Assembly (NCBI GenBank): GCA_028281025.1 | Contig: JANQKR010000034.1 | Coordinates: 135,848-199,847, forward strand | Source: Croceivirga sp. | GTDB lineage: Bacteria; Bacteroidota; Bacteroidia; Flavobacteriales; Flavobacteriaceae | Direction: 5' to 3' | Length of the DNA stretch: 64,000 nucleotides | Shown: positions 1 through 64,000 of the stretch, piece after piece | How the letters are laid out: each line of letters starts with the position of its first letter | Position numbering within the stretch: the stretch's first letter is position 1 | Translations under genes and position numbers: made by a program | Notes under the pieces: generated by a model | Seen by the model: only the letters and a program-made list of their open reading frames with translations | Database searches by the model: none | What the model was told of the DNA's origin: nothing

Positions 1-23
1 TGGTTCGAGTCCAGTCCCCGCTA
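1..23 (+). tRNA. 3' end of tRNA-fMet (5' part lies before the window)
   Basis: The first 23 bases read as the end of a tRNA: T-loop TTCGAGT (4-10), T-stem 3' arm CCAGT, acceptor 3' strand CCCCGCT and discriminator A23; CCA is not encoded. The longer copy at 2502-2543 adds a CAT anticodon followed by CCC next to the loop, which is typical of initiator tRNA, so I call this tRNA-fMet. A terminator follows directly. The rest of the gene is off the window, so it cannot be told whether this is the intact tRNA or another 3' fragment. Confidence 0.7.
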
Positions 24-32
24 CTACGTCAA

Positions 33-64
33 AAGCTTCATCAAAAAGATGGGGCTTTTTTTGT
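33..64 (+). terminator. Intrinsic terminator after tRNA-fMet
   Basis: AAGCTTCATC (33-42) pairs with GATGGGGCTT (48-57) using two T-G wobbles across a short A loop. A run of T follows. It sits ten bases after the tRNA end and is the natural tRNA terminator. Confidence 0.8.
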
Positions 65-140
65 TGTACCAAGTTGAAGGAAGCCCACTGGACGAGAAGT
101 TTACCCTGAGCGAAGCCGAAGGGAGTCCAGTCCCCGCTAC
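41..140 (+). repeat. Left copy of ~95-bp direct repeat (terminator half + REP-like core + tRNA tail)
   Basis: This unit recurs at 5306-5399. It runs from the right arm of the terminator (AAAAAGATGGGGCTTTTTTT) through a core containing CCCTGAGCGAAG (105-116), a REP-like motif seen in many bacterial genomes, and ends in the tRNA-like tail CCAGTCCCCGCTAC (127-140). The two copies bracket the 5.2-kb accessory stretch. Repeat-mediated insertion or expansion is inferred. Confidence 0.75.
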
Positions 141-163
141 TACATCAAAAGCTTCATCAAAAG
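124..163 (+). repeat. Second copy of tRNA-fMet tail plus terminator arm
   Basis: Bases 124-163 repeat bases 9-48 almost exactly: AGTCCAGTCCCCGCTAC, then TAC(G/A)TCAAAAGCTTCATC. The tRNA 3' end and the first terminator arm have therefore been copied about 115 bp downstream. The right arm is degraded (GGAAGGGGCTTTCG) and lacks a clean T-run. Confidence 0.8.
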
Positions 164-248
164 GAAGGGGCTTTCGTCATTTTAGGGGAATCCATAAAAC
201 AATCGATTGAAAGCAAAAAGGGGTTAATTGCTTAAAACCCATAAGTCT

Positions 249-641
249 ATGGATAATTTTAAGCAGATTTTAAAGGATTACTTACAACTTAAGAGCATAT
301 CTCAAAGTAAACTAGCAAACGTTTTAGGCAATGCTCCTACCACAGTTAACAGTTTTCTTAAACGGGATGCGCCTCCACAATTAAGGACAAGACTCAAGTA
401 CTTCGAGAAGCTCGATGGCTTTGAGGATTTCTATAATAAAGAAATTGGCAATATAATAGAAAGTTATGCCCGTAAGGACAGGATGGTTAAAATTGGTGAA
501 AGCAAGGTAAATTTGAATAGCGGGCTACTGCACCATCCAGAGGAAATGGATGTTTTGGTCGATTTTCTTTTGGTCCACCATAAGAAATTGCTACAAAATG
601 AAAAATATGCAGGCTTTGTGCGGCTAATCACCATAGAATAG
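249..641 (+). CDS. Small helix-turn-helix (XRE-like) protein
   Basis: A 130-aa protein from the ATG at 249; an in-frame TTG at 228 would add seven residues. Residues about 15-45 hold a helix-turn-helix of XRE type (SQSKLANVLGNAPTTVNSFL). The remaining ~85 residues are charged and match no family I recognise. It is the first gene of the island after the tRNA, stands alone, and has its own terminator at 694-717. A DNA-binding regulator is inferred from the fold; the target is unknown. It could be an orphan antitoxin-like protein, but no partner toxin is adjacent. Confidence 0.6.
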   Translation: MDNFKQILKDYLQLKSISQSKLANVLGNAPTTVNSFLKRDAPPQLRTRLKYFEKLDGFEDFYNKEIGNIIESYARKDRMVKIGESKVNLNSGLLHHPEEMDVLVDFLLVHHKKLLQNEKYAGFVRLITIE

Positions 642-693
642 GGACATACAGAGCTGGTCCATGCCGTGGAACGGCTAATTGAAGGGAAAGAGT

Positions 694-718
694 AGCAAAA
701 ACCACTTTGCTTTTTTTA
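694..718 (+). terminator. Intrinsic terminator after the HTH gene
   Basis: AGCAAA (694-699) pairs with TTTGCT (706-711) around AACCAC, followed by seven T. The position 50 bp after the stop codon fits termination of the HTH transcript. Confidence 0.7.
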
Positions 719-850
719 GTTTTTACTTTTTTGTTAATTCCAACCCCATTTTATTGAATTATTGTCAAATAACCCCAATATAATTGGGCATATTTAAAAA
801 TGAAACGAAAAATGAATTGTGTTCACAATAAATTAACATTGGGCGAAAAT

Positions 851-925
851 TAATTTTGTAGCTTTCCTATCGTCAGTAGGGGAAAGCATTGTACACGTTG
901 ATTTTTTTAATTTGAAAAAACGTGT
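851..925 (+). promoter_or_regulatory. Promoter-like box and two dyads before a 42-aa membrane peptide
   Basis: TAATTTTG at 851-858 matches the Bacteroidota -7 consensus TAnnTTTG, though no clear -33 TTTG is seen at the right distance. Just downstream GCTTTCC (861-867) pairs with GGAAAGC (881-887). A second dyad, ACACGTT (893-899) with AACGTGT (919-925), ends five bases before the ATG at 930. The leader would be strongly folded and could occlude the start. Confidence 0.4.
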
Positions 926-929
926 GCCT

Positions 930-1058
930 ATGAAAACTCCATCCACCTCCGACTGGCTAAGATTAATAGCCGCCATCCTCATTTTTATCGCCGCATTGAT
1001 AGCCCTAATGATTAAAATTGCAGAGGCCTATGCACTAAATCATCAATTGGGGCAATAA
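930..1058 (+). CDS. 42-aa single-pass membrane peptide
   Basis: ATG at 930 to TAA at 1056-1058. The product has a short polar start (MKTPSTSDWLR), a hydrophobic helix (about residues 12-28, rich in I, A and L) and a polar tail ending HQLGQ. Single-pass hydrophobic peptides of 25-60 aa are often type I toxins or small membrane regulators; no function can be assigned from sequence alone. Support for it being real comes from the ATG, the compact open frame, the upstream -7-like box and the folded leader. The overlap of none of its neighbours is also consistent. Confidence is limited by length. Confidence 0.4.
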   Translation: MKTPSTSDWLRLIAAILIFIAALIALMIKIAEAYALNHQLGQ

Positions 1059-1207
1059 TGCCTACAGCAAAAGTATTGAAGGGACATACCCCGTGTTTAG
1101 CCGATTTAACATACCATTGATCGATCTACACAACATTTATTCGTATATTATTTTGCGTATGTCATATATTCGTATATAATTTCTTACAGAAAGCTAACCA
1201 AAAGATT

Positions 1208-1408
1208 ATGAGGGCTTTAGTTGTTATTTTTTTTCTGGTAGTACTGGCTGGGTGTTCAACTTCCAAAAGTGCGGTAGCGCAAGAAGTAATGATTGATAAT
1301 TCTTCTATCACCTACAGGAATTTTGACGCAAAAAAGGCCAGCTTGGTCCATACCGTTAGTGTTGTTAACGACTCACTTTCGACAGTAATTCGGAGAGATA
1401 ATCGCTAG
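1208..1408 (+). CDS. Small lipoprotein, 66 aa
   Basis: The N-terminus has a lipoprotein signal: a hydrophobic stretch followed by lipobox LAGC with Cys16. The mature part is about 50 residues and matches no family I know. The last 44 bases overlap, tail to tail, the 3' end of the protease gene on the other strand, so its C-terminus (VIRRDNR) may be fortuitous. It could be a real small surface protein or a truncated one. Confidence 0.4.
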   Translation: MRALVVIFFLVVLAGCSTSKSAVAQEVMIDNSSITYRNFDAKKASLVHTVSVVNDSLSTVIRRDNR

Positions 1409-2222
1409 AAATCACCCCAGATATTCCAATACTATTATAAGAAGCTGATTTAAAAAGGATTTCCATTTGATCGTTCAAACCAATTCTATTATCGTTTTTT
1501 CTTTTTAGGTTACGATAGAAATTGTATACCTGTGAAGCTTCGTTACCAGCGGGGTTCAAAATAAAACTGGCAATACCTATAACCCTATCTTCTTCAGGAG
1601 TTCTCCCTATTTTTATGACTGGCCCCCCAGAATTGCCCTTGTTACTTGTCATATCGACCCAAGCTACGTTTCTATCATAATGCCCTAACAATTCCCCTGT
1701 AGATTTATATAATGGAATTTTTTGAATCCATTTAGAGGATAGAAGCCCTTTTGAAATAATCCTATTATTGATCGAAACCGGAAAGCCTGCTGTATATACT
1801 TCATCGCCATCATTAACATCATCCCATTTTCCCAACCGAAGTGGCCTATATTCAAACTCCGGTTTGGTCTCTAATTTTAGCATTACAAAATCATATGCCT
1901 GGGAATCATCATAACCAGTTTGATCCAACAATTGGTGATTAAAAATACCTACTTCCACTTTTTCTCCATTATTGAATATGGCGTACATATGTCTAATTCG
2001 CACACGACCCAATGAATCCGTGTACTTTAAAGGTTCAATTACATGCCTACAAGTCGCTAGCCATCCGTCATCCCTTATCATAAAGCCGGTACCACTGCTA
2101 ATTGTGTCCAACTCTATCTTCACTATCGATTTATTAAGCATTTCAATCCTTTCTTTACCAAGAGATTGAGAATAGGAAGTTGAGTAAAAAAGAAATATAA
2201 GCGCTAGTAAAAATTTAATCAT
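1365..2222 (-). CDS. Secreted trypsin-like serine protease
   Basis: A 285-aa protein with a signal peptide (residues 1-19, ending YSQS) and a chymotrypsin-fold domain. The catalytic triad is visible: His60 in TCRHV, Asp111 in AYDFVMLKL, and Ser198 in NKGNSGGPV, whose spacing fits the S1/S1C (DegP-like) class. No PDZ domain follows, so it is a stand-alone protease of the S1C-like type. It should act in the periplasm or outside the cell. It is the last gene before the tRNA fragment at 2502 and faces the small lipoprotein, whose end it overlaps. The substrate is unknown. Confidence 0.8.
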   Translation of the reverse strand: MIKFLLALIFLFYSTSYSQSLGKERIEMLNKSIVKIELDTISSGTGFMIRDDGWLATCRHVIEPLKYTDSLGRVRIRHMYAIFNNGEKVEVGIFNHQLLDQTGYDDSQAYDFVMLKLETKPEFEYRPLRLGKWDDVNDGDEVYTAGFPVSINNRIISKGLLSSKWIQKIPLYKSTGELLGHYDRNVAWVDMTSNKGNSGGPVIKIGRTPEEDRVIGIASFILNPAGNEASQVYNFYRNLKRKNDNRIGLNDQMEILFKSASYNSIGISGVISSDYLSELLSKVSR

Positions 2223-2501
2223 AAGGATAAAAGTAGCAAACCCTCAAAGGCCTTCGTATTCCATAGATTTTCAGTTATTAACATCTTAATCCACAGAGTA
2301 TTACTATTAGGAATCCAACCATTCATAGTCCTGTATTTCATATGGTTTCATGAAGGTTAAAAGAAGTTCTCCCTTAGGTATAGTTTTTTGTATTTTTAAA
2401 TACCCTCAAAAGTACCCAAACTTGTTTTGGTCCTACTTTTTAAAAATTACTAACTATCTAATTACCAATTACTTTGAAAAAGGTCAAAACTACTATCCTT
2501 A
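2223..2501. other. Non-coding junction next to tRNA fragment
   Basis: No gene is seen in this AT-rich stretch. It contains close direct repeats TACCCTCAAA (2401-2410) and TACCCAAA (2413-2420), with a further half (ACTTGTTTTGGTCC) beyond. Short repeats beside a tRNA fragment are reminiscent of tyrosine-integrase arm sites, but that is only a suggestion. Confidence 0.3.
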
Positions 2502-2543
2502 CTCATAACCCGAAGGTCGCTGGTTCGAGTCCAGTCCCCGCTA
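2502..2543 (+). other. tRNA-fMet 3'-half fragment (attachment-site remnant)
   Basis: Starts exactly at the anticodon loop CTCATAA (2502-2508), then stem CCCGA, variable region, T-arm GCTGG-TTCGAGT-CCAGT, acceptor strand CCCCGCT and A2543. Bases 2521-2544 are identical to 1-24. The sequence 5' of the loop (CCTTA) cannot pair with CCCGA and there is no D-arm, so this is not a working tRNA. Displaced 3' halves beginning in the anticodon loop are the classic trace of tyrosine-recombinase integration. CCC beside the loop identifies initiator tRNA. Confidence 0.8.
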
Positions 2544-2549
2544 CAAGGA

Positions 2550-2582
2550 AAGCCATCAACAAAAGTTGGTGGCTTTTTCTTT
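2550..2582 (+). terminator. Intrinsic terminator after the tRNA fragment
   Basis: AGCCATCAAC (2551-2560), loop AAAA, GTTGGTGGCT (2565-2574), then a T-rich run. The stem pairs throughout with G-T wobbles. It resembles the original tRNA terminator position, and also lies downstream of the 2629 gene on the minus strand. Confidence 0.75.
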
Positions 2583-2628
2583 TTGAAGAAGCAAAGGCCA
2601 CTTTGGCCCAGATTGCGCATAGCCAATA

Positions 2629-3615
2629 CTAGTCACAGGCATTTCGTAGTTTTTCCATTGTTTGCTTCTCATTTTTTGCCAGTTCAATGAAAGTTTCGGA
2701 AGCTTTGTTCAGGTATTTTTCATCTTTTGTTTCTCCAATTTTCAAGAATAAGGTTGAAATTTCATTCCATTGCTTTGCGTGTTCCCTGAATTCCAAATAT
2801 CCGCTGTTCAGTTCTTCCATTCCCGTTAATTCGTAGGCCTCTTTTAAAAAATCCCGATACAGATTTCTAAACAATGCGCCGCCCGTGCCAGCCCGTTCCA
2901 TTAACATTGCCGAAGTCTGAAATTCGTTTTGCACATCATCACTTTCCTTGAACCATTTTTTAATTTCAGACGCCGTCTTTTCCATGCCTTTATAGCCCAG
3001 GTTTTTTATGGGGGGATTGAGAAAGTCCGTTGCATTATTGTAAATGGCCTTTTTGATTATTGGCTTGAGATTTGGCAATTTTTTGATTTGTTCTATCGTA
3101 AAACTTAAATTCCTGGAAGACATTGGTCCTTTTTCATTCCGTGCCAATTCAAGATTTTTTAAAGTCGTTTGTACCAGTCCACCTTGTTGGTCCGTATCGT
3201 TCAAGTAAGCGTAGGTATCATCATATCCATAAATGGTCACATAATGCCCTGCAAAATGAATTTTGTTGGTAAAATAATCCAAATGGTAGCAATCCAATTT
3301 CAGCCCGACAGCTTTCCCGTTAGCAAGGGGTACTTCGATATTTTGCCAAGCCTTCCTTAAAGAGGACGTCTCTTTTGATTCCAATTTTAAATGTAGATTA
3401 CGACAAATATTTTCGGTTAGCTTATCTGTTTTGATACGTCCACCGATAAATGGAAAATCCATTAGTTTCATATTCCAGAATATGTAGCCCAATCCTTCCC
3501 CTATTCCAAAAAGCATTGGTTCGGACAGTTCAATTCCTATTTGTTTTAAAAGACTTCCCGTTGCCGTGGTTTCGCAATGTTGTCCTTTAAAGGGTTCAAA
3601 ATCGGCTATTTTCAT
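2629..3615 (-). CDS. BtrH N-terminal / DUF4872 domain protein
   Basis: About 328 aa from the ATG at 3615 (start MKIADFEPF); an upstream ATG at 3636 adds seven residues. The opening FEPFKGQHCETTATGSLL, with Cys followed by an amphipathic helix, and the later GHYVTIYGYDD with His and LNDTD match the BtrH N-terminal domain (papain/C39-like fold), with a DUF4872 region after it. BtrH itself is an acyltransferase in butirosin synthesis; homologues are scattered in peptide and lipid modification clusters. No partner synthetase or carrier protein lies nearby, so the substrate is unknown. It overlaps the end of the broken gene upstream by about 20 bp. Confidence 0.65.
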   Translation of the reverse strand: MKIADFEPFKGQHCETTATGSLLKQIGIELSEPMLFGIGEGLGYIFWNMKLMDFPFIGGRIKTDKLTENICRNLHLKLESKETSSLRKAWQNIEVPLANGKAVGLKLDCYHLDYFTNKIHFAGHYVTIYGYDDTYAYLNDTDQQGGLVQTTLKNLELARNEKGPMSSRNLSFTIEQIKKLPNLKPIIKKAIYNNATDFLNPPIKNLGYKGMEKTASEIKKWFKESDDVQNEFQTSAMLMERAGTGGALFRNLYRDFLKEAYELTGMEELNSGYLEFREHAKQWNEISTLFLKIGETKDEKYLNKASETFIELAKNEKQTMEKLRNACD

Positions 3616-4118
3616 ATGCGTTGCTTTTGTAGACACCCATTATTGTAGTTGCTTTGTATTGTTTTGTCAATGTGTATTTATCTCCATTGTTTTTGGTCAA
3701 AATGAGCATGCTTCCATTCAAACTATGATTCCATTCTTCATTTAAAGTCAAAGTCCAATCAAAATCGGCAATCCAAAAACATTCATCAGTGATCGCAATT
3801 GAATTGTTTAAAATGGAACAACTTCGGCTACAAATTGCAGGGAATACCCCTGTGTCACTTTCTCCAGAATACATACCATAGTTTAAATTTAGCGTTACCT
3901 TGGAAGTATTTCCGTCGCGTTCAAAAATTCCGGTGTACGCTCCATCAATATCAGGTCCAATAGTATCGTCATCGTTGTTAAAAAAAATACCTGTTCCAAA
4001 CGTGTTCGTCCTATCCCTTTATTGGGGTATATATGGAGTAAATCTGCCTGTGTTTTTTCTTTGTCAGAACGAAAACCGCTGTCGATTGATGTATCATAAT
4101 ATCGAAGCTTGTTCCTAT
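3596..4118 (-). pseudogene. Broken gene for a small secreted/surface protein
   Basis: The only ATG-started frame is 92 aa (3596-3874), but the same frame stays open upstream to about 4014 with protein-like sequence (DDDTIGPDIDGAYTGIFERD) and no start. Further upstream, a second frame reads YYDTSIDSGFRSDKEKTQ up to about 4118 and runs on to NKGIGRT, which joins well to the first frame through one frameshift near 4000. A stop precedes it and no signal peptide is found. I read this as a frameshifted, 5'-truncated gene. The family is not recognised; the repeated beta-strand pattern suggests a lipocalin/META-like fold. Confidence 0.5.
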
Positions 4119-4162
4119 ATATCTAAGTTAGCCCATCCAAGGGGGACTTCTTTTTACATATG

Positions 4163-4753
4163 TTAAAAAGCGTCTTTTTTTTGCTTCCCCGCCCGGATTC
4201 GACTTAGACTTACCTGACTGATTCCCAAGTAGGACGCAATCCCTCCCAGAGAAGCACGTTGCAGGATTTGTGGGTACATTTCCAGTAACCTGTGATAGCG
4301 TTCAGAGGCATCCTTTATTCTGAGATTCTCATAATGATTGGTCAATTTCACAAATTCATACTGCTGCAATTGAGTGCCCCAAAATGCCCATTTGTGATTT
4401 TTTTCAAAAAGGCGGTTTAAATCATCCAGTGAAATACTTAACAATGTGGTATCCTCTTCCAGCACTTCTATATTGGCCTTGCTTGGCTCCTTTGTAAAGA
4501 AGCTTGTAACATCCGTGAAGAAGGAATGCTCAAATTCATACCATAAGACTTTACTGTCTTCAGTATCTAGAAACGAACGGACAAGACCTTGGCAATTGAA
4601 ATATAACAGTCGGCAGATTTGGCCCGTTTTTAAGAGCAACTCATGTTTGGCATGGATGCTTAAGTGGAAGGAATCTTCTGCCTCCAGGACGTCTTTTTCA
4701 CTTAAAATAGCATACCGGGGTATTTGGTTGAGGAAATGTTGCTTTGTTTTCAT
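4163..4753 (-). CDS. Crp/Fnr-family transcriptional regulator
   Basis: About 196 aa from the ATG at 4753 (MKTKQHFLNQ); the 4816 start would run into the GNAT gene end. Residues 20-130 form a cyclic-nucleotide-binding-type beta-roll (LLLKTGQICRLLYFNCQGLV, LWYEFEHSFF), and a C-terminal HTH (ASLGGIASYLGISQVSLSRI) binds DNA. Flavobacterial members of this group usually lack cAMP-binding residues and sense unknown ligands. It lies 20 bp after the acetyltransferase gene on the same strand and is probably co-transcribed with it. Confidence 0.8.
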   Translation of the reverse strand: MKTKQHFLNQIPRYAILSEKDVLEAEDSFHLSIHAKHELLLKTGQICRLLYFNCQGLVRSFLDTEDSKVLWYEFEHSFFTDVTSFFTKEPSKANIEVLEEDTTLLSISLDDLNRLFEKNHKWAFWGTQLQQYEFVKLTNHYENLRIKDASERYHRLLEMYPQILQRASLGGIASYLGISQVSLSRIRAGKQKKDAF

Positions 4754-4772
4754 CGTTGGGCAAAAGTGATTT

Positions 4773-5162
4773 TTATTTTTCCATTGTGATCGTACCCACC
4801 ACCTTCTTAAATCCAAACTTTTTATAAAATCCCTCCAAATCAGGTTTGGTGTTTAGAAATATCCCTTCTATTCCTGTTAGCTGTTTCAATAGGTTTTCAA
4901 CGATAACCTTTCCAAGTCCCAACTTTTGATACGAATTGTCCACAATGACGTCATCAATTAAAGCGCGATAAACTCCGTCTGAAATGGCTCTTCCGAAACC
5001 GATCAATTCCGAGTTTTCCCGAATGGTTACAAAGACGGTCAGATGTTCAAGCATTCGCTTGATCTCCGGTTTTTTTCTTTTGGCTGCCCAAGTTGTCTGG
5101 GCAAAGAGCTTTTGTAACTCCTTCTCTGACGGTACTTCCGTTGTGCTAATGGTAAACTTCAC
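4773..5162 (-). CDS. GNAT-family N-acetyltransferase
   Basis: About 130 aa. The best start is GTG at 5162 (MKFTISTTEVPSEKE), which fits relatives; a TTG at 5174 is the only other choice and there is no upstream ATG before a stop. Motif A is clear: LIDDVIVDNSYQKLGLGKVI, with acetyl-CoA-binding QKLGLGK, and the C-terminal FYKKFGFKKV is the usual motif B end. Substrate unknown. First gene of a two-gene unit with the Crp-like regulator. Confidence 0.8.
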   Translation of the reverse strand: MKFTISTTEVPSEKELQKLFAQTTWAAKRKKPEIKRMLEHLTVFVTIRENSELIGFGRAISDGVYRALIDDVIVDNSYQKLGLGKVIVENLLKQLTGIEGIFLNTKPDLEGFYKKFGFKKVVGTITMEK

Positions 5163-5305
5163 GGTTGGGCTCAAGTATTTTGTTGATGTTTTGGCGAAAC
5201 CGTATTACCAGGAGGTTTCTTTGTATTAAAATCATTGTTTCGGGTCATCCAGTATTCAAATTTCGGCATTCAGTTTAAATTCTCTGAACATATGTTTTGC
5301 CTTAA

Positions 5306-5399
5306 CAAAAAGATGGGCTTTTTTTCCACTGGCTTAAAGGAAGCCTACTGGATGAGAAGTTTGCCCTGAGCGAAGTCCAAGGTAGCCAGTCCCCGCTAC
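5306..5399 (+). repeat. Right copy of ~95-bp direct repeat ending in tRNA tail
   Basis: Matches 41-140: AAAAAGATGGGCTTTTTTT, then AGGAAGCC(T)ACTGGA, GAGAAGTTTGCCCTGAGCGA and the tRNA-like tail CCAGTCCCCGCTAC (5386-5399). It marks the far border of the tRNA-associated accessory region. It is more diverged from the tRNA than the left copy, suggesting it is the older trace. Confidence 0.75.
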
Positions 5400-5455
5400 C
5401 AGCAAATACAAGGGTTCTCAAAACTGAGAGTCCTACGCTATTGGTCTGGGCCAAT

Positions 5456-5487
5456 AAAAAAACCTCCATTTAAAGGAGGTTTTTCAC
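5456..5487. terminator. Bidirectional terminator
   Basis: AAAACCTCC (ending 5467) pairs with GGAGGTTTT (5475-5483) with A and T runs on both sides. It lies 15 bp after the stop codon of the hydrolase gene on the minus strand and would also stop transcription coming from the island. Confidence 0.8.
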
Positions 5488-5500
5488 TTAGCATTCGAGA

Positions 5501-7102
5501 TTAATGGTTAACCAACCAATCCCTTAAGGGTTTCCATGCGACTTCTGCGGCATCATTGGCCATAAATAGGTCGGCATGGCCATAATCCAGTATACGAGGG
5601 CCGTTGGGTAATTTGGTTACAATCTCAACACTTACATCGGAACTCCCTGTGAGCATGGCGGAAAATACCCCATCACTGCCATATCCACCTTGAGCACCTA
5701 GATACAATACGGGCACCTTTATTTTACCTAGTTCCGCAATTGTATTTTCACGGTTTTCAGGACAAACCCGTTTAAAGCCTTCCGCAGTGATGTATGTGGG
5801 CATGTAAGGCGCCAAAGATAGCAACAGCTTAAACCATCGCTCCTCCTCGGTGTAGGTTAGTCCAGTGGGTATTTGTCCGTTAAACTGGCCCCCAAGAAAA
5901 TGCCAATCCGGGCCATTGGGTTGTGGTCCCGAGGCGGCGGCCAAAGCAAATTGATAATTGCTCAAACCAGGGGCAAATGGTGAATCGCCTTCCGGATTAT
6001 CAAGAGCCGCTTGACCCACGGTGATAAAACCGACGCCATTGGCATTTTGATATTCCCCATTCGCGTGCGCCGTTTCGGACATTTCAGATAGGGAGCAAGT
6101 ACCCGCAGCAAACGGGCTATCATTTTGCTCGAACACCATAACAAAGTCCGTTGGGATTATGCCTTTAATATCCCTTAAAATACGATGCTGTTGCGTTTCC
6201 CTTATTGCAGCATTATACGTTAGTCCCGCACCGTAACTAAAACCTAATAGGTTCATTCGTCCGAAACCTTGTCTGGTCAATCCTCGAACCAATCTGGCAA
6301 TGGCCATAGATTTTAACACATGCCCTGTATCTTTTGTGATCCCCCAATTTTGGAAGGAAGAAAAATCCGTGGTTTCCAGGGGAACCAGGGTCCAACCCAG
6401 GTCAATACCCCAAACATCGATGTTATTTGAAGCCAGGTAAAAAGGAGAGGAATTGTGAGCATCCGGATTTTCTACCCCGGGGCGTAAAAAAATATCATCA
6501 AAATCTTGCGATGAACCGTGTATCATGAATACGTTGCCTTCAGTTCTAATGGGTCTATACTTTCGGGATTCCCGTACCACTCTGTGGATACGCACCACAT
6601 CATACGGCCCATGGCCCATACGTACCATAATCTGGTAGTGAGCGATGTTCACAGAAAGTGAAGACCGTGTAATTTCCAAAATGCGACAACTTCTGTTGCT
6701 TTTATTGGTTTTTTCACTCCCACTGATATCTAATGGAAAATTGGATGTGGTTTTGGTACTGATTGCAATTTGTTCACCGTCAAAGCCGGCCAAGGAAAAG
6801 AAAGCGTCTTTTGAATTTTTTAGATGTTGCGTTTTTTGGGCATCGCTATCTTCAAAAAATATCAAATCCCCTTCAGCAGCTTGTTGCAGTGCTTCATTTA
6901 AATCCTCTTGGTTTTGTGTTAAGATGATGGATTCAAACGAAAGGTCCTCGATAAAGTTTACCCATTCACCATCTTGAGCTCCAGAATCGATCGTAATATA
7001 ATCCTGTTCGTCGTTGTCATGGCATCCGATTGCTATGATCATGGCTATTCCTATCAAAATTAAGGACGTAAATTTCCTGGAAAACAATTTTTGAGTTTTC
7101 AT
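5501..7102 (-). CDS. Lipoprotein alpha/beta hydrolase
   Basis: 533 aa. A lipoprotein signal ends in IAIGC (Cys27), so it is membrane-anchored, probably on the outer membrane. After a ~110-residue unique N-terminal part the alpha/beta-hydrolase core starts: oxyanion segment FMIHGSS (192-198), nucleophile elbow LLGFSYGAG with Ser289, and a C-terminal GHADLF with His near 509. The acid is probably the Asp/Glu in the preceding strand. The architecture fits secreted esterases/lipases; the substrate is not evident. Its upstream neighbour on the same strand is the AraC-TPR regulator, and two palindromes lie between them. Confidence 0.75.
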   Translation of the reverse strand: MKTQKLFSRKFTSLILIGIAMIIAIGCHDNDEQDYITIDSGAQDGEWVNFIEDLSFESIILTQNQEDLNEALQQAAEGDLIFFEDSDAQKTQHLKNSKDAFFSLAGFDGEQIAISTKTTSNFPLDISGSEKTNKSNRSCRILEITRSSLSVNIAHYQIMVRMGHGPYDVVRIHRVVRESRKYRPIRTEGNVFMIHGSSQDFDDIFLRPGVENPDAHNSSPFYLASNNIDVWGIDLGWTLVPLETTDFSSFQNWGITKDTGHVLKSMAIARLVRGLTRQGFGRMNLLGFSYGAGLTYNAAIRETQQHRILRDIKGIIPTDFVMVFEQNDSPFAAGTCSLSEMSETAHANGEYQNANGVGFITVGQAALDNPEGDSPFAPGLSNYQFALAAASGPQPNGPDWHFLGGQFNGQIPTGLTYTEEERWFKLLLSLAPYMPTYITAEGFKRVCPENRENTIAELGKIKVPVLYLGAQGGYGSDGVFSAMLTGSSDVSVEIVTKLPNGPRILDYGHADLFMANDAAEVAWKPLRDWLVNH

Positions 7103-7150
7103 AATTAATTGACTTTAAGGTCTATACGACCCGATTAAACATTAGAAAAA

Positions 7151-7178
7151 TGATTGGCCAATCACTAAGCGAACGCTT
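7151..7178. promoter_or_regulatory. Two adjacent palindromes before the hydrolase gene
   Basis: TGATTGGCCAATCA (7151-7164) is a perfect 14-bp palindrome; three bases on, AAGCGAACGCTT (7167-7178) is an inverted repeat of AAGCG. They sit about 50-75 bp before the hydrolase start in a 167-bp gap and look like operator sites, possibly for the AraC-TPR protein encoded just upstream. This is inference. Confidence 0.4.
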
Positions 7179-7269
7179 GTACCAAAGTTCTGGAAAAGCC
7201 CATTAAACCAATTTTGATTATGTAGTGATTACTTCAAATTTTGGTTTCGACTATGTTGAATTTTTTAAA

Positions 7270-9168
7270 TTATGTTGCAGAAGGCTCCAATGGAGGAAGA
7301 TTAAGCTCTTTTAAAAACTGTTTGAACCTAGCTTCTTTTTTGAAATCTTCAGGACCATCCCAAACCCTGAGCCAGGGGGCCAAAACATCCAAAGGCTTTT
7401 TGGACAACCATTTGAACGCCTCATCAAAATTACCGAGATGAGCATATATAACAGTTAATCCAAAAGCTTCCCTAGAGCTAACCTCCCCCTTCTGTATTTT
7501 GGAAGCAATTTCAAGGGCTTTATCTTTATTTCCGGTTTTTGCATAAGCAATTCCCAATTCATATAATGCCGCAGGATTAATTTCAATAGACTTTTTTATC
7601 GCGCTAATTCCTTCTTGGGGCATTCCCTTTGCAATGTAAATATCACCCAGTGTTTTCCATGCGGGTCCGTATTCTTTATCAATTTCAAGGGCCTCTTTAA
7701 CTTCTTTCATAGCCTTTTTATGATTACCCATCCAAAAATGTAATAGGCCCATGTCCGAAATTATCAATGGTGCCAATGGATCTAGTTGTTTGGCCAATTG
7801 ATGTTCTTTAATAGCTTCCTCCCATTTCCCTAAAAGAATGAGATACCAGGAGTAGTGGTAATGGTTATAAGGAAGGTTTGGATTCAGTTTTTCCGCAACG
7901 GCAAATGAACGTTCTGCAGCTTTCCAATTGCGTTCGTAATAGAGTTGGATCATGGCCAGGGCAGAATGGGCTTTGGCAGAATTAGGGTCCAAGTCCAATG
8001 CTTTCAAAGCGGCTGCTTTTCCCCTTCTCCAAGGGGCGTTCATAGGGTCAGGACCATGGCCCAAAAGCGCGTATCCCTCAGCCAAACCGGCATAGGCAAG
8101 TGGGTCTGCCGGGTCAATCTCAACAGCCTGGTGCAAGTGATCCAGCCCCTTTTGAAAATCCTCAGCATTGGATTTGGTGAGGTAATACATTCCTCGCAAA
8201 TATGCTTTGTAAGTTTCTGGATTGGTCTCTTGCTGTAGCTGAAACCGTTCCTTCTTCTCCTCGTCAAGGGTAACTTCTATCGAGTTGGCAATATCTTGTA
8301 TTGCCGTATTTTGCACCGATAGAATATCATTGACATTATTATGGTAATCCTTGGCCCAGATATGTTTTTCTTCGGGGAAAACATCGATCAATTGCAGTTG
8401 CATTCGGATACTGTCCCCCTTATAGAAGAGTGAACCTTCAACCAAATGATCTGCGCCAAGCTGCTTTGCAATAGCCCGAATGGGCAGTTCTTTATCCTTG
8501 AACTGAAGTGTCGAGATTCTAGAAATAACCCTTAAGCCCTTTATGGTTCCCAATTCCCCAATCAATGCATCATGTATGCCGGCGGTCAAATATTCTTGGC
8601 TGGCATCTTCCGATAAATGATCTAAGGGAAGAACCGCTATCGATACCTCCCTGCTGTTTTCTACTGATTTGTATCCTTTGATTGCAAAAAAACCTGCTAA
8701 AAGAAGGGCTATTAACGCAACTGTAATGATCGATGGGTTTTTAAATAGTACCGTTCCTTTCTTTGAGTGAACTGGTTTTTCAATTGCCGTGGGGAAAGAA
8801 GTTTTGGTCGTAGCTTCAAATGTTGTCTGATGTTTTACTTTTCCCGGGGAATAGCCGTAGCGTTCATGGAAACAGGTTGTAAAATAAGAATTACTGCTAA
8901 AACCAACCTTGTAGGCGATTTCGGAGACGGTTGCCACATCTTTCTGCAACATTTTCAAGGCCTCCCTAAGTCTTAATTCCCTAATAAATTGACTGACGGA
9001 TTGTCCTCGAATTCGCTTCAGTTTTCTATGGAGTTGTGAACGGCTTGCCCCATAGGTTATAGCAAGTTCTTCAACGCTGAAGTTTTCATTTTCAAGGTTG
9101 GTAAGCACAATTTCCTCGAGCCTTTCGATAAAATTCTCATCTTGACCCTTGTAATCCAAAGAAGTCAT
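7270..9168 (-). CDS. Membrane AraC-HTH / TolB-FlgO-like / TPR regulator
   Basis: 632 aa with an unusual order: AraC-type DNA-binding domain first (residues ~15-112, VSEIAYKVGFSSNSYFTTCF), one transmembrane helix (146-164), a TolB/FlgO-like domain (IAVLPLDHLSEDASQEYL, ~176-300) and then about eight TPR repeats (305-600). The layout resembles CadC-like one-component regulators: the DNA-binding part is cytoplasmic and the TPR part senses in the periplasm. It lies upstream of the lipoprotein hydrolase and probably controls it. Such AraC-TPR proteins are common in Flavobacteriia; ligands are unknown. Confidence 0.8.
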   Translation of the reverse strand: MTSLDYKGQDENFIERLEEIVLTNLENENFSVEELAITYGASRSQLHRKLKRIRGQSVSQFIRELRLREALKMLQKDVATVSEIAYKVGFSSNSYFTTCFHERYGYSPGKVKHQTTFEATTKTSFPTAIEKPVHSKKGTVLFKNPSIITVALIALLLAGFFAIKGYKSVENSREVSIAVLPLDHLSEDASQEYLTAGIHDALIGELGTIKGLRVISRISTLQFKDKELPIRAIAKQLGADHLVEGSLFYKGDSIRMQLQLIDVFPEEKHIWAKDYHNNVNDILSVQNTAIQDIANSIEVTLDEEKKERFQLQQETNPETYKAYLRGMYYLTKSNAEDFQKGLDHLHQAVEIDPADPLAYAGLAEGYALLGHGPDPMNAPWRRGKAAALKALDLDPNSAKAHSALAMIQLYYERNWKAAERSFAVAEKLNPNLPYNHYHYSWYLILLGKWEEAIKEHQLAKQLDPLAPLIISDMGLLHFWMGNHKKAMKEVKEALEIDKEYGPAWKTLGDIYIAKGMPQEGISAIKKSIEINPAALYELGIAYAKTGNKDKALEIASKIQKGEVSSREAFGLTVIYAHLGNFDEAFKWLSKKPLDVLAPWLRVWDGPEDFKKEARFKQFLKELNLPPLEPSAT

Positions 9169-9212
9169 TCTGAATACTATTGATGAATAGGGGAATACTT
9201 AAAGATACTAAA

Positions 9213-9334
9213 TTTCAATGCTAACAGCAATCAGCCAATATAGGAGGTTACTTAAGGTCAAACATAATATCGTACCCAACAGATAAAGGAATAAGGAATA
9301 TGGAATCCTATTTATCCCTTTTAAAAGAATCGAT
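9213..9334 (-). repeat. Orphan copy of part of the membrane AraC gene
   Basis: About 120 bp almost identical to 14526-14640 inside the membrane AraC gene at 13602-14720, e.g. GGTTACTTAAGGTCAAACAT and CGTACCCAACAGATAAAGGA in both. In the intact gene this encodes residues ~25-65 (transmembrane helices). Here there is no longer reading frame around it, so it is a gene fragment left by recombination or duplication, on the same strand as its source. Confidence 0.8.
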
Positions 9335-9357
9335 GGAAAGTAAAAAAAGTGATTTGG

Positions 9358-9788
9358 TCAGAAACCCAAGTTGGTTTGTTTTTTATCCAACCTTTTAAGA
9401 AGTAGGTATTCATACTGCTTTTTGTGGCCAACCTTGACGGTATCACAGGTTACACGGTACAGCTTAAGATTGTTTTGTTGAAATTCCACCCTTATGGTGT
9501 CCACGCTTGAAATGGACCTACCCCTAAACCTGGATTCAGTGACAAACCTATACGTATTGTCCTCCAATTGCTGCCATTTCCCCTTCCAGGGTGCCCCAAT
9601 GACCTCCCAAGTACATCCACTCGAAATTCTTCGATAAAACCGGCGGTACCCCCCTCCGTTGATATGACCTTGTCCGTCCCGCATTCGTGTATATAGTACC
9701 CCACACGCTGCCATTGGCCCACCAAGGGGTCTTCCTGAGCCATTCCATAGCATGAAAAAAATACGGACAACCATAGGAGTCTTTTCAT
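9358..9788 (-). pseudogene. Frameshifted small secreted protein (lipocalin-like)
   Basis: Two overlapping frames share one coding tract. From ATG 9788 frame one gives a signal peptide (KRLLWLSVFFSCYGMAQ) and DPLVGQWQRVGYY, a typical lipocalin-like opening, then loses sense after FIEEF near 9620. The other frame picks up with GCTWEVIGAPWKGKWQQL and reads to the stop at 9358. One indel near 9600-9620 joins them into a ~145-aa protein. Either the gene is dead or there is a sequencing error. Not programmed: no slippery site was seen at the junction. Confidence 0.65.
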
Positions 9789-9794
9789 TTCCAA

Positions 9795-10039
9795 TGTTCT
9801 TTTACGGTAGGTTGCTGTTAAGCAATAATAGGGGATACTGTGCTATCGGCACAGCACCAATGCACAACCGATAGGAAAACAGGAATATCCGGTCAAAATA
9901 ATATTGAACCAAAGCCATCATAATCGACATTTCCCTACCAAACATGTCCTGAAAATGTAGTTCTACTTATATCCAAGACATAAGCTCTATTTCCGTAGGC
10001 TAAGTTTGGTTTTATTCTTTAACCAAAATCTTTTAAATC
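9795..10039. promoter_or_regulatory. Intergenic region with promoter-like box for the 10040 operon
   Basis: TAAGTTTG at 10001-10008 matches the Bacteroidota -7 element and lies 31 bp before the ATG at 10040; no good -33 box is present. A small hairpin CTGTGC-TATCG-GCACAG lies at 9838-9854. Nothing else was recognised here. Confidence 0.35.
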
Positions 10040-11470
10040 ATGACAGTACGGAAAGTCCTTAGTCTACTACTAATGTTGGTCGCATTTCTAATCTTTGCCA
10101 ATTGTTCCGATGAGTTTAAACAGGAAAATTCTGAAACTATTGATGGAGTGATTCAAGATCAGAATTATGATTTTGCCAACCTCATCTCTGAAGAACTCAA
10201 TATTGATGCGAAAACCGTGGACTTAAAAAGTTCAATGGACAACTTGAAATATACTATTGCGCAATCAAAAACGAAAAAGAACGAAGATTTTATCAACCTA
10301 CAAATTGATTATAACTCCGTTAGATTAAAAGAAATGCCGGATACTCAGGTCAAAGCGGCCGTTATTGACGCGCAAACCGATTTTGAAGATATCCATTCAG
10401 AAATAATTCAAGTTGAGTTCAATGGGGTCATTCAAACTGTTGTTAAGCATGAATTTGAAGATTCTTACGACCCCGAAACAGACTTGTATAATGGAATTGT
10501 GGTTTATACTGACTTAAATGGAATAGTGACCAACGCATATTGGGTTAAGAACAACGAAGTGATATACGAAATTCTCAAACCTGAAGTGGAAGATTCAAAT
10601 ACCAACGGTGATGGTTCAAAATCAGGACTCCCAGAGGGGTCAAAAATGCCCGATCCCACCCCATGTTGGGGTTACCATTGTATAACCTGGACATTGCCCG
10701 AGGTTACCGTTACGTACCATACTCCTGTCCAATATAGAACTGTAGGTCCGCCCTTCAGCAATCAAGGACGTGCTTATGCCACTACTAGCCGAATGTATTC
10801 AGGAATGGCAGCCGGATATTCTTCATATCTAACTTATCAAAAGCAAATGGATGCTTGGACCAATGGAAATGTTGCAATAATTGAAGCTGGAACTGGTGGT
10901 GTCATAACTGATATAAATGACTACATAAAATGTTTTGATAAATCTAAGGGAGCTGAGCTTACTATTTACATTGACCAGCCTGTAAATGGCCAACCAAATA
11001 CTTGGATTGACAAAGACCCCTCTATCGGTGGTGTCGATCCAGAAGTTGGACATACATTCATTTCAATAACCCAGGGAGGAATTACACGAGTACTAGGATT
11101 TTATCCCGCTACTGGAGTAAAACCTAAGGACAGTCCACAAGATGTTAGCATTTTAATTGATGATAGTGGACATTCATTCGATGTAAGCATAACGAGAACT
11201 ATTAGTCCTAGCGAGCTCTCTATTTTATTGCATAGAGTTAATAATTTTAGGCCTATTTATGACCTAAACAACTATAACTGTACCGATTTCGCCGTTCAAT
11301 GTGGTAATGCCGCAGGGATGGGACTACCAAGTTCCTATGGTAGCTGGCCATTAGGAGGAGGCGATAATCCAGGGGTATTAGGAGAGAAGGTTAGAAACTT
11401 GAGTAATAGCAATAATAGAACCATTAATAAAAATGGAGGAAAATCAAAGTCCAATAAAGGAGGTTGCTAA
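10040..11470 (+). CDS. Lipoprotein with papain-fold-like C-terminal domain
   Basis: 476 aa. The lipoprotein signal ends FANC (Cys22). Residues 30-180 are an acidic region of beta-rich character; 185-235 is a Pro/Gly-rich linker with CWGYHC. The C-terminal ~180 residues contain VGHTFISIT (His338) and NYNCTDFA (Cys414): a His strand before a Cys helix, the order of permuted NlpC/P60-LRAT-like papain folds. The basic Gly/Asn/Lys tail ends in Cys. It heads a tight three-gene set (gaps 12 and 5 bp) with two related secreted proteins. A surface-exposed amidase, peptidase or toxin is possible; the exact activity is not established. Confidence 0.55.
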   Translation: MTVRKVLSLLLMLVAFLIFANCSDEFKQENSETIDGVIQDQNYDFANLISEELNIDAKTVDLKSSMDNLKYTIAQSKTKKNEDFINLQIDYNSVRLKEMPDTQVKAAVIDAQTDFEDIHSEIIQVEFNGVIQTVVKHEFEDSYDPETDLYNGIVVYTDLNGIVTNAYWVKNNEVIYEILKPEVEDSNTNGDGSKSGLPEGSKMPDPTPCWGYHCITWTLPEVTVTYHTPVQYRTVGPPFSNQGRAYATTSRMYSGMAAGYSSYLTYQKQMDAWTNGNVAIIEAGTGGVITDINDYIKCFDKSKGAELTIYIDQPVNGQPNTWIDKDPSIGGVDPEVGHTFISITQGGITRVLGFYPATGVKPKDSPQDVSILIDDSGHSFDVSITRTISPSELSILLHRVNNFRPIYDLNNYNCTDFAVQCGNAAGMGLPSSYGSWPLGGGDNPGVLGEKVRNLSNSNNRTINKNGGKSKSNKGGC

Positions 11471-11482
11471 AAATAAATCATT

Positions 11483-11935
11483 ATGAGATTGGCAATAGTT
11501 ATATTCTTTTACATTGTATTTCCCTGTCAATCGCAAGATAACCCTTCCTCAGTACTAGAGAGACTTTTGACAGATTTGCAGGATGATCGGTTCACTATTT
11601 CCAAAGTGATTGAAAAGCATGTTTATTCAGGAAAAAAAATAGAGGGACATGAAATGTATACTGCATATAAGGACAGTTTTATGACAAATACCTTAAAAGC
11701 TCTAAGGGAAAAAATCAACTACTGTGAAAGGGTGCAATTCAAAAGCTTTCAAGAACTGGAAAAAGACCCTCAGGACACTTTAGCAACACCTTTTATAGGG
11801 ACAAAAGATAGGACACATGCATTTTATATTTTTTGTGATTCCACTGCGATGCTTCCTGTCTTGATTAGAGAAGATAAAATATCCACATTTATAGTAATGG
11901 CCAAAGGAAAACAAAAATATTTCATGGAACTGTAA
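11483..11935 (+). CDS. Secreted protein, paralogue of the next gene
   Basis: 150 aa with a signal peptide (MRLAIVIFFYIVFPCQS). The mature part starts VLERLLTDLQDD and continues with VIEKHVYS, an arrangement shared with the next gene (ILNRFLDALFDE, VVDKYVFT). Both also end with a hydrophobic strand followed by a SLAKGE/VMAKGK-type segment (FIVMAKGKQKYFMEL here). No family recognised. It starts 12 bp after the papain-like lipoprotein gene and is surely co-transcribed. A periplasmic partner or immunity protein is a hypothesis from gene order only. Confidence 0.55.
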   Translation: MRLAIVIFFYIVFPCQSQDNPSSVLERLLTDLQDDRFTISKVIEKHVYSGKKIEGHEMYTAYKDSFMTNTLKALREKINYCERVQFKSFQELEKDPQDTLATPFIGTKDRTHAFYIFCDSTAMLPVLIREDKISTFIVMAKGKQKYFMEL

Positions 11936-11940
11936 GACAA

Positions 11941-12486
11941 ATGCTAAGGCTCGTAGACAAACATTTATTCACGCTGGTTTTGATTACGTCAGTCGGTTTT
12001 TGGAGTTCTGGTCATATCAAGAGTTGCCAATCGGTTTCAGAGGGAGAAATGATTCTAAATCGATTTTTGGATGCATTGTTTGACGAAAGTATATCTCCGG
12101 CTGATGTGGTGGACAAATACGTGTTTACCGAAAAATATCGGGACAGCGACGGAAATGTACTTGATGGCAGAAATCTTGCCATACAACATATCAAATTGAT
12201 TCGTGGTGAAATTGAAAACGATAATGGGTACGTCCTGCCGAATTACAAAATCGCCGATAAAAAAAATAGAACGATAGGGAGATTCTCGGACTACAAAGAA
12301 ATAAGCAATTTTAAATTTGAAGAACTTAATAAAAAAGAAAAAGACTGGATTTATGTGGTCTTGAATCAAGGTACCGCCAAAGTAGAGCATTACTTTTTAA
12401 TTAAAAGGAACAAGGTCCACTCTTTTTGTTCCTTGGCAAAGGGAGAACACTATCTTAATTTTTTAATTTATAGTGAAGGCCAGTGA
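11941..12486 (+). CDS. Secreted protein, paralogue of the preceding gene
   Basis: 181 aa, five bases after the previous stop. A hydrophobic N-terminus (LFTLVLITSVGFWSSG) suggests a signal peptide or membrane anchor. The core MILNRFLDALFDE, VVDKYVFTEKYRD and the end VHSFCSLAKGEHYLNF line up with the preceding protein, so the two are diverged tandem duplicates. Function unknown; same operon as the papain-like lipoprotein. Confidence 0.55.
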   Translation: MLRLVDKHLFTLVLITSVGFWSSGHIKSCQSVSEGEMILNRFLDALFDESISPADVVDKYVFTEKYRDSDGNVLDGRNLAIQHIKLIRGEIENDNGYVLPNYKIADKKNRTIGRFSDYKEISNFKFEELNKKEKDWIYVVLNQGTAKVEHYFLIKRNKVHSFCSLAKGEHYLNFLIYSEGQ

Positions 12487-12505
12487 CCTTTTTGACCACC
12501 AAAAG

Positions 12506-12528
12506 TCCAGGGACGATGGGGTCCTGGA
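12506..12528 (+). terminator. Hairpin after the three-gene operon (weak terminator)
   Basis: TCCAGGGAC (12506-12514) pairs with GTCCTGGA (12521-12528) with one bulged G. It lies 20 bp after the last stop codon. There is no T-run, so it may stabilise the mRNA end rather than terminate by itself. Confidence 0.4.
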
Positions 12529-12569
12529 TAAGTGGTTAAGGTGGTTTATTCAATTAAACAAAGGTTGCC

Positions 12570-12675
12570 CATAGTTTGCTGCCTTGGGCAGTTCCCTATG
12601 AGCTCAATGATTACCAAGGTGTCCTTTGCTTAATTTTCAAACTTTTGAAAATCTTTGTTGACCAAAGATTTCATC
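12570..12675 (-). pseudogene. Decayed fragment of the eda (KDPG aldolase) 3' end
   Basis: ATTTTCAAACTTTTGAAAAT (12633-12652) and GATTACCAAGGTGT (12609-12622) match, with one change each, bases 21947-21966 and 21923-21936 at the 3' end of the eda gene. The flanking AAGGTTGCCCA also recurs just beyond the eda stop codon (near 21894). The frame is lost. The rest of the 12487-12971 gap holds no recognised gene. Confidence 0.65.
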
Positions 12676-12971
12676 CAAAATAATCCCAAGGAAGAAGTGT
12701 TACATAGAATGTTCAATATCAAATAAATCACATGAGTTACGGTCTGTTCGATATTGGGTTTTGCTTTTAACAATATTGCGCTTTACATCATGAGTGGTGT
12801 ATGAGCGGTACAATACGTGAAGCATTTAAAGCCTACAGGCCTAAAAGCTAAAATAGTTTTTATTTGTACAGCCAGGGTGGAGGACAAGGCACTAAAACCT
12901 AGCTCATTTTTGTTCCTAAACCAATTCTACCTATTGGTTAAAATCGAAATATAGTCTTAAACAATATAATA

Positions 12972-13532
12972 ATGACAAGAAGAAGCAAAATACTGGCCTG
13001 GGGAACAATCCTTCTTATATTTCTTATTGCAGCATACTACTTCGTATTGCCTAAAGTTTTTGAGAAGTTGGTAGAGCCAAGAAACCCAAAACTTGAAATT
13101 GATGTGACCTACGATATTGGATGGTGGGCAAATCAAGAGTCTTTAAAAATTGAAGCGTTTGAGGTCAAATTGGTCGAAAGCGAATTAAATTTATTCAATA
13201 AACAATCGTTAATAAGCTATACCGTCAAAGGAAAATTGTCCAATTCCGACAATTGGAAACCATTTGTTGATAAAATTCATCTTTCCCAAAGATTTTTGAA
13301 CAAAGACTACAACGAATTACATCCTGATTCGGTTACGACAGAAATGCCTGAAGCGATAATTGAAATTACACCCATTATAGAGGTAGTCAATGACAATGAT
13401 TACAATGGAGAGAAAATAGATTTTGAATTTACAAATGAACTAAAACTGGAATCTTTTCATTGGGGCAATAATTGGGTGCGCTTTCGATGTGCCGATAAAT
13501 CGAAGGATCTTTTCTTAGATCAAAAAAAATAA
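12972..13532 (+). CDS. Single-pass membrane protein of unknown function
   Basis: 186 aa: short basic N-terminus, one transmembrane helix (residues ~8-27, ILAWGTILLIFLIAAYYFVL) and a ~155-residue soluble beta-rich domain, expected in the periplasm. The domain alternates charged and hydrophobic residues (LEIDVTYDIGWWANQESLKI). No family recognised. It stands alone and converges with the membrane AraC gene. Confidence 0.55.
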   Translation: MTRRSKILAWGTILLIFLIAAYYFVLPKVFEKLVEPRNPKLEIDVTYDIGWWANQESLKIEAFEVKLVESELNLFNKQSLISYTVKGKLSNSDNWKPFVDKIHLSQRFLNKDYNELHPDSVTTEMPEAIIEITPIIEVVNDNDYNGEKIDFEFTNELKLESFHWGNNWVRFRCADKSKDLFLDQKK

Positions 13533-13601
13533 TCGCACCATGGCTGTCGAGCCTTTTCCGAAAATAACTCGTTCTATAGGGAACAGTGCAACTTCAGCTT
13601 T

Positions 13602-14720
13602 TCATAAACTTTTTTTAAACTCTGCTGGGGATATTTGATTCTGTTTTTTAAAAGAGGCATAGAAGTTTGATCTGGAGTTAAATCCACTTTCAAGGGCAAT
13701 TGCACTAATGGAGTATTTGTTATACTCAGAGTCCATTAACATTCTTTTTGCTTCTTTTACCCTTAACTTGTTTATGGTTTCATTAAAATTTTCCTTTGAG
13801 TATCGACTGAAGAGTTGCGATAAATATGCTGGAGAGATTTTACCGCATTCCGCCACCATTTTTAAGCTTAAATTTGGATTTAGATAAAGCTGTTCGTCTT
13901 CAAGTCTCCTTAAAATTTCCAAATATTTCAGATGACTTTTGGAATTGTTCGTATCTGTTGTTTGAACATGCTTATTGCTATCTGATTTTGACTCAATACC
14001 CTTCTTCTTTTTCTTAATTGCGCTGCGTTCTTTATAGATACTGAATTCAACAAGCCCTTTTTGCCCAATAAAAAAGATCAATACAGAAATCCCAATCCAT
14101 AAAGGATAAAAAACCCAAGAGCCTATTGCCTCTTTCTCCTGATAGAATAAGTAGGTAGAAAGAATCCAAAAAAAACAAAGTGCAATACCAATATAAATTG
14201 AATATTTGAGCCAATTAGTAGAAACTTTCAACCCTTTCCTTGAGCTATTTCTTTGGTATTTGGAGATTATCAAAATACAATGTGCTATTACGAACACATT
14301 AAATAAGATCGTAAGAATCTCTGCGAGGAGATTATACTTCTTTGCCCAGTCATTACTAACGTTCCATAGGTTAATATAAAATTGATAAAGCATTCCAAGT
14401 ACAAAGGGAATGAACACTATCAGTCGACCTTTAACCGGATGTATTTGAAGATAACGTTGGACAAATAAGTAGAAAAAAGGCAATATCAAAAGCTCAAATT
14501 GAATGTAAAAAATATCAGGAACAACTTCAATGCCAACATCAATCAGCCAATATTGGAGGTTACTTAAGGTCAAACATAATATCGTACCCAACAGATAAAG
14601 GAATATCGAATCCTTTTTTATCCCTTTTAAAAGAATGGATACGTAAACCAGGCCATAAATTATCCCTGAGAATATTAAGGTGTTGAAGAAATTATAGGTA
14701 TAGCTGATTTCCAAATACAA
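13602..14720 (-). CDS. Membrane-bound AraC-family regulator
   Basis: 372 aa. Residues 10-225 hold about seven hydrophobic helices; a basic linker (KKKKKG) follows; the C-terminal ~100 residues are a complete AraC/XylS HTH pair ending FNSRSNFYASFKKQNQISPA. This 7TM-AraC layout is common in Bacteroidota and is thought to pass an extracellular or membrane signal to DNA. The start codon appears to be TTG (14720), as no in-frame ATG exists before the upstream stop. Part of its 5' half is copied at 9213-9334. Confidence 0.8.
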   Translation of the reverse strand: MYLEISYTYNFFNTLIFSGIIYGLVYVSILLKGIKKDSIFLYLLGTILCLTLSNLQYWLIDVGIEVVPDIFYIQFELLILPFFYLFVQRYLQIHPVKGRLIVFIPFVLGMLYQFYINLWNVSNDWAKKYNLLAEILTILFNVFVIAHCILIISKYQRNSSRKGLKVSTNWLKYSIYIGIALCFFWILSTYLFYQEKEAIGSWVFYPLWIGISVLIFFIGQKGLVEFSIYKERSAIKKKKKGIESKSDSNKHVQTTDTNNSKSHLKYLEILRRLEDEQLYLNPNLSLKMVAECGKISPAYLSQLFSRYSKENFNETINKLRVKEAKRMLMDSEYNKYSISAIALESGFNSRSNFYASFKKQNQISPAEFKKSL

Positions 14721-15081
14721 TTAAAATTGACGTATAGAACGGTCTAATGGCAAAACAGCAATCGTTTTGATTGGGATTTTGTGCTTCATGTAAGGTAAAG
14801 TTACTTCCTTGGAACCAACGCCCTAACCATAATGTAACCGGTACGCTTAACCCATGTAACAAGTGTTGTTATGCGATGATAATCGGAAGAAAGCAAGCCA
14901 TCACACAAGGAGGCCTACCGTATCTATACGTGGAGTTGGGAATAGTAAGAGGATAAGGTCCGTTAAACGAAACGTAGAATTCCAGGTTGCGGATTTGAGA
15001 CAATCCCCACCCCAAAAAAGTCCAAGAACCCCGAATAAGTGGAAGCCATCATGGCAGGTGGTTTCCTTTTACGGATCAGCC
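14721..15081. other. 361-bp intergenic region, no gene recognised
   Basis: Two short frames (61 and 81 codons) overlap here but their translations (many Cys, Arg and Pro, no motif) look non-coding. A small dyad GTAACAAGTGTTGTTA lies near 14859. It separates the AraC regulator from the TonB/DUF4249 operon; both flanking genes are on the minus strand. Confidence 0.4.
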
Positions 15082-16875
15082 TTATCTGACCGAGATGATT
15101 GCTTTTGAGGATATCGCAGCACCGTCGGAGGTGAACCCCTCAACGGTTATCTCAAACTCCCCAAGAATATCGGAAGTATAAAAAGAAAACTCCTTTGCCT
15201 TTTGAAAGGTACCCTCAGGGGACCATAACAGTTGATACCGAAAATCCGGGATCCTTTTCATGTTGGGACCGTCCGTTCCATAGGACTGCTTAAAATAGTT
15301 CTTTTTTGATTGCGGCCGCAGCAATTGTACATGCTTTCGCCAGGTCGCATCAGCAATTGGGGTATAGGGATCATTGGTGGTTTCAATACTGATGGCCCCT
15401 TCATAGACCTCCCTTCCAAATACATACCTATCCCTGCCCAATTGGATTTTTTCAATCTGACGGGCATTAAAATCCAAAAGATCTCCGTGTTGTTGTATCT
15501 GGATGCCATCCACCAATACCAAGGGTTTGCGGTCCGACTCTGCATAGGGTGGGTTCACCCGAACCTTAAAAATCGGATTCCCAAATGCATCCCGGGCTAT
15601 CCAGAGATGGTCTATGATCTCCACAACAGTTTCCTTAAGGGTGGCAAATCTGGTATAATCATCCAGATTATAGCTAATACTGTTTTGTAGAAAAAAGGGG
15701 CGCTCTAAATGGGCTGACCGAATCGTATCCGGCTTGGTACTGAAAAAAGCGTTTTCAATTTGGTTGTGGAAACTACGTTCCAATAGCTGCTTTTCCATTT
15801 TGTTGGACAATCCAAAATTGTAAAACTGCATATCCCTAAACGTTAGCTCCTGGGATTCCAAAATTGCTATTTGATGGTTTTCCCTTTCTGCTCCAATGAC
15901 CTGAAGGATGGCTTTGTCAAGTTCATATTCTTCCTGAACGGAAAAATAAAACACCCCATTTTCATCGGTCAGGGCCGTTTTGAACAGTGCCTCATGCTTG
16001 GGCATGGAAAACGAAACCACGACGCCCGCTACAGGCCTATTGGTTTTTGTATCCATTACCTGGCCAAAGAGCAGCTCTCCCCTAATTTCCGGTAAATGGG
16101 GAAAACGGGGATCCTTTTGCGGAAACCTTTCCATTTCAGTTGCTTTCCCTCCTGAAACAGAATTCGCCGAAATCCTGTTTGCGTGGGGAAGCCCATCCAC
16201 TTTCCTGACAGCGATTGAAATGTGGCATTCCTTTTCCAGATCGGTTGCCGTACGTAAGGTGAAGCTTACTTTCTCCCTTGGTTCATAGGTATCTTTTTTC
16301 AAGTCGATTTTTACCAATGGGCTGTTGCCAGTCAACCCATTTCCTTGGATGGATGAAGGCTCCCTGATGTTTTGAACCACGGAAAGTGTGTCCATTTCCG
16401 CTTTTAAAAAGACCTTTTGGTCGCCATTATAGGGGTTGATAATGGTAATGTCCTGTTTAAAAAAATGTTCCCACCCAAAATTGCGCATCCATTGGGTATA
16501 GGCAACGAGTTTATAATTTCCCGATGGAACCGATGTTGGGACGAAAAAATCGGCATGGGAACGTCCTTTGGTCAATCTAAGTTTTTGCTTGAAGACGGAA
16601 TTGTTGTCCTGTCCGATCAATTCCACATAGACAATCTTACTGATTTCCGTGGGACTACGATCGCGGTTGTCCAAACAATACAAACTATACAGCAAATACT
16701 CTCCGGCAAAGATCAAGGAGGAATTTACATGGACATAAATCCGTTCGGAAGGAAAATTGGCCTGTCCATCCTGTGCGGTTTGGGATACTCCCGCGAAATG
16801 AACAAAAAGAAAGAGGCCGTGACAAAATCGTTTGATTTTGAACAAGCCCCAATATTTCCCTCTCCTTATCTTCAT
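15082..16875 (-). CDS. Secreted MG2-like / TonB-operon accessory protein
   Basis: About 597 aa from ATG 16875; this start overlaps the preceding stop as ATGA. A signal peptide (~1-30) is followed by an N-terminal MG2-like beta-sandwich (PSERIYVHVNSSLIFAGEYL), a second sandwich near 200, a carboxypeptidase-regulatory-like domain near 265-345 (GELLFGQVMDTKTNRPVAGV) and a plug-like strand region (PLVLVDGIQI). Proteins of this layout follow DUF4249 and TonB-receptor genes in many Bacteroidota. They are predicted to be periplasmic or outer-membrane and possibly help receptor assembly or cargo handling; the ligand is unknown. Confidence 0.6.
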   Translation of the reverse strand: MKIRRGKYWGLFKIKRFCHGLFLFVHFAGVSQTAQDGQANFPSERIYVHVNSSLIFAGEYLLYSLYCLDNRDRSPTEISKIVYVELIGQDNNSVFKQKLRLTKGRSHADFFVPTSVPSGNYKLVAYTQWMRNFGWEHFFKQDITIINPYNGDQKVFLKAEMDTLSVVQNIREPSSIQGNGLTGNSPLVKIDLKKDTYEPREKVSFTLRTATDLEKECHISIAVRKVDGLPHANRISANSVSGGKATEMERFPQKDPRFPHLPEIRGELLFGQVMDTKTNRPVAGVVVSFSMPKHEALFKTALTDENGVFYFSVQEEYELDKAILQVIGAERENHQIAILESQELTFRDMQFYNFGLSNKMEKQLLERSFHNQIENAFFSTKPDTIRSAHLERPFFLQNSISYNLDDYTRFATLKETVVEIIDHLWIARDAFGNPIFKVRVNPPYAESDRKPLVLVDGIQIQQHGDLLDFNARQIEKIQLGRDRYVFGREVYEGAISIETTNDPYTPIADATWRKHVQLLRPQSKKNYFKQSYGTDGPNMKRIPDFRYQLLWSPEGTFQKAKEFSFYTSDILGEFEITVEGFTSDGAAISSKAIISVR

Positions 16876-18104
16876 TCTTCCCAAAATTCAGGTACCACAT
16901 TACTGCCCAAGGCCGTACAATCCCCACAGGCCCTGGTGACCAATATATACGGACTGTTTTCATCCCCGGTTGCCTCCACATACTTTTGGCCCAAGGCATT
17001 TATCGCCTGGACAAGGGGTGACGGACCATCCGGGCCATCGGGAAGCAAATTGGGGGTAAATTCCTCGCTACAGTCACTTTCATAGGGCGGCAAAGGTTCG
17101 CCCGGAAAAAAATCCTCATAATCAAAAAAAAGTCTTCTTGTCGTTACGGAAGATACCTGAAAGAACCCCAATACCTTTTCGGATTCACTTTCCAGGGAGA
17201 AGATATTCCCTTCCAAAAAACCCGGTTGTACTTGTGAAAACAAGCTTTCCGTCTGTGATGAAAATTCATCCAAAGTTTCATAAAAGGCAAATGCATCCCT
17301 TGACTGTACAAACTGTTTAACGAGAATACTGTACCGATGGGAAATGATAAAGTTATCCTTTCGTATAAATCGCACTGGAAAACGGGTCAGCCCGTCTTGG
17401 TTCGAATCCTCGGTATCCGATAGGATTATGGTATTTGAGGGTACCGTGTTGTAACAAACACGCTGTTCTTCCGTTTTGGGTTCAAGAATCACAATTGGGG
17501 GCCGGGGACGATCCCGAACGACCACGGCATCCACGGCAACCCATCTGGGCGCAATGATCTTGTAGGTCTCTTCATACTCGAACCTAAAAAACCGGGCATC
17601 GGTTTCAAGGGGCCTATTGTCCAGGAATATCCCAATGCCTTCCTGCCCATTGGAATTCTCCCCTACTGAAGCATACAGATCAAGAATTTCGGATTCCGGG
17701 GTCAATGAAGAAGTCCGGGAACCATAGGTTCGTCCATCCGGGGTTTCCACGGTCAATTCATAGGCCCTTCCCGGCAATGCCCTAAAGGGTTCCGTGGAAA
17801 GATATGTACCGGGTTCCACCTCATCAAAAGTATAGTTGCCCTGTTGATCATCGGTTATTCGCACTACGGCGGAAGATTCCGGGGTAGGGCCGTCCTCTTC
17901 CAATCGAAAGGTCCGCGACACAAGCACTTGCTGCCTTTTCTCTTCATTGGTTATCGTGGCTTCAACGATCAGGGCACTTTCAAATATCTCGGTTTCGGGC
18001 TCAAATTCTTCAACACAGGAATTGGAAAAGGGTACTGTTATAATCGCGGATACAAAAACCCAACAGCCTTTTTTTAAACTTCCAATGGTAGTGCTTACAT
18101 CCAT
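16872..18104 (-). CDS. DUF4249 outer-membrane lipoprotein
   Basis: 410 aa. A hydrophobic signal ends near SNSC (Cys30), so it is a lipoprotein. The next region, EPETEIFESALIVEATITNE then VLVSRTF and GRAYELTVETPDG, is characteristic of DUF4249, a family encoded directly after TonB receptors. It starts three bases after the receptor stop and ends in a 4-bp ATGA overlap with the MG2-like gene. It probably sits on the cell surface as the receptor's partner. The C-terminus contains CGDCTALG. Confidence 0.75.
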   Translation of the reverse strand: MDVSTTIGSLKKGCWVFVSAIITVPFSNSCVEEFEPETEIFESALIVEATITNEEKRQQVLVSRTFRLEEDGPTPESSAVVRITDDQQGNYTFDEVEPGTYLSTEPFRALPGRAYELTVETPDGRTYGSRTSSLTPESEILDLYASVGENSNGQEGIGIFLDNRPLETDARFFRFEYEETYKIIAPRWVAVDAVVVRDRPRPPIVILEPKTEEQRVCYNTVPSNTIILSDTEDSNQDGLTRFPVRFIRKDNFIISHRYSILVKQFVQSRDAFAFYETLDEFSSQTESLFSQVQPGFLEGNIFSLESESEKVLGFFQVSSVTTRRLFFDYEDFFPGEPLPPYESDCSEEFTPNLLPDGPDGPSPLVQAINALGQKYVEATGDENSPYILVTRACGDCTALGSNVVPEFWEE

Positions 18105-18107
18105 GGT

Positions 18108-20879
18108 TCAAAATTTGAAATTATAGGTTATGGATGGAATGGGTATGGCAAAAATTGAACTTTGCAATGCTTTTACCTCCCCATTATCAGTAAGGAAAAA
18201 AACGGAGTAGGGGTTATTCCTTCCCAATACATTATAGACGGATATGGTCCAAAAGCTATGGGCAAACTTCTTTATTTTGTGGTTTCCTTCAATATTCAAT
18301 CCAATATCGAGCCGATAGTAATCCGGAATCCTAAACTCATTTCGATCACTGAAGAAAACAAATTCCGAGTTATTGAAATTGAATGAACCTACCGGAAAGG
18401 TAATGGGTCTTCCCGTTTGATACACAAAATTTGTCGATAAGCTAAATCTTCTGGTAAGCTTATAGTTGGCCACTAGGCTCAGGTCGTGGGGCCTATCAAA
18501 ATTGGATGGGAAAAAGTCCCCATCATTTATTCTTTCTTCCCGAAAAGGGCTGTCAAACCTTAGAAAAGACCTGGAATAGGTGTAACCCAACCATCCATTG
18601 AGTTTTCCGCGGTTTTTTCTCATCAACACCTCAATACCGTACGCCTCTCCTTCCCCTTGAAGTATTTCGGTTTCTATTTCTTCGTTCAAAAGCAATTCCG
18701 CACCCGTCTTAAAGTCCAGGACATTAGTTGTGGTCTTGTAATAGCCTTCAAGGCTGAGTTCGTACATATCTTCCCGCAAATTCTTGTACACCCCAAGGGA
18801 ATATTGATATCCCTGTGCCGGTTCAATATTGAGATCGGAAAGTTTCCAGGTATCTATAGGGGAAACCGTAGTGGTATTGGAAAGGGTATGGATGTATTGA
18901 AAAGTATTGTTGAAACTTGCTTTAATGGATAGGTCAGGTGCCAATAAGTACCGGGCCGCCAGTCTAAATTCAGGTCCGCCATAGGTAGTGATGAAATCGT
19001 TTCCATCAAACTCCCGCTCTTCAATCAGTGTTCCTTCACTCCTGGGTTGGCCCTCTTCATAAATTCTTTGGGTGGATGGTCCCAAGGCAGAAAAAATGGA
19101 AAATCGCACTCCGGCATCTATTAGGAGCCTATCATTCACCTTAAAATTATCGGAAATGTATATGGCGGATTCCAAACCCTTTTCCCTGGGAATTTCAAGG
19201 GGCGTAACGGTTGATTCATTGTTCAGGGGGTCTCGTCTTCCCGGATCCACCAAATACAGTTTTGAAGAGAGGCCGTAGTTCAGTGTATGTTTATCATTGG
19301 GAATATGGACAAAATTCAGTTTTGCTTCCGTTTCGTTGATGGTATATCCCAAATCAAAGTCTTCGTTGGAGTTCCCATCAAATTCAATTTCGAAATCATA
19401 TTGACTGTTCGAAAAAATGAGTTGCCCCTTGGTTTTTTCATTGATTCGACGATCCCAGCGCAAGGAGACCATTCTGTTTCCAAACCCAAATAGGGAATCC
19501 GAAGTGATACTGAAATTGTCCCTACTGTAATAGGCCGTTCCACTTAAGGTATTGTTCCCATCAAGCTTATGGGTGTATTTGGCAATGAAATCATAAAAGG
19601 ATGCTTCACTGTTGCGTAGGGATTCATCATCCAAAGATTGCAATATCCAATCGGAATAGGTTCCCCTGGCCCCCAGGAGAAAAGAAGCCTTGTCCTTGAC
19701 AACCGGTGTTTCCACCACCACATTGCTGGTCACCGGTCCTATGGAGGCCTCTGCGGAAAGTGCCGAAGTATTTCTATCTTCCGTGGTAATATCAAATACC
19801 GATGACAATCGACCCCCAAAACGCGCCGGGATATTCCCTTTATAAATAACAGCATCTTTGACCGCAAAAGGGTTCAATGCCTGAAAAATCCCAAAAAAAT
19901 GGGTGGGATTATAAATGACCGCCCCATCGAGCAGAATTAAATTTTGGTCCGTGTTTCCTCCTCGAACATTGAATCCCGCTGCCCCTTCCCCTGCCGTGGT
20001 GATTCCCGGCAAGGTCGTTGCCACCTTAAGCACATCCCGTTCGCCCAATACAAGCGGAATATTTTTGGTCTCTTCAGAAATAATTTGGTTTGCGCCCGTG
20101 GTTGCATCTTCCACATTGGTACGGGCCAAACCCTCAACAACCACTTCTTCCAATTGTTCCACGTTCTCCTCAAGTACAAAATCATAACGGCCGTCATTGA
20201 ACATGACAATGATGTTTTCAGTATCCTTAAAACCCAGGGATTTTGTCATGACGTTATTTTTGCCATACGGCAGCCTAATTTCATAATAGCCCTTTTCGTT
20301 GGTAACAACACCACCACGCCCTCCTTTTACGAATATCGCGAGGTCGGTTATGGGTTCTCCCGTTGTACCCGACCTGGCATAACCTTGGAGCTTCAACAAT
20401 TCGTCCCTGCGGTTTTGATTTGCTTTTCCAATCCTTATCGTTTTTACTTTTGAAGCCCTGTTTACCTTTTCCAGATTTAGAAAAATTGGATCCACCTCAT
20501 TTCGCGATGGAATCTCCACATTGGTACCTGAACTATCAGGGGTCCTTCCAAAAAAGCCCTCCGGAAGTTCATTGTAAATGATTTGATTGCGAATTAAATA
20601 TATCTTTCGGTTGGGCCCAAAATGATACTGGATGTCGGTTTTGCCGAAAATATGATCCAATACCTCCAAAATGTTGACCTCTGTAAAATCCCCTGATACC
20701 GTACCCGAACCCAACCAATCCTCTGCATAAAAGAACTGATAGCCCGTTTGTTCCTCTATTTTGGGGATTACCTTGGAAATAGGTTCATCAGTAAAGGAAA
20801 TGGATAATTTTACCCCATCTTGCTGACATACCACCGACAGTGGGCTTAGGAGCAATATAATCAGGCAAAATCTACTCAT
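18108..20879 (-). CDS. TonB-dependent receptor with STN and CarboxypepD_reg domains
   Basis: 923 aa: signal peptide (1-19), STN domain (~23-95, FTDEPISKVIPKIEEQTGYQ), carboxypeptidase-regulatory domain (~165-240), plug (GAAGFNVRGGNTDQNLILLD, FGGRLSSVFDI) and a 22-strand-type barrel ending SITYNFKF. STN domains usually contact an anti-sigma factor, yet no sigma/anti-sigma gene is adjacent. Operon order is 20876 gene, receptor, DUF4249, MG2-like protein, with ATGA-type overlap at the start. Substrate unknown; this is not a SusC of the alginate locus. Confidence 0.85.
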   Translation of the reverse strand: MSRFCLIILLLSPLSVVCQQDGVKLSISFTDEPISKVIPKIEEQTGYQFFYAEDWLGSGTVSGDFTEVNILEVLDHIFGKTDIQYHFGPNRKIYLIRNQIIYNELPEGFFGRTPDSSGTNVEIPSRNEVDPIFLNLEKVNRASKVKTIRIGKANQNRRDELLKLQGYARSGTTGEPITDLAIFVKGGRGGVVTNEKGYYEIRLPYGKNNVMTKSLGFKDTENIIVMFNDGRYDFVLEENVEQLEEVVVEGLARTNVEDATTGANQIISEETKNIPLVLGERDVLKVATTLPGITTAGEGAAGFNVRGGNTDQNLILLDGAVIYNPTHFFGIFQALNPFAVKDAVIYKGNIPARFGGRLSSVFDITTEDRNTSALSAEASIGPVTSNVVVETPVVKDKASFLLGARGTYSDWILQSLDDESLRNSEASFYDFIAKYTHKLDGNNTLSGTAYYSRDNFSITSDSLFGFGNRMVSLRWDRRINEKTKGQLIFSNSQYDFEIEFDGNSNEDFDLGYTINETEAKLNFVHIPNDKHTLNYGLSSKLYLVDPGRRDPLNNESTVTPLEIPREKGLESAIYISDNFKVNDRLLIDAGVRFSIFSALGPSTQRIYEEGQPRSEGTLIEEREFDGNDFITTYGGPEFRLAARYLLAPDLSIKASFNNTFQYIHTLSNTTTVSPIDTWKLSDLNIEPAQGYQYSLGVYKNLREDMYELSLEGYYKTTTNVLDFKTGAELLLNEEIETEILQGEGEAYGIEVLMRKNRGKLNGWLGYTYSRSFLRFDSPFREERINDGDFFPSNFDRPHDLSLVANYKLTRRFSLSTNFVYQTGRPITFPVGSFNFNNSEFVFFSDRNEFRIPDYYRLDIGLNIEGNHKIKKFAHSFWTISVYNVLGRNNPYSVFFLTDNGEVKALQSSIFAIPIPSITYNFKF

Positions 20880-21658
20880 AAGCCATTAACGGAGTTTTCT
20901 TCCTCTAGCACCAAACTTATTTCTCCCAATAAAACAAGTACCGAATCATCGGTTAATATGCGGGCCTTATTCGTTCCCAGGAGCCTTCTTTGTATTGATC
21001 TGGAAACAGGAAACACGTCCAGGACATCTTTCCGACTTTTCACCGAATGGTAGGCATTGCCGTATTTTATCACATATTGGCTCTTATCCTTAAACTCATA
21101 GTATGGTCTGTTTCTATCCATTTTTCGTACATCCGTCTTACGATGTTTTTTGAACAGGGTGTAGTGAGGGGTGCCATTTAACAGTTCGAAGAATCCGCCT
21201 TCCATATTCGATTGTCCTTCAGGAACCCCTATTTTGATAAACTTCCGATTTTGGACGCTAAAACTATCTATTTTGTGATGCTCCAATAGTATCGGGGATA
21301 CTTTGCTGACATTCCTTGGCGCAACGATGACCTGTTCTTCGTAGAGGTCATATTTCAACAAAACTTGATGGAAAGGCTGACCTTGATACCAAATTGTGCC
21401 GGACAAATAATTGGGGGAATCAAAAAAGCGGTGTTTATCGTTGATGACCAGGTATTCTTCCACAAATTCCCTTGATTTGTAAAGTCCCGTATTTATCATC
21501 CCAATTTTTGTGTCGAACCATAAATAAAGGGAATCCACACTGTTTTGCTGCCCAATGGCAGGTATGGCCAAACCAAGAAAGCCAAGCGTCAAAAAAAAAG
21601 TTGATGCTTTTCGAATAGGGAAATGAAAAACTAAGAAGATTAGTTTTCGTAGGACCAA
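20876..21658 (-). CDS. Secreted protein heading the TonB/DUF4249 operon
   Basis: 260 aa with a signal-like hydrophobic segment (ASTFFLTLGFLGLAIPAIG). The start seems to be TTG at 21658. The mature protein is beta-rich with conserved-looking NRKFIKIGV and GGFFELLNGTPHYTLF; no domain assigned. It overlaps the receptor start by four bases. A FecR identity was considered because of the STN domain next door, but FecR motifs and a cytoplasmic N-terminus are absent. Confidence 0.55.
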   Translation of the reverse strand: MVLRKLIFLVFHFPIRKASTFFLTLGFLGLAIPAIGQQNSVDSLYLWFDTKIGMINTGLYKSREFVEEYLVINDKHRFFDSPNYLSGTIWYQGQPFHQVLLKYDLYEEQVIVAPRNVSKVSPILLEHHKIDSFSVQNRKFIKIGVPEGQSNMEGGFFELLNGTPHYTLFKKHRKTDVRKMDRNRPYYEFKDKSQYVIKYGNAYHSVKSRKDVLDVFPVSRSIQRRLLGTNKARILTDDSVLVLLGEISLVLEEENSVNGL

Positions 21659-21901
21659 AATAAGACTTGTTTTGAATTAGCTCTTCTTAAAGATAAATGA
21701 TCGTCAATTCAAAACAAAAGTCCTATGCATTCATTTCCGATTAGAAACTATTTCTATGGTTTAATGCTATATTACCAATAATTCGAGTTTGGAATTGCAT
21801 ATACATCAATGGTCGAATAAAAGGAAATACTTTTTAGTACAAGCTTTGTGGATTCGTTACTTTGAGAATGGATTACATATGCCGGAAGGTTGCCCACTGG
21901 G

Positions 21902-22570
21902 TCAATTCCTTACTTTTTGGATGATTGCCAAGGTGTTCCTTACCAAATTTTCAAGCTTTTGAAAATCCTTGCTGGCCAAAATATCCTTACTGATCAGCTT
22001 TGATCCCATGCCCACGCAGGTTACGCCAGCCTCAAACCAGGCCCTTAAATTATCTTCCTCAGTACTTACGCCACCCGTGGGCATAATACTGGTCCACGGT
22101 TGTGGCCCTTTTATCGCTTTGACAAAACCGGGGCCATAGGTTGAACCGGGAAAAAGTTTAACAATCTCACAGCCCAGCTCTTCAGCCCTATTGATTTCGG
22201 TCAACGAACCACAACCGGGCGACCAAAGCACTTTTCTTCGGTTACATACCATGGCAATGTCTTCCCGTAATGATGGGGTTACCACAAAATTTGCCCCCAT
22301 TTGCAGGAACAGTGAGGCTGCTCCGGCATCCGTAATGGAGCCTACACCCATGACCATTCCTGGTAATTCGGCAATGGCATAGTGGTTCAATTCAGAAAAG
22401 ACTTCAAAGGCAAAGTCGCCCCGGGCCGTGAATTCCATTAATCGTGCGCCACCATCGTAACAGGCTTTGAGCACTTTTTTTCCCAATTCCACATCGGGAT
22501 GGTAGAAAAGGGGCACCATTCCGGTACCCCTCATGGTATTTACTACTTCAATTCTTGAATATTGTGCCAT
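21902..22570 (-). CDS. eda: KDPG aldolase (2-dehydro-3-deoxy-phosphogluconate aldolase)
   Basis: 222 aa, a class I aldolase TIM barrel. Schiff-base lysine Lys138 lies in CEIVKLFPGSTYGP, and Glu46 in LMEFTARG is the acid/base partner; PTGGVS (164-169) binds phosphate. It cleaves 2-keto-3-deoxy-6-phosphogluconate to pyruvate and glyceraldehyde-3-phosphate. It is the last gene of the operon MFS-SDR-kinase-aldolase, eight bases after kdgK. A decayed copy of its 3' end lies at 12570-12675. Confidence 0.9.
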   Translation of the reverse strand: MAQYSRIEVVNTMRGTGMVPLFYHPDVELGKKVLKACYDGGARLMEFTARGDFAFEVFSELNHYAIAELPGMVMGVGSITDAGAASLFLQMGANFVVTPSLREDIAMVCNRRKVLWSPGCGSLTEINRAEELGCEIVKLFPGSTYGPGFVKAIKGPQPWTSIMPTGGVSTEEDNLRAWFEAGVTCVGMGSKLISKDILASKDFQKLENLVRNTLAIIQKVRN

Positions 22571-22577
22571 ACTAAAA

Positions 22578-23618
22578 TTATCTAGCTACCCTTCCGGAGG
22601 CGTCCCCGCCCATTAATTTTTCAACTTCTGGGACCGTGACCAGGTTGGCATCCCCCTTAATGGTATGTTTTAGGCAGGAAGCCGCCACAGCAAAATTCAA
22701 AGCATTCTGATCATCTTCAGGATAGTTGAGCAATCCATAGATCAACCCGCCCATAAACGAGTCTCCACCGCCCACACGATCCACAATATGGGTGATTTGA
22801 TATTCCGGGGACTTGTACATGGTCTTCCCATCATAAAGCACTCCGGCCCATGTATTATGCGATGCCGATAGGGAGCCCCTTAATGTGGTAATCACCTTTT
22901 TGGCCCTGGGAAACTGCTTCATCATTTGTTGGCAAACCGAAAGAAAAGCTTCCGCTTTAACATGTTCGCCCTGGGTGGTAATATCCAGACCTTCCGGTTG
23001 TATCCCAAAGTGTTTTTCGGCATCTTCCTCATTGCCCAAAACAATATCGCAGTAGGAGGTCAGCTCGGACATGATCGCTTCCCTATCCCCTCCATACTTC
23101 CAGAGTTTGGCACGATAGTTTAAATCGGTTGAAATGGTAATCCCCATTTCGCTGGCCGTTTGTACCGCTTCCAAACAGGCATCCGCGGCTCCTTGTGAAA
23201 TTGCCGGTGTAATCCCTGTCCAATGGAACCATTCGACTCCTTCAAAAACCGATTTCCAGTCAATCATGCCCTTTTCAATTTCGGACATCGCGGAATGGGC
23301 ACGATCATAGACCACTTTACTACCTCTGGACACCGCTCCGGTTTCCAGAAAATAAATGCCCAATCTGTCCCCACCAAAAATCATTTTGTCGGTACCCACG
23401 CCCCTTTTACGCATTTCCATAAGGGCGCAATGGCCAATGTCATTGTCCGGCAGCCTGGTCACAAAATCCACTGGCACCCCATAATTGGCCAAAGAAACGG
23501 CAACATTGGATTCACCACCGCCATAGATGACATCGAAGGTATTGGTCTGTGAAAATCTTAAAAATCCCGGAGGTGCCAAACGAAGCATGATTTCCCCGAA
23601 AGTGACTACTTTTTTCAT
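22578..23618 (-). CDS. kdgK: 2-keto-3-deoxygluconate kinase (PfkB family)
   Basis: 346 aa. The N-terminal FGEIMLRLAPPG and YGGGESNVAVSLA are PfkB substrate-side motifs; DRVGGGDSFMGGL is the C-terminal PfkB signature with the catalytic Asp. It phosphorylates KDG to KDPG for Eda, the next gene. A related but distinct kinase is encoded at 45349-46353. It lies 146 bp after the SDR gene; that gap shows no recognised signal. Confidence 0.9.
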   Translation of the reverse strand: MKKVVTFGEIMLRLAPPGFLRFSQTNTFDVIYGGGESNVAVSLANYGVPVDFVTRLPDNDIGHCALMEMRKRGVGTDKMIFGGDRLGIYFLETGAVSRGSKVVYDRAHSAMSEIEKGMIDWKSVFEGVEWFHWTGITPAISQGAADACLEAVQTASEMGITISTDLNYRAKLWKYGGDREAIMSELTSYCDIVLGNEEDAEKHFGIQPEGLDITTQGEHVKAEAFLSVCQQMMKQFPRAKKVITTLRGSLSASHNTWAGVLYDGKTMYKSPEYQITHIVDRVGGGDSFMGGLIYGLLNYPEDDQNALNFAVAASCLKHTIKGDANLVTVPEVEKLMGGDASGRVAR

Positions 23619-23763
23619 GTGTATTGTTACTTTTTAATTGCCGATGTCCTTGCCCTGCTAAAGGCTAAGCCATCATTTATATCGTTATTGGTTCCCTTAA
23701 CGAAGAAAGCGTTGTGCCAACGAAACAAACCGTTAAAATTGGCTATTTCGCTGGGACTTTCCT

Positions 23764-24528
23764 TTAGATACCCAAACCTTGTCCACCGCCTACTTGGATT
23801 GTTTCCGCGGTCAAAAAAGCGGCATCATCACTGACCAAAAAGGAAATAACGGAGGCCACTTCTTCCGGCTGTCCCAATCGTCCCAATAAAATATTGTTTT
23901 TCCAGGAAGCAAAAACTTCCGGTTTGGTGGATTTGATCTGGGTATGGAAAGGGGTATCAATGGTCCCTGGTGACACTGCGTTCACTCGAATACCATATTC
24001 AGCAAGATCTTTTGCCAATGCCCGGGTAATGGCATGCACTGCGGCTTTTGAAGTTCCATAAATCCCGGCACCGGGCCCTCCGGCATTCCATCCGGCAATT
24101 GAGGTATAATTGATGATTGAGGCATTTTCCCCTTTTTTAAGGAAAGGGATTGCTGCCCTTGAGGCAAAGAATGTTGAATCAAGGTTCAGTGCCATGACCC
24201 CTCGGTAAAATTCGGTGGTCATTTCCTCAAATCGGGACCTTCCGCCCAAACCTCCTGCATTATTGATAAGGGCGTCCATCTTGCCGTATTTTTCCCCAAT
24301 GGTATTGATATTGGAAGTCACGGCTTCCTCATCGGTAACGTCAAAACCATAATACTCGGCAGTGATGCCTTCTGCGGTCAGTTCCTTTACCCTTTGGACC
24401 CCAGCTTCATCTTCTATACCATTTAAAATTACAGTGTATCCGTCCTTACCAAGCCTTTTCGCTACCTGAAAGCCAATACCTCCCGTAGCACCTGTAATCA
24501 CGGCAACTTTTCCGTTTAAATCACTCAT
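23764..24528 (-). CDS. SDR-family DEH reductase (KDG-forming)
   Basis: 254 aa classical short-chain dehydrogenase: TGATGGIG (12-19) binds NAD(P), NNAG at 89-92, catalytic Ser143, Tyr157 and Lys161. In alginate operons this position is held by the reductase turning 4-deoxy-L-erythro-5-hexoseulose uronate (DEH) into 2-keto-3-deoxygluconate, and the neighbours (MFS carrier, kdgK, eda) make that role likely. Family membership is certain; the substrate is inferred from context. Confidence 0.8.
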   Translation of the reverse strand: MSDLNGKVAVITGATGGIGFQVAKRLGKDGYTVILNGIEDEAGVQRVKELTAEGITAEYYGFDVTDEEAVTSNINTIGEKYGKMDALINNAGGLGGRSRFEEMTTEFYRGVMALNLDSTFFASRAAIPFLKKGENASIINYTSIAGWNAGGPGAGIYGTSKAAVHAITRALAKDLAEYGIRVNAVSPGTIDTPFHTQIKSTKPEVFASWKNNILLGRLGQPEEVASVISFLVSDDAAFLTAETIQVGGGQGLGI

Positions 24529-24562
24529 TGCTATTTGCTGTTTAAATTTTTATTCTGATTTA

Positions 24563-25852
24563 TTAGTTTTCTACTGATTGGATTCTTTTGGCGAAGAAAT
24601 AGATGGCCGCTACTCCGAGCGGAACAAATATTGCAATCGCTATAAAAATTGGTGTATATGAAAATCTATCGACAACCAAAGGCACCAGGAAATTCATTAC
24701 AATTACGGAGAATACCCCTATCATTCCCCCCAGGCCGGCCAATGATCCCACGGATTTCCCACTAAAGAAATCACTGGGAAGCGTTTGTACATTACTGATG
24801 GCAAATTGGAATCCGAATAGGACAAGAAATACAATGGCCACAAATTTTTCGGCAGTATCCCCAATAAGGACGGTTGCTATAAGCCCCAACAACATAATGA
24901 TACCGCCAATAAAAATGGTGGTTTTTCTTCCCTTGTCTATTGAATTTGTTTTTGCGATGATCTTTCCGGAGACAAATCCCCCGGCGATACTGCCCACTGC
25001 GGCCCCAACATAAGGCACCCATAGGAACATCCCCACTTCCTTGACATTAAACCCATAGACATCAAACAAATAAATGGGCATCCAACCGACAAACAGCCAC
25101 CAAATGGGCTCCAAAAAGAAACGACCCACAACCACTGCCCACGATTCCCTGTAGGAAAGGATTTCCTTTAGGCTTTTCCCCTTGGTACCCTCCGTGGCTT
25201 TTTGATCGGCCTCACTTTGTCCTTCAACAATAAATTTTTGTTCTTCCTGGGTGATCCAAGGGTGTTTTTTAGGTCCCGCCTTATTGATCAGCAACCATGG
25301 AATAATCCAAACAAGTCCAAAAGAACCCACGACCATGAAGGTAATCCTCCAACCGTAGGCAACAAATAGGGAGGCAATAAGGAGCGGTGCAATTACAGAA
25401 CCAATGGATGCCCCGGCGTTGAACAATCCCTGTGCAATGGCCCGTTCCTTAATGGGAAACCATTCCGCATTACTTTTCACGGCCCCCGGCCAGTTCCCTG
25501 CCTCCGATAATCCCAGGGTACTCCTAAAAATTGCAATGGAAAGCAATCCCCTTACCGTGGAGTGCAGGAAAGAGGACAGTCCCCAAACCCCAATACTGAT
25601 CACATAACCTATTCTTGTGCCAACTTTATCAAACAGTTTTCCTGAAAACAATTGGCCCAATGCGTAAGCGACCATAAAGATGTTCAGAATTAATGCATAA
25701 TCCTCCTTTGTCAAGTTGAGGGAATGGGCTATGGTCCCTTCTTTATCCAGTCCGCCCCACATAATCCCCAGTGCGCTTCTGTCTATGTAATTTATGACCG
25801 TGGCAATAAATATCAACCCAATGATTATCCACCTTAAACCTTTAACCTTCAT
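24563..25852 (-). CDS. MFS transporter, hexuronate/DEH type (ACS family)
   Basis: About 429 aa from ATG 25852 (MKVKGLRWIIIGLIFIATVI); the longer frame to 25915 adds a non-hydrophobic leader. Twelve transmembrane helices; NYIDRSALGIM in helix 1 is typical of the anion:cation symporter family that includes ExuT and glucarate carriers. It heads the catabolic operon, so it most likely moves DEH or unsaturated uronates across the inner membrane. No repressor box was found upstream (25853-26074), unlike the other operons here. Confidence 0.8.
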   Translation of the reverse strand: MKVKGLRWIIIGLIFIATVINYIDRSALGIMWGGLDKEGTIAHSLNLTKEDYALILNIFMVAYALGQLFSGKLFDKVGTRIGYVISIGVWGLSSFLHSTVRGLLSIAIFRSTLGLSEAGNWPGAVKSNAEWFPIKERAIAQGLFNAGASIGSVIAPLLIASLFVAYGWRITFMVVGSFGLVWIIPWLLINKAGPKKHPWITQEEQKFIVEGQSEADQKATEGTKGKSLKEILSYRESWAVVVGRFFLEPIWWLFVGWMPIYLFDVYGFNVKEVGMFLWVPYVGAAVGSIAGGFVSGKIIAKTNSIDKGRKTTIFIGGIIMLLGLIATVLIGDTAEKFVAIVFLVLFGFQFAISNVQTLPSDFFSGKSVGSLAGLGGMIGVFSVIVMNFLVPLVVDRFSYTPIFIAIAIFVPLGVAAIYFFAKRIQSVEN

Positions 25853-26074
25853 ATCTTTTTCAATTACTTTATTACAAATGCGGTACCTAACCCCCGTTAT
25901 GGGATGTATGGCCAAATACCGAATTAAAAACTATGATGAAACCCATTAAGACCAGGAAAACCAATGGGTCAGCAGAAATGCCCCTCTTTGGAATCCAATG
26001 TACTTGCCAAGTTTACTTCCTCCTCCTTATTTCACTTGTAATGGACAAAAGCGTGCAATTCTGTCCATTCCCGT

Positions 26075-26785
26075 TCATTCTTTTGTGTTGTAACAATATT
26101 GATAGAGCACTTTAAAATGTGCTTTCATTTTTTCTTTTGCCTTCTGAGGGTCCTGATCTTTAATGGCCTCGTAAATATCCTCATGCTCCTGTATTCCATT
26201 AAAGGACAAATTGGCGTCACAGACATGGTATTTTTCGAAATTGGTGATGATCTCCGGGGTTATGATCAGCATAAACGTATTCATGGTACTGTTCTTACTG
26301 GCTTGGGCAATGGCCAAATGGAACAATAAATCCTCCTCCACGGCCTTTTCCCCATTTAACACCTTAGCTGTATAGGCATCCAAAGCCGCCCGCATTTTTT
26401 CCAAATCCTGCTCGGTCCTTCTTAGTGATGCCAAACGCACCGTTTTTAGTTCGAGCAGTATTCTGGTCTCCACAAGCGATTTAAAGTCCGGATCCTCCAA
26501 ACGTAGGATTTCATCCAACATGCCACTCATGGCCACCCTGCCAATATTTGCGATAAAGGTTCCACTTTGGGGTCGGGATTTGAGTATTCCGAAGAATTCC
26601 AATTTCTGAATGGCTTCCCTAATACTACTGCGACTTACTTCAAATCGTTCGGACAACATACGTTCCGAGGGCAATTTGTCCCCGGGCTCAAGGTTTTTGT
26701 ATTCGATATAATCCCTGAGCTTGGAAATAATCCCCTGTTGGATATTTCTATTGCTATCGTTTTTGGTTAAAATCTCTACTTTCAT
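26075..26785 (-). CDS. GntR-family (FadR subfamily) repressor of the alginate locus
   Basis: 236 aa: N-terminal winged helix (LPSERMLSERFEVSRSSIRE, ~38-60) and a C-terminal FCD domain with metal-site histidines in DLLFHLAIAQASKN, EHEDIYEAIKDQD and KAHFKVL. FadR-type proteins bind TGGT-N2-ACCA sites and release them when they bind an acid ligand, plausibly KDG or KDPG here. Such sites occur upstream of this gene (26797-26824), both susC genes and the divergent lyase promoter. Autoregulation is therefore likely. That the protein binds these sites is inference. Confidence 0.8.
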   Translation of the reverse strand: MKVEILTKNDSNRNIQQGIISKLRDYIEYKNLEPGDKLPSERMLSERFEVSRSSIREAIQKLEFFGILKSRPQSGTFIANIGRVAMSGMLDEILRLEDPDFKSLVETRILLELKTVRLASLRRTEQDLEKMRAALDAYTAKVLNGEKAVEEDLLFHLAIAQASKNSTMNTFMLIITPEIITNFEKYHVCDANLSFNGIQEHEDIYEAIKDQDPQKAKEKMKAHFKVLYQYCYNTKE

Positions 26786-26796
26786 ATTTTTTGTGC

Positions 26797-26824
26797 AACC
26801 AGATTGGTTAACCAGATTGGTTTG
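26797..26824. promoter_or_regulatory. GntR operator before its own gene
   Basis: TGGTTAACCA at 26805-26814 is a perfect palindrome flanked by AACCAGAT and GATTGGTTTG half-sites. It lies 12-39 bp before the repressor start codon, ideal for autorepression. Same element as at 31757, 41854 and 44510. Confidence 0.7.
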
Positions 26825-26879
26825 TTAAATTTATGAAAAATACCTGATCAAATCACGTGTTTTTCCAGCTTTTCTTGGG

Positions 26880-26916
26880 AAAAAAGGGTTATTGACAAAA
26901 TTTTGTCGAATAACCC
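26880..26916 (-). terminator. Strong intrinsic terminator of the susC1-susD1 operon
   Basis: GGGTTATTGACAAAA (26886-26900) and TTTTGTCGAATAACCC (26901-26916) form a 15-bp stem with one bulge. On the minus strand it is followed by TTTTTT (A-run 26880-26885). It lies 34 bp after the susD1 stop and insulates the repressor gene. Confidence 0.85.
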
Positions 26917-26949
26917 TGTACTTAACTAAACTAACTCAACGTATTATGA

Positions 26950-28305
26950 TTAATACCCAGGATTCTGGGTAATTACTCCATCGCTTGCAAGCACTTCCGA
27001 TATTGGAACGGGAAACAAATGATAATCACTGTTTATGGTCTGTCCCATTTCGGCATCAACCGTACCTGTTCTGACCAAATCGAACCATCGATGTCCTTCA
27101 AAGGCCAATTCCAATCTTCTTTCGTCTTGAATGGCCTGTCTCACCAAAGCCTGCGTATTAAGGACCGTATGATCCAGGGCAGTTAATCCAGCCCTGGCCC
27201 GTAAAGGATCCAAAAGATCCAGTACCTCCTCCGCGGAGGCACCATTTTCATTCAATGTTTCCGCGTACAACAGAATAACATCCGCCAATCTCATTTCTAT
27301 CCAGTCGTGATCGGGACCTCCGGTCTGAGGGAATTTTGGGGAGGCCATAATATTTTCGTCAATAGTTACGGCCCTTCTTAAATCCAAAGTATCCCCTGCT
27401 TGAATGATGTCCCCAGCGACAGCATCAAAAGCAGCAATCAAATCGGGATCCAAGGGCAACAACGATTTTGTATCAAGGCCTCCGGACCATGACCAAAACT
27501 CGGAGAACGTGTATTCATCCACCACAGAACTTGATATTTGGGTGGCAAATATGATTTCTGGATTCAAATCATTATCGACACCAAAAATATCCCCAAAGTT
27601 TTCCTGTAAGCTGATTCCTGCCGCGGCAGCTCCATCAACAACAGCGGCCAAATGTGGTGCTGCACTGCTAAAATCCCCTCGATGCACATATACTTTACCC
27701 AGCAATCCCTGAGCCGCATATCTTGAAGCCCTTCCATTTATGATTTCCGTATCCAAAGCAGCAATGGCATCCTGTAAATCGGGGATAATTATGGTATTGT
27801 ACACATCATCCGCTGGTTGTCTTGCGACATCAAAGGTGGGAATGCTCTCTATATTTGGCACATCCAGAATTACACTGACATCGCCAAAAACCATAACCAG
27901 TTTAAAGTAGGACAAGGCCCTTAAAAATTTTGCTTCACCAATATGGGTAGCATTTGAAGAATTCTCAATCACATTATTGGCACTGATTATCGATCGATAT
28001 AAAGCGGTGTAGAACGGCCCAAAAAACTGGTCTTCCATAACCACCAAATCGGGACCAAATCTGTCAAATTCAGGAAATGGTTCTTCTTCCATTAATGCAT
28101 TGTCCGCTCTAAAATCCCCCATTACCGCTAATGGCGTAACCGAACCGTGCTGATAGAAATATGCCGCATTCAAAACTCCCGTAAAATCTTCCAATGAATC
28201 TGAACTGGCAATATTGGGTGGGAATTGGTCCAAATCATTATCACATGCCGTTATCAATAACAATGACCCCAATAAAAATGTATATACTGTTTTCATTTCT
28301 TTCAT
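26950..28305 (-). CDS. SusD/RagB-family glycan-binding lipoprotein (copy 1)
   Basis: 451 aa (or 448 from the ATG at 28296). Lipobox ITAC puts the lipid on Cys21. The TPR-like SusD fold is visible as AKFLRALSYFKLVMVFGDVS and WIEMRLADVILLYAETLNE, with the C-terminal ERRLELAFEGHRWFDLVRTG signature. It caps the SusC1 barrel and binds alginate oligomers at the surface. It abuts the susC1 stop codon directly and is followed by the strong terminator at 26880. Shorter and clearly diverged from SusD2. Confidence 0.9.
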   Translation of the reverse strand: MKEMKTVYTFLLGSLLLITACDNDLDQFPPNIASSDSLEDFTGVLNAAYFYQHGSVTPLAVMGDFRADNALMEEEPFPEFDRFGPDLVVMEDQFFGPFYTALYRSIISANNVIENSSNATHIGEAKFLRALSYFKLVMVFGDVSVILDVPNIESIPTFDVARQPADDVYNTIIIPDLQDAIAALDTEIINGRASRYAAQGLLGKVYVHRGDFSSAAPHLAAVVDGAAAAGISLQENFGDIFGVDNDLNPEIIFATQISSSVVDEYTFSEFWSWSGGLDTKSLLPLDPDLIAAFDAVAGDIIQAGDTLDLRRAVTIDENIMASPKFPQTGGPDHDWIEMRLADVILLYAETLNENGASAEEVLDLLDPLRARAGLTALDHTVLNTQALVRQAIQDERRLELAFEGHRWFDLVRTGTVDAEMGQTINSDYHLFPVPISEVLASDGVITQNPGY

Positions 28306-31300
28306 TTAAAAATTAACATTTAAACCGAGCGTGAAGCTTCTAACAATGGGACTTGCACCTACTTGCACCCCAAATGTCGTAGGCCCTAAATAGCCACTGT
28401 TCCCAGTCTCAACACCTTCTGGATTAAAAGAGGTATAATCGTCTCCCCACAAATACAACAAATTCGTTGCTGCGGCGTATACCCTAGCAGAAGTCAACCC
28501 TATCTTATTGGTCAGGTCCTGATTGAATGTATACCCCAGCGTAAGGTTTCTTAAGGCGACATAAGATGCATCTTGTAAAGTGGCATCCGTTTGATTTCTA
28601 TTCGCTGTATAGTGCTCCCCATTATGATCGGCAATACCATCGTCATCCACATCAAAACTATCCACCAATCGACCGCCCCATTGTGAACCATAGTAGAGCG
28701 GGTCAATATTGTAAACTTCCCCTCCTTGGGCTCCCTGGAATTGGAACGACATATCAAGAGCTTTATAGCGCATTGAACCATTCAAACCCCAGTAAAAATC
28801 GGGTGTGTTTTGTCCTATTTTGACCAAATCCCCACCTTCTTCAACCGTTCTTGTTCGATCGATCACCCCATCGCCATTTTGATCCACGATATAAGATTCC
28901 CCTGTCTGATTGTTGGGATGCCTGGTCCCATCTTCCAAAAATCGCATTTCAACCTCCCCAATGGTTTCCAATCCCCACATTTCGCCAATTTCCCCACCGA
29001 CATAATTTCGAAACACCGGACCTCTACCACTCTGTCCATAAATGACGTCCGGCAATTCATCCAGACCGCCCAAATCCGTAATTTCCGTATCCACCGTAGA
29101 TAGGTTGGCACCAATATCCCAGGTGAAATCCGGTTTTTGTACAAGGGTTGCCGATAGCTCCAGTTCCAGACCGGAACTTCGAACATCTCCTGAATTCAAT
29201 CGTATTGAAGGGGTTCCAAAAACCTCCTCCACACTTTGATTGATCAAGATATCCTCAATATCGGAGGTGTAGTAATCCGCACTCAATCGAATACGGTTTT
29301 TAAAGAAACCTAAATCCAGACCATAGTTGGTCTCCGTATTGGTTTGCCAAGTTAAATCGGCGTTAGCCACATCTGACGGAATTAAGAAGCCGTTTCCCAA
29401 TGCAGTGGGCTGGGGATTCAAAAGACTCAATGAATTATATGCCCCTAAATCCGAAGTTGTTCCCAAAGAACCGGTACTGAACCTTAGTTTTAATAAACTC
29501 AACGCATCCGATTTGTAAAACGATTCGTTATGCACATTCCACCCTACGGAAAGGGCCGGAAATGTTTCAAATCTATTATTGGCCCCGAAACGGGAATCCC
29601 CATCCCTTCTTAATGATGCCGAAAACAAATAGCGATTGTCATACGAATAATTGACCCTTCCAAAAACACTCCTTCTTGTAATGGTCTCGTCCCGCTCCGT
29701 TACAATGATATCCGCGGGATCCAATAAGTTGTAGTTTATAATATCACTGAATGGCACATTTGTACCCCGTAGGGCGGTCCCATTGATAAAGAAATTTTGA
29801 AATTCAAGTCCGGCTACCGCAGCGATGTCATGTTTACCTATGGTCTTTGCAAAATTCAGGGTAGTTTCACTTAGTATTGAAGTTCTTTTTACATCGGTTT
29901 GATCCAATGCAGTTTGATTGGTACGTCCCCTGGAATCAAACTCAAGCCCCCTCCAGAAATAGTCCTGGGTATCCCTAAGATCCCCTCCCAAAACGGTTTT
30001 TATGTTCAGCCCATCTATAATTTGGTATTGCAAATACGACGTAAGATTGCCGAAATACGTTTTTTGATATCGATCCGTATTGTCAAGTTTTGTAGCGGGA
30101 CCCGCATCCCCCGATCCTCCGATACCATTATTTGCCCTTCCATAGTGCCAGTCTTGTGCGGTCATCCCTGGCTGCAATGTGTAGATACTGTTATTAAAAG
30201 GTGCGTCACCTCCCCTATACCCACTATCAAATGAAGGCAACCCCAGGGCCTGTGCCTGAGCATCCAGTTGTTGAACGAATGCAATGGATTCCTCTGTATG
30301 ATAGATGGGATGAACGGGATATGCCCTCAAAAGGTCTCTCATGTCATGGCCCACAATATCCCTATCCGATACAAATCCATTGAAACTTATGCCTGTCTTG
30401 AACTTGTCGCCCAGTTTCGCATCAATATTCAAACGCGCATTGAATCTTTCAAACCCTTGGGTAATCACTACACCTTCTGTTTTTTGATAACCCACCGAAG
30501 CAAAATAATTTACATCTTTAGTTCCTCCACTCATGCTGAAGTCGTGGTTCATGGTATAGCCATTTCGGAAAAACCAATCTTCTATCCCCACCACACCAGG
30601 TGATTCCTCATAAGCAGTTAATCGATACTCCAAAAATGCAGGGTCTATTTGAGAAACGTCCCAATTACCCGCGGCAATCTCTGCCCTGGAGATGGCCGCC
30701 CATTCGCGTCCATTTTTAAGGATATTGTCCCTATACTTGCTTGACGTGCTTACGAAAGAATTGTAGCTAAAACTGGCTTTACCTTGTCTTCCCTTTTTGG
30801 TCGTGACCAAAATAACACCATTTGCTCCCCTGGAACCATAAATAGCGGCCGAGGCAGCATCCTTTAATACCTCCAAACTTTCGATATCGTTGGGGTTGAC
30901 CGTTGCCAAACTTCCTGAAATGGGATACCCATCCACAACAATCAGTGGATCTTGATTACCATTAACGGACGATGCCGCCCTAATTTGAATCTTGGGATCG
31001 GCACCTGGTGCCCCATCTTGATTTTGAATCAATACCCCGGACAACTTACCTCCCAATGCCTCGTCTACACGACTGGCCTGGATGGCTGCAATTTCACCAC
31101 CTTCCACTTTGGCGACAGCACCCGTTAAAGAGGATTTTTTTAGGGTACCATAACCAATGACCACTACCTCATCCAATTTTTGCGAGTCTTCCTGCAGCAC
31201 AATGTCCAAGGTTTGTTGATCCGTGATTTCCACGGTTTGTGTAGTATAGCCTATATATGAAAAGCGCAGGGCTTCCCCCGAGGCCACTTCAACCGTGTAA

Positions 31301-31479
31301 TTTCCATCAAAGTCGGTCTGAACACCGCGAGTGGTGTTCACCACAATAACATTCACCCCTGGGACAGGGGTGTTGTTGACGTCCGTTACCGTTCCCGAAA
31401 CGGGAAAAGTTTGTTGTGCACATAGCTGGACAGTACCAAGTACCAATCCAACTAAAAAAAGTTTAGTTCTTAAGCTCAT
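28306..31479 (-). CDS. SusC/RagA-type TonB-dependent transporter (copy 1)
   Basis: 1057 aa: signal peptide (to ~22), CarboxypepD_reg-like domain (FPVSGTVTDVNNTPVPGVNV), TonB-box-like DEVVVIGYG, plug (LKDAASAAIYGSRGANGVIL) and barrel ending FTLGLNVNF. It imports oligosaccharides with SusD1. The N-terminus and the whole upstream region match SusC2 (38347-41574), while the barrel and plug have diverged, so the two probably handle different alginate fragments. Transcribed from the operator/promoter at 31749-31785 with a ~290-nt leader. Confidence 0.92.
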   Translation of the reverse strand: MSLRTKLFLVGLVLGTVQLCAQQTFPVSGTVTDVNNTPVPGVNVIVVNTTRGVQTDFDGNYTVEVASGEALRFSYIGYTTQTVEITDQQTLDIVLQEDSQKLDEVVVIGYGTLKKSSLTGAVAKVEGGEIAAIQASRVDEALGGKLSGVLIQNQDGAPGADPKIQIRAASSVNGNQDPLIVVDGYPISGSLATVNPNDIESLEVLKDAASAAIYGSRGANGVILVTTKKGRQGKASFSYNSFVSTSSKYRDNILKNGREWAAISRAEIAAGNWDVSQIDPAFLEYRLTAYEESPGVVGIEDWFFRNGYTMNHDFSMSGGTKDVNYFASVGYQKTEGVVITQGFERFNARLNIDAKLGDKFKTGISFNGFVSDRDIVGHDMRDLLRAYPVHPIYHTEESIAFVQQLDAQAQALGLPSFDSGYRGGDAPFNNSIYTLQPGMTAQDWHYGRANNGIGGSGDAGPATKLDNTDRYQKTYFGNLTSYLQYQIIDGLNIKTVLGGDLRDTQDYFWRGLEFDSRGRTNQTALDQTDVKRTSILSETTLNFAKTIGKHDIAAVAGLEFQNFFINGTALRGTNVPFSDIINYNLLDPADIIVTERDETITRRSVFGRVNYSYDNRYLFSASLRRDGDSRFGANNRFETFPALSVGWNVHNESFYKSDALSLLKLRFSTGSLGTTSDLGAYNSLSLLNPQPTALGNGFLIPSDVANADLTWQTNTETNYGLDLGFFKNRIRLSADYYTSDIEDILINQSVEEVFGTPSIRLNSGDVRSSGLELELSATLVQKPDFTWDIGANLSTVDTEITDLGGLDELPDVIYGQSGRGPVFRNYVGGEIGEMWGLETIGEVEMRFLEDGTRHPNNQTGESYIVDQNGDGVIDRTRTVEEGGDLVKIGQNTPDFYWGLNGSMRYKALDMSFQFQGAQGGEVYNIDPLYYGSQWGGRLVDSFDVDDDGIADHNGEHYTANRNQTDATLQDASYVALRNLTLGYTFNQDLTNKIGLTSARVYAAATNLLYLWGDDYTSFNPEGVETGNSGYLGPTTFGVQVGASPIVRSFTLGLNVNF

Positions 31480-31602
31480 TTGTTAAATAGTTAATTTACA
31501 TCTTGAGTCAATTCCAATTCCCCTAAGGGAACCGACGAATCATCCTAATTGCAACAAATAGCCTTTATAGTATCTGGAAGAATTTAATTATTTTTGAGTT
31601 CT

Positions 31603-31696
31603 TCAAATGTGCATACCATATGTGTATTTGTTGATTTTACTTCCCTCCGAAAGAAGTAATGTATCAAAAGGATAGGCGTGCACCTGTCCTTTTTTT
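31603..31696 (+). ncRNA. Predicted antisense RNA opposite the susC1 leader
   Basis: On the plus strand TATTTTTG (31589-31596) matches the -7 consensus TAnnTTTG, with TTTA 21 bp upstream as a -33-like box. About 90 bases on, AAAAGGATAGG (31666-31676) pairs with CCTGTCCTTTT (31683-31693) and runs into seven T, a strong terminator on this strand only. All elements recur at the second susC leader, with the stem changed but still paired (U-G versus U-A). An inner dyad TTACTTC/GAAGTAA lies at 31637-31659. The ~94-nt product would be fully complementary to the susC1 leader, like DonS-type RNAs of Bacteroides. Confidence 0.5.
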
Positions 31697-31748
31697 ATGG
31701 TCAACTAAAACGTCATTTGTAATGGGTTTTATTGATTTCGGTTTGCTC

Positions 31749-31785
31749 AACCAAATTGGTTAACCAATTTGGTTTACCAAATATA
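31749..31785 (-). promoter_or_regulatory. susC1 promoter and tandem GntR operator
   Basis: Two overlapping palindromes TGGTTAACCA (31757-31766) and TGGTTTACCA (31770-31779) plus an AACCA half-site (31749-31753). On the minus strand the -7 box TATATTTG (31778-31785) overlaps the second palindrome, so a bound repressor would block polymerase. Identical layout at 41846-41882. Confidence 0.75.
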
Positions 31786-31902
31786 TGTTATACTAGCGTT
31801 AAAAAAAAATGATTTTGTCATTTAAATGTTAAAATTTTGGGTGTTCCCTTCCTTTGTTTAAGAAAGTTTTAAGAGCTCTAAACAGAACGGTATTGCCCTA
31901 TA

Positions 31903-31960
31903 TCACAATGGCATAAAATCCTTGGAATTGGACTAAAAGCAGTTATTGAGCCTGTCCTTT
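31903..31960 (-). pseudogene. Remnant of kdgF 3' end
   Basis: GCATAAAATC (31911-31920) and GGACTAAAA (31930-31938) align with the last codons of kdgF at 42008-42017 and 42028-42036. Similarity fades after about 31960. No frame remains. The rest of 31961-32112 holds nothing recognised. Confidence 0.7.
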
Positions 31961-32112
31961 TACTACAAGGTCACTACCGTTAACTTAAGATTCAAAAGAA
32001 ATAAAACATTATCAATGGTATGGGGATAATTCGGCTAATGGAACCGGGAATTACATAGTGCCTTCCCCTGCGGAAAACGCTTCTTCATTGGTCCTTGATA
32101 TTCTTGTCCGTT

Positions 32113-33036
32113 TCAATGGGAAACCTCAAGTTCGTAAAATTTGACGGTTGCAAAGGCCCCTGCATCACTGGTTTGCAAATAATTTCCGGCTTTGAAGTAG
32201 TTTTCAAAAATGCCCCACCTCTTTATATGGTCATCCTCATAGACCACCGCTTCGGAATCATTCAATATCACCTCCATTCTACCGTCCGAAACCAGCACTT
32301 CCAATGAAAATGGATCGAAACCCACTTCTTCATTGAAATTGAAACCCTCATCATCTGTCCATGCATCCGTATGCAATATTTCCGTATCCGAAACATTGGG
32401 ATTTTTAAGGACCTTGGTCTTTACCCTAACCTTCCCATCCTGCCAATATATTTTGAGCATGGGTGGGGCATTGTTGTCCTTTTGCCCGATCAAATCCCGT
32501 TGCGCGTTGGTCAAACGTCCATGGATCTGCATAATAATGGTCCTATGGTAGTCCCTATCCAAATCTTGTGAAATGGCTTCCATTTCCAATCTTCCTTTAA
32601 GTCTACCGCCTTGGGAAAAGGTCCAATTGACCGAGTTGCTGCCCGGTTCCATCTGTTCCCTAAGTTCCGTTCTGGACCTGGAGGAGTTTGGAGTGGTGGC
32701 TCCTGGATAGGTATGGAAAACCAACGCCCCCGCTATGGAATCATTGTACATGAACGGTTTCAAGGTTTCGTTTGTGGCGTACGCCAATATTTCAGGTGGT
32801 TCCACCTCAATGGGCCTACCATCGCTTCCTATGGGAAGTGTCACCTTCCAATGGTTTAAATCGATTTCCGGCAGTACGTATGAGGGGTCTTTGGTCTCCT
32901 CCACGGCACCGGTGGGTGTCCCTTCTTCAGCACCTATTTCTTCATGGATTTCCTGATGTACCTCTTCTTGGGAATCACAACTTTGACAAGAGGCCAAAGT
33001 GACCAGCAAGCCCATAAACCAAAAAACGGATTTCAT
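32113..33036 (-). CDS. Alginate lyase, family PL7 (lipoprotein)
   Basis: 307 aa. Lipobox LASC (Cys17) then an acidic linker (to ~50) and one PL7 jelly-roll. The three PL7 signatures are present: RSRTELREQM, QIHGRL and YFKAGNYLQ. Isoleucine in QIH is usually linked with cutting at G or mixed G/M blocks. It cleaves alginate by beta-elimination on the cell surface. Last gene of the six-gene susC2 operon, ten bases after a closely related lyase gene. Confidence 0.92.
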   Translation of the reverse strand: MKSVFWFMGLLVTLASCQSCDSQEEVHQEIHEEIGAEEGTPTGAVEETKDPSYVLPEIDLNHWKVTLPIGSDGRPIEVEPPEILAYATNETLKPFMYNDSIAGALVFHTYPGATTPNSSRSRTELREQMEPGSNSVNWTFSQGGRLKGRLEMEAISQDLDRDYHRTIIMQIHGRLTNAQRDLIGQKDNNAPPMLKIYWQDGKVRVKTKVLKNPNVSDTEILHTDAWTDDEGFNFNEEVGFDPFSLEVLVSDGRMEVILNDSEAVVYEDDHIKRWGIFENYFKAGNYLQTSDAGAFATVKFYELEVSH

Positions 33037-33045
33037 AGTATACGG

Positions 33046-33969
33046 TTAGTGTTCAACATCCAGTTCATAAATCCTTACTTTGGCAAAAGCACCTTCGTCC
33101 CTGGTCTGGAGATAATTGCCAGCCTTAAAGTAATTCTCAAAAATGCCCCACTTTCTTATACTGATATCATCATAAACAAAAAACTCATTTTTATTTAAAG
33201 AGACCACCATTTTGCCGTCGGTAACATCTACCGCAATCAGAAACTTTCTAAAACCGACTTCCTCCTCAAATGTTCTACCCTTATCATCTCCCCAAGCTTC
33301 TTTATGCAATATTCCGACTTGGTCAACATCCGCATATTTCAGCACTTTGGTCTTCACCCGTATCTTACCGTCCTGCCAATAAATCTTAAGGATGGGCGGT
33401 GCATTATTGTCTTTTTGTCCGATCAACTCCCGCTGTTCATTAGTGAGCCTTCCATGGATTTGGGCAATGATCACTTTATGATATTTTCCATCTTTCGCTT
33501 TGGAAACCTCCCCCATGGCCATCTTGGCTTTTAAATGGCCCCCTTGGGCAAATGTCCAGTTTGTGTTGTTGTCACCGGAAACCATTTGTTCCCTAAGTTC
33601 CGATCTGGAATATTTTGTATTTGCGGTGGTTGAATTTGACGGATACGCATGAAAGACCAGGGCTCCCGCCACAGAATCAGTATACATATAGGGGGTAAGG
33701 GCCTCATTGGTGGCATAGTCCAATATAGCGGGTGGTTGGACGGTCAAGGCCTTCCCTTTTCCATTACCTTCCGGAATGGTAACGCTCCAATGCCTTAAAT
33801 CAACTTTGGGCAGGCGATACTTCTTTTTTTTCTTCTTACGCTTTTCAACCTTTACATCCGAGTCTGCAACGCTATTTGTCTTTTCCTGACAAATAGCGTT
33901 AACAGATAGAAGTGTGATTAGTATAAAACTTACCGTTTCTTTTCGGAGATGTCTCATTTGCCTTATCAT
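33046..33969 (-). CDS. Alginate lyase, family PL7 (secreted)
   Basis: 307 aa, related along its length to the next lyase: SRSELREQM, QIHGRL and YFKAGNYLQ are all present. Here the signal peptide ends near VNAICQ without an obvious acylated lipoprotein pattern beyond AIC, so it may be released or use that Cys. A linker contains KRKKKKKKYR before the catalytic domain. Endolytic alginate lyase activity is predicted. The pair arose by gene duplication. Confidence 0.9.
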   Translation of the reverse strand: MIRQMRHLRKETVSFILITLLSVNAICQEKTNSVADSDVKVEKRKKKKKKYRLPKVDLRHWSVTIPEGNGKGKALTVQPPAILDYATNEALTPYMYTDSVAGALVFHAYPSNSTTANTKYSRSELREQMVSGDNNTNWTFAQGGHLKAKMAMGEVSKAKDGKYHKVIIAQIHGRLTNEQRELIGQKDNNAPPILKIYWQDGKIRVKTKVLKYADVDQVGILHKEAWGDDKGRTFEEEVGFRKFLIAVDVTDGKMVVSLNKNEFFVYDDISIRKWGIFENYFKAGNYLQTRDEGAFAKVRIYELDVEH

Positions 33970-33994
33970 TTATCTTCCCGATTCCATTCCAGAA

Positions 33995-35533
33995 TTAAAA
34001 TCCCGGGGTGTTAATAACGATATCCGTTAAGAATACTTCATTATCTCCAGCAACCGTAGTGGTTGGAACAAAATAGAAGATGACAAATTTCTGGTCCGTT
34101 GATGTCAAAATATCATCTGCATTCTCATCTACCCTACTTTGGGGAAAGCTAAATGTGGCATCTGCCGTAAAGCTAAAGGTAACTTGTTGCCAACCATCCA
34201 CAGCATCGGAAATTGCGGGTTGGGTAACGAGTGCCAAGGAAGCCAGTTCCGTATCGGCAGCCGGTTGATCGGATAAAATGTAGAATGTTCCTTCCAAATC
34301 ACCTACGGGCGTACTTTCCGTTCTTAAAAAGGCGGAAATTGAATATTCCACTCCCGTTTCAACCTCAAAGGGTTGATAGGCCCTTTCTCCGGGGCTATCA
34401 AACTTCAGTGATCTATCGGAAGTACCTCCTGCCGATGTTGCATCCGTGCCCGATGAACTTGCTTTGTCCGTTGTACCTCCTGTATTCGCAGCATCAGAAA
34501 CCCAAGCTTCCAAAGCATCATTCCTCCAGAAGTCAAAAGGAGTGTCCGTGCCATCATTAAAGGTATTGTCCGGATCTACGGTCCAGGCATCAACCAAGTC
34601 ATTGTTGTTGTTTTGGGAAGTAGGATAGGTCTGGAAATCCGCATTTTGGATAACCGCGGCAAACGTAGCCTCAATTCCTCCCACGGCAACGGCCTGGGTA
34701 ATACTTTTTGACACACCGGCTTCATTTGTTGTGGTCAACGTAACATCATAAGTTCCATCAGCAGCATAGGTATGGGTTGGGTTAACCTCTGTGGACGTAT
34801 TACCATCCCCAAAATCCCAGCTATGTGATACGGCCAAAAGGGAACTGTCCGTAAACTCAGCAGTTAACGATGAGGTAGTGAACGTAAAATTAGGTACTGT
34901 GGACAATACCAGACCTTGGATAATTTTACTTGTGGCTACCTCAACACCCAAAAAGTTGGTTGCTGTAAGCGTTACTTCAAAAATATCGGCAGTAGCATAG
35001 ATATATATCGGACTAAAATTGGGGGCTTCCTCGGTATCCTCTTCAGAACTCCACTCTACAGTTTGTCCATCCCCAAAATCCCATACCAATTCAAGGGCCC
35101 CGGTAGTCAGGTTTTCAAAAGTCACCTCGGAATCCACCGTACTAAAATCAAAGTTGACAAACATGGGGGACACTTCGGTGGAATCAACTGCCGTTAGACC
35201 ATCCGAACTGGTCGTTGTTAATTTCACCTTGTACAGACCCCCGATGGCATAAGTATAGTTGGGGTTTGCTTCCGTTGATGTCCCACCGTCTCCAAAATCC
35301 CACAAATAGGAAACTGCATCTGTTGAATAACTTCTAAATACTATGGACAGGTTATTATCCGAATTGGTACTTGTAGTGAACAGGGTATTGGGTTGTATAT
35401 TGTTGATATTACCTGTTGGCGGTACAAATTCCTCGAATGTTGAATCGTAACAGGACAAAAAGCTTACCAATACAAATGATAGTGCCAAAACACTACTAAC
35501 GGAATATTTAATTTTCTTGCACATAATCCTCAT
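33995..35533 (-). CDS. PKD-domain surface lipoprotein (glycan-binding)
   Basis: 512 aa. Lipobox FLSC (Cys28). Three PKD domains follow, marked by YLWDFGDGGTSTEANP, LVWDFGDGQTVEW and HSWDFGDGNTSTEVNP, then a ~220-residue C-terminal beta-sandwich with carbohydrate-binding-module-like features (WQQVTFSFTADATFSFPQSR). Encoded at the SusE/F position of the operon, it is likely a surface glycan-binding protein for alginate. Start overlaps the previous stop as ATGA. Confidence 0.8.
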   Translation of the reverse strand: MRIMCKKIKYSVSSVLALSFVLVSFLSCYDSTFEEFVPPTGNINNIQPNTLFTTSTNSDNNLSIVFRSYSTDAVSYLWDFGDGGTSTEANPNYTYAIGGLYKVKLTTTSSDGLTAVDSTEVSPMFVNFDFSTVDSEVTFENLTTGALELVWDFGDGQTVEWSSEEDTEEAPNFSPIYIYATADIFEVTLTATNFLGVEVATSKIIQGLVLSTVPNFTFTTSSLTAEFTDSSLLAVSHSWDFGDGNTSTEVNPTHTYAADGTYDVTLTTTNEAGVSKSITQAVAVGGIEATFAAVIQNADFQTYPTSQNNNNDLVDAWTVDPDNTFNDGTDTPFDFWRNDALEAWVSDAANTGGTTDKASSSGTDATSAGGTSDRSLKFDSPGERAYQPFEVETGVEYSISAFLRTESTPVGDLEGTFYILSDQPAADTELASLALVTQPAISDAVDGWQQVTFSFTADATFSFPQSRVDENADDILTSTDQKFVIFYFVPTTTVAGDNEVFLTDIVINTPGF

Positions 35534-36723
35534 TGTTTAACTGTTATGGCGAATGAATCCAGTCTACTTTCAACACCGGTATTTGTTACGTAAATAATTA
35601 CACTCTCATTTTCGCCTGATTGGAATGTAATGGCATGTTGCTTAAAAACATCGCTCACTCGACCAACATTGCTATCCGTTCTTGATGCAACGATATTTTC
35701 ATCCAGTAGCGATTCTGTGTAGCTGGCAGTATCAGGATTTAATATGGATACCGTAATATCACCAAAGCCACTGTCATCGAACTCACTAAAATAGGTCAGT
35801 ACATATTCCGCACCGGGGGTTACCTCTATTTCTTGATAGGCCACCCTGGCCCCATCGGCTGGAAATTTGGCCGCTTGAAAACCGTCGGGCAGCCTCCCTT
35901 CCACAGATGTTGAATTGATCTGTATCACCGTGGTGCCACCACCAAGGGGACTCCAATCCGTATTGTTTGGCGCCCTCCAGGAATCCCGACCATCTCCTGT
36001 ACCATCAAACAAACTATTGTCCTCAAAACTGGGTTCCCCTATTTCCGGGACAGGTATCGTTGGAACAGCTTGATTAATGGTAACCGTCCGTAGTGTGGTT
36101 TCCGATTTGCCCAGGTTATCGGTCACCATTAGACTCACATTGTAATCACCAGGACCTGGAAATGAAAAAATAAGCTCCCTATCCTCCAAGGTTGCTGCGG
36201 GCAAAGCCGCAATTTGGCTCTCAAAATCTGCTACGTTTTGTCGAGTTTCCTCTGAAATGGCGGCTTCGGCACTGGCCAATTGCCCCTCCAGGTCAGCAAT
36301 TTCCGCTTCCAGTACGGCCACTCTATCCATATCTGATTCACAGGGAATCCTGAATTCGAGCTTTGCTATTTCCTCTTCCAGGGCAACCACTGTGGCCAGC
36401 TCAGCCTCGATCAATTGCCTAAGAATAGGTAAATCCTTATGTATCAAGGTGATTCCTTCTCCAGGTTCAACGGACCATAAGTATTGCGTTCCATTTACGG
36501 CAAGATTGGATCCGGCTTGAAAATTAACCTCATAATTTGCTGATAATTCAATGTCATTGCAATCGAACTCCGAAGTGGAAATGTCCGTAAAACTATAGAA
36601 CGGGGTTGGGCCCGTAAAATCTTCCAGGTCCCCAACATCCGCTAAATCATCACTAACGCAGGAGGTCAAGGAAACCAATATTCCCAGAACGCCCCATCTC
36701 AGGTTAAAAAAAACATTTTTCAT
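35530..36723 (-). CDS. PKD-like surface lipoprotein with inserted coiled coil
   Basis: 397 aa. Lipobox LTSC (Cys22). A PKD-like domain begins with NGTQYLWSVEPGEG (~78-90) and ends with LIFSFPGPGDYNVSLMVTDN (~184-203). Between these halves lies a ~80-residue heptad-rich segment (97-175, e.g. ELATVVALEEEIAKLEF) predicted to be a helical hairpin. The C-terminal ~180 residues form a binding-module-like sandwich similar in type to the next protein. Probably a glycan-binding partner of SusC2/D2. Confidence 0.75.
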   Translation of the reverse strand: MKNVFFNLRWGVLGILVSLTSCVSDDLADVGDLEDFTGPTPFYSFTDISTSEFDCNDIELSANYEVNFQAGSNLAVNGTQYLWSVEPGEGITLIHKDLPILRQLIEAELATVVALEEEIAKLEFRIPCESDMDRVAVLEAEIADLEGQLASAEAAISEETRQNVADFESQIAALPAATLEDRELIFSFPGPGDYNVSLMVTDNLGKSETTLRTVTINQAVPTIPVPEIGEPSFEDNSLFDGTGDGRDSWRAPNNTDWSPLGGGTTVIQINSTSVEGRLPDGFQAAKFPADGARVAYQEIEVTPGAEYVLTYFSEFDDSGFGDITVSILNPDTASYTESLLDENIVASRTDSNVGRVSDVFKQHAITFQSGENESVIIYVTNTGVESRLDSFAITVKQ

Positions 36724-36735
36724 AGTAATTGAATT

Positions 36736-38340
36736 TTAATATCCGGGATTTTGTTCGTAAAAATTGGGCAGATTGTCTATCTCTCGCTGTGGAAAGGGGA
36801 GGTATTTCCTTTCACTGGTGTAAAACAGATTGTTTTCATCCGAAAATCGCTGTAAAATATTATCTGCTTCACCAAAACGTATCAAATCATATAACCGCTG
36901 ATTTTCATAAACGAACTCCACCCTCCGTTCTTCCAGTAAAGCGTCTTTGGTCAAGTTGGCCACCTCTTCCAGACCTGCCCTTGCCCTAACCTGGTTGAAC
37001 GCGCCAACAGCCCTGGGATCTGTAGTACTTTCACCACCGGCCAAAATGGCCTCGGCATAGAGCAACAGGACATCTGCATACCGCAAAACGATCCAGTCGT
37101 TATCCCCAATTTCCCCATCCGTTGGAAATTTATCATTAAACGTATCGTTGGTAATAATCTCCGGATTATAGGACAACACTTGAATACTCGCAGGGAATCT
37201 CACCGGTTGAAGTTCCGGCGTCATCACTTCCAAAAAATCCAATGTTGCGATATTGACGCCATTGGAAGGTCCTTGTAAGGTCATGGCAAAGCTATGGGAT
37301 TCAGAATCTGTTTGGACCTGATCGTCCAAACCACTGTCACTGGTCACATAGTTATCACTACTAAAAAGGTCGTAGGCGATTGAGAATATGATCTCGTCAT
37401 TGATTTCCAATCCCGGATTGTTGGACCAACTGCCATCGAGGACTATCTCAGAGTCTACTAAAAACCCACCTGAAAATTCATTTCCAAATACATTCCCGTA
37501 CAGTATCGCCAAATTGGCATGGTACTCAGCATCCGTTAGGACATCGACGGTGGGATCCAGAGGATCTGCATTGAAAACAAAATTCTCCGCATCCTCCCTT
37601 TCAACAAACAACAGATCATAGTTAAAAAAGTCATTATTTTCCACAACAGAGGCCAATAGTAACTCGGCTTCAACATAATCGGGATTTGGCTGACTGAGAT
37701 ACGCTTTTGCTGCCAAACAAATGGCCGCTCCTTCCGTAGGTCGATACCTATTTTGTTCAACACCATTGAGGAAAGCAATTGAGGTTTTAAAATCATCGAT
37801 AATTCTCTCATAAACTTCAGCTTCGGGCAATTGGGGATACTCCAGCGCTTCTTCTTCATTTACGTCCAACACCTTATCCACGTAAGGAACATTTTGATAG
37901 GCCCTGACCAGATTAAAATGGCACAAAGCTCTCATAAAATAGGCTTCCCCAACGGTGAACTGTTGGGTCTCGGGAGCTAAAAACCGGTTATCGATAACTG
38001 TATTCGCATGTTTTATGGTGGCCATATTATTGGAATAGTAGGTGGCCACATCCCCATTATTGACATCAACGTTATATGACGCTATTAAAGGAAAATTTCC
38101 ATTTTCCGTATTGGCCCTAACGTTATCCGAACGAAGTTCAGTCAATAAAAACTCATTTGCCGGAATCTTTTGGTAAGCGTCCAAAACTCCGTTGGCCAAC
38201 AATAGAAAGCCATCGTCGGTTTGAAGCAACTCTTCCAGCGAGAGTGCAGTGGGGTTACTCAGGTCAAGTTCCTCTTCACAGCTTGCCAACAAAGTGATCA
38301 AGGAAAAACAAATTAGTATTCTTATATATATTCTTTTCAT
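36736..38340 (-). CDS. SusD/RagB-family glycan-binding lipoprotein (copy 2)
   Basis: 534 aa, lipobox LASC (Cys21). SusD landmarks: AYFMRALCHFNLVRAYQNVP, WIVLRYADVLLLYAEAILAG and RRVEFVYENQRLYDLIRFG. It lies six bases after susC2 and is followed by two PKD lipoproteins and two PL7 lyases on one transcript. About 80 residues longer than SusD1, in line with the two transporters having different ligands. Confidence 0.9.
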   Translation of the reverse strand: MKRIYIRILICFSLITLLASCEEELDLSNPTALSLEELLQTDDGFLLLANGVLDAYQKIPANEFLLTELRSDNVRANTENGNFPLIASYNVDVNNGDVATYYSNNMATIKHANTVIDNRFLAPETQQFTVGEAYFMRALCHFNLVRAYQNVPYVDKVLDVNEEEALEYPQLPEAEVYERIIDDFKTSIAFLNGVEQNRYRPTEGAAICLAAKAYLSQPNPDYVEAELLLASVVENNDFFNYDLLFVEREDAENFVFNADPLDPTVDVLTDAEYHANLAILYGNVFGNEFSGGFLVDSEIVLDGSWSNNPGLEINDEIIFSIAYDLFSSDNYVTSDSGLDDQVQTDSESHSFAMTLQGPSNGVNIATLDFLEVMTPELQPVRFPASIQVLSYNPEIITNDTFNDKFPTDGEIGDNDWIVLRYADVLLLYAEAILAGGESTTDPRAVGAFNQVRARAGLEEVANLTKDALLEERRVEFVYENQRLYDLIRFGEADNILQRFSDENNLFYTSERKYLPFPQREIDNLPNFYEQNPGY

Positions 38341-38346
38341 AACTGA

Positions 38347-41300
38347 TTAAAATTGAAAGTTAATCCCAAATGATACCGATCTCACTATTGGCCCATCACC
38401 TCTTTGATAGCCAAAGGTCAATGGGGTATTTGCATTATTTGAGGTTTGTCCTACCGCTTCAGGATTGAAGCCTTCATAACCTTCGGCAAAGAAGTACAAT
38501 AGGTTTTCTCCCGTTAGATAAAAGCGTAATCTATCGAACCCGTATTTTTCGCCCAGTTCACTGGGGACGGTATATCCCAACGTACAGTTCCTCAAGGCAA
38601 TGAACGATGCGTCTTGAATGTGATCGTCCGTAAACCTCCGGTGTACCGTTAAATCAGCATCAGGAAAACTGGCCACTTCATTTACGGCCGATTCACTGGC
38701 ATAGTACAACTGATCCAAATCGGCAACCCTTACCTCAGCCCCGTGGGATCCTTGCCATTGGAATGAAAAGTCAATATTCTTATAAGTGAATTCAGAATTA
38801 AAACCCCATTCAAAATCAGGGTATGGATTGCCCAACTCGGTTCTATCCTCATCATCTATGATTCCATCATTGTTCAAATCCTTCACATATACATCCGCAA
38901 AATCATTGTTGAACCGGTTAAATGGATTGTCAACCCATTCCAATGGAATCTCCCTATCATAGACAAAGCCATAGAAAGAGGTTATCGGTTGTCCCACGCG
39001 GGCAATAAATTCCGTTGGCCGGGTATCTTGATCGATCCTTGAGATAATCTGTTCATTGTTCCCCAGACTTTCTACCGTATTTCTATTTAAGGAAAATTGA
39101 CCTGCAACATTCCATCTGAATTTTGGAGTACTCAACAGCCGGGAACTTGCCACAATTTCAACACCTTCGTTCTTGACTTTCCCTATGTTCTGTAACCATG
39201 CGTCCGCACCATAGGTCGCGGATACCGGGGCAAAAAGAATTAAGTCTTCACTTGTTCTGTTATAGTAGTCGGCCGTTATACTTAAAACACCCCTACCAAA
39301 CGTTATATCAATACCTGGGTTAAATTCTATCAACTTTTCCCAACCTAAATTTGAATTGGGCAAGGTTGTGCCTTTGACCCCTACACCATTATTATAGCCA
39401 ACGGTACTGAAGGTTTCTTCAAAGCGATATAACGAATCAAAGACATTATTGGATATTTCGTTCAAACCCGAAACACCGTAACTGGCCCTTAGCTTTAGGA
39501 ACGTAATGAAATCACTGGAGGCCAGGAAGTCTTCACTTGATACATTCCAACCAAAGGAGGCCGCTGGGAAGAAACCAAATCTGGTATCGGGTCCGAATCT
39601 CGTACTGCCATCTGCACGGGCAGAAAGCTGAAACAGGTATTTACCATCGTAATCATAGTCCAGTCGACCAAAATAGGAGACCAATTTGTCCTGCCCATTA
39701 AGGGTAGCGGTGGTTCCATTGTCGGCAAGCGCAATGTTAACATTAAAGTCATTGGTGAAACCTACGGCCTCAGAATCCTGTCTGAAAAAATCCCTCACTG
39801 TATATTCAAAACCGACCACTGGATTGAAGTTGTGTTTGCCCACACTTTTTCTGTATCGCAATAGCGATTCAAACGCATATTGATAGACCTCGTCTTTTCT
39901 TACAAATCGAAACGATTCCTGATCCCTATTCTCCTGGCCCAACACATTGTCTTGTCGATTGGTTCGGGTGTGCCTGAAAATCCCTGAAATTGCCTGTCTA
40001 AAATTGAGTCCATCCGCCAACTCAAAATCAACATAGGCCGCTCCATTAAAGTTAAACTGGTTTTTTGTGCTCGACCTTTCAAAAAAATGGGCCAGGGGGT
40101 GTACGTTTCTTGTGGTGGACAACGTCAATCCCCCAGACGTCAAATCACTCACTAACGGCAATCCTGTACTTGGATCCCTAGCAATGGCCCTTGGATTGTT
40201 GGGGTCAACGGTAAACACATGGTCAAACGCCCTGGAAAAACCATAACTGCCTACCCCAAGATTTTCGAATTGTGCTCCTGCATCCGTAGAAACACCAATA
40301 TCCCTGGAAAAGTTGGTCACATAATTGAGATGGTCTTCATTCAGAAATAAAGGTAAATGTCCATACTGTCTTAATGGATCGGTAAATCGGGCCGGCAATC
40401 GTTCTTGATCATTAAAGTTTGCCCGTAGATTGGTGCCAAACTTGATTTTACCGTTTTTTGTTTTACTATCTACCTTTATTCTTGCATTGTATCGTTTAAA
40501 GTCATCAATCAAATTAATGCCTTCATCATGCAGATAGGTCAAGGAAGCGTTGTATTTTGTCAATTCCGTTCCCCCTCTGGCCGAAAAAGAATGACTGGTT
40601 ATGGTACCTCCGGGGAAGATTTCATCTTGCCAATTTTGCTCACCATCGCCCAATGAAGCGATGAACTCCATGGCTTCAAGTTCGGCGTAAGCAACGTTGT
40701 AATCGTTTGTGATTCTATCAAAGTTTGGACTATTGGGAGAAATGGCATCGACCTCACCTTGCAGACCGTCCAATCTCGCCCGCTCATCCGCAATTGTAGT
40801 ATTGAAATTATTGTTTCTTCTGGAGTATTTGATTCCTGTGAACGTATTGTAAGAAAATGATGTTTTGCCTGCAATACCTTCTTTGAGTGTGACCAAGATG
40901 ACCCCATTTGCACCCCGGGAACCATATATGGCGACGGAAGAAGCATCTTTTAAAACACTTAATGAAGCAATATTGTTGTTATCTATTGTACCCAAAATGT
41001 CCGGGTCGTTCCCCAAAACAATACCATCCACCACGATAAGGGGAGAGGAAAATCCAGTAATGGAACCTGGACCCCTTAAGGTAATTTGGGGGTCCCCCCC
41101 AGCTTCTGAAGCCGTTGTTTGAATTCGCAGTCCTGCAACTTTACCTTGCAATGCATTTTCAACACGGGCCACAGCAAAATTTTCAAGTTCCTCGCCCCCA
41201 ATCTTTGTTAGGGCGCTGGTAACATTTTTTTGCTTTTGCTCACCATAACCAATGACCACAACCTCATCCAATTTATTCAGATCTTCTTCAAGAATAATAT

Positions 41301-41574
41301 TGATTGTTGTTTGGCCGGTCATGACAACGGTCTGCGGTGCAAAACCGATATAGGAGAACTGTACCACCTCTCCTTCGGATACGGTAAGGGAAAAATTTCC
41401 ATCAAAATCGGTTTGCGTACCTCGGGTAGTGTTCAAAATGACGATGTTGACCCCGGGAATGGGTGCGCTGTTTACATCAGTCACCGTTCCCGAAACGGTA
41501 AAAGTTTGTTGCGCAAATAGTTGGATGGTACCAAGTACCAATCCAACTAAAAAAAATTTAGTTCTTAAGCTCAT
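38347..41574 (-). CDS. SusC/RagA-type TonB-dependent transporter (copy 2)
   Basis: 1075 aa. Signal peptide, CarboxypepD_reg-like domain (FTVSGTVTDVNSAPIPGVNI), DEVVVIGYG, plug (LKDASSVAIYGSRGANGVIL) and barrel ending RSVSFGINFQF. It heads the operon susC2-susD2-two PKD proteins-two PL7 lyases. The first ~120 residues are very close to SusC1; similarity falls in the barrel. Promoter and operator lie at 41846-41882, with a ~290-nt leader carrying an antisense RNA candidate. Confidence 0.92.
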   Translation of the reverse strand: MSLRTKFFLVGLVLGTIQLFAQQTFTVSGTVTDVNSAPIPGVNIVILNTTRGTQTDFDGNFSLTVSEGEVVQFSYIGFAPQTVVMTGQTTINIILEEDLNKLDEVVVIGYGEQKQKNVTSALTKIGGEELENFAVARVENALQGKVAGLRIQTTASEAGGDPQITLRGPGSITGFSSPLIVVDGIVLGNDPDILGTIDNNNIASLSVLKDASSVAIYGSRGANGVILVTLKEGIAGKTSFSYNTFTGIKYSRRNNNFNTTIADERARLDGLQGEVDAISPNSPNFDRITNDYNVAYAELEAMEFIASLGDGEQNWQDEIFPGGTITSHSFSARGGTELTKYNASLTYLHDEGINLIDDFKRYNARIKVDSKTKNGKIKFGTNLRANFNDQERLPARFTDPLRQYGHLPLFLNEDHLNYVTNFSRDIGVSTDAGAQFENLGVGSYGFSRAFDHVFTVDPNNPRAIARDPSTGLPLVSDLTSGGLTLSTTRNVHPLAHFFERSSTKNQFNFNGAAYVDFELADGLNFRQAISGIFRHTRTNRQDNVLGQENRDQESFRFVRKDEVYQYAFESLLRYRKSVGKHNFNPVVGFEYTVRDFFRQDSEAVGFTNDFNVNIALADNGTTATLNGQDKLVSYFGRLDYDYDGKYLFQLSARADGSTRFGPDTRFGFFPAASFGWNVSSEDFLASSDFITFLKLRASYGVSGLNEISNNVFDSLYRFEETFSTVGYNNGVGVKGTTLPNSNLGWEKLIEFNPGIDITFGRGVLSITADYYNRTSEDLILFAPVSATYGADAWLQNIGKVKNEGVEIVASSRLLSTPKFRWNVAGQFSLNRNTVESLGNNEQIISRIDQDTRPTEFIARVGQPITSFYGFVYDREIPLEWVDNPFNRFNNDFADVYVKDLNNDGIIDDEDRTELGNPYPDFEWGFNSEFTYKNIDFSFQWQGSHGAEVRVADLDQLYYASESAVNEVASFPDADLTVHRRFTDDHIQDASFIALRNCTLGYTVPSELGEKYGFDRLRFYLTGENLLYFFAEGYEGFNPEAVGQTSNNANTPLTFGYQRGDGPIVRSVSFGINFQF

Positions 41575-41698
41575 TTGTTAAATAGTTAATTTACGTCTCG
41601 AGTTAATTCCAATTCCGCATAAGGGAATTGACGAATCATTCCGTTTGCAACAAATAGCCTTTATAATATCTGGAAGAATTTGATTATTTTTGGGTTCT

Positions 41699-41792
41699 TC
41701 AAATGTGCATACTATATGTGTATTTGTTGATTTTACTTCCCTCCGAAAGAAGTAATTTGATAAAAGGATAGGCGTGCACCTATCCTTTTTTT
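41699..41792 (+). ncRNA. Predicted antisense RNA opposite the susC2 leader
   Basis: Second copy of the candidate at 31603. The -7-like TATTTTTG lies at 41685-41692 with TTTA 21 bp upstream (41660-41663). The terminator stem AAAAGGATAGG (41762-41772) / CCTATCCTTTT (41779-41789), loop CGTGCA, is perfect and is followed by a T-run ending at 41792. Two leader copies keep box, spacing and terminator while other bases drift. Confidence 0.5.
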
Positions 41793-41845
41793 GTTTCTGT
41801 TAGAAAAGCATTCTTAAAATTGTTTAGTTCGTTATTGGTTTGCAA

Positions 41846-41882
41846 AACCAAATTGGTTAACCAATTTGGTTTACCAAATATA
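41846..41882 (-). promoter_or_regulatory. susC2 promoter and tandem GntR operator
   Basis: AACCA half-site, TGGTTAACCA (41854-41863) and TGGTTTACCA (41867-41876). The minus-strand -7 box TATATTTG is at 41875-41882, overlapping the second palindrome. Confidence 0.75.
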
Positions 41883-41999
41883 TGTTATGCTAGCGTTAAA
41901 AAAAAATGATTTTGTCATTTAAATGTTAAAATTATAGGTATTCCTGCCCTTTGTTTAACGAAGTTTTAAGGGCTCTAAACAGAACACTATGGTCCAGTG

Positions 42000-42350
42000 C
42001 TATGATTGCATAAAATCTTCCCGGATCGGACTAAAAACATCTATCAAAACCCCGGGCTTTTTACAAATTGCACCATGAAGGACGTGCGGTGGAATATAAA
42101 ATGCATCCCCACCCTTCATCATTTTGGTTTCGTCACCAATGGTAAGTTCAAATTCCCCGCTTTCCACATAGGTAACCTGGGAATGGTAATGCTCGTGCAT
42201 TGGGCCAACCCCGCCTTCATCGAAATGTACTTTGACCAACATTATCTTATCGTCATAGCCCATTATTTTTCTTTTGACACCTTCTCCGACAACTTCCCAC
42301 TCAATGTCATCCCCCATTAAAAATTCTTTGCTTGATCCAAATGTTTTCAT
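42000..42350 (-). CDS. kdgF: Cupin KdgF, unsaturated uronate linearising enzyme
   Basis: 116 aa single cupin. Metal ligands are visible as MHEHYHSQVTYVESGEFEL (His52, His54, Gln58) and His92 in PPHVLHGAICKKPG, the KdgF pattern H-x-H-x3-Q...H. The end VLIDVFSPIREDF is also typical. KdgF opens the ring of 4,5-unsaturated monouronate from alginate or pectin to the linear keto acid used by DehR. It follows the two-domain lyase by 53 bp on the same strand and is probably in its operon. Confidence 0.88.
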   Translation of the reverse strand: MKTFGSSKEFLMGDDIEWEVVGEGVKRKIMGYDDKIMLVKVHFDEGGVGPMHEHYHSQVTYVESGEFELTIGDETKMMKGGDAFYIPPHVLHGAICKKPGVLIDVFSPIREDFMQS

Positions 42351-42403
42351 ATCCTATTGTTCTTAGTAGTTACAAAATATGTCTCTTAATTACTTTATTT
42401 GAT

Positions 42404-44503
42404 TTACTTGGGCGGCGTACCAGGGCCTACTGTCCCCGCTCTAAACCACACTTCCGTGTAACAACCATTTTCATATTGTTTGGCGATATCACCGTTATAG
42501 GTATCTGCCCCAGTGCACCAGACCATATTGATTTCAGGATTTTTTCCGTTGGTTTGATTGTAGGCTCCCTGCTTGAAATAATTTAATTCGCCCGCATAGG
42601 CCTTGGCCCGTTCCGTACCGTCTTGCCCTATGGGCACAAATAACCGCTTCACCTGTGATGGCAAGTCCGTCTTTTTCGTGTATTCGGATGAGATGAGGTT
42701 TTTGGTAAATGTCTTGGTTTTGTGATTGTCACTCTTGAAGGTAAGGTACATGATCCCCTGATAAACATTTACTTCGTAGCTGAATTCCTCTCCTAGTTCT
42801 ATTCCATCCACCGGCTCTACAGGATATTCATTTTTGCCGGTTCCCGTGACGGACATATCATGTCCCCATACAGCAGTTGAATAGTCCCACCTTCCGGAAT
42901 TATCATCACCTTCGGTATTGATTTCATAATTCCAAAAGACCGATCCCTTCGTATGGCCAGGGAACTTTTTATAAAATATTTTTAGCGGTTCATTTTCATG
43001 ACCTTCACCACTATGGATCTGCCCAACCACGGTCGAATAAGAAGCGGCAACCCTGGCATCACCGGAGATGGAGACTTGCATGACTTTACAGGTTCCCGTT
43101 AGTTTACCTCCTTGCTCGGGCGTCCATTCCCTTTTTTCCTGTAGCTCCGTTCTGGTGTTGCTGGAGTTTTTTGAGGTCACTCCGGAATTTGGTGTTTTGT
43201 ATACTACCCAACGTCTGGTACCGTCAATTACGGTATAAAAAAAGTCTTTATGTTCGAACTTGGTAAGGTCATCTACATTGGTTCCGTCCCCCATTAATAT
43301 TTTAAACTTATCCATAAAAGGAATGACCTCATGGGGGTAAACCGTTTTCCCACTTAAACCGTCATTTGCCTCGAAATACCCTGCATTTGAAATGGCATCA
43401 TCACTGATAGCAATACTTGCCTCTTTAAACCAAACTTCGGCATAATTGCCATCCGCATATTGTTTTTGAATATCACCGCCATGGGTTTCAGCACCGGAAC
43501 ACCAGACTTTATTTACCTTAGGGTCTTTTCCGTTTGTTTGGTTGTAAGATCCCAATTTAAAAAAGAGCCCTTCAGTAGCATACGCGTTTTCACGTTCCAG
43601 GCCATCTTGACCTATGGGTACAAACAATCTCTTTACTTGTTCTGGTATGCTTGACTGTTCCACATATTCAGAAGAAACTAGGTTTTTGGTAAATGTTTTG
43701 GTTTCATGTCCTTCACTGGTAAATGTGAGATACATGACTCCTTCTTTAATTTCCACTTCATAACTGAACTCTTCCCCCAACGCAATTCCATCTTTCGGTT
43801 CAGGAGGATACGTGTTTTCATCCGTTCCGACAACCGAAAAGTCATAGCCCCAAATGGGATAGGAATAATCCCATCTACGTGAATTATCATCACCTGCGGT
43901 ATTGATTTCATAATTCCAAAAGACCGATCCTTTATCATGGCCCGGAAACTTCTTATAGAATACTTTTAATGGCTCATTTTCATGTCCATCGGCACTATGA
44001 ATTTGACCCACAACCACAGCGTAGGTCGCGGCAACCCTGGCATCGCCTGTATTTGCCACATTCATCACTTTAAGTGTGGCATTCATTTTAGCTTCACTCA
44101 TTGGGGACCACTTTTTCAATTGTGCCAATTCAGTTCTTGTATTGTTTGAAGTGCCATGGGTATTCCCCGCATTAGGTGTCTTAAATACTACCCAATTGGC
44201 CTTCCCATCTTTGGCAGTATAAAAGAAATCCTTGTTCTCATAGTCCGTTGCCTGACCTACATTGGAACCATCCCCTAAGATCAAATTCCAATGTTGGAAA
44301 AACGGTATGATGGCATTGGCATTGTTTACTACAGCTGTTGTTTCGGCACCCGTTACGCCCTTTTTATTTTTGCTTTCAGCACAGCCATTCAACAAAAAAA
44401 TTGCACTTATCATTACGATACAATGGACCAAAATTGATTTGCCCTTCCATGTTGGAATTGGTGAATGAAGGCCATATGGTTGTGAAGTGGAAAAATTGTT
44501 CAT
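42404..44503 (-). CDS. Two-domain alginate lyase, PL7 type (tandem catalytic domains)
   Basis: 699 aa. A long N-terminal signal ends in LLNGC (Cys41), so lipoprotein. Two homologous ~300-residue domains follow (about 64-362 and 390-692). Each has TRTEL (122-126; 450-454), VVGQIHS (164-170; 492-498), KVFYKKFPGH/KIFYKKFPGH and FVPIGQDG. The motif set resembles the PL7 subfamily-5 exolyase AlyA5 of Zobellia rather than the two single-domain lyases here. It probably trims oligomers to unsaturated monomer, the KdgF substrate. Both domains keep the catalytic motifs. Transcribed from 44531-44561. Confidence 0.8.
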   Translation of the reverse strand: MNNFSTSQPYGLHSPIPTWKGKSILVHCIVMISAIFLLNGCAESKNKKGVTGAETTAVVNNANAIIPFFQHWNLILGDGSNVGQATDYENKDFFYTAKDGKANWVVFKTPNAGNTHGTSNNTRTELAQLKKWSPMSEAKMNATLKVMNVANTGDARVAATYAVVVGQIHSADGHENEPLKVFYKKFPGHDKGSVFWNYEINTAGDDNSRRWDYSYPIWGYDFSVVGTDENTYPPEPKDGIALGEEFSYEVEIKEGVMYLTFTSEGHETKTFTKNLVSSEYVEQSSIPEQVKRLFVPIGQDGLERENAYATEGLFFKLGSYNQTNGKDPKVNKVWCSGAETHGGDIQKQYADGNYAEVWFKEASIAISDDAISNAGYFEANDGLSGKTVYPHEVIPFMDKFKILMGDGTNVDDLTKFEHKDFFYTVIDGTRRWVVYKTPNSGVTSKNSSNTRTELQEKREWTPEQGGKLTGTCKVMQVSISGDARVAASYSTVVGQIHSGEGHENEPLKIFYKKFPGHTKGSVFWNYEINTEGDDNSGRWDYSTAVWGHDMSVTGTGKNEYPVEPVDGIELGEEFSYEVNVYQGIMYLTFKSDNHKTKTFTKNLISSEYTKKTDLPSQVKRLFVPIGQDGTERAKAYAGELNYFKQGAYNQTNGKNPEINMVWCTGADTYNGDIAKQYENGCYTEVWFRAGTVGPGTPPK

Positions 44504-44508
44504 TTAAA

Positions 44509-44561
44509 TTGGTTTACCAGATTGGTTTACCAAATATATGTATATTTGTATACTTGGCAAA
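44509..44561. promoter_or_regulatory. Divergent overlapping promoters with GntR operators
   Basis: Minus promoter (lyase): CAAA at 44558-44561 (TTTG on that strand), 19-bp spacer, TATATTTG at 44531-44538, a consensus match. Plus promoter (RraA operon): TATATTTG at 44541-44548. The two -7 boxes lie two bases apart, so polymerases exclude each other. TGGTTTACCA occurs twice (44510-44519, 44523-44532), covering the upstream part of the plus promoter and the start of the minus one. Confidence 0.7.
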
Positions 44562-44609
44562 AATTTAACACCAAAATTACCTGCATTCCATTTTACAAGT
44601 TCAAAATAT

Positions 44610-45329
44610 ATGGCAAACACCTTATCCACTCCAGAAAAGTTTAAGCACATCAGCACCGCCACAATCGCCACCTGTCTTTTTAAAAAAGGGTTGCGCAATC
44701 AATGCATTCAAAATGTGCGTCCATTGACATCAAAAAAAATGGTTGGGGAGGCTTTTACCTTACGGTACATTCCTGCCAGGGAAGACCTTAATCCCATTGC
44801 GGTATTTACAAATCCCGAACACCCACAGCGGGTGGCCATTGAGCAATGCCCCAAGAATGGGGTACTGGTCATAGATAGTAGAAAAGACGCCCGAGCGGCT
44901 TCGGCAGGGTCCATTCTTATTACCAGACTCATGAAAAGAGGGGCAGCTGGTGTGGTAACCGATGGGGGATTTAGGGATTCCGAAGAAATTGCAGCACTTG
45001 ATTTCCCTTCCTTCCACCAAAGGCCGTCCGCTCCAACAAACCTGACACTGCACCAGGCCATTGCAATCAATGAACCCATAGGTTGTGGTGATGTGGCCGT
45101 TTTTCCCGGGGATTACATTGTTGGTGATGCGGACGGTGTAGTGGTGATTCCGGCATCTATTGCAGATGAGGTTGCGGATGAATGTCTTCAAATGACCTTG
45201 TTTGAAGAATTTGTACTGGAAAAAATCAATGAAGGACAATCAATCCTTGGTCTCTATCCACCCACCGATCCACAAATTTTAAAGGCATTCGAGGCATGGA
45301 AAAAGAACAATACAATGAAAGTCCCCTAA
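44610..45329 (+). CDS. RraA/HMG-aldolase-family protein
   Basis: 239 aa from ATG 44610 (MANTLSTPEKFK). Family motifs are clear: RGAAGVVTDGGFRD, with the Arg and Asp that bind substrate and metal in the aldolase members, and GDYIVGDADGVVVIP. The family covers RNase E regulator RraA and divalent-metal aldolases or decarboxylases acting on keto acids. Beside a KDG-kinase-like gene, a keto-acid aldolase or decarboxylase role is more likely than RNase control. First gene of a three-gene operon. Confidence 0.75.
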   Translation: MANTLSTPEKFKHISTATIATCLFKKGLRNQCIQNVRPLTSKKMVGEAFTLRYIPAREDLNPIAVFTNPEHPQRVAIEQCPKNGVLVIDSRKDARAASAGSILITRLMKRGAAGVVTDGGFRDSEEIAALDFPSFHQRPSAPTNLTLHQAIAINEPIGCGDVAVFPGDYIVGDADGVVVIPASIADEVADECLQMTLFEEFVLEKINEGQSILGLYPPTDPQILKAFEAWKKNNTMKVP

Positions 45330-45348
45330 ATCTTATGAAATACAACGT

Positions 45349-46353
45349 ATGGCTAAAAAAGTGATCACATTTGGGGAGGTAATGATGCGCTTGTCCCCAC
45401 CCGGCTATTCAAAATTTTCACAGGCTACTTCTTTTGAACTGGTTTATGGGGGTGGCGAAGCAAACGTCGCCATTTCATTGGCCTATTTGGGTATTAAAGC
45501 AGCCCACGTAACACGTTTTCCGGATAATGCCCTCGGTAGGGCGGCCACCCAATTTTTACGTCAGCATTGGTTAAGTACCGAACACGTTTTTTACGGTGGG
45601 AATATGTTGGGCAAGTATTTTTTGGAAAAAGGTGCCGTACACCGGCCCAGTGAGGTCATTTATGAACGGGAAGGTTCTTCCTTTTCCTTAATAGAACCAT
45701 CAATGGTCAATTGGGCACACGTACTCAAGGACGCTGATTGGTTCCATTGGACGGGCATTACCCCGGCCATTTCAGAAGGGGCCAAAATGTGCTGCTTGGA
45801 TGCCATTAAAACAGCAAACCATATGGGAATACCCGTTTCGGGGGATATTAATTCCCGTGGTAACATGTGGAAATATGGGAAAACCATGCAAGAGGTCATG
45901 CCAGAGCTGGTACAAAACTGTGATATTGTGATTACGAGTCGTCGTGGTATACATGACATGTTTGGGCTTGGTGAATCCGGGGGAAAATTTCGGAATTCCG
46001 CCAAGCTCCTCATGGAAACCTTTCCCAGAATTAAGAAAGTGGTTGGGAAAACCAGAAAATCCATAAGTGCCTCCCATCAACAAATACAGGGAAAAATGTG
46101 GAACGGTGAAGCGTATGTCAAAACGGAAATGCTGAACATTACCCATGTCATTGATCGCGTTGGCACCGGGGATGCTTTTGCCTCGGGCCTGATTTACGGA
46201 TTATTGCATTATGATGATGACATCCAAGCCTTGAATTTTGCTTCGGCCGCTTGTGCGCTAAAGCATACCGTTCCCGGTGATGTAAATATGGTGTCTTTGG
46301 AAAATGTGGTAAGTTTAATGCATGGGGACACCTCCGGAGCAATAAAAAGATAA
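45349..46353 (+). CDS. Second KDG-kinase-like PfkB sugar kinase
   Basis: 334 aa, clearly homologous to the kdgK at 22578: ITFGEVMMRLSPPG, YGGGEANVAISLA, WFHWTGITPAISEGA and signature DRVGTGDAFASGL are shared or nearly so. Between 190 and 240 it differs: NSRGNMWKYG replaces NYRAKLWKYG, and VITSRRGIHDMFGLG replaces VLGNEEDAEKHFGI, which may alter the substrate. 19 bp after the RraA-like gene. Likely phosphorylates KDG or a related keto-deoxy acid. Confidence 0.8.
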   Translation: MAKKVITFGEVMMRLSPPGYSKFSQATSFELVYGGGEANVAISLAYLGIKAAHVTRFPDNALGRAATQFLRQHWLSTEHVFYGGNMLGKYFLEKGAVHRPSEVIYEREGSSFSLIEPSMVNWAHVLKDADWFHWTGITPAISEGAKMCCLDAIKTANHMGIPVSGDINSRGNMWKYGKTMQEVMPELVQNCDIVITSRRGIHDMFGLGESGGKFRNSAKLLMETFPRIKKVVGKTRKSISASHQQIQGKMWNGEAYVKTEMLNITHVIDRVGTGDAFASGLIYGLLHYDDDIQALNFASAACALKHTVPGDVNMVSLENVVSLMHGDTSGAIKR

Positions 46354-46405
46354 GCTTTTAAAGCCAACTTGAAGTACAAACAGTATCCAATCTTAACTAT
46401 TAAAA

Positions 46406-47515
46406 ATGAACTTAATCGGAAAATGGGCAGCGACAGTGGCTGCATTCTCGGCACTTGGCATGCTACTGTTTTGGTATTTGGGAATGTATGATTATTTGGC
46501 CCCGGCCGTAATCACTTTTTTTTCCGCCTTGGCATTGGCCGCCAACGGAACCAAAAAATTGAAGGGATTTTCCTTCACCTTACTGATTTTTGCCGCCGTT
46601 GCCGCCGCTATGTTCTATCCTCAATTCTTTTTGGAAATAGGGACCTTTAAATTAAGTCGGTTGATTGTCCCCCTGCTTATTATCATTATGTTCGGCATGG
46701 GCACTTCCATGGGTGTTACTGATTTTGTGGGGGTAATCAAAATGCCCAAGGGCGTAATCGTAGGCCTCATTGCCCAATTTACCGTTATGCCGTTTATCGG
46801 GTTTGGATTGGCTAGACTCTCCGGACTTCCTCCGGAAATTGCCGCAGGAATTATTCTTGTGGGTTGCTCCCCCGGTGGCCTGGCTTCCAACGTTATGGCC
46901 TATATTTCTGGGGCCAATTTGGCCCTTTCCCTGACCTTGACCGCGGTATCCACCTTATTATCCCCCCTCCTTACCCCTTTTTTCATGAAACTTCTGGCAA
47001 ACGAACTTGTTCCAATCGACTTTCTGGAAATGTTCTGGAGCATCATCAAAATTGTGATCCTTCCCATATTGGCCGGTCTTATATTCAATCACTTCGCCCA
47101 CGGCAAGTTCAAATGGTTGGATAGGGCGATGCCAAAAATCTCAATGGCAGCCATTGCAATTATTGTTACCATTATTACCGCTTCTGGAAGGGATTCCCTC
47201 TTGTCCATTGGCATTATCCTGATCATGGTTGTATTGGTCCATAATTTTTCCGGTTACCTCTTGGGCTATTATGGAAGCAAATTGGTCGGTCTTGATGAGA
47301 GATCCTCCCGAACCGTGGCCTTTGAAGTGGGCATGCAAAATTCAGGGCTGGCTTCAGGTATTGCCCTGGAGATGGGGCGACTCGCCACCATGGGTTTGGC
47401 ACCGGCCGTTTTTGGTCCCCTAATGAACATTTCCGGTTCATCACTGGCCACTATTTGGCAGGGAAAGAATACAAACGTGACGGCCAAGGATACCAGACAA
47501 GCTGAATCCCTATAA
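46406..47515 (+). CDS. BASS-family (bile acid:sodium symporter-like) transporter
   Basis: 369 aa, about ten transmembrane helices. The core VGCSPGGLASNVMAYISGAN and FEVGMQNSGLASGIAL correspond to the two broken-helix sodium/substrate motifs of BASS carriers. Members transport organic acids such as pyruvate, pantothenate or keto acids. Placed after the second kinase, a sugar-acid import role is likely. Last gene of the plus-strand operon. Confidence 0.8.
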   Translation: MNLIGKWAATVAAFSALGMLLFWYLGMYDYLAPAVITFFSALALAANGTKKLKGFSFTLLIFAAVAAAMFYPQFFLEIGTFKLSRLIVPLLIIIMFGMGTSMGVTDFVGVIKMPKGVIVGLIAQFTVMPFIGFGLARLSGLPPEIAAGIILVGCSPGGLASNVMAYISGANLALSLTLTAVSTLLSPLLTPFFMKLLANELVPIDFLEMFWSIIKIVILPILAGLIFNHFAHGKFKWLDRAMPKISMAAIAIIVTIITASGRDSLLSIGIILIMVVLVHNFSGYLLGYYGSKLVGLDERSSRTVAFEVGMQNSGLASGIALEMGRLATMGLAPAVFGPLMNISGSSLATIWQGKNTNVTAKDTRQAESL

Positions 47516-47563
47516 AACCGCTCTATTTTCTCAATGATCCATTGCCATATCCGGTTCCTTTGG

Positions 47564-50500
47564 CTACATCCCAGCGTCTTTGTTTATGGTTTCAAAAAGC
47601 CGTACCAATTCATTATAACGATCGGTAGCATCCTTTCCCAAAACCTGGTCTGCTTGGCTTATCATATTGTACAAATAGGAAATTTGGGCCGCTAACATGG
47701 GTTGCGGATAGGCCCCCTCATTATTTTTCAATTTCGTTAAGACCGCATCAATTTGGTTCAAACGCTTTTTTTGACCTTCTTTTTCCTTTAAGGATTTATG
47801 TTCCTTTTCCAATGACTCCTGTAGCTTTCGCGCTTTGGACAATAAATCCATTACTTGAATTTGCATGGCCAATTGTTTTTCAATTGTTGTCTGGGATATT
47901 CCTTCTTTCTCAACACGTGGGTCCATCACAAAATCGAAAGACTGTTGCAACTTTTGTCCATCCACACTTAGGGTCACCGTATACTTCCCTGGAGGTACCA
48001 TTGGCCCATTTTTATACCGTTTTCCCCCCTCTTTGTGCCAAGCCCCTTTCTGACGCAAATCCCAGGCAAAACGGTTAAGCCCCTTTTTATTTTCCAATTT
48101 TTTGGTCACGTAACGGAAGGTTTGGCTTAGGTTCATGTCTTCCACTTCCTCCACTTTGGATTTTAAGGAAGTACTATCACTGAAAATAGTAACCACCGAT
48201 TCGTTTTTGGAATTTAGGATTTCCAACTTCAACCCTTCTTTTGCCTTTTTGGGCAAATAGTAATCCACGTATACGCTGGTTCTGGGGTATTTGGGAAATG
48301 CCCCGTTATCCCTGATCTTGGGATAGCGATACCTAATGGTCCTATCCGGTTGAAATAAATGGGGTTCTCCTTCCAAATTCACAAAAGCATCCTGTCGTAA
48401 GGAAGTAATATTGTCCAGAATCCAAAACCCCCGTCCCATGGTACTGATAATCAAATCGCCGCGAAATATTTTAAGATCGGTTATGGGGGTAACCGGAAGA
48501 TTCTGCTGAAAGGATTTCCATGATAGGCCATCATCAAAGGAAACGAACATTCCAAATTCCGTTCCGGCATACAAAAGGCCCTTTTTTATGGGATCTTCCC
48601 GCAGTACCCTTGCGTTATGATCTGCCGGTATTCCATTGGATTCCGTACTCAACAACCTCCAACTACGGCCATAATCCTCGGTCTTATAAAAATAAGGTTT
48701 CCCATCGCCCAACAAATGCCTGTCCACCGCAATATAGGCTGTGGCCATATCATGCTGGGACGGCTCCACGGATTCTACCCTACCGCCTTTGGGCAGTTTT
48801 TTAGGGGTTACGTTTTCCCAGGTCTTGCCACCATCTTTTGTGACCGAGACCACACCATCATTGGATCCCGTCCATATAAGTCCTTCCTTTAACTTGGACT
48901 CACGGATGGAATATAGGGTGCTGTAATATTCCTCACCCGTGATATCACGGGTAATCGGGCTTCCTGAAATAACCTGTTTGTCCGCTTCAAAAGCGGTCAG
49001 GTCGGGGGAAATGGTTTCCCATTCCACACCATCGGAGTCCGTTTTATGCAGGTATTGTGAGCCATGATAGACCACATCCGGATTATGGGGGGAGACATGA
49101 ACAGGAGCTACACGTTGAAAACGGTACTTGAGGTCCTTGGGATTATGTCCGTAGATATTTGAGGCGCCTACATAATAGCTTTTTTCGACACCCGTAAGCT
49201 TATTGAACACCCCAAATCTACCCTTACAATTGGCATAAACGGTGTTGTGATCACCGGGTTTTGGAACCGCCGGTCCCGTCTCACAACCTCCTGTATTGAT
49301 AATCCAACCCCTACCCGGATCCTGAATGGCATATGGAGGAAAACTTGGTACCGCAATCGTGGAATAATTGTCTTGCTGACCCGCATATAGCCAATAGGGG
49401 TACTGATCATCAACTTCGACCTGGTACAATTCCGCGGTAGGTTGATTGAATTGTGTTGACCAGGTCTTACCCCCATTAAAACTAACATTTGCACCGCCAT
49501 CATTCGCTTGAATCAACAATTCGGGGTTATTGGGGTTAATCCAAATATCATGGTTGTCACCATGGGGAACACGCATTCGTTTCCACGTTTTTCCACCATC
49601 GACAGATTTTATAAGTGGATTCGCATTGGAGTAGATGATATCTGGATTGGTGGGATGCAACTCGATATTGGTATAATAAAAAGGACGATTCACCAATCTT
49701 ATGTCATCCGATACCTGTACGAACGATTCTCCCTGATCCACGGATTTGTATAACCCCCTTTCCTTTTCCGGGGCCTCTATAACCGCATATAAAATACTCG
49801 AGTTAACCGGTGATACCGCCAAATCAATTTTTCCAATGGTTCCTTTGGGCAGGCCCTTATCAAGTTTTATCCAATCCTTGCCACCATTTATGGATTTATA
49901 AATACCTCCCTCTTCCTTGGTGCCCCCGGAGATAATGGTCCATGGTTTTCTCTCGGCTTTCCAAGCGGCGGCATAGACGATATTGGGATTGCCGGGAAGC
50001 AACTCCAGATCGGAAAATCCTACCTTTTCCGATATGAACAGTACTTTTTCCCAATTTTTTCCTCCGTCCACGGTCTTGTATATCCCCCTTTCCGGATTGG
50101 CCTTAAATGCATTACCTATGGAAGCCACCCAAACGATGTTGTGGTTTGTTGGGTCAATTTCAACGGCCCCGATCTGACCTACTTTTTCAAGGCCAATGGC
50201 GTTCCAAGTTTGACCACCATCAATGGATTTGTACATTCCTTTTCCACTGATGACATTACTGCGCAGACCATCCGAGCCCGTACCCACATAAACAATATTG
50301 GGATCATTGGTCGCCACTTGAATGGCACCAATGGAGGGCGTACTGAAAAAGCCGTCCGAAACATTGGTCCAAGAAGTACCATAATCTTCGGATTTCCAAA
50401 CGCCACCACCAGAGGCACCAAGATAAAAGGTGCCCGGCACCATGGCCGTACCGGTGATCGTAGTTACACGCCCACCCCTTTCAGGGCCCACAGTACGATA

Positions 50501-50590
50501 TTGCAAGGCTTCAAAATCCTGTGAAATCAAAGTTGTACTTAACAGCAAAAACAAGCAAAAGAAGGGTTTGGAATACAGTCGATGTTCCAT
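47564..50590 (-). CDS. Secreted BNR/sortilin-like beta-propeller protein
   Basis: 1008 aa, signal peptide (LLLSTTLISQ) then YRTVGPERGGRVTTITG and many KS.DGG.TW repeats (GGVWKSEDYGTSWTNVS, KSIDGGQTWNAI, KTVDGGKNWEKV), giving a large VPS10/BNR propeller pair. C-terminal ~170 residues carry a beta-sandwich (GKYTVTLSVDGQ) and a helical coiled-coil tail. Annotated in other genomes as glycosyl-hydrolase-like, but no catalytic residues can be pinned down. Common in Flavobacteriia; role unknown. Converges with the BASS gene. Confidence 0.75.
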   Translation of the reverse strand: MEHRLYSKPFFCLFLLLSTTLISQDFEALQYRTVGPERGGRVTTITGTAMVPGTFYLGASGGGVWKSEDYGTSWTNVSDGFFSTPSIGAIQVATNDPNIVYVGTGSDGLRSNVISGKGMYKSIDGGQTWNAIGLEKVGQIGAVEIDPTNHNIVWVASIGNAFKANPERGIYKTVDGGKNWEKVLFISEKVGFSDLELLPGNPNIVYAAAWKAERKPWTIISGGTKEEGGIYKSINGGKDWIKLDKGLPKGTIGKIDLAVSPVNSSILYAVIEAPEKERGLYKSVDQGESFVQVSDDIRLVNRPFYYTNIELHPTNPDIIYSNANPLIKSVDGGKTWKRMRVPHGDNHDIWINPNNPELLIQANDGGANVSFNGGKTWSTQFNQPTAELYQVEVDDQYPYWLYAGQQDNYSTIAVPSFPPYAIQDPGRGWIINTGGCETGPAVPKPGDHNTVYANCKGRFGVFNKLTGVEKSYYVGASNIYGHNPKDLKYRFQRVAPVHVSPHNPDVVYHGSQYLHKTDSDGVEWETISPDLTAFEADKQVISGSPITRDITGEEYYSTLYSIRESKLKEGLIWTGSNDGVVSVTKDGGKTWENVTPKKLPKGGRVESVEPSQHDMATAYIAVDRHLLGDGKPYFYKTEDYGRSWRLLSTESNGIPADHNARVLREDPIKKGLLYAGTEFGMFVSFDDGLSWKSFQQNLPVTPITDLKIFRGDLIISTMGRGFWILDNITSLRQDAFVNLEGEPHLFQPDRTIRYRYPKIRDNGAFPKYPRTSVYVDYYLPKKAKEGLKLEILNSKNESVVTIFSDSTSLKSKVEEVEDMNLSQTFRYVTKKLENKKGLNRFAWDLRQKGAWHKEGGKRYKNGPMVPPGKYTVTLSVDGQKLQQSFDFVMDPRVEKEGISQTTIEKQLAMQIQVMDLLSKARKLQESLEKEHKSLKEKEGQKKRLNQIDAVLTKLKNNEGAYPQPMLAAQISYLYNMISQADQVLGKDATDRYNELVRLFETINKDAGM

Positions 50591-50692
50591 GTGGTCTATG
50601 AATTGGTTAATTCGTAAAGTTAACGACTAATGCAATAATGACCCCACTTAAGGGAAGAATACTTCGATCAATAGGCTTGATAATTCAATACA

Positions 50693-51532
50693 TTATTGAA
50701 TCATCCCCAAATTAATGACCTCCTGTTGGGTCAAATAGCGCCAATGGCCCCTTGGGAGGTCTTTTTTGGTGAGTCCGGCAAAAACGACACGGTCCAGTTT
50801 GGAAACTTCATAGCCCAAATGCTCAAAAATGCGACGGACAATACGGTTCTTACCGGAATGGATTTCAATTCCGACCTCTTTTTTACTGGCACCGGAAACA
50901 TAGTCCACCTCATCGACCTCAATCTTGCCATCTTCAAGTTCCAATCCTTCCCTAATCCTTCGAAGATCGGCAATAGTTACATTTTTTTCCAAAAAGACAT
51001 GGTAGATCTTACGTACACCATGTCTGGGATGGGTGAGCTTTTTGGCAAGATCGCCATCGTTGGTAAATAATAAAAGTCCGGTGGTATTGCGGTCCAGACG
51101 GCCAACGGGATACAAGCGATTATTGGAAGCACTGCTGACCAGTTCCATTACCGTCCGCCTACCCCGTTCGTCCCGGGTAGTGGTAATAAAGTTCTTGGGT
51201 TTGTTGAGTAGCACATATTCCTTTTTCTCTGGATTGAGCTTTCTCCCATCAAAACGGACATCATCCGTCTTTTTGACCTTATACCCCATTTCGGTGACCA
51301 CCTTTCCATTTACGGTCACATTTCCTGCGGCAATTAGGGTATCGGCTTCCCTTCTTGAACAAATGCCCGCATTGGCGATATACTTGTTCAAACGGATCAA
51401 ATCCGGATTTGAAGGTCTGTCCTGTCTTGAATTTCGTTTTTCCGAAGGTTTTTTGGAAAAGTTTTTTCGTGGGTTACTACCGCTCTTGCGGTCACTTGAG
51501 TTACGATTGCGTTCGTTGCCTGATTTCGCCAT
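50693..51532 (-). CDS. rRNA pseudouridine synthase, RluB/RsuA family
   Basis: 279 aa: a basic Arg/Lys/Ser-rich leader (1-45), S4 RNA-binding domain (IRLNKYIANAGICSRREAD) and the synthase domain with catalytic GRLDRNTTGLLL. C-terminal GKNRIVRRIFEHLGYEV is typical of RluB/RluE/RsuA. It modifies ribosomal RNA, most likely 23S. Lies alone between the BNR gene and the divergent S9 peptidase. Confidence 0.85.
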   Translation of the reverse strand: MAKSGNERNRNSSDRKSGSNPRKNFSKKPSEKRNSRQDRPSNPDLIRLNKYIANAGICSRREADTLIAAGNVTVNGKVVTEMGYKVKKTDDVRFDGRKLNPEKKEYVLLNKPKNFITTTRDERGRRTVMELVSSASNNRLYPVGRLDRNTTGLLLFTNDGDLAKKLTHPRHGVRKIYHVFLEKNVTIADLRRIREGLELEDGKIEVDEVDYVSGASKKEVGIEIHSGKNRIVRRIFEHLGYEVSKLDRVVFAGLTKKDLPRGHWRYLTQQEVINLGMIQ

Positions 51533-51697
51533 CAGTCCAAAATTTTGGCAAATGTAGGTAATCCAAATGGAAAAGTTGCCTTTTTAAACGGTTATCAGGG
51601 CCTTTGACCCCACTTCAAAATTAAAGGTTCTTATGCGTCGGGAATCCATCTAAAATGTTGGTTATGTTCTATATTTATGGGACTAATCAAATTCAAT

Positions 51698-54499
51698 ATG
51701 CTCAAAAGAATTTCCTTACTCCTAATGGTTTTCGTCCAGACCCTTTTCCATGCCCAGAAAAAAACGTTGGACCATAACGATTATAAGATTTGGAACACCA
51801 TAAAAAATGAAGCTATAGCCCCGGATGGTTCCCATACCCTTTACAGCTTGGAAAGGGGGGAAAAGGATCATTTTTTTAAGGTTCAAGATGCCAAGGGCAA
51901 CTTTATCCTGGAATATGACCGTGGACAAAAAGGCCAATTTACGTACGATTCCAAGTATGCTGTTTTTACCATCAAAGCCTGGAAGGACAGTGTCATGGCC
52001 ATGAAAAAAAGAAAGGTCAAAAAAGATAAATTGCCCAAGGACTCCTTGGGAATTTTCAACCTAAAGACCAAAAGTCTGGTTAAAATTGGACCTATAAAAT
52101 CCTATAAAATCCCCGATAAATGGTCGGGAACCCTGGCTTATCAATTGGAGGATATTAAAAAAGAGAAAAAGGAAGAAGGGAAGGATTCCGTAACCGAACC
52201 CAAAAAAAAGAAGGACAAGCCCAAAAAAGTGGGCAAAAAAAATGGATATCATTTGGTGGTCCTAAATCTGGAAACCCAGCAAAAGGACACGGTGAAATTT
52301 GTGACGGACTACCTATTTGCAAAAAAGGGGAAATGGTTGGCGTATGCTTCCACAGGGGCAACAAAAGATAGTGATGCCGGCGTTTTTGTGCGTAATCTGA
52401 AAACTGGGGAAACCAAAGCATTGCATCAATCCCCCAAAGCCAAATACTTTAAGCTGGGATTCAGCGAATCCGGTAAGAACCTTGGATTTATTGTGGATGC
52501 CGATACCACAAAAGTTCAAGTGAGACCAAACGAGTTATACCTATGGCAAGAAGGGAACCAAGTGGCCCAAAAGTTAATGGACAATACCAGAACACCCAGT
52601 AATTATGTAGTTTCCAAATATGGAAAGGTGCACTTTTCCGAGGATGAATCCAAACTGTATTTTGGATTGGCAAGACCTCCTATAGCAAAAGACACCGCTT
52701 TACTGGATGAGGAAATAGTGAATGTGGAAGTATGGACCTATGATGAGCCCAAGTTATATACCGTTCAGGAATTACAACTAAAAAATGATTCCATACAATC
52801 CTTTGTTACGGCTTTTGATTTAAATACCAAAAAAATGGTCCGCATTGCGGACAAGACCCATATGGATACCGAACTTGGGGACAAGGGCAATGCCAATAGG
52901 GCCCTTGTGCGCACCAGCATGCCCTATGAGTTGGCAAGTCAGTGGACGGCCAGACGTTATTATGACTACAAAGTGGTAAATACGGTCACGGGGGAAACAC
53001 AACAGGAATTCAAAAAAGTACCCCGAATGGAGTTGAGCCCCAAAGCCAATTATGGTTACGGATATAGCCGTGTGGACAGCACTTGGTTCACCTACAACCT
53101 GAGTTCTGGAAAACATACACTTTTGACCAAGGACCAGGTTTTCTACAGTGAGGAAAACGATTATCCCAATTACCCCTTTCCCTATGGCATGGCCGGTTGG
53201 ACAAAAGAGGACAAGCACCTTTTGGTCTATGACCGTTATGACATTTGGAAAATTCACCCAGAAACAGGGGCAAAAGTAAAATTGACCAATGGCAGAACTT
53301 CCAAAACGGTCTATCGCTATTTGGATCTGGATGAAGAAGAGGAAGCGATTGATTTTAACGAACCTTTATTGTTAAGCACCTTTAATGAGTTGACCAAGGA
53401 TGGGGGTTATGCCACTTACAATCCAAAAGCAAATAGGGTCACTCCTTTGATTTCAGGACCTTACAGTTATTCCGACCCCCAAAAGGCCCTGCTGGCCAAT
53501 ACATTGATTTTTACTAGGCAGTCCTTTGGGGAATTCCCGGATTTACGGATTTCCGACCTAAATTTTAAAAAGCCCATCAAGCTCAGCAATGCCAATCCAC
53601 AACAAAAGGACTATAATTGGGGGACCATTGAACTTATGGATTGGATTTCCCTGGACGGTAAAAAATTACAGGGGTTGTTGGTAAAACCGGAAGATTTTGA
53701 CCCTGCCAAGAAGTATCCCCTGCTCGTTAATTTTTACGAGAAGAGTTCGGATAGAATCCATAGGCATAGACATCCCAGGGCCGAACGCTCCAGCCTCAAC
53801 TATAGCTTTTATACGAGCCGGGGATATGTAATTTTCAATCCGGATGTGGAATACCGGGTAGGTTATCCTGGGGAAAGCGCCTACAATTGTGTTATCCCTG
53901 GAGTGACCTCATTGGTTGAAAAGGGATTTATTGACAAGGACAATATTGGTGTTCAGGGCCATAGCTGGGGTGGGTACCAAATTGCCTATTTGGTGACCAA
54001 AACCGATATTTTTAAGGCGGCTGAATCCGGCGCCCCGGTGCCCAATATGATCAGTGCATATGGGGGAATCCGTTGGTGGACGGGACTGAGCAGACAATTT
54101 CAATATGAACATACCCAAAGCAGGATAGGTGGTACACCATGGGAATACCCAGCGCGTTACATTGAGAATTCCCCCATATTCAATGTGGACAAAATCAATA
54201 CCCCTTTACTGATCATGCACAATGATGCCGATGGTCACGTGCCATGGTACCAGGGAATCGAATTTTTTGTGAGTTTACGACGTTTGGGGAAACCATCCTG
54301 GTTCCTGAATTACAATGGGGAACCACATTGGCCTTTGAAACTACAGAACCGTACGGATTTTAGTATTCGGATGGCACAGTTCTTTGACCATTACCTAAAA
54401 GGTGAGGGCAAGCCCTCCTGGATGGAACGGGGAGTACCTCCAATGGAAAAGGGGATACAACAGGGCTACGAGCTTTTGGGGGATACGGACGAGGACTGA
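51698..54499 (+). CDS. S9-family prolyl-oligopeptidase-like peptidase
   Basis: 933 aa from ATG 51698 (MLKRISLLLMVFVQTLFHAQ is a proper signal peptide); an ATG at 51677 adds seven residues. A ~600-residue propeller is followed by an alpha/beta-hydrolase domain with Ser in GVQGHSWGGY (codon at 53963), Asp in MHNDADGHV (codon 54224) and His in GEPHWPLK (codon 54326). A very basic insertion at about 153-183 (EKKEEGKDSVTEPKKKKDKP) interrupts the early propeller. Periplasmic or secreted peptidase. Its last 34 bases overlap the nitrilase gene tail to tail. Confidence 0.85.
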   Translation: MLKRISLLLMVFVQTLFHAQKKTLDHNDYKIWNTIKNEAIAPDGSHTLYSLERGEKDHFFKVQDAKGNFILEYDRGQKGQFTYDSKYAVFTIKAWKDSVMAMKKRKVKKDKLPKDSLGIFNLKTKSLVKIGPIKSYKIPDKWSGTLAYQLEDIKKEKKEEGKDSVTEPKKKKDKPKKVGKKNGYHLVVLNLETQQKDTVKFVTDYLFAKKGKWLAYASTGATKDSDAGVFVRNLKTGETKALHQSPKAKYFKLGFSESGKNLGFIVDADTTKVQVRPNELYLWQEGNQVAQKLMDNTRTPSNYVVSKYGKVHFSEDESKLYFGLARPPIAKDTALLDEEIVNVEVWTYDEPKLYTVQELQLKNDSIQSFVTAFDLNTKKMVRIADKTHMDTELGDKGNANRALVRTSMPYELASQWTARRYYDYKVVNTVTGETQQEFKKVPRMELSPKANYGYGYSRVDSTWFTYNLSSGKHTLLTKDQVFYSEENDYPNYPFPYGMAGWTKEDKHLLVYDRYDIWKIHPETGAKVKLTNGRTSKTVYRYLDLDEEEEAIDFNEPLLLSTFNELTKDGGYATYNPKANRVTPLISGPYSYSDPQKALLANTLIFTRQSFGEFPDLRISDLNFKKPIKLSNANPQQKDYNWGTIELMDWISLDGKKLQGLLVKPEDFDPAKKYPLLVNFYEKSSDRIHRHRHPRAERSSLNYSFYTSRGYVIFNPDVEYRVGYPGESAYNCVIPGVTSLVEKGFIDKDNIGVQGHSWGGYQIAYLVTKTDIFKAAESGAPVPNMISAYGGIRWWTGLSRQFQYEHTQSRIGGTPWEYPARYIENSPIFNVDKINTPLLIMHNDADGHVPWYQGIEFFVSLRRLGKPSWFLNYNGEPHWPLKLQNRTDFSIRMAQFFDHYLKGEGKPSWMERGVPPMEKGIQQGYELLGDTDED

Positions 54500-55446
54500 T
54501 CCTTGAAATGAACCGTTGATTGCCGCTCTCGATTTACGATGAGTTGGGTCACATCCGGTCTGGAATAATGCCCAACCGGATCAAAATTCTGATGCTCTTC
54601 CAATACCCTTTTAAAATCGATGGTTTGGTAAAAAATTCCCTCTTTGTCCACTATGGGCTCCACTACCCATTCCCCATCGGGGCCGGCAATACAGGAACCC
54701 CCATTGGCCAAAACATGGGGGGCCTTTTCCAAAATTTTGTCCAAATGTGGGGTGTCCGCAGGAAAATCGGCTTTTTTCATCAGTGAGGAGACCGAGACCA
54801 CATAACTACGGGATTCCCTGGCAATAAACCGGGTAATATCCTTTGTATTGTGATCACTTCCAGGCCAAACGGCTATATGGAGGTTCTCTCCCAAACCGTA
54901 AAGTGCTGCCCTTGGAAGGGGCATCCAGTTTTCCCAGCAATTAAGACCTCCCACCGTAAATTGTTTTAGGGGATGAACCTGCAGACCATTACCATCCCCT
55001 GGGGCCCATGTTAAGCGTTCATCGTAGGTGGGCTGTAGTTTTCGGTGTACGGACCTTATTTCCCCCCGTGGGTCAATATATACCAGGGAAGCATAGATAC
55101 TATGCCCACCACGGTCTTTGGCCCGTTCCATAATCCCCAAATAGACCGCCATGGAGTGTTCTTTGGCCAATAGGCAGATGGAATCCAAATCCCCAGCTTC
55201 AATCTGTATCGAATTCGCCACATAGTGGGCGTGCAGTTCTTTATTCACCTCCAAATTCCAAGCCGCGCCTTCCGTATACGCCAACCAAAAAGGATAGCCT
55301 GGCAACAATGCTTCACCAAAAACGATAAGTTCACTTCCATTCTCGGAAGCTTCCGTAATGGTTGCTTCTATTTTTGCTATGGTTGCCCTTTTGTCCAGCC
55401 ATACCGGTGTAATTTGGGCCAATGCCACGTGTAACCTATTTTCCAT
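54466..55446 (-). CDS. Nitrilase-family carbon-nitrogen hydrolase
   Basis: 326 aa. The catalytic triad Glu45 (VFGEALLPGYPFW), Lys136 (VHRKLQPTYDE) and Cys170 (GGLNCWENWMP) is complete and the Cys-Trp-Glu-Asn context is that of true aliphatic/aryl nitrilases rather than amidases. Cytoplasmic. Start shares one base with the prenyltransferase stop, so it is translated from the same mRNA. Substrate unknown. Confidence 0.85.
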   Translation of the reverse strand: MENRLHVALAQITPVWLDKRATIAKIEATITEASENGSELIVFGEALLPGYPFWLAYTEGAAWNLEVNKELHAHYVANSIQIEAGDLDSICLLAKEHSMAVYLGIMERAKDRGGHSIYASLVYIDPRGEIRSVHRKLQPTYDERLTWAPGDGNGLQVHPLKQFTVGGLNCWENWMPLPRAALYGLGENLHIAVWPGSDHNTKDITRFIARESRSYVVSVSSLMKKADFPADTPHLDKILEKAPHVLANGGSCIAGPDGEWVVEPIVDKEGIFYQTIDFKRVLEEHQNFDPVGHYSRPDVTQLIVNRERQSTVHFKDQSSSVSPKSS

Positions 55447-56351
55447 TATAAAATCCGATTTAAGACGACATCCACATCAATCAACAAGATACTGAAAACC
55501 CCTCCTACAATAATAAATTTAAGTATGTTGTGAAGCCATACATAGTGCATCTTTACATCTGATTTTCCCAACAGGACCAGAAACACTAAAAGTAAAATTC
55601 CGGATGCAACAAAATAAAAGGACATATGGCCCACATCAAAAACATAAATCAACAGGTAAGTCGGAACCAATGTCAAAACTATCAAGAACGCAATAAGGAC
55701 CTTGGCAACTTTTGGGCCGTATAAAATGGGGATGGTTTGATAGCCCTGTGCCATATCCCCGGCCATGCTCTCCAAATCCTTAATGAGTTCCCGAGCTAAA
55801 ATCAGAAGGAACAAATAAAGGGCATGAATAAAAATAACGGTTTCAAAATTTCTGTAATACACAAACACCACAAAGAAAGGGGCAATGGAAAGTGTAGCGG
55901 ACACCAAATTGCCCAAGAATGGAATACGCTTGAGCTTATGGGAATAAAACCATATCCCAAAAATATAGGCCGCAAAGAAGAAAACTGCCCTGAACGAAAT
56001 ATAACTGGCCGCAATAACGGCGACAAAATTCAGGATGAAATATGTGGTAAGTTTAAATCGCTGGCTTACCAAACGGTCCAGCATACTTTTGGTAGGTTTG
56101 TTGATCAAATCCTTTTCTGCATCATAAAAATTATTGATGATGTAACCCGAAGCTATGACCAGGGCCGAGGCCGTTACGATCAAAAAAAGATTAAGGTCAA
56201 AGACCACTTTCCTAAGTTGTAGATCGGGAGCCAATATGTAAATGGAAGCGAGATACTGGGCAAGGGTGATCACAAGAATATTGTATCCCCTAACCACGGA
56301 GAACAAGCTCAAAAGCTTAAAGAGCAAGAGCCTATTTTTTCTACTAAGCAT
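55446..56351 (-). CDS. UbiA-family prenyltransferase
   Basis: 301 aa with about eight transmembrane helices. First Asp-rich motif NNFYDAEKDLINKP and second RELIKDLESMAGDMAQGY are the prenyl-diphosphate-binding sites. Relatives include geranylgeranylglycerol-phosphate synthase-type and menaquinone/haem enzymes; the acceptor is uncertain. Eight bases after the GHMP kinase and next to mvaD, so it probably draws on the same isoprenoid supply. Confidence 0.8.
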   Translation of the reverse strand: MLSRKNRLLLFKLLSLFSVVRGYNILVITLAQYLASIYILAPDLQLRKVVFDLNLFLIVTASALVIASGYIINNFYDAEKDLINKPTKSMLDRLVSQRFKLTTYFILNFVAVIAASYISFRAVFFFAAYIFGIWFYSHKLKRIPFLGNLVSATLSIAPFFVVFVYYRNFETVIFIHALYLFLLILARELIKDLESMAGDMAQGYQTIPILYGPKVAKVLIAFLIVLTLVPTYLLIYVFDVGHMSFYFVASGILLLVFLVLLGKSDVKMHYVWLHNILKFIIVGGVFSILLIDVDVVLNRIL

Positions 56352-56359
56352 TTTAGATT

Positions 56360-57292
56360 TTAGAAGTTGTACACCACTTCCAATTTGTGTCCTTCAAGTT
56401 CCTTTCTGGCCCTGTCAATATCTTCTGTGAAACCCAATATATAGCCCCCACCACCAGAGCCACACAATTTTAAATAATACGTATTGGATTCGATTCCTTT
56501 TTTCCAGAGGTGGTGAAATTGTTGTGGAATCATTGGCTTAAAGTGGTCCAAAACCACATGTGAAAGTTGTTTCACATGGCCAAAAAGCCCTTTGATATCC
56601 CCCTTTAAAAAGTGGTCCACACAAGCGTCCGTGTGTTTTATAAATTTGTCCTTAATGACATTTCTGAACCCTTCCTGCTTCATCTTCTCCATAAAAATCT
56701 GGACCATAGGGGCAGTTTCACCGGTAATGCCACTATCCAAAAGAAATACTGCTCCCTTACCTTCCTTGTTTTGGGATGGTAAACTTGTAGATTCTATATT
56801 GTCCTTTGAGTTGATCAGAATGGGTAAACTCAAATAGCTGTTCAACGGATCCAATCCTGAGGACTTTCCATGAAAGAAGGACTCCATCTCCCCAAAAATC
56901 CTTTTAAGTTTCAAGAGCTTCTCCCTTGTCAGGTTCTCAAGAACGGTAATTTTATCTTTGGCATACTTGTCATAAACAGCAGCTACCAACGCCCCACTAC
57001 TTCCAATACCATAACCCTGGGGAATGGAACTATCAAAGTACATGCCCTCAGCAATATCCTTGTTAAGCGCATCCAAATCAAAAGAAACCACACCTTCCGA
57101 TTGAATTTTGGCAAGGTGGACCGCAAAGGCCCGTAATGCCTCATTCGACTTTAGTGCTTCGGGTGATGGTTTCCCATCAGTCTTCAGTGCACCTTTGAAG
57201 AAATTGTATGGGATGGAGAGCCCCTTGGAATCCTTAATGATGCCATACTCCCCAAAAAGTAGGATTTTCGAATAAAATAATGGTCCTTTCAT
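56360..57292 (-). CDS. GHMP kinase, mevalonate-kinase type
   Basis: 310 aa from ATG 57292 (MKGPLFYSKILLFGEYGII), a typical mevalonate-kinase start; the frame is open to 57352. Motif 2 PQGYGIGSSGALVAAVYDKY binds ATP phosphate, and motif 3 LCGSGGGGYILGF closes the site. With mvaD upstream it supplies the mevalonate route to isopentenyl diphosphate. Whether it phosphorylates mevalonate or phosphomevalonate cannot be read from sequence alone. Confidence 0.8.
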   Translation of the reverse strand: MKGPLFYSKILLFGEYGIIKDSKGLSIPYNFFKGALKTDGKPSPEALKSNEALRAFAVHLAKIQSEGVVSFDLDALNKDIAEGMYFDSSIPQGYGIGSSGALVAAVYDKYAKDKITVLENLTREKLLKLKRIFGEMESFFHGKSSGLDPLNSYLSLPILINSKDNIESTSLPSQNKEGKGAVFLLDSGITGETAPMVQIFMEKMKQEGFRNVIKDKFIKHTDACVDHFLKGDIKGLFGHVKQLSHVVLDHFKPMIPQQFHHLWKKGIESNTYYLKLCGSGGGGYILGFTEDIDRARKELEGHKLEVVYNF

Positions 57293-57409
57293 TTTATTTT
57301 GTTCAACCATTCTATTGTTAAAAGTAAACAAACCTAATCTCCCAGTCAACAATTTTATGAAAAATTAAGCTTAAAGCCTTTAAATAACGTTGATCCACTT
57401 AAATACGTA

Positions 57410-58504
57410 TCACAAAGTTGTTGAAATTCTCTGCGCCCCTTTTCCAATACGATCGCAAATATAATGTCCGTTTTCGCAGTAGGCAACTAATTCATTCTGA
57501 ATAAATTGAATACATTTCGTTTTCTCATATTCCGGATATAGCACATGTACATTGGCCCCTGCGTCCAATGTAAAGCAAATGGCCGTTCCGGTTTCCTTTC
57601 GGAATTGCCAAATTCTATTGATGATTTCCAAGGTATTGGGCAACATTAATATAAAATAAGGTTGACTGGTCATCATCATGGCATGCAATGTCAATGCCTC
57701 ACTTTCCAAAATAGTGATAAATGATTCCAGATCCCCCTCTTTAAAAATGACCTGTAATTTTTTAAGGTTTTCATGGGCCTGCTGAAATCTGTTATCGGCA
57801 AATGGGTGTCCTTTCATAAGTCCATGGCCCACAGAACTGCTTACCGTTTTTTGGCCTTTATGTACCAATAAAATGGTGTCATGAAAATTATTGAAGTTGG
57901 GGTGGACTTCATAAGGGTATTGAATTCCATACATATCCGAACTACCTGATAATCCTAGTGTCTTTCCCCATTGAATTAAGCTGCCCCCTATACTCCTGCA
58001 GGCACTTCCAGACCCCAAACGGGCCAGGAAAGAAGCTTTTTGTTTAAAATCCTCCAAGGGCATTTCCGGATTTGCCAGGCGTTCCAACTCCATTAAACAG
58101 AGCGCCAAGGCAGCCATCCCACTGGCCGATGATGCAATTCCGCTACTGTGGGGAAACGAATTGGAACTTTCAATTTCCAAATGATAGTGCCTTAAAAAAG
58201 GGAGATATTTTTCAATTCGCCCTAAAAAAGTAGCGATTTTGGGTTTAAAGCTATCCTTGGCCTTTCCTTCAAAGCGAAAGTCAAATGAAAAGGCTTCCTT
58301 GGCCTCGTCCATCTTTCTAAATTTCAAGAAGGTTCTTGTAGCGCAAGCATCCAAGGTAAAACTAATGGAAGGGTTTGCGGGTATTTGATTTGGTTTTTTT
58401 CCCCAATACTTCACCAAAGCGATATTGCTTGGCGCTTTCCACCCTACGGTTCCCTCTAAAGGATAAACGAGATTTTGGGTCGGCACAAAATCCTTTTCCA
58501 TCAT
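57410..58504 (-). CDS. mvaD: Diphosphomevalonate decarboxylase
   Basis: 364 aa from the ATG at 58504 (a second ATG follows at 58501; upstream TTG at 58522 is less likely). APSNIALVKYWGKKPNQIPA, SSNSFPHSSGIASSASGMAA and RLGSGSACRSIGG are hallmark MvaD segments; FTLDAGANVHVLYP near the end is also conserved. It converts mevalonate diphosphate to isopentenyl diphosphate. Followed at 118 bp by the GHMP kinase gene. Confidence 0.9.
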   Translation of the reverse strand: MMEKDFVPTQNLVYPLEGTVGWKAPSNIALVKYWGKKPNQIPANPSISFTLDACATRTFLKFRKMDEAKEAFSFDFRFEGKAKDSFKPKIATFLGRIEKYLPFLRHYHLEIESSNSFPHSSGIASSASGMAALALCLMELERLANPEMPLEDFKQKASFLARLGSGSACRSIGGSLIQWGKTLGLSGSSDMYGIQYPYEVHPNFNNFHDTILLVHKGQKTVSSSVGHGLMKGHPFADNRFQQAHENLKKLQVIFKEGDLESFITILESEALTLHAMMMTSQPYFILMLPNTLEIINRIWQFRKETGTAICFTLDAGANVHVLYPEYEKTKCIQFIQNELVAYCENGHYICDRIGKGAQRISTTL

Positions 58505-58587
58505 GAAATAAGCTTTGGGCAAAGATAAGGCTTGCCCAAAGTTTGGAATCTGGTTTAAATTGTTATTTTAGTAGGAATCCAACTACT

Positions 58588-59061
58588 GTGAGAAAAACCG
58601 TTCTAAAAATAGCCATTTGTATAGGAGCGTGCCTGTTAATAGGCTTTCTTTCGAGCTTTGCGACCCAAAGCTCCGTGAACGATTGGTATTTGACACTGAA
58701 CAAGCCCAGTTTTAATCCCCCAAATTGGTTGTTTGCCCCTGTTTGGACCGTCCTGTATATCCTTATGGGAATAGCGGCAGGAATAGTTTGGTCCAAGGGG
58801 TTTTATCATCTCTGGGTAAAAACGGCCATGTACCATTTTGGGTTTCAGTTATTGTTGAACGCACTGTGGAGCATCATCTTTTTTGGCCTTAAAAATCCTT
58901 TGGCAGCCTTATTTGTAATCCTTACCCTTTTGGTTTTGATCGTCCTTACCATTAAGTGGTTTTTGGTGGTGAGCAAAAAAGCGGCCTATCTCATGGTGCC
59001 TTATTTGGTCTGGGTCACTTTTGCTACCGTTTTGAATTTTAAGATATGGGAGCTCAATTAG
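58588..59061 (+). CDS. TspO/MBR-family membrane protein
   Basis: 157 aa from GTG 58588, the normal TspO length; a TTG at 58543 would add 15 unlikely residues. Five transmembrane helices with LNKPSFNPPNWLFAPVWTVL and FGFQLLLNALWSIIFFGLKN, the core TspO motifs for tetrapyrrole/cholesterol binding. Divergent from mvaD. Terminator follows. Confidence 0.88.
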   Translation: MRKTVLKIAICIGACLLIGFLSSFATQSSVNDWYLTLNKPSFNPPNWLFAPVWTVLYILMGIAAGIVWSKGFYHLWVKTAMYHFGFQLLLNALWSIIFFGLKNPLAALFVILTLLVLIVLTIKWFLVVSKKAAYLMVPYLVWVTFATVLNFKIWELN

Positions 59062-59089
59062 ACTTAGGCGCTATGCCAACCTAAGTTTT
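59062..59089 (+). terminator. Intrinsic terminator after TspO
   Basis: ACTTAGG (59062-59068) pairs with CCTAAGT (59080-59086), followed by TTTT. Confidence 0.7.
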
Positions 59090-59108
59090 AACCATTAAAT
59101 CCATTGGT

Positions 59109-59645
59109 TCAGGCCTCTGCCAATGCTATCATTTTTAGCATGGTATTTAAGTTCCGTGTTGTTGCTGTAAGGCGCAGTTTATTCTCGATTAAATTATTGT
59201 TTAATTTGGCCTTGCCCGCCCCTTGTTTGCAATTTAAATAAACACATTGCCCTGCAATGTGAAAATCTTCATTCTTAAAATGTAGTTTATTGAATTCTTC
59301 CACCAATTCCTTTGTAGGAGATTCGTACAACAAGGCAAAGTACAGGTTCTTTTTCTCTGCTTCTTCTTTAAAAGGATTGTCCCTTAGGATTTCTTGAAGT
59401 GATGTTATGGTTTTGAGCAAAACAGGAACATCAAAACCAAAATCATTTTTGATCCTATTTTTGATATCGGCCTCAATCCTTTTGTGATCGGTACTGGAGG
59501 TTTCCAAAATTATATTACCGCTTTGGATATAGGTACGTACTTTCTTAAAGCCGAGTTTCCCCAGCCCCTCCTTCAAGTCCACCATTCTTATTTTCTTTTG
59601 CCCACTTACGTTTATCCCCCTAAGAAATACCAGATACGTATGCAC
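59109..59645 (-). CDS. DUF1697 family protein
   Basis: 178 aa. The opening [20 protein letters not shown] and [16 protein letters not shown] are diagnostic of DUF1697, a widespread cytoplasmic family without known activity. Divergent from glycerol kinase. Confidence 0.85.
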
Positions 59646-59710
59646 ACCTATTGAATTTAAAGCTTGAAACTACTCAATTTATTTTAGTAAATTCCCTAAC
59701 ATTTTTAACT

Positions 59711-61204
59711 ATGGCCGAATATGTATTGGCTTTAGATCAGGGTACCACCAGTTCTAGGGCAGTTGTTTTTGATAAGCAAGGGACCATTGTGTCCGTATCG
59801 CAGAAGGAGTTTACACAAATATTTCCAAAACCGGGTTGGGTAGAGCACGATCCCGTGGAAATCTGGTCAACCCAAGCAGGGATGGCTGCCGAAGCCGTAA
59901 CCAAAAAAGGGTTAAAAGGAGAGCAAATTGCAGCAATTGGCATTACCAATCAGCGGGAAACCGCCGTAGTATGGGATCGTAAAACCAGTGAACCCATCTA
60001 CAATGCCATTGTCTGGCAAGATAAACGGACCTCGGATTACTGTGATGAACTCAAAAAGGCTGGCAAGTCGGATATGATCCGTGAGAAAACCGGCTTGGTC
60101 ATCGACTCTTATTTTTCCGCAACAAAAGTAAAATGGATATTGGATAATGTGGAAGGGGCAAGGGAAAAGGCCCAGGCTGGGGAATTGGCTTTTGGGACCA
60201 TAGACTCTTGGCTTATTTGGAAAATGACGCAGGGGGAGCTACATATAACGGATGTCACCAATGCCTCGCGTTCCCTGATATTCAATATCAACACCATGGA
60301 TTGGGATCAGGAACTTTTGGACCTTTTTGGGATTCCAAAAAGTATGTTGCCCCAAGTAAAACAATCCAGTGAGGTGTATGGCCATACCAGTCCAAATTTC
60401 TTTGCCCATAAAATTCCCATTGCCGGTATTGCGGGAGACCAGCAGGCCGCTCTTTTCGGTCAAATGTGTACCCAAAAGGGCATGGTCAAAAATACGTATG
60501 GCACAGGTTGTTTTATGTTGATGAACATTGGGAGCGAACCCACAAAATCCAATAATAACCTTCTTACTACCGTAGCGTGGAAAATAAATGGAAAAACCAC
60601 TTATGCCCTCGAGGGAAGTATTTTTATAGCTGGGGCCGTGGTGCAATGGTTGAGGGATAGCCTAAAAATCATAAAAAACTCAGCGGATGTGGAGCCTTTG
60701 GCCGGCACTGTGGAAAACTCCGATGGGGTGTATTTTGTTCCGGCCTTTGCAGGTCTGGGCGCTCCCCATTGGAATCAAAAAGCCCAAGGGACCTTGTTTG
60801 GGCTTACCCGCGGCAGTACGGATGCCCATATCGCCAGGGCCGCTTTGGATTCCATTGCCTACCAAACCATGGATATTTTAAAGGCCATGGAGAAAGACTC
60901 CGGTATTTCAATAAAAGAGCTGCGTGTTGATGGTGGGGCCACGGTCAACAACTTATTGATGCAGTTCCAGGCAGATGTATTGAACACCAAAACCATTCGC
61001 CCAAAAATTGTGGAAACCACAGTTATGGGCGCAGCCTATCTGGCTGGATTGGCTGTTGGTTTTTGGAAAAACCAAGAAGAGATCCAAGACATCTGGCAAA
61101 CCGATGTTGAGTTCCAACCCACTAAGGAAAGGGAGGCGATTTCGCATGGAATTGTTGGTTGGTATCGCGCCATAAAGGCACTGGAATACTGGACCGAGCA
61201 CTAG
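59711..61204 (+). CDS. glpK: Glycerol kinase
   Basis: 497 aa from ATG 59711 ([20 protein letters not shown]), the usual length. FGGY-family landmarks: [36 protein letters not shown] and [20 protein letters not shown]. It phosphorylates glycerol to glycerol-3-phosphate. 37 bp before glpF and in the same direction, forming a glycerol uptake-activation unit. Confidence 0.95.
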
Positions 61205-61241
61205 TCAACAACAACTATCAACCCTTAATAAAAAAATCATC

Positions 61242-61970
61242 ATGACACCGTTTATCGCTGAAATTGTAGGTACCTTTTTGCTCATGTTTTTGGGCTGTGG
61301 CGTAAATGCCAATGTTTCCTTGAACAAAACCTATGGCAACGGTTCCGGATGGATCGTGATCACAACGGGATGGGCGCTGGCGGTTTATGTTGGGGTGGTG
61401 GTTGCAGGGCCCATAAGTGGTGCACATATAAATCCTGCTGTTACCATTGGATTGGCAGTTGCCGGGGAATTTTCCGTCTATGATGTCCCTAAATATATCC
61501 TGGCCCAATTTATTGGAGCCATATTAGGGGCCTTTTTGGTATGGGTGACCCATTTTGAACATTTTAAACTTACCAAGGACGGTAATACCAAAAGGGGGGT
61601 ATTCTGTACCGCACCTGCCATTAAAAACACATCCATTAATTTCTTATGTGAATTGACAGGCACTTTTGTTCTACTCTTTACCATTCTCTATTTCACCGAT
61701 GCCACCTTGGCATCTGACAACACCATTGTTGGTCTGGGCTCTTTGGGAGCCTTACCTGTGGCCCTGTTGGTCTGGGTCATTGGACTTGCACTTGGTGGAA
61801 CCACGGGCTATGCCATAAATCCGGCCAGGGACTTGGGACCAAGGATCGTACATGCATTGGTTCCCATGCAAAACAAGGGAAGTAACGGATGGGGTTATGC
61901 CTGGATACCCGTTATCGGGCCTATTGTAGGAGGGGTTTTGGCCGCTTGGACGGTAGGTCTTTTACAATAA
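61242..61970 (+). CDS. glpF: Glycerol facilitator (MIP family)
   Basis: 242 aa, six helices and two NPA half-helices: GAHINPAVTIG and GYAINPARDLGPR. The Asp after the second NPAR is the glycerol-facilitator marker. Diffusion channel feeding GlpK. It abuts the convergent flavoprotein gene with no spacer. Confidence 0.93.
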   Translation: MTPFIAEIVGTFLLMFLGCGVNANVSLNKTYGNGSGWIVITTGWALAVYVGVVVAGPISGAHINPAVTIGLAVAGEFSVYDVPKYILAQFIGAILGAFLVWVTHFEHFKLTKDGNTKRGVFCTAPAIKNTSINFLCELTGTFVLLFTILYFTDATLASDNTIVGLGSLGALPVALLVWVIGLALGGTTGYAINPARDLGPRIVHALVPMQNKGSNGWGYAWIPVIGPIVGGVLAAWTVGLLQ

Positions 61971-63245
61971 TTATCCATTTGCTATGGCCTGTGCAGCGAT
62001 GTAGGCCCCTGTCCACGCATTCTGGAAATTAAAGCCTCCAGTGACGGCATCCACGTTGATCACTTCTCCGGCCAAGTATAAATTGGGCAATAATTTGCTT
62101 TCAAAAGTCTTGAAATTGATTTCCTTTAAATCTACGCCCCCTGCTGTAACAAATTCCTCTTTATAAATGCTTTTTCCATTCACGGGGATGGCACATTCCG
62201 TTAATTGACCGGCCAATGCCCGCAATTGGTCCTTGGTCATATCCGCCCATTTTAAACGCGCATCCACCCCGGAAGCTTTTACCAATCGAATCCATAATCT
62301 ATTGGGGAGTTCCAGGATCTTGGACTTTAACACCGTTTTTTTTGCTTCGGCTATTTTTACCTCATTTAGAAAGCCTGTCATGGTACCCAAATCATACTCG
62401 GGAGTCCAATTAATCCGTATCCTGAACACATAGTGAAAATCATTCAATTCTTTGGCGGCCCATGCGGAAAGTTTTAATATGGCCGGACCACTAAGGCCCC
62501 AATGTGTAATCAAAACGGGACCCTCTTCGGTAAACAGGGGTTCGCGCTCTACCTTACTTTTTAATTGTACCAGGATTTTGGAGTCGTAGTGGGTTTTCGG
62601 CATAATGTCCACCCTTGCATGTACACTAAGCCCCTGCAATCCCTTTATCCTAACATCCGTTGTATTAAAAGTAAAGAGGGAAGGGACCGGAGGAACAATG
62701 CAATGCCCCATTCCCTTTAGCAGTTCCCAAATCTTTGGGTTGCTTCCCGTTGCGACCAAAAGCTTTTTGGAATCATAATGTTTGTTCATGGTCGTTACCC
62801 GCCAACCATTGGCAATATCCCTTGACCTTTCAATGTGTTTAACGGCACTATTTTTTAGCACTGTAATGCCCCTCTTCCTTGTTTCGGCCAAAAAACAGTC
62901 AATAATGGATTGAGAAGAATCCGTATGTGGAAAAATACGGCCATCCGCTTCCACTTTAAGCGGCACTTCGCGCGCTTCAAAAAATTGTATGGTATCCCCT
63001 GGGGCATAGGTATGGAAAGGACCCAGAAGCTCTTTTTGTCCCCTCGGATAGTTCTGGGAGAGTTCAAATGGCTCAAACGCGGCATGGGTAATATTACATC
63101 GACCTCCACCGGATATCCTTACCTTGCCAAGTACCGTTTTACCACGTTCAAAAATGGCAATCTTAAGCTTTGGGTCGGCAATGGCAGCTTGTATTGCACC
63201 GTAGAATCCCGCTGCGCCTCCTCCAATTACGATAAGGTCAAACAT
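61971..63245 (-). CDS. HI0933-family FAD-dependent flavoprotein (BaiN-like)
   Basis: 424 aa. Dinucleotide fold VIGGGAAGFYGAIQAA, then GKVRISGGGRCNITHA, and the C-terminal FAD strip LYLAGEVINVDAVTGGFNFQ with NAWTGAYIA. The family has a two-flavin-domain layout and is often annotated NAD(P)/FAD oxidoreductase; the substrate is unknown here. One-base overlap with the phosphodiesterase gene before it. Confidence 0.85.
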   Translation of the reverse strand: MFDLIVIGGGAAGFYGAIQAAIADPKLKIAIFERGKTVLGKVRISGGGRCNITHAAFEPFELSQNYPRGQKELLGPFHTYAPGDTIQFFEAREVPLKVEADGRIFPHTDSSQSIIDCFLAETRKRGITVLKNSAVKHIERSRDIANGWRVTTMNKHYDSKKLLVATGSNPKIWELLKGMGHCIVPPVPSLFTFNTTDVRIKGLQGLSVHARVDIMPKTHYDSKILVQLKSKVEREPLFTEEGPVLITHWGLSGPAILKLSAWAAKELNDFHYVFRIRINWTPEYDLGTMTGFLNEVKIAEAKKTVLKSKILELPNRLWIRLVKASGVDARLKWADMTKDQLRALAGQLTECAIPVNGKSIYKEEFVTAGGVDLKEINFKTFESKLLPNLYLAGEVINVDAVTGGFNFQNAWTGAYIAAQAIANG

Positions 63246-63991
63246 TATTTGATTCTATCCGGATAGTTGGTAAAAATGCCATCTACCCCGTACTGGGTAA
63301 CTTGTTCAATATCCGCTGTTTCATTGACCGTATAGGTGTAAACCTTGAATCCCTCGTCCTGGATTTTACGCACATTTTCTTCCGTTAGGGTCTTGAACCA
63401 CGGGTTGATTGCTATCGCATTCAATTCCTTTGCCACTTCAATGGCTTCCAAAGGGTCTTCTTCCGTCAAAACGGCTATGGCAACATCTGGACCAAACTCC
63501 CTGATCTTTCGTAACTCGTCCCATTTGAAGCTGGAAATGACAAAGTTCTCCCTGGACCAACCCCTATCTTGGATGTAATAGTCCATAATAAAATTGACCC
63601 GCTCCGCAGTATCATCCCCTTTGAGTTCAATATTGAGGGGAACGTTGTTGTTTACCAGTTTTAGAACATCCTGGAGCATTGGAATCCTATGGTTGCCATC
63701 CAGTATGACATTTCTTAAATCCGCGATATAATATTCCTCAATATTTCCCGGGGCATTGCTCAAACGTTCCAATCGCTCATCATGAAAAACCACAATTTCA
63801 CCACTTTTTACCTTAAACACATCAATCTCGATCATGTCCACGCCCAAATCCATTGCTTTTTGTACGGATGCCAATGTGTTCTCCGTTTCATAGCCCATGG
63901 CGCCCCTATGTCCAATGACCAAGGGTTTTTTACGCATCTCGCAACTCATAATCACTATTGATAAAAGGGAAAATAGAAATACTTTCATCAT
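63245..63991 (-). CDS. Glycerophosphodiester phosphodiesterase (lipoprotein)
   Basis: 248 aa. Lipobox IMSC (Cys17). GDPD metal/catalytic residues: His28-Arg29 in IGHRGAMG, Glu55 and Asp57 in MIEIDV, His70 in VVFHDERL. It releases glycerol-3-phosphate from lipid head groups, matching the nearby glycerol genes. The start (63991 or 63988) lies just inside the window edge. Confidence 0.9.
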   Translation of the reverse strand: MMKVFLFSLLSIVIMSCEMRKKPLVIGHRGAMGYETENTLASVQKAMDLGVDMIEIDVFKVKSGEIVVFHDERLERLSNAPGNIEEYYIADLRNVILDGNHRIPMLQDVLKLVNNNVPLNIELKGDDTAERVNFIMDYYIQDRGWSRENFVISSFKWDELRKIREFGPDVAIAVLTEEDPLEAIEVAKELNAIAINPWFKTLTEENVRKIQDEGFKVYTYTVNETADIEQVTQYGVDGIFTNYPDRIK

Positions 63992-64000
63992 TCTAAACTT

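Follow-up and report, generated by a model that had tools for sequence, protein, structure and literature searches.

Background

The PUL-associated antisense RNAs of Bacteroides, DonS included (Cao 2016, as described in PMC7366714), are 78-128 nt long and antisense to susC homologues. For B. theta, the account given in PMC10994844 has ten such RNAs, later 32, and both negative and positive correlations between them and their PULs. The mechanism of DonS is called unknown in PMC11697453. The same source describes RbpB and the sRNAs FopS and GibS of B. theta, which act in trans on mRNAs of SusC-type transporters, belong to a family of 14 paralogues, and are marked by a common seed ("R1" in that system) and by RbpB binding. 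In a flavobacterial transcriptome (PMC9723704), the list of antisense transcripts is presented only as a starting point.

Here we analyse a stretch of 64,000 nucleotides from Croceivirga sp. (hereafter the window) together with related genomes. In the literature that we searched, no report of the alginate-locus RNA described below was found. It appears that marine flavobacteria living on alginate have, opposite the leader of their alginate importer, the gene of a small RNA, and this RNA probably pairs with both the susC leader and a second message of the locus. We estimate a probability of about 0.8 that it is an antisense RNA of susC which also acts in trans on gntR-MFS, by means of a kissing loop and a second seed.

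Results

The alginate locus

We regard the locus as an alginate PUL because of its gene content: PL7 lyases, two susC/susD pairs, a regulator of the GntR/FCD type, an MFS transporter, and SDR and PfkB genes. Its features used below are:

24563-25915, minus strand: MFS transporter gene
26075-26785, minus strand: gntR, the GntR/FCD regulator gene
28306-31479, minus strand: susC1
31750-31778: GntR-type palindrome at the susC1 start
31778-31785, minus strand: -7 box TATATTTG of the susC1 sense promoter (TAnnTTTGG at this place in 72 of 72 rows)
38347-41574, minus strand: susC2
41847-41875: GntR-type palindrome at the susC2 start
41875-41882, minus strand: -7 box TATATTTG of the susC2 sense promoter

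In a survey with a loose pattern, where near-identical loci are among the rows, TAnnTTTGG and an operator-like sequence stand on the susC-promoter side in all of the first 72 matches listed, the box lying 33-108 nt past the sRNA 3´ end. Near the sRNA promoter, an operator-like sequence was found in none of the same first 72 matches. Further GntR-type palindromes occur in the window at about 26790, upstream of gntR, and at about 44506, between the lyase gene at 42404-44503 and the gene at 44538. No GntR relatives were found in viral contigs.

An antisense unit opposite both susC leaders

Each susC leader faces a predicted sRNA. R1 denotes a model of the 62-nt sRNA core.

31565-31568, plus strand: TTTA, a weak candidate for an upstream promoter element of copy 1
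31589-31596, plus strand: -7 box TATTTTTG of copy 1
31603-31696, plus strand: predicted sRNA copy 1, 94 nt, three hairpins (R1 core match 31635-31696, 91.7 bits)
31604-31630, plus strand: hairpin SL1 of copy 1
31637-31659, plus strand: hairpin SL2 of copy 1, loop 31644-31652
31666-31693, plus strand: terminator SL3 of copy 1, loop 31677-31682, with a seven-T run at 31690-31696
41685-41692, plus strand: -7 box TATTTTTG of copy 2
41699-41792, plus strand: predicted sRNA copy 2, 94 nt (R1 core match 41731-41792, 93.4 bits)
41762-41789, plus strand: terminator stem of copy 2

The original prediction had placed a -7 box, a TTTA and a seven-T terminator stem opposite the susC1 leader, with every element kept in the susC2 leader, and all of them lie where it put them. 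Its finer points hold as well. The two terminator stems differ by T-G against T-A, which pairs on the plus strand only, and the T-run belongs to the antisense strand alone, the sense strand having after the stem just its four paired T.

The start and end of the sRNA are predicted positions. Both RNAs are predicted to fold into three hairpins (-26.3 kcal/mol for copy 1, -25.0 kcal/mol for copy 2). A clear -33 signal is absent from the promoter matrix of 89 loci of the sRNA family. A blind terminator scan of 26000-45000 reported both plus-strand sRNA terminators, with 11 pairs each, and these are the longest stems among the 26 terminator-like sites of this region; because 19.4 +/- 4.8 sites are expected, the mere presence of such a site is not rare. 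In sequence, each sRNA is complementary over its whole length to its own susC leader and almost so to the other one. Likeness between the two leaders of the window is a weak argument, as they are recent copies, and it is the diverged relatives that carry the argument for the sRNA unit.

The strand that carries the conserved structure

Box and terminator recur in homologous leaders. We took 77 of 80 sites, from at least 115 stretches, by terminator sequence alone, the promoter and the middle hairpin not being selection criteria. TAnnTTTG lies 65-105 nt upstream in 66 of these independent 77 loci (100 shuffles: mean 6.6, maximum 13), and the middle-hairpin motif is present in 73.

Among the terminators (3 of 119 unparsed, the set being partly chosen by terminator pattern), changes that pair solely on the antisense strand outnumber those that pair solely on the sense strand by 93 to 3 (G-U 93, A-C 3). 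For SL2, the corresponding numbers are 18 and 4. SL1 is variable in sequence, and its antisense strand is the more stable one in 105 of 110 cases (mean z -1.97 vs -0.48). In 66 model-derived rows (66 of 73 strong matches, with five near-identical and two decayed copies, L118 3849 and L128 1007, excluded), 99.2% of cells are paired against 44-63% in slid controls. Covariation across related leaders is evident from the same rows, with 22 double-change cells vs 5.2 in shuffles.

To judge from these alignments, the structure in the susC leaders is conserved on the antisense strand; the gene, its strand and its structure are established at this level. The antisense RNA that the original prediction saw opposite both leaders is thus strongly supported by the comparison of relatives.

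Two other readings of the conserved leader were considered. A sense-strand riboswitch or attenuator was rejected because structure is conserved on the antisense strand, and a DNA operator because of the strand evidence.

Distribution of the predicted sRNA

Across 71 sources, R1 gave 73 matches of at least 46 bits. At E up to 2e-5 it matched 76 of 397 Flavobacteriaceae genomes, all of which fall among the 103 genomes with a GntR orthologue (E up to 1e-40); relaxing the cutoff to E up to 1 brings the list to 233 of the 397, and only the 76 are counted here. One GntR orthologue match, G010:C1:1632024-1632725, contains one internal TAG. In the genome of the window itself, strong R1 matches are confined to the two alginate leaders, compared with 52 SusC-query matches. 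SusC was present in 59, SusD in 59 and GntR in 46 of 60 R1 contexts, two PL7 queries matched in 40 and 31 of them, and SusC N-termini could be read opposite R1 matches.

Within the genus, leader homologues occur in 7 of 11 genomes, that of the window included. The ten genus copies measure 85-97 nt from predicted start to T-run, and what remains in diverged leaders is the terminator, the TTACTTC-CCTCC-GAAGTAA hairpin and the box, exact or nearly so. In the second leader of one genome (G010, L031), box and terminator are gone and the middle hairpin is kept with one change. The terminator-pattern scan of named genomes, which yielded at least 115 stretches, had matches in Arenibacter, Maribacter, Kordia, Aquimarina, Algibacter, Polaribacter, Lutibacter, Cellulophaga, Gillisia, Flagellimonas and other genera; the culturable marine carriers Kordia algicida OT-1 and Polaribacter porphyrae are among the matched genomes.

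At E up to 1e-4, R1 matched 14 of 395 order-level and 7 of 395 phylum-level genomes, family members possibly being among these. The one order-level match outside the family (G454) reads as an ordinary terminator, and so does the match in G609. Rfam 15 at gathering score gave no family in the window, and in seven homologous contexts it gave a tRNA only; a further search had sub-threshold matches only.

We therefore describe the sRNA, as far as model matches tell, as a family found across Flavobacteriaceae. Here we go beyond the original prediction: the antisense RNA stood, while this family-wide spread and the proposed second target after gntR had been missed.

We also scanned 30 other susC leaders of the same genome, some of them shortened by a misplaced start. 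Five carry both a TAnnTTTG box and a terminator on the antisense strand, a combination absent from all of ten shuffled sets. L273, L277, L293 and L296 resemble DonS in layout, with a terminator ahead of the likely susC start and a box overlapping that start, although the A-rich sequence around the start may by itself give rise to the box.

The element between gntR and the MFS gene

Complements of the sRNA loops also occur outside susC leaders, as do single-motif matches elsewhere. A joint search (loop, then a GGAGGG-type sequence, with stem) gave 47 matches outside susC leaders, of which 42 follow gntR; the remaining five were dropped. The element of the window is:

26011-26068, minus strand: gntR-MFS intercistronic element, the proposed trans target (R2 match 42.9 bits, the element itself being within R2)
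26068-26041, minus strand: its hairpin, loop TTGCACGC at 26058-26051
26026-26011, minus strand: GGAGGAGGAAGTAAAC, following the hairpin

In 39 of 41 contexts the loop of the element begins 21-42 nt downstream of where the GntR match ends; in the other two it begins 83 and 193 nt downstream. An MFS gene follows in the window and also in 32 of the contexts, whereas in nine none was seen downstream within the stretch covered. TAnnTTTG was found in none of the 42 cases within 110 nt before or 140 nt after the element, and the element is therefore probably intercistronic. It lies 110-236 nt before the MFS start, and at this distance a blocking of ribosomes at the MFS gene is unexplained.

R2 is a model built from 38 of the 42 gntR elements, with no susC leader among them. 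In the same 38 elements, the stem shows 113 double-change cells vs 38. On the element's own sense strand G-U counts 37 and A-C 3; by fold energy, that strand is preferred in no more than 28 of 42. Searched against the genome of the window, R2 has its best matches at the sense strand of the susC2 leader (49.1 bits), the gntR element (42.9 bits) and the sense strand of the susC1 leader (38.4 bits), the fourth-best match having E = 1. The joint pattern occurs at just these three places in the 64-kb window.

In sRNA-positive contexts the element follows 41 of 46 gntR copies, five being without it. Among 20 of the 27 GntR-only genomes, which we call sRNA-negative in the sense of lacking a strong match because some GntR-only genomes hold weak R1 matches (up to 38 bits), the element follows gntR in none (0/20; best R2 E 0.06).

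Co-variation of loops and proposed target

The terminator loop of the sRNA, C/UGUGCA, is complementary to the element loop UGCACG/A, and the SL2 loop CUUCCCUCC is complementary to GGAGGGAAG further downstream in the element. Read as its reverse complement, the terminator loop is identical to the element loop in 41 of 42 genomes, where permutation gives a mean of 24 and at most 33; the 42nd, L137, is a parse miss whose loop reads TGTGCA. This count tests mainly one letter, because the element search fixed TGCAC plus one further letter (TGTACG was added after L103 had been observed). On the GntR tree, nine loop changes fall on the same branches in both partners, including the CGTACA of L103.

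SL2 and element agree in 39 of 42 genomes. On the GntR tree they show 9 and 6 changes, and only three of those in SL2 share a branch with one in the element. A further permutation test gave a mean run of 11.2 (permuted 9.8, maximum 10.3), with relatedness ignored. The match of SL2 in the window has a bulge, as the window's own element reads GGAGGAGGAAG. Taken alone, it ranks 56th of 6392 tiles, by which the SL2 seed on its own is ruled out as a pointer to the window element.

Twelve further genomes with weaker sRNA scores were checked without the fixed-letter restriction. G189 has both the canonical loops and the element. In G109 (L332, L331), both seeds and both target sites have unusual letters, yet they are exact 8-nt and 9-nt complements, located in its own gntR-MFS region. 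G174 has an 8-nt complement of the sRNA loop in a hairpin loop. In the other nine, the terminator loops have drifted and there is no element, G344 retaining the SL2 loop. Complements in hairpin loops number 2 cognate cases among 11 loops tested (the G163 terminator was unparsed), vs 3 of 121 non-cognate pairs.

Four of the 20 sRNA-negative contexts have a diverged antisense unit with other loops, one has a terminator only, and L314 has a canonical SL2 without the element. In all, at least 13 genomes have an antisense unit and no element. The cis layout therefore reaches further than the proposed trans target, and where the element is absent the loops drift. The conserved loops match and co-vary with the gntR-MFS hairpin, and therefore trans action is indicated. 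Complementarity and co-variation are, like the gene itself, established at the level of sequence.

Changes in copy number and context

In G112, SusC and SusD are absent from the 17.5-kb context, and sRNA, gntR and element are intact. No full-length alginate-type SusC turned up in its genome, where the susC2 query gave at best a match in pieces (E 2e-54). In G245, box and stem are broken in the copy that faces susC (46.3 bits); 14 kb away, in a leader without susC, stands an intact copy (65.6 bits), before gntR and then the element. In both G036 and G257, an intact copy exists beside a decayed one. In four two-copy genomes, one copy is without promoter and/or terminator and largely retains the middle-hairpin sequence. 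Because of these decayed copies, action of each sRNA on the leader of the other copy, which had been suggested originally, is plausible on comparative grounds.

Discussion

From these comparisons we infer transcription, pairing and effect of the sRNA as follows. Opposite each susC leader, a gene with its own promoter and terminator would produce an sRNA of about 94 nt with three hairpins. Its terminator loop would kiss the element loop, as suggested by complementarity and co-variation, and the SL2 loop CUUCCCUCC would pair with GGAGGGAAG of the element. The sRNA would thereby couple control of outer-membrane uptake (susCD) to the gntR-MFS transcript. The most likely effect, its direction being taken from DonS and FopS, is that both susC and gntR-MFS are lowered when alginate is scarce; this is favoured because a GntR-type operator is present at the susC promoters and absent from that of the sRNA. 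In its fullest form, which we likewise hold to be quite probable, the proposal describes a trans-acting sRNA encoded opposite the leader of one of its own targets, with the terminator loop as kissing seed and a second seed beside it, tying outer-membrane import to the regulator-transporter transcript of that sugar locus across Flavobacteriaceae, the partners changing letter by letter.

As to direction of control, a sponge role is a serious rival, although an unlikely one. The pairing would be the same, and the gntR-MFS element would soak up the sRNA on induction and so free susC; this overlaps with our preferred explanation. The position of the element, just past the gntR stop and far from the MFS start, would suit such a role, as would the absence of TAnnTTTG near it in 42 of 42. 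On the other hand, the distance between element and MFS start resembles that between the susC target and the susC start.

It is improbable that a protein or ligand recognises one sense-strand mRNA element common to the susC leaders and gntR-MFS, with the antisense RNA being secondary. R2 does find the sense strand of both leaders besides the gntR element, and recognition by a common factor would also make the copies change together. However, given the terminator count of G-U 93 to A-C 3, a sense hairpin would often be mismatched, and SL1, promoter box and T-run are all of the antisense strand. The nine matched loop changes and the double change of G109 also suit base pairing better than a protein.

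Still less probable is an antisense RNA of susC that acts in cis only, as in a DonS-like system, with the gntR-MFS likeness having another cause. Of 60 contexts, 59 do have the unit opposite susC, and at least 13 genomes have kept it in the absence of the element. Yet a cis-antisense RNA needs no conserved loop letters, and these are kept with the element and drift without it; moreover, G112 retains the RNA without susC. Chance promoter and terminator signals without a transcript are very improbable, for box, three hairpins and T-run are conserved over the family, even though this region has many terminator-like sites (26, where 19.4 are expected).

If the preferred reading, an antisense RNA of susC with a trans target at gntR-MFS, is true, then marine Flavobacteriaceae regulate their use of alginate through a conserved layer of RNA. 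The RNA would also be a PUL antisense RNA with a second, defined target, such RNAs being described so far, in the sources cited, for Bacteroides. The comparison alone names loops, partners and bases to exchange, and the mechanism is therefore directly testable.

How does this RNA relate to known systems? With FopS and GibS, as portrayed in PMC11697453, it would share trans action on mRNAs of SusC-type transporters. It differs from them in that it is encoded opposite susC and its target sites are far from the start codon. Their family is a multicopy one with 14 paralogues, whereas here there are one or two copies, with two strong R1 matches only in the genome of the window.

The part of the proposal that concerns loops has a parallel elsewhere. 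In antisense pairs of the CopA/CopT type, pairing starts between complementary hairpin loops, and the kissing of such loops would be the common feature. Unlike in CopA/CopT, the second partner here would be another mRNA from the locus, with two hairpins of the sRNA involved.

A further close parallel is DonS, to which we liken the RNA by description and not by sequence homology. As in the account of DonS that we cite, the RNA is antisense and upstream of a susC homologue (SusC in 59 of 60 contexts), and its 85-97 nt, counted between predicted ends, fall within 78-128 nt. In contrast to DonS as described there, it belongs to a GntR-controlled alginate PUL in Flavobacteriaceae and has conserved seed loops and a co-varying second target. 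Taken together, we suggest that it works like a PUL-associated antisense RNA plus a trans target.
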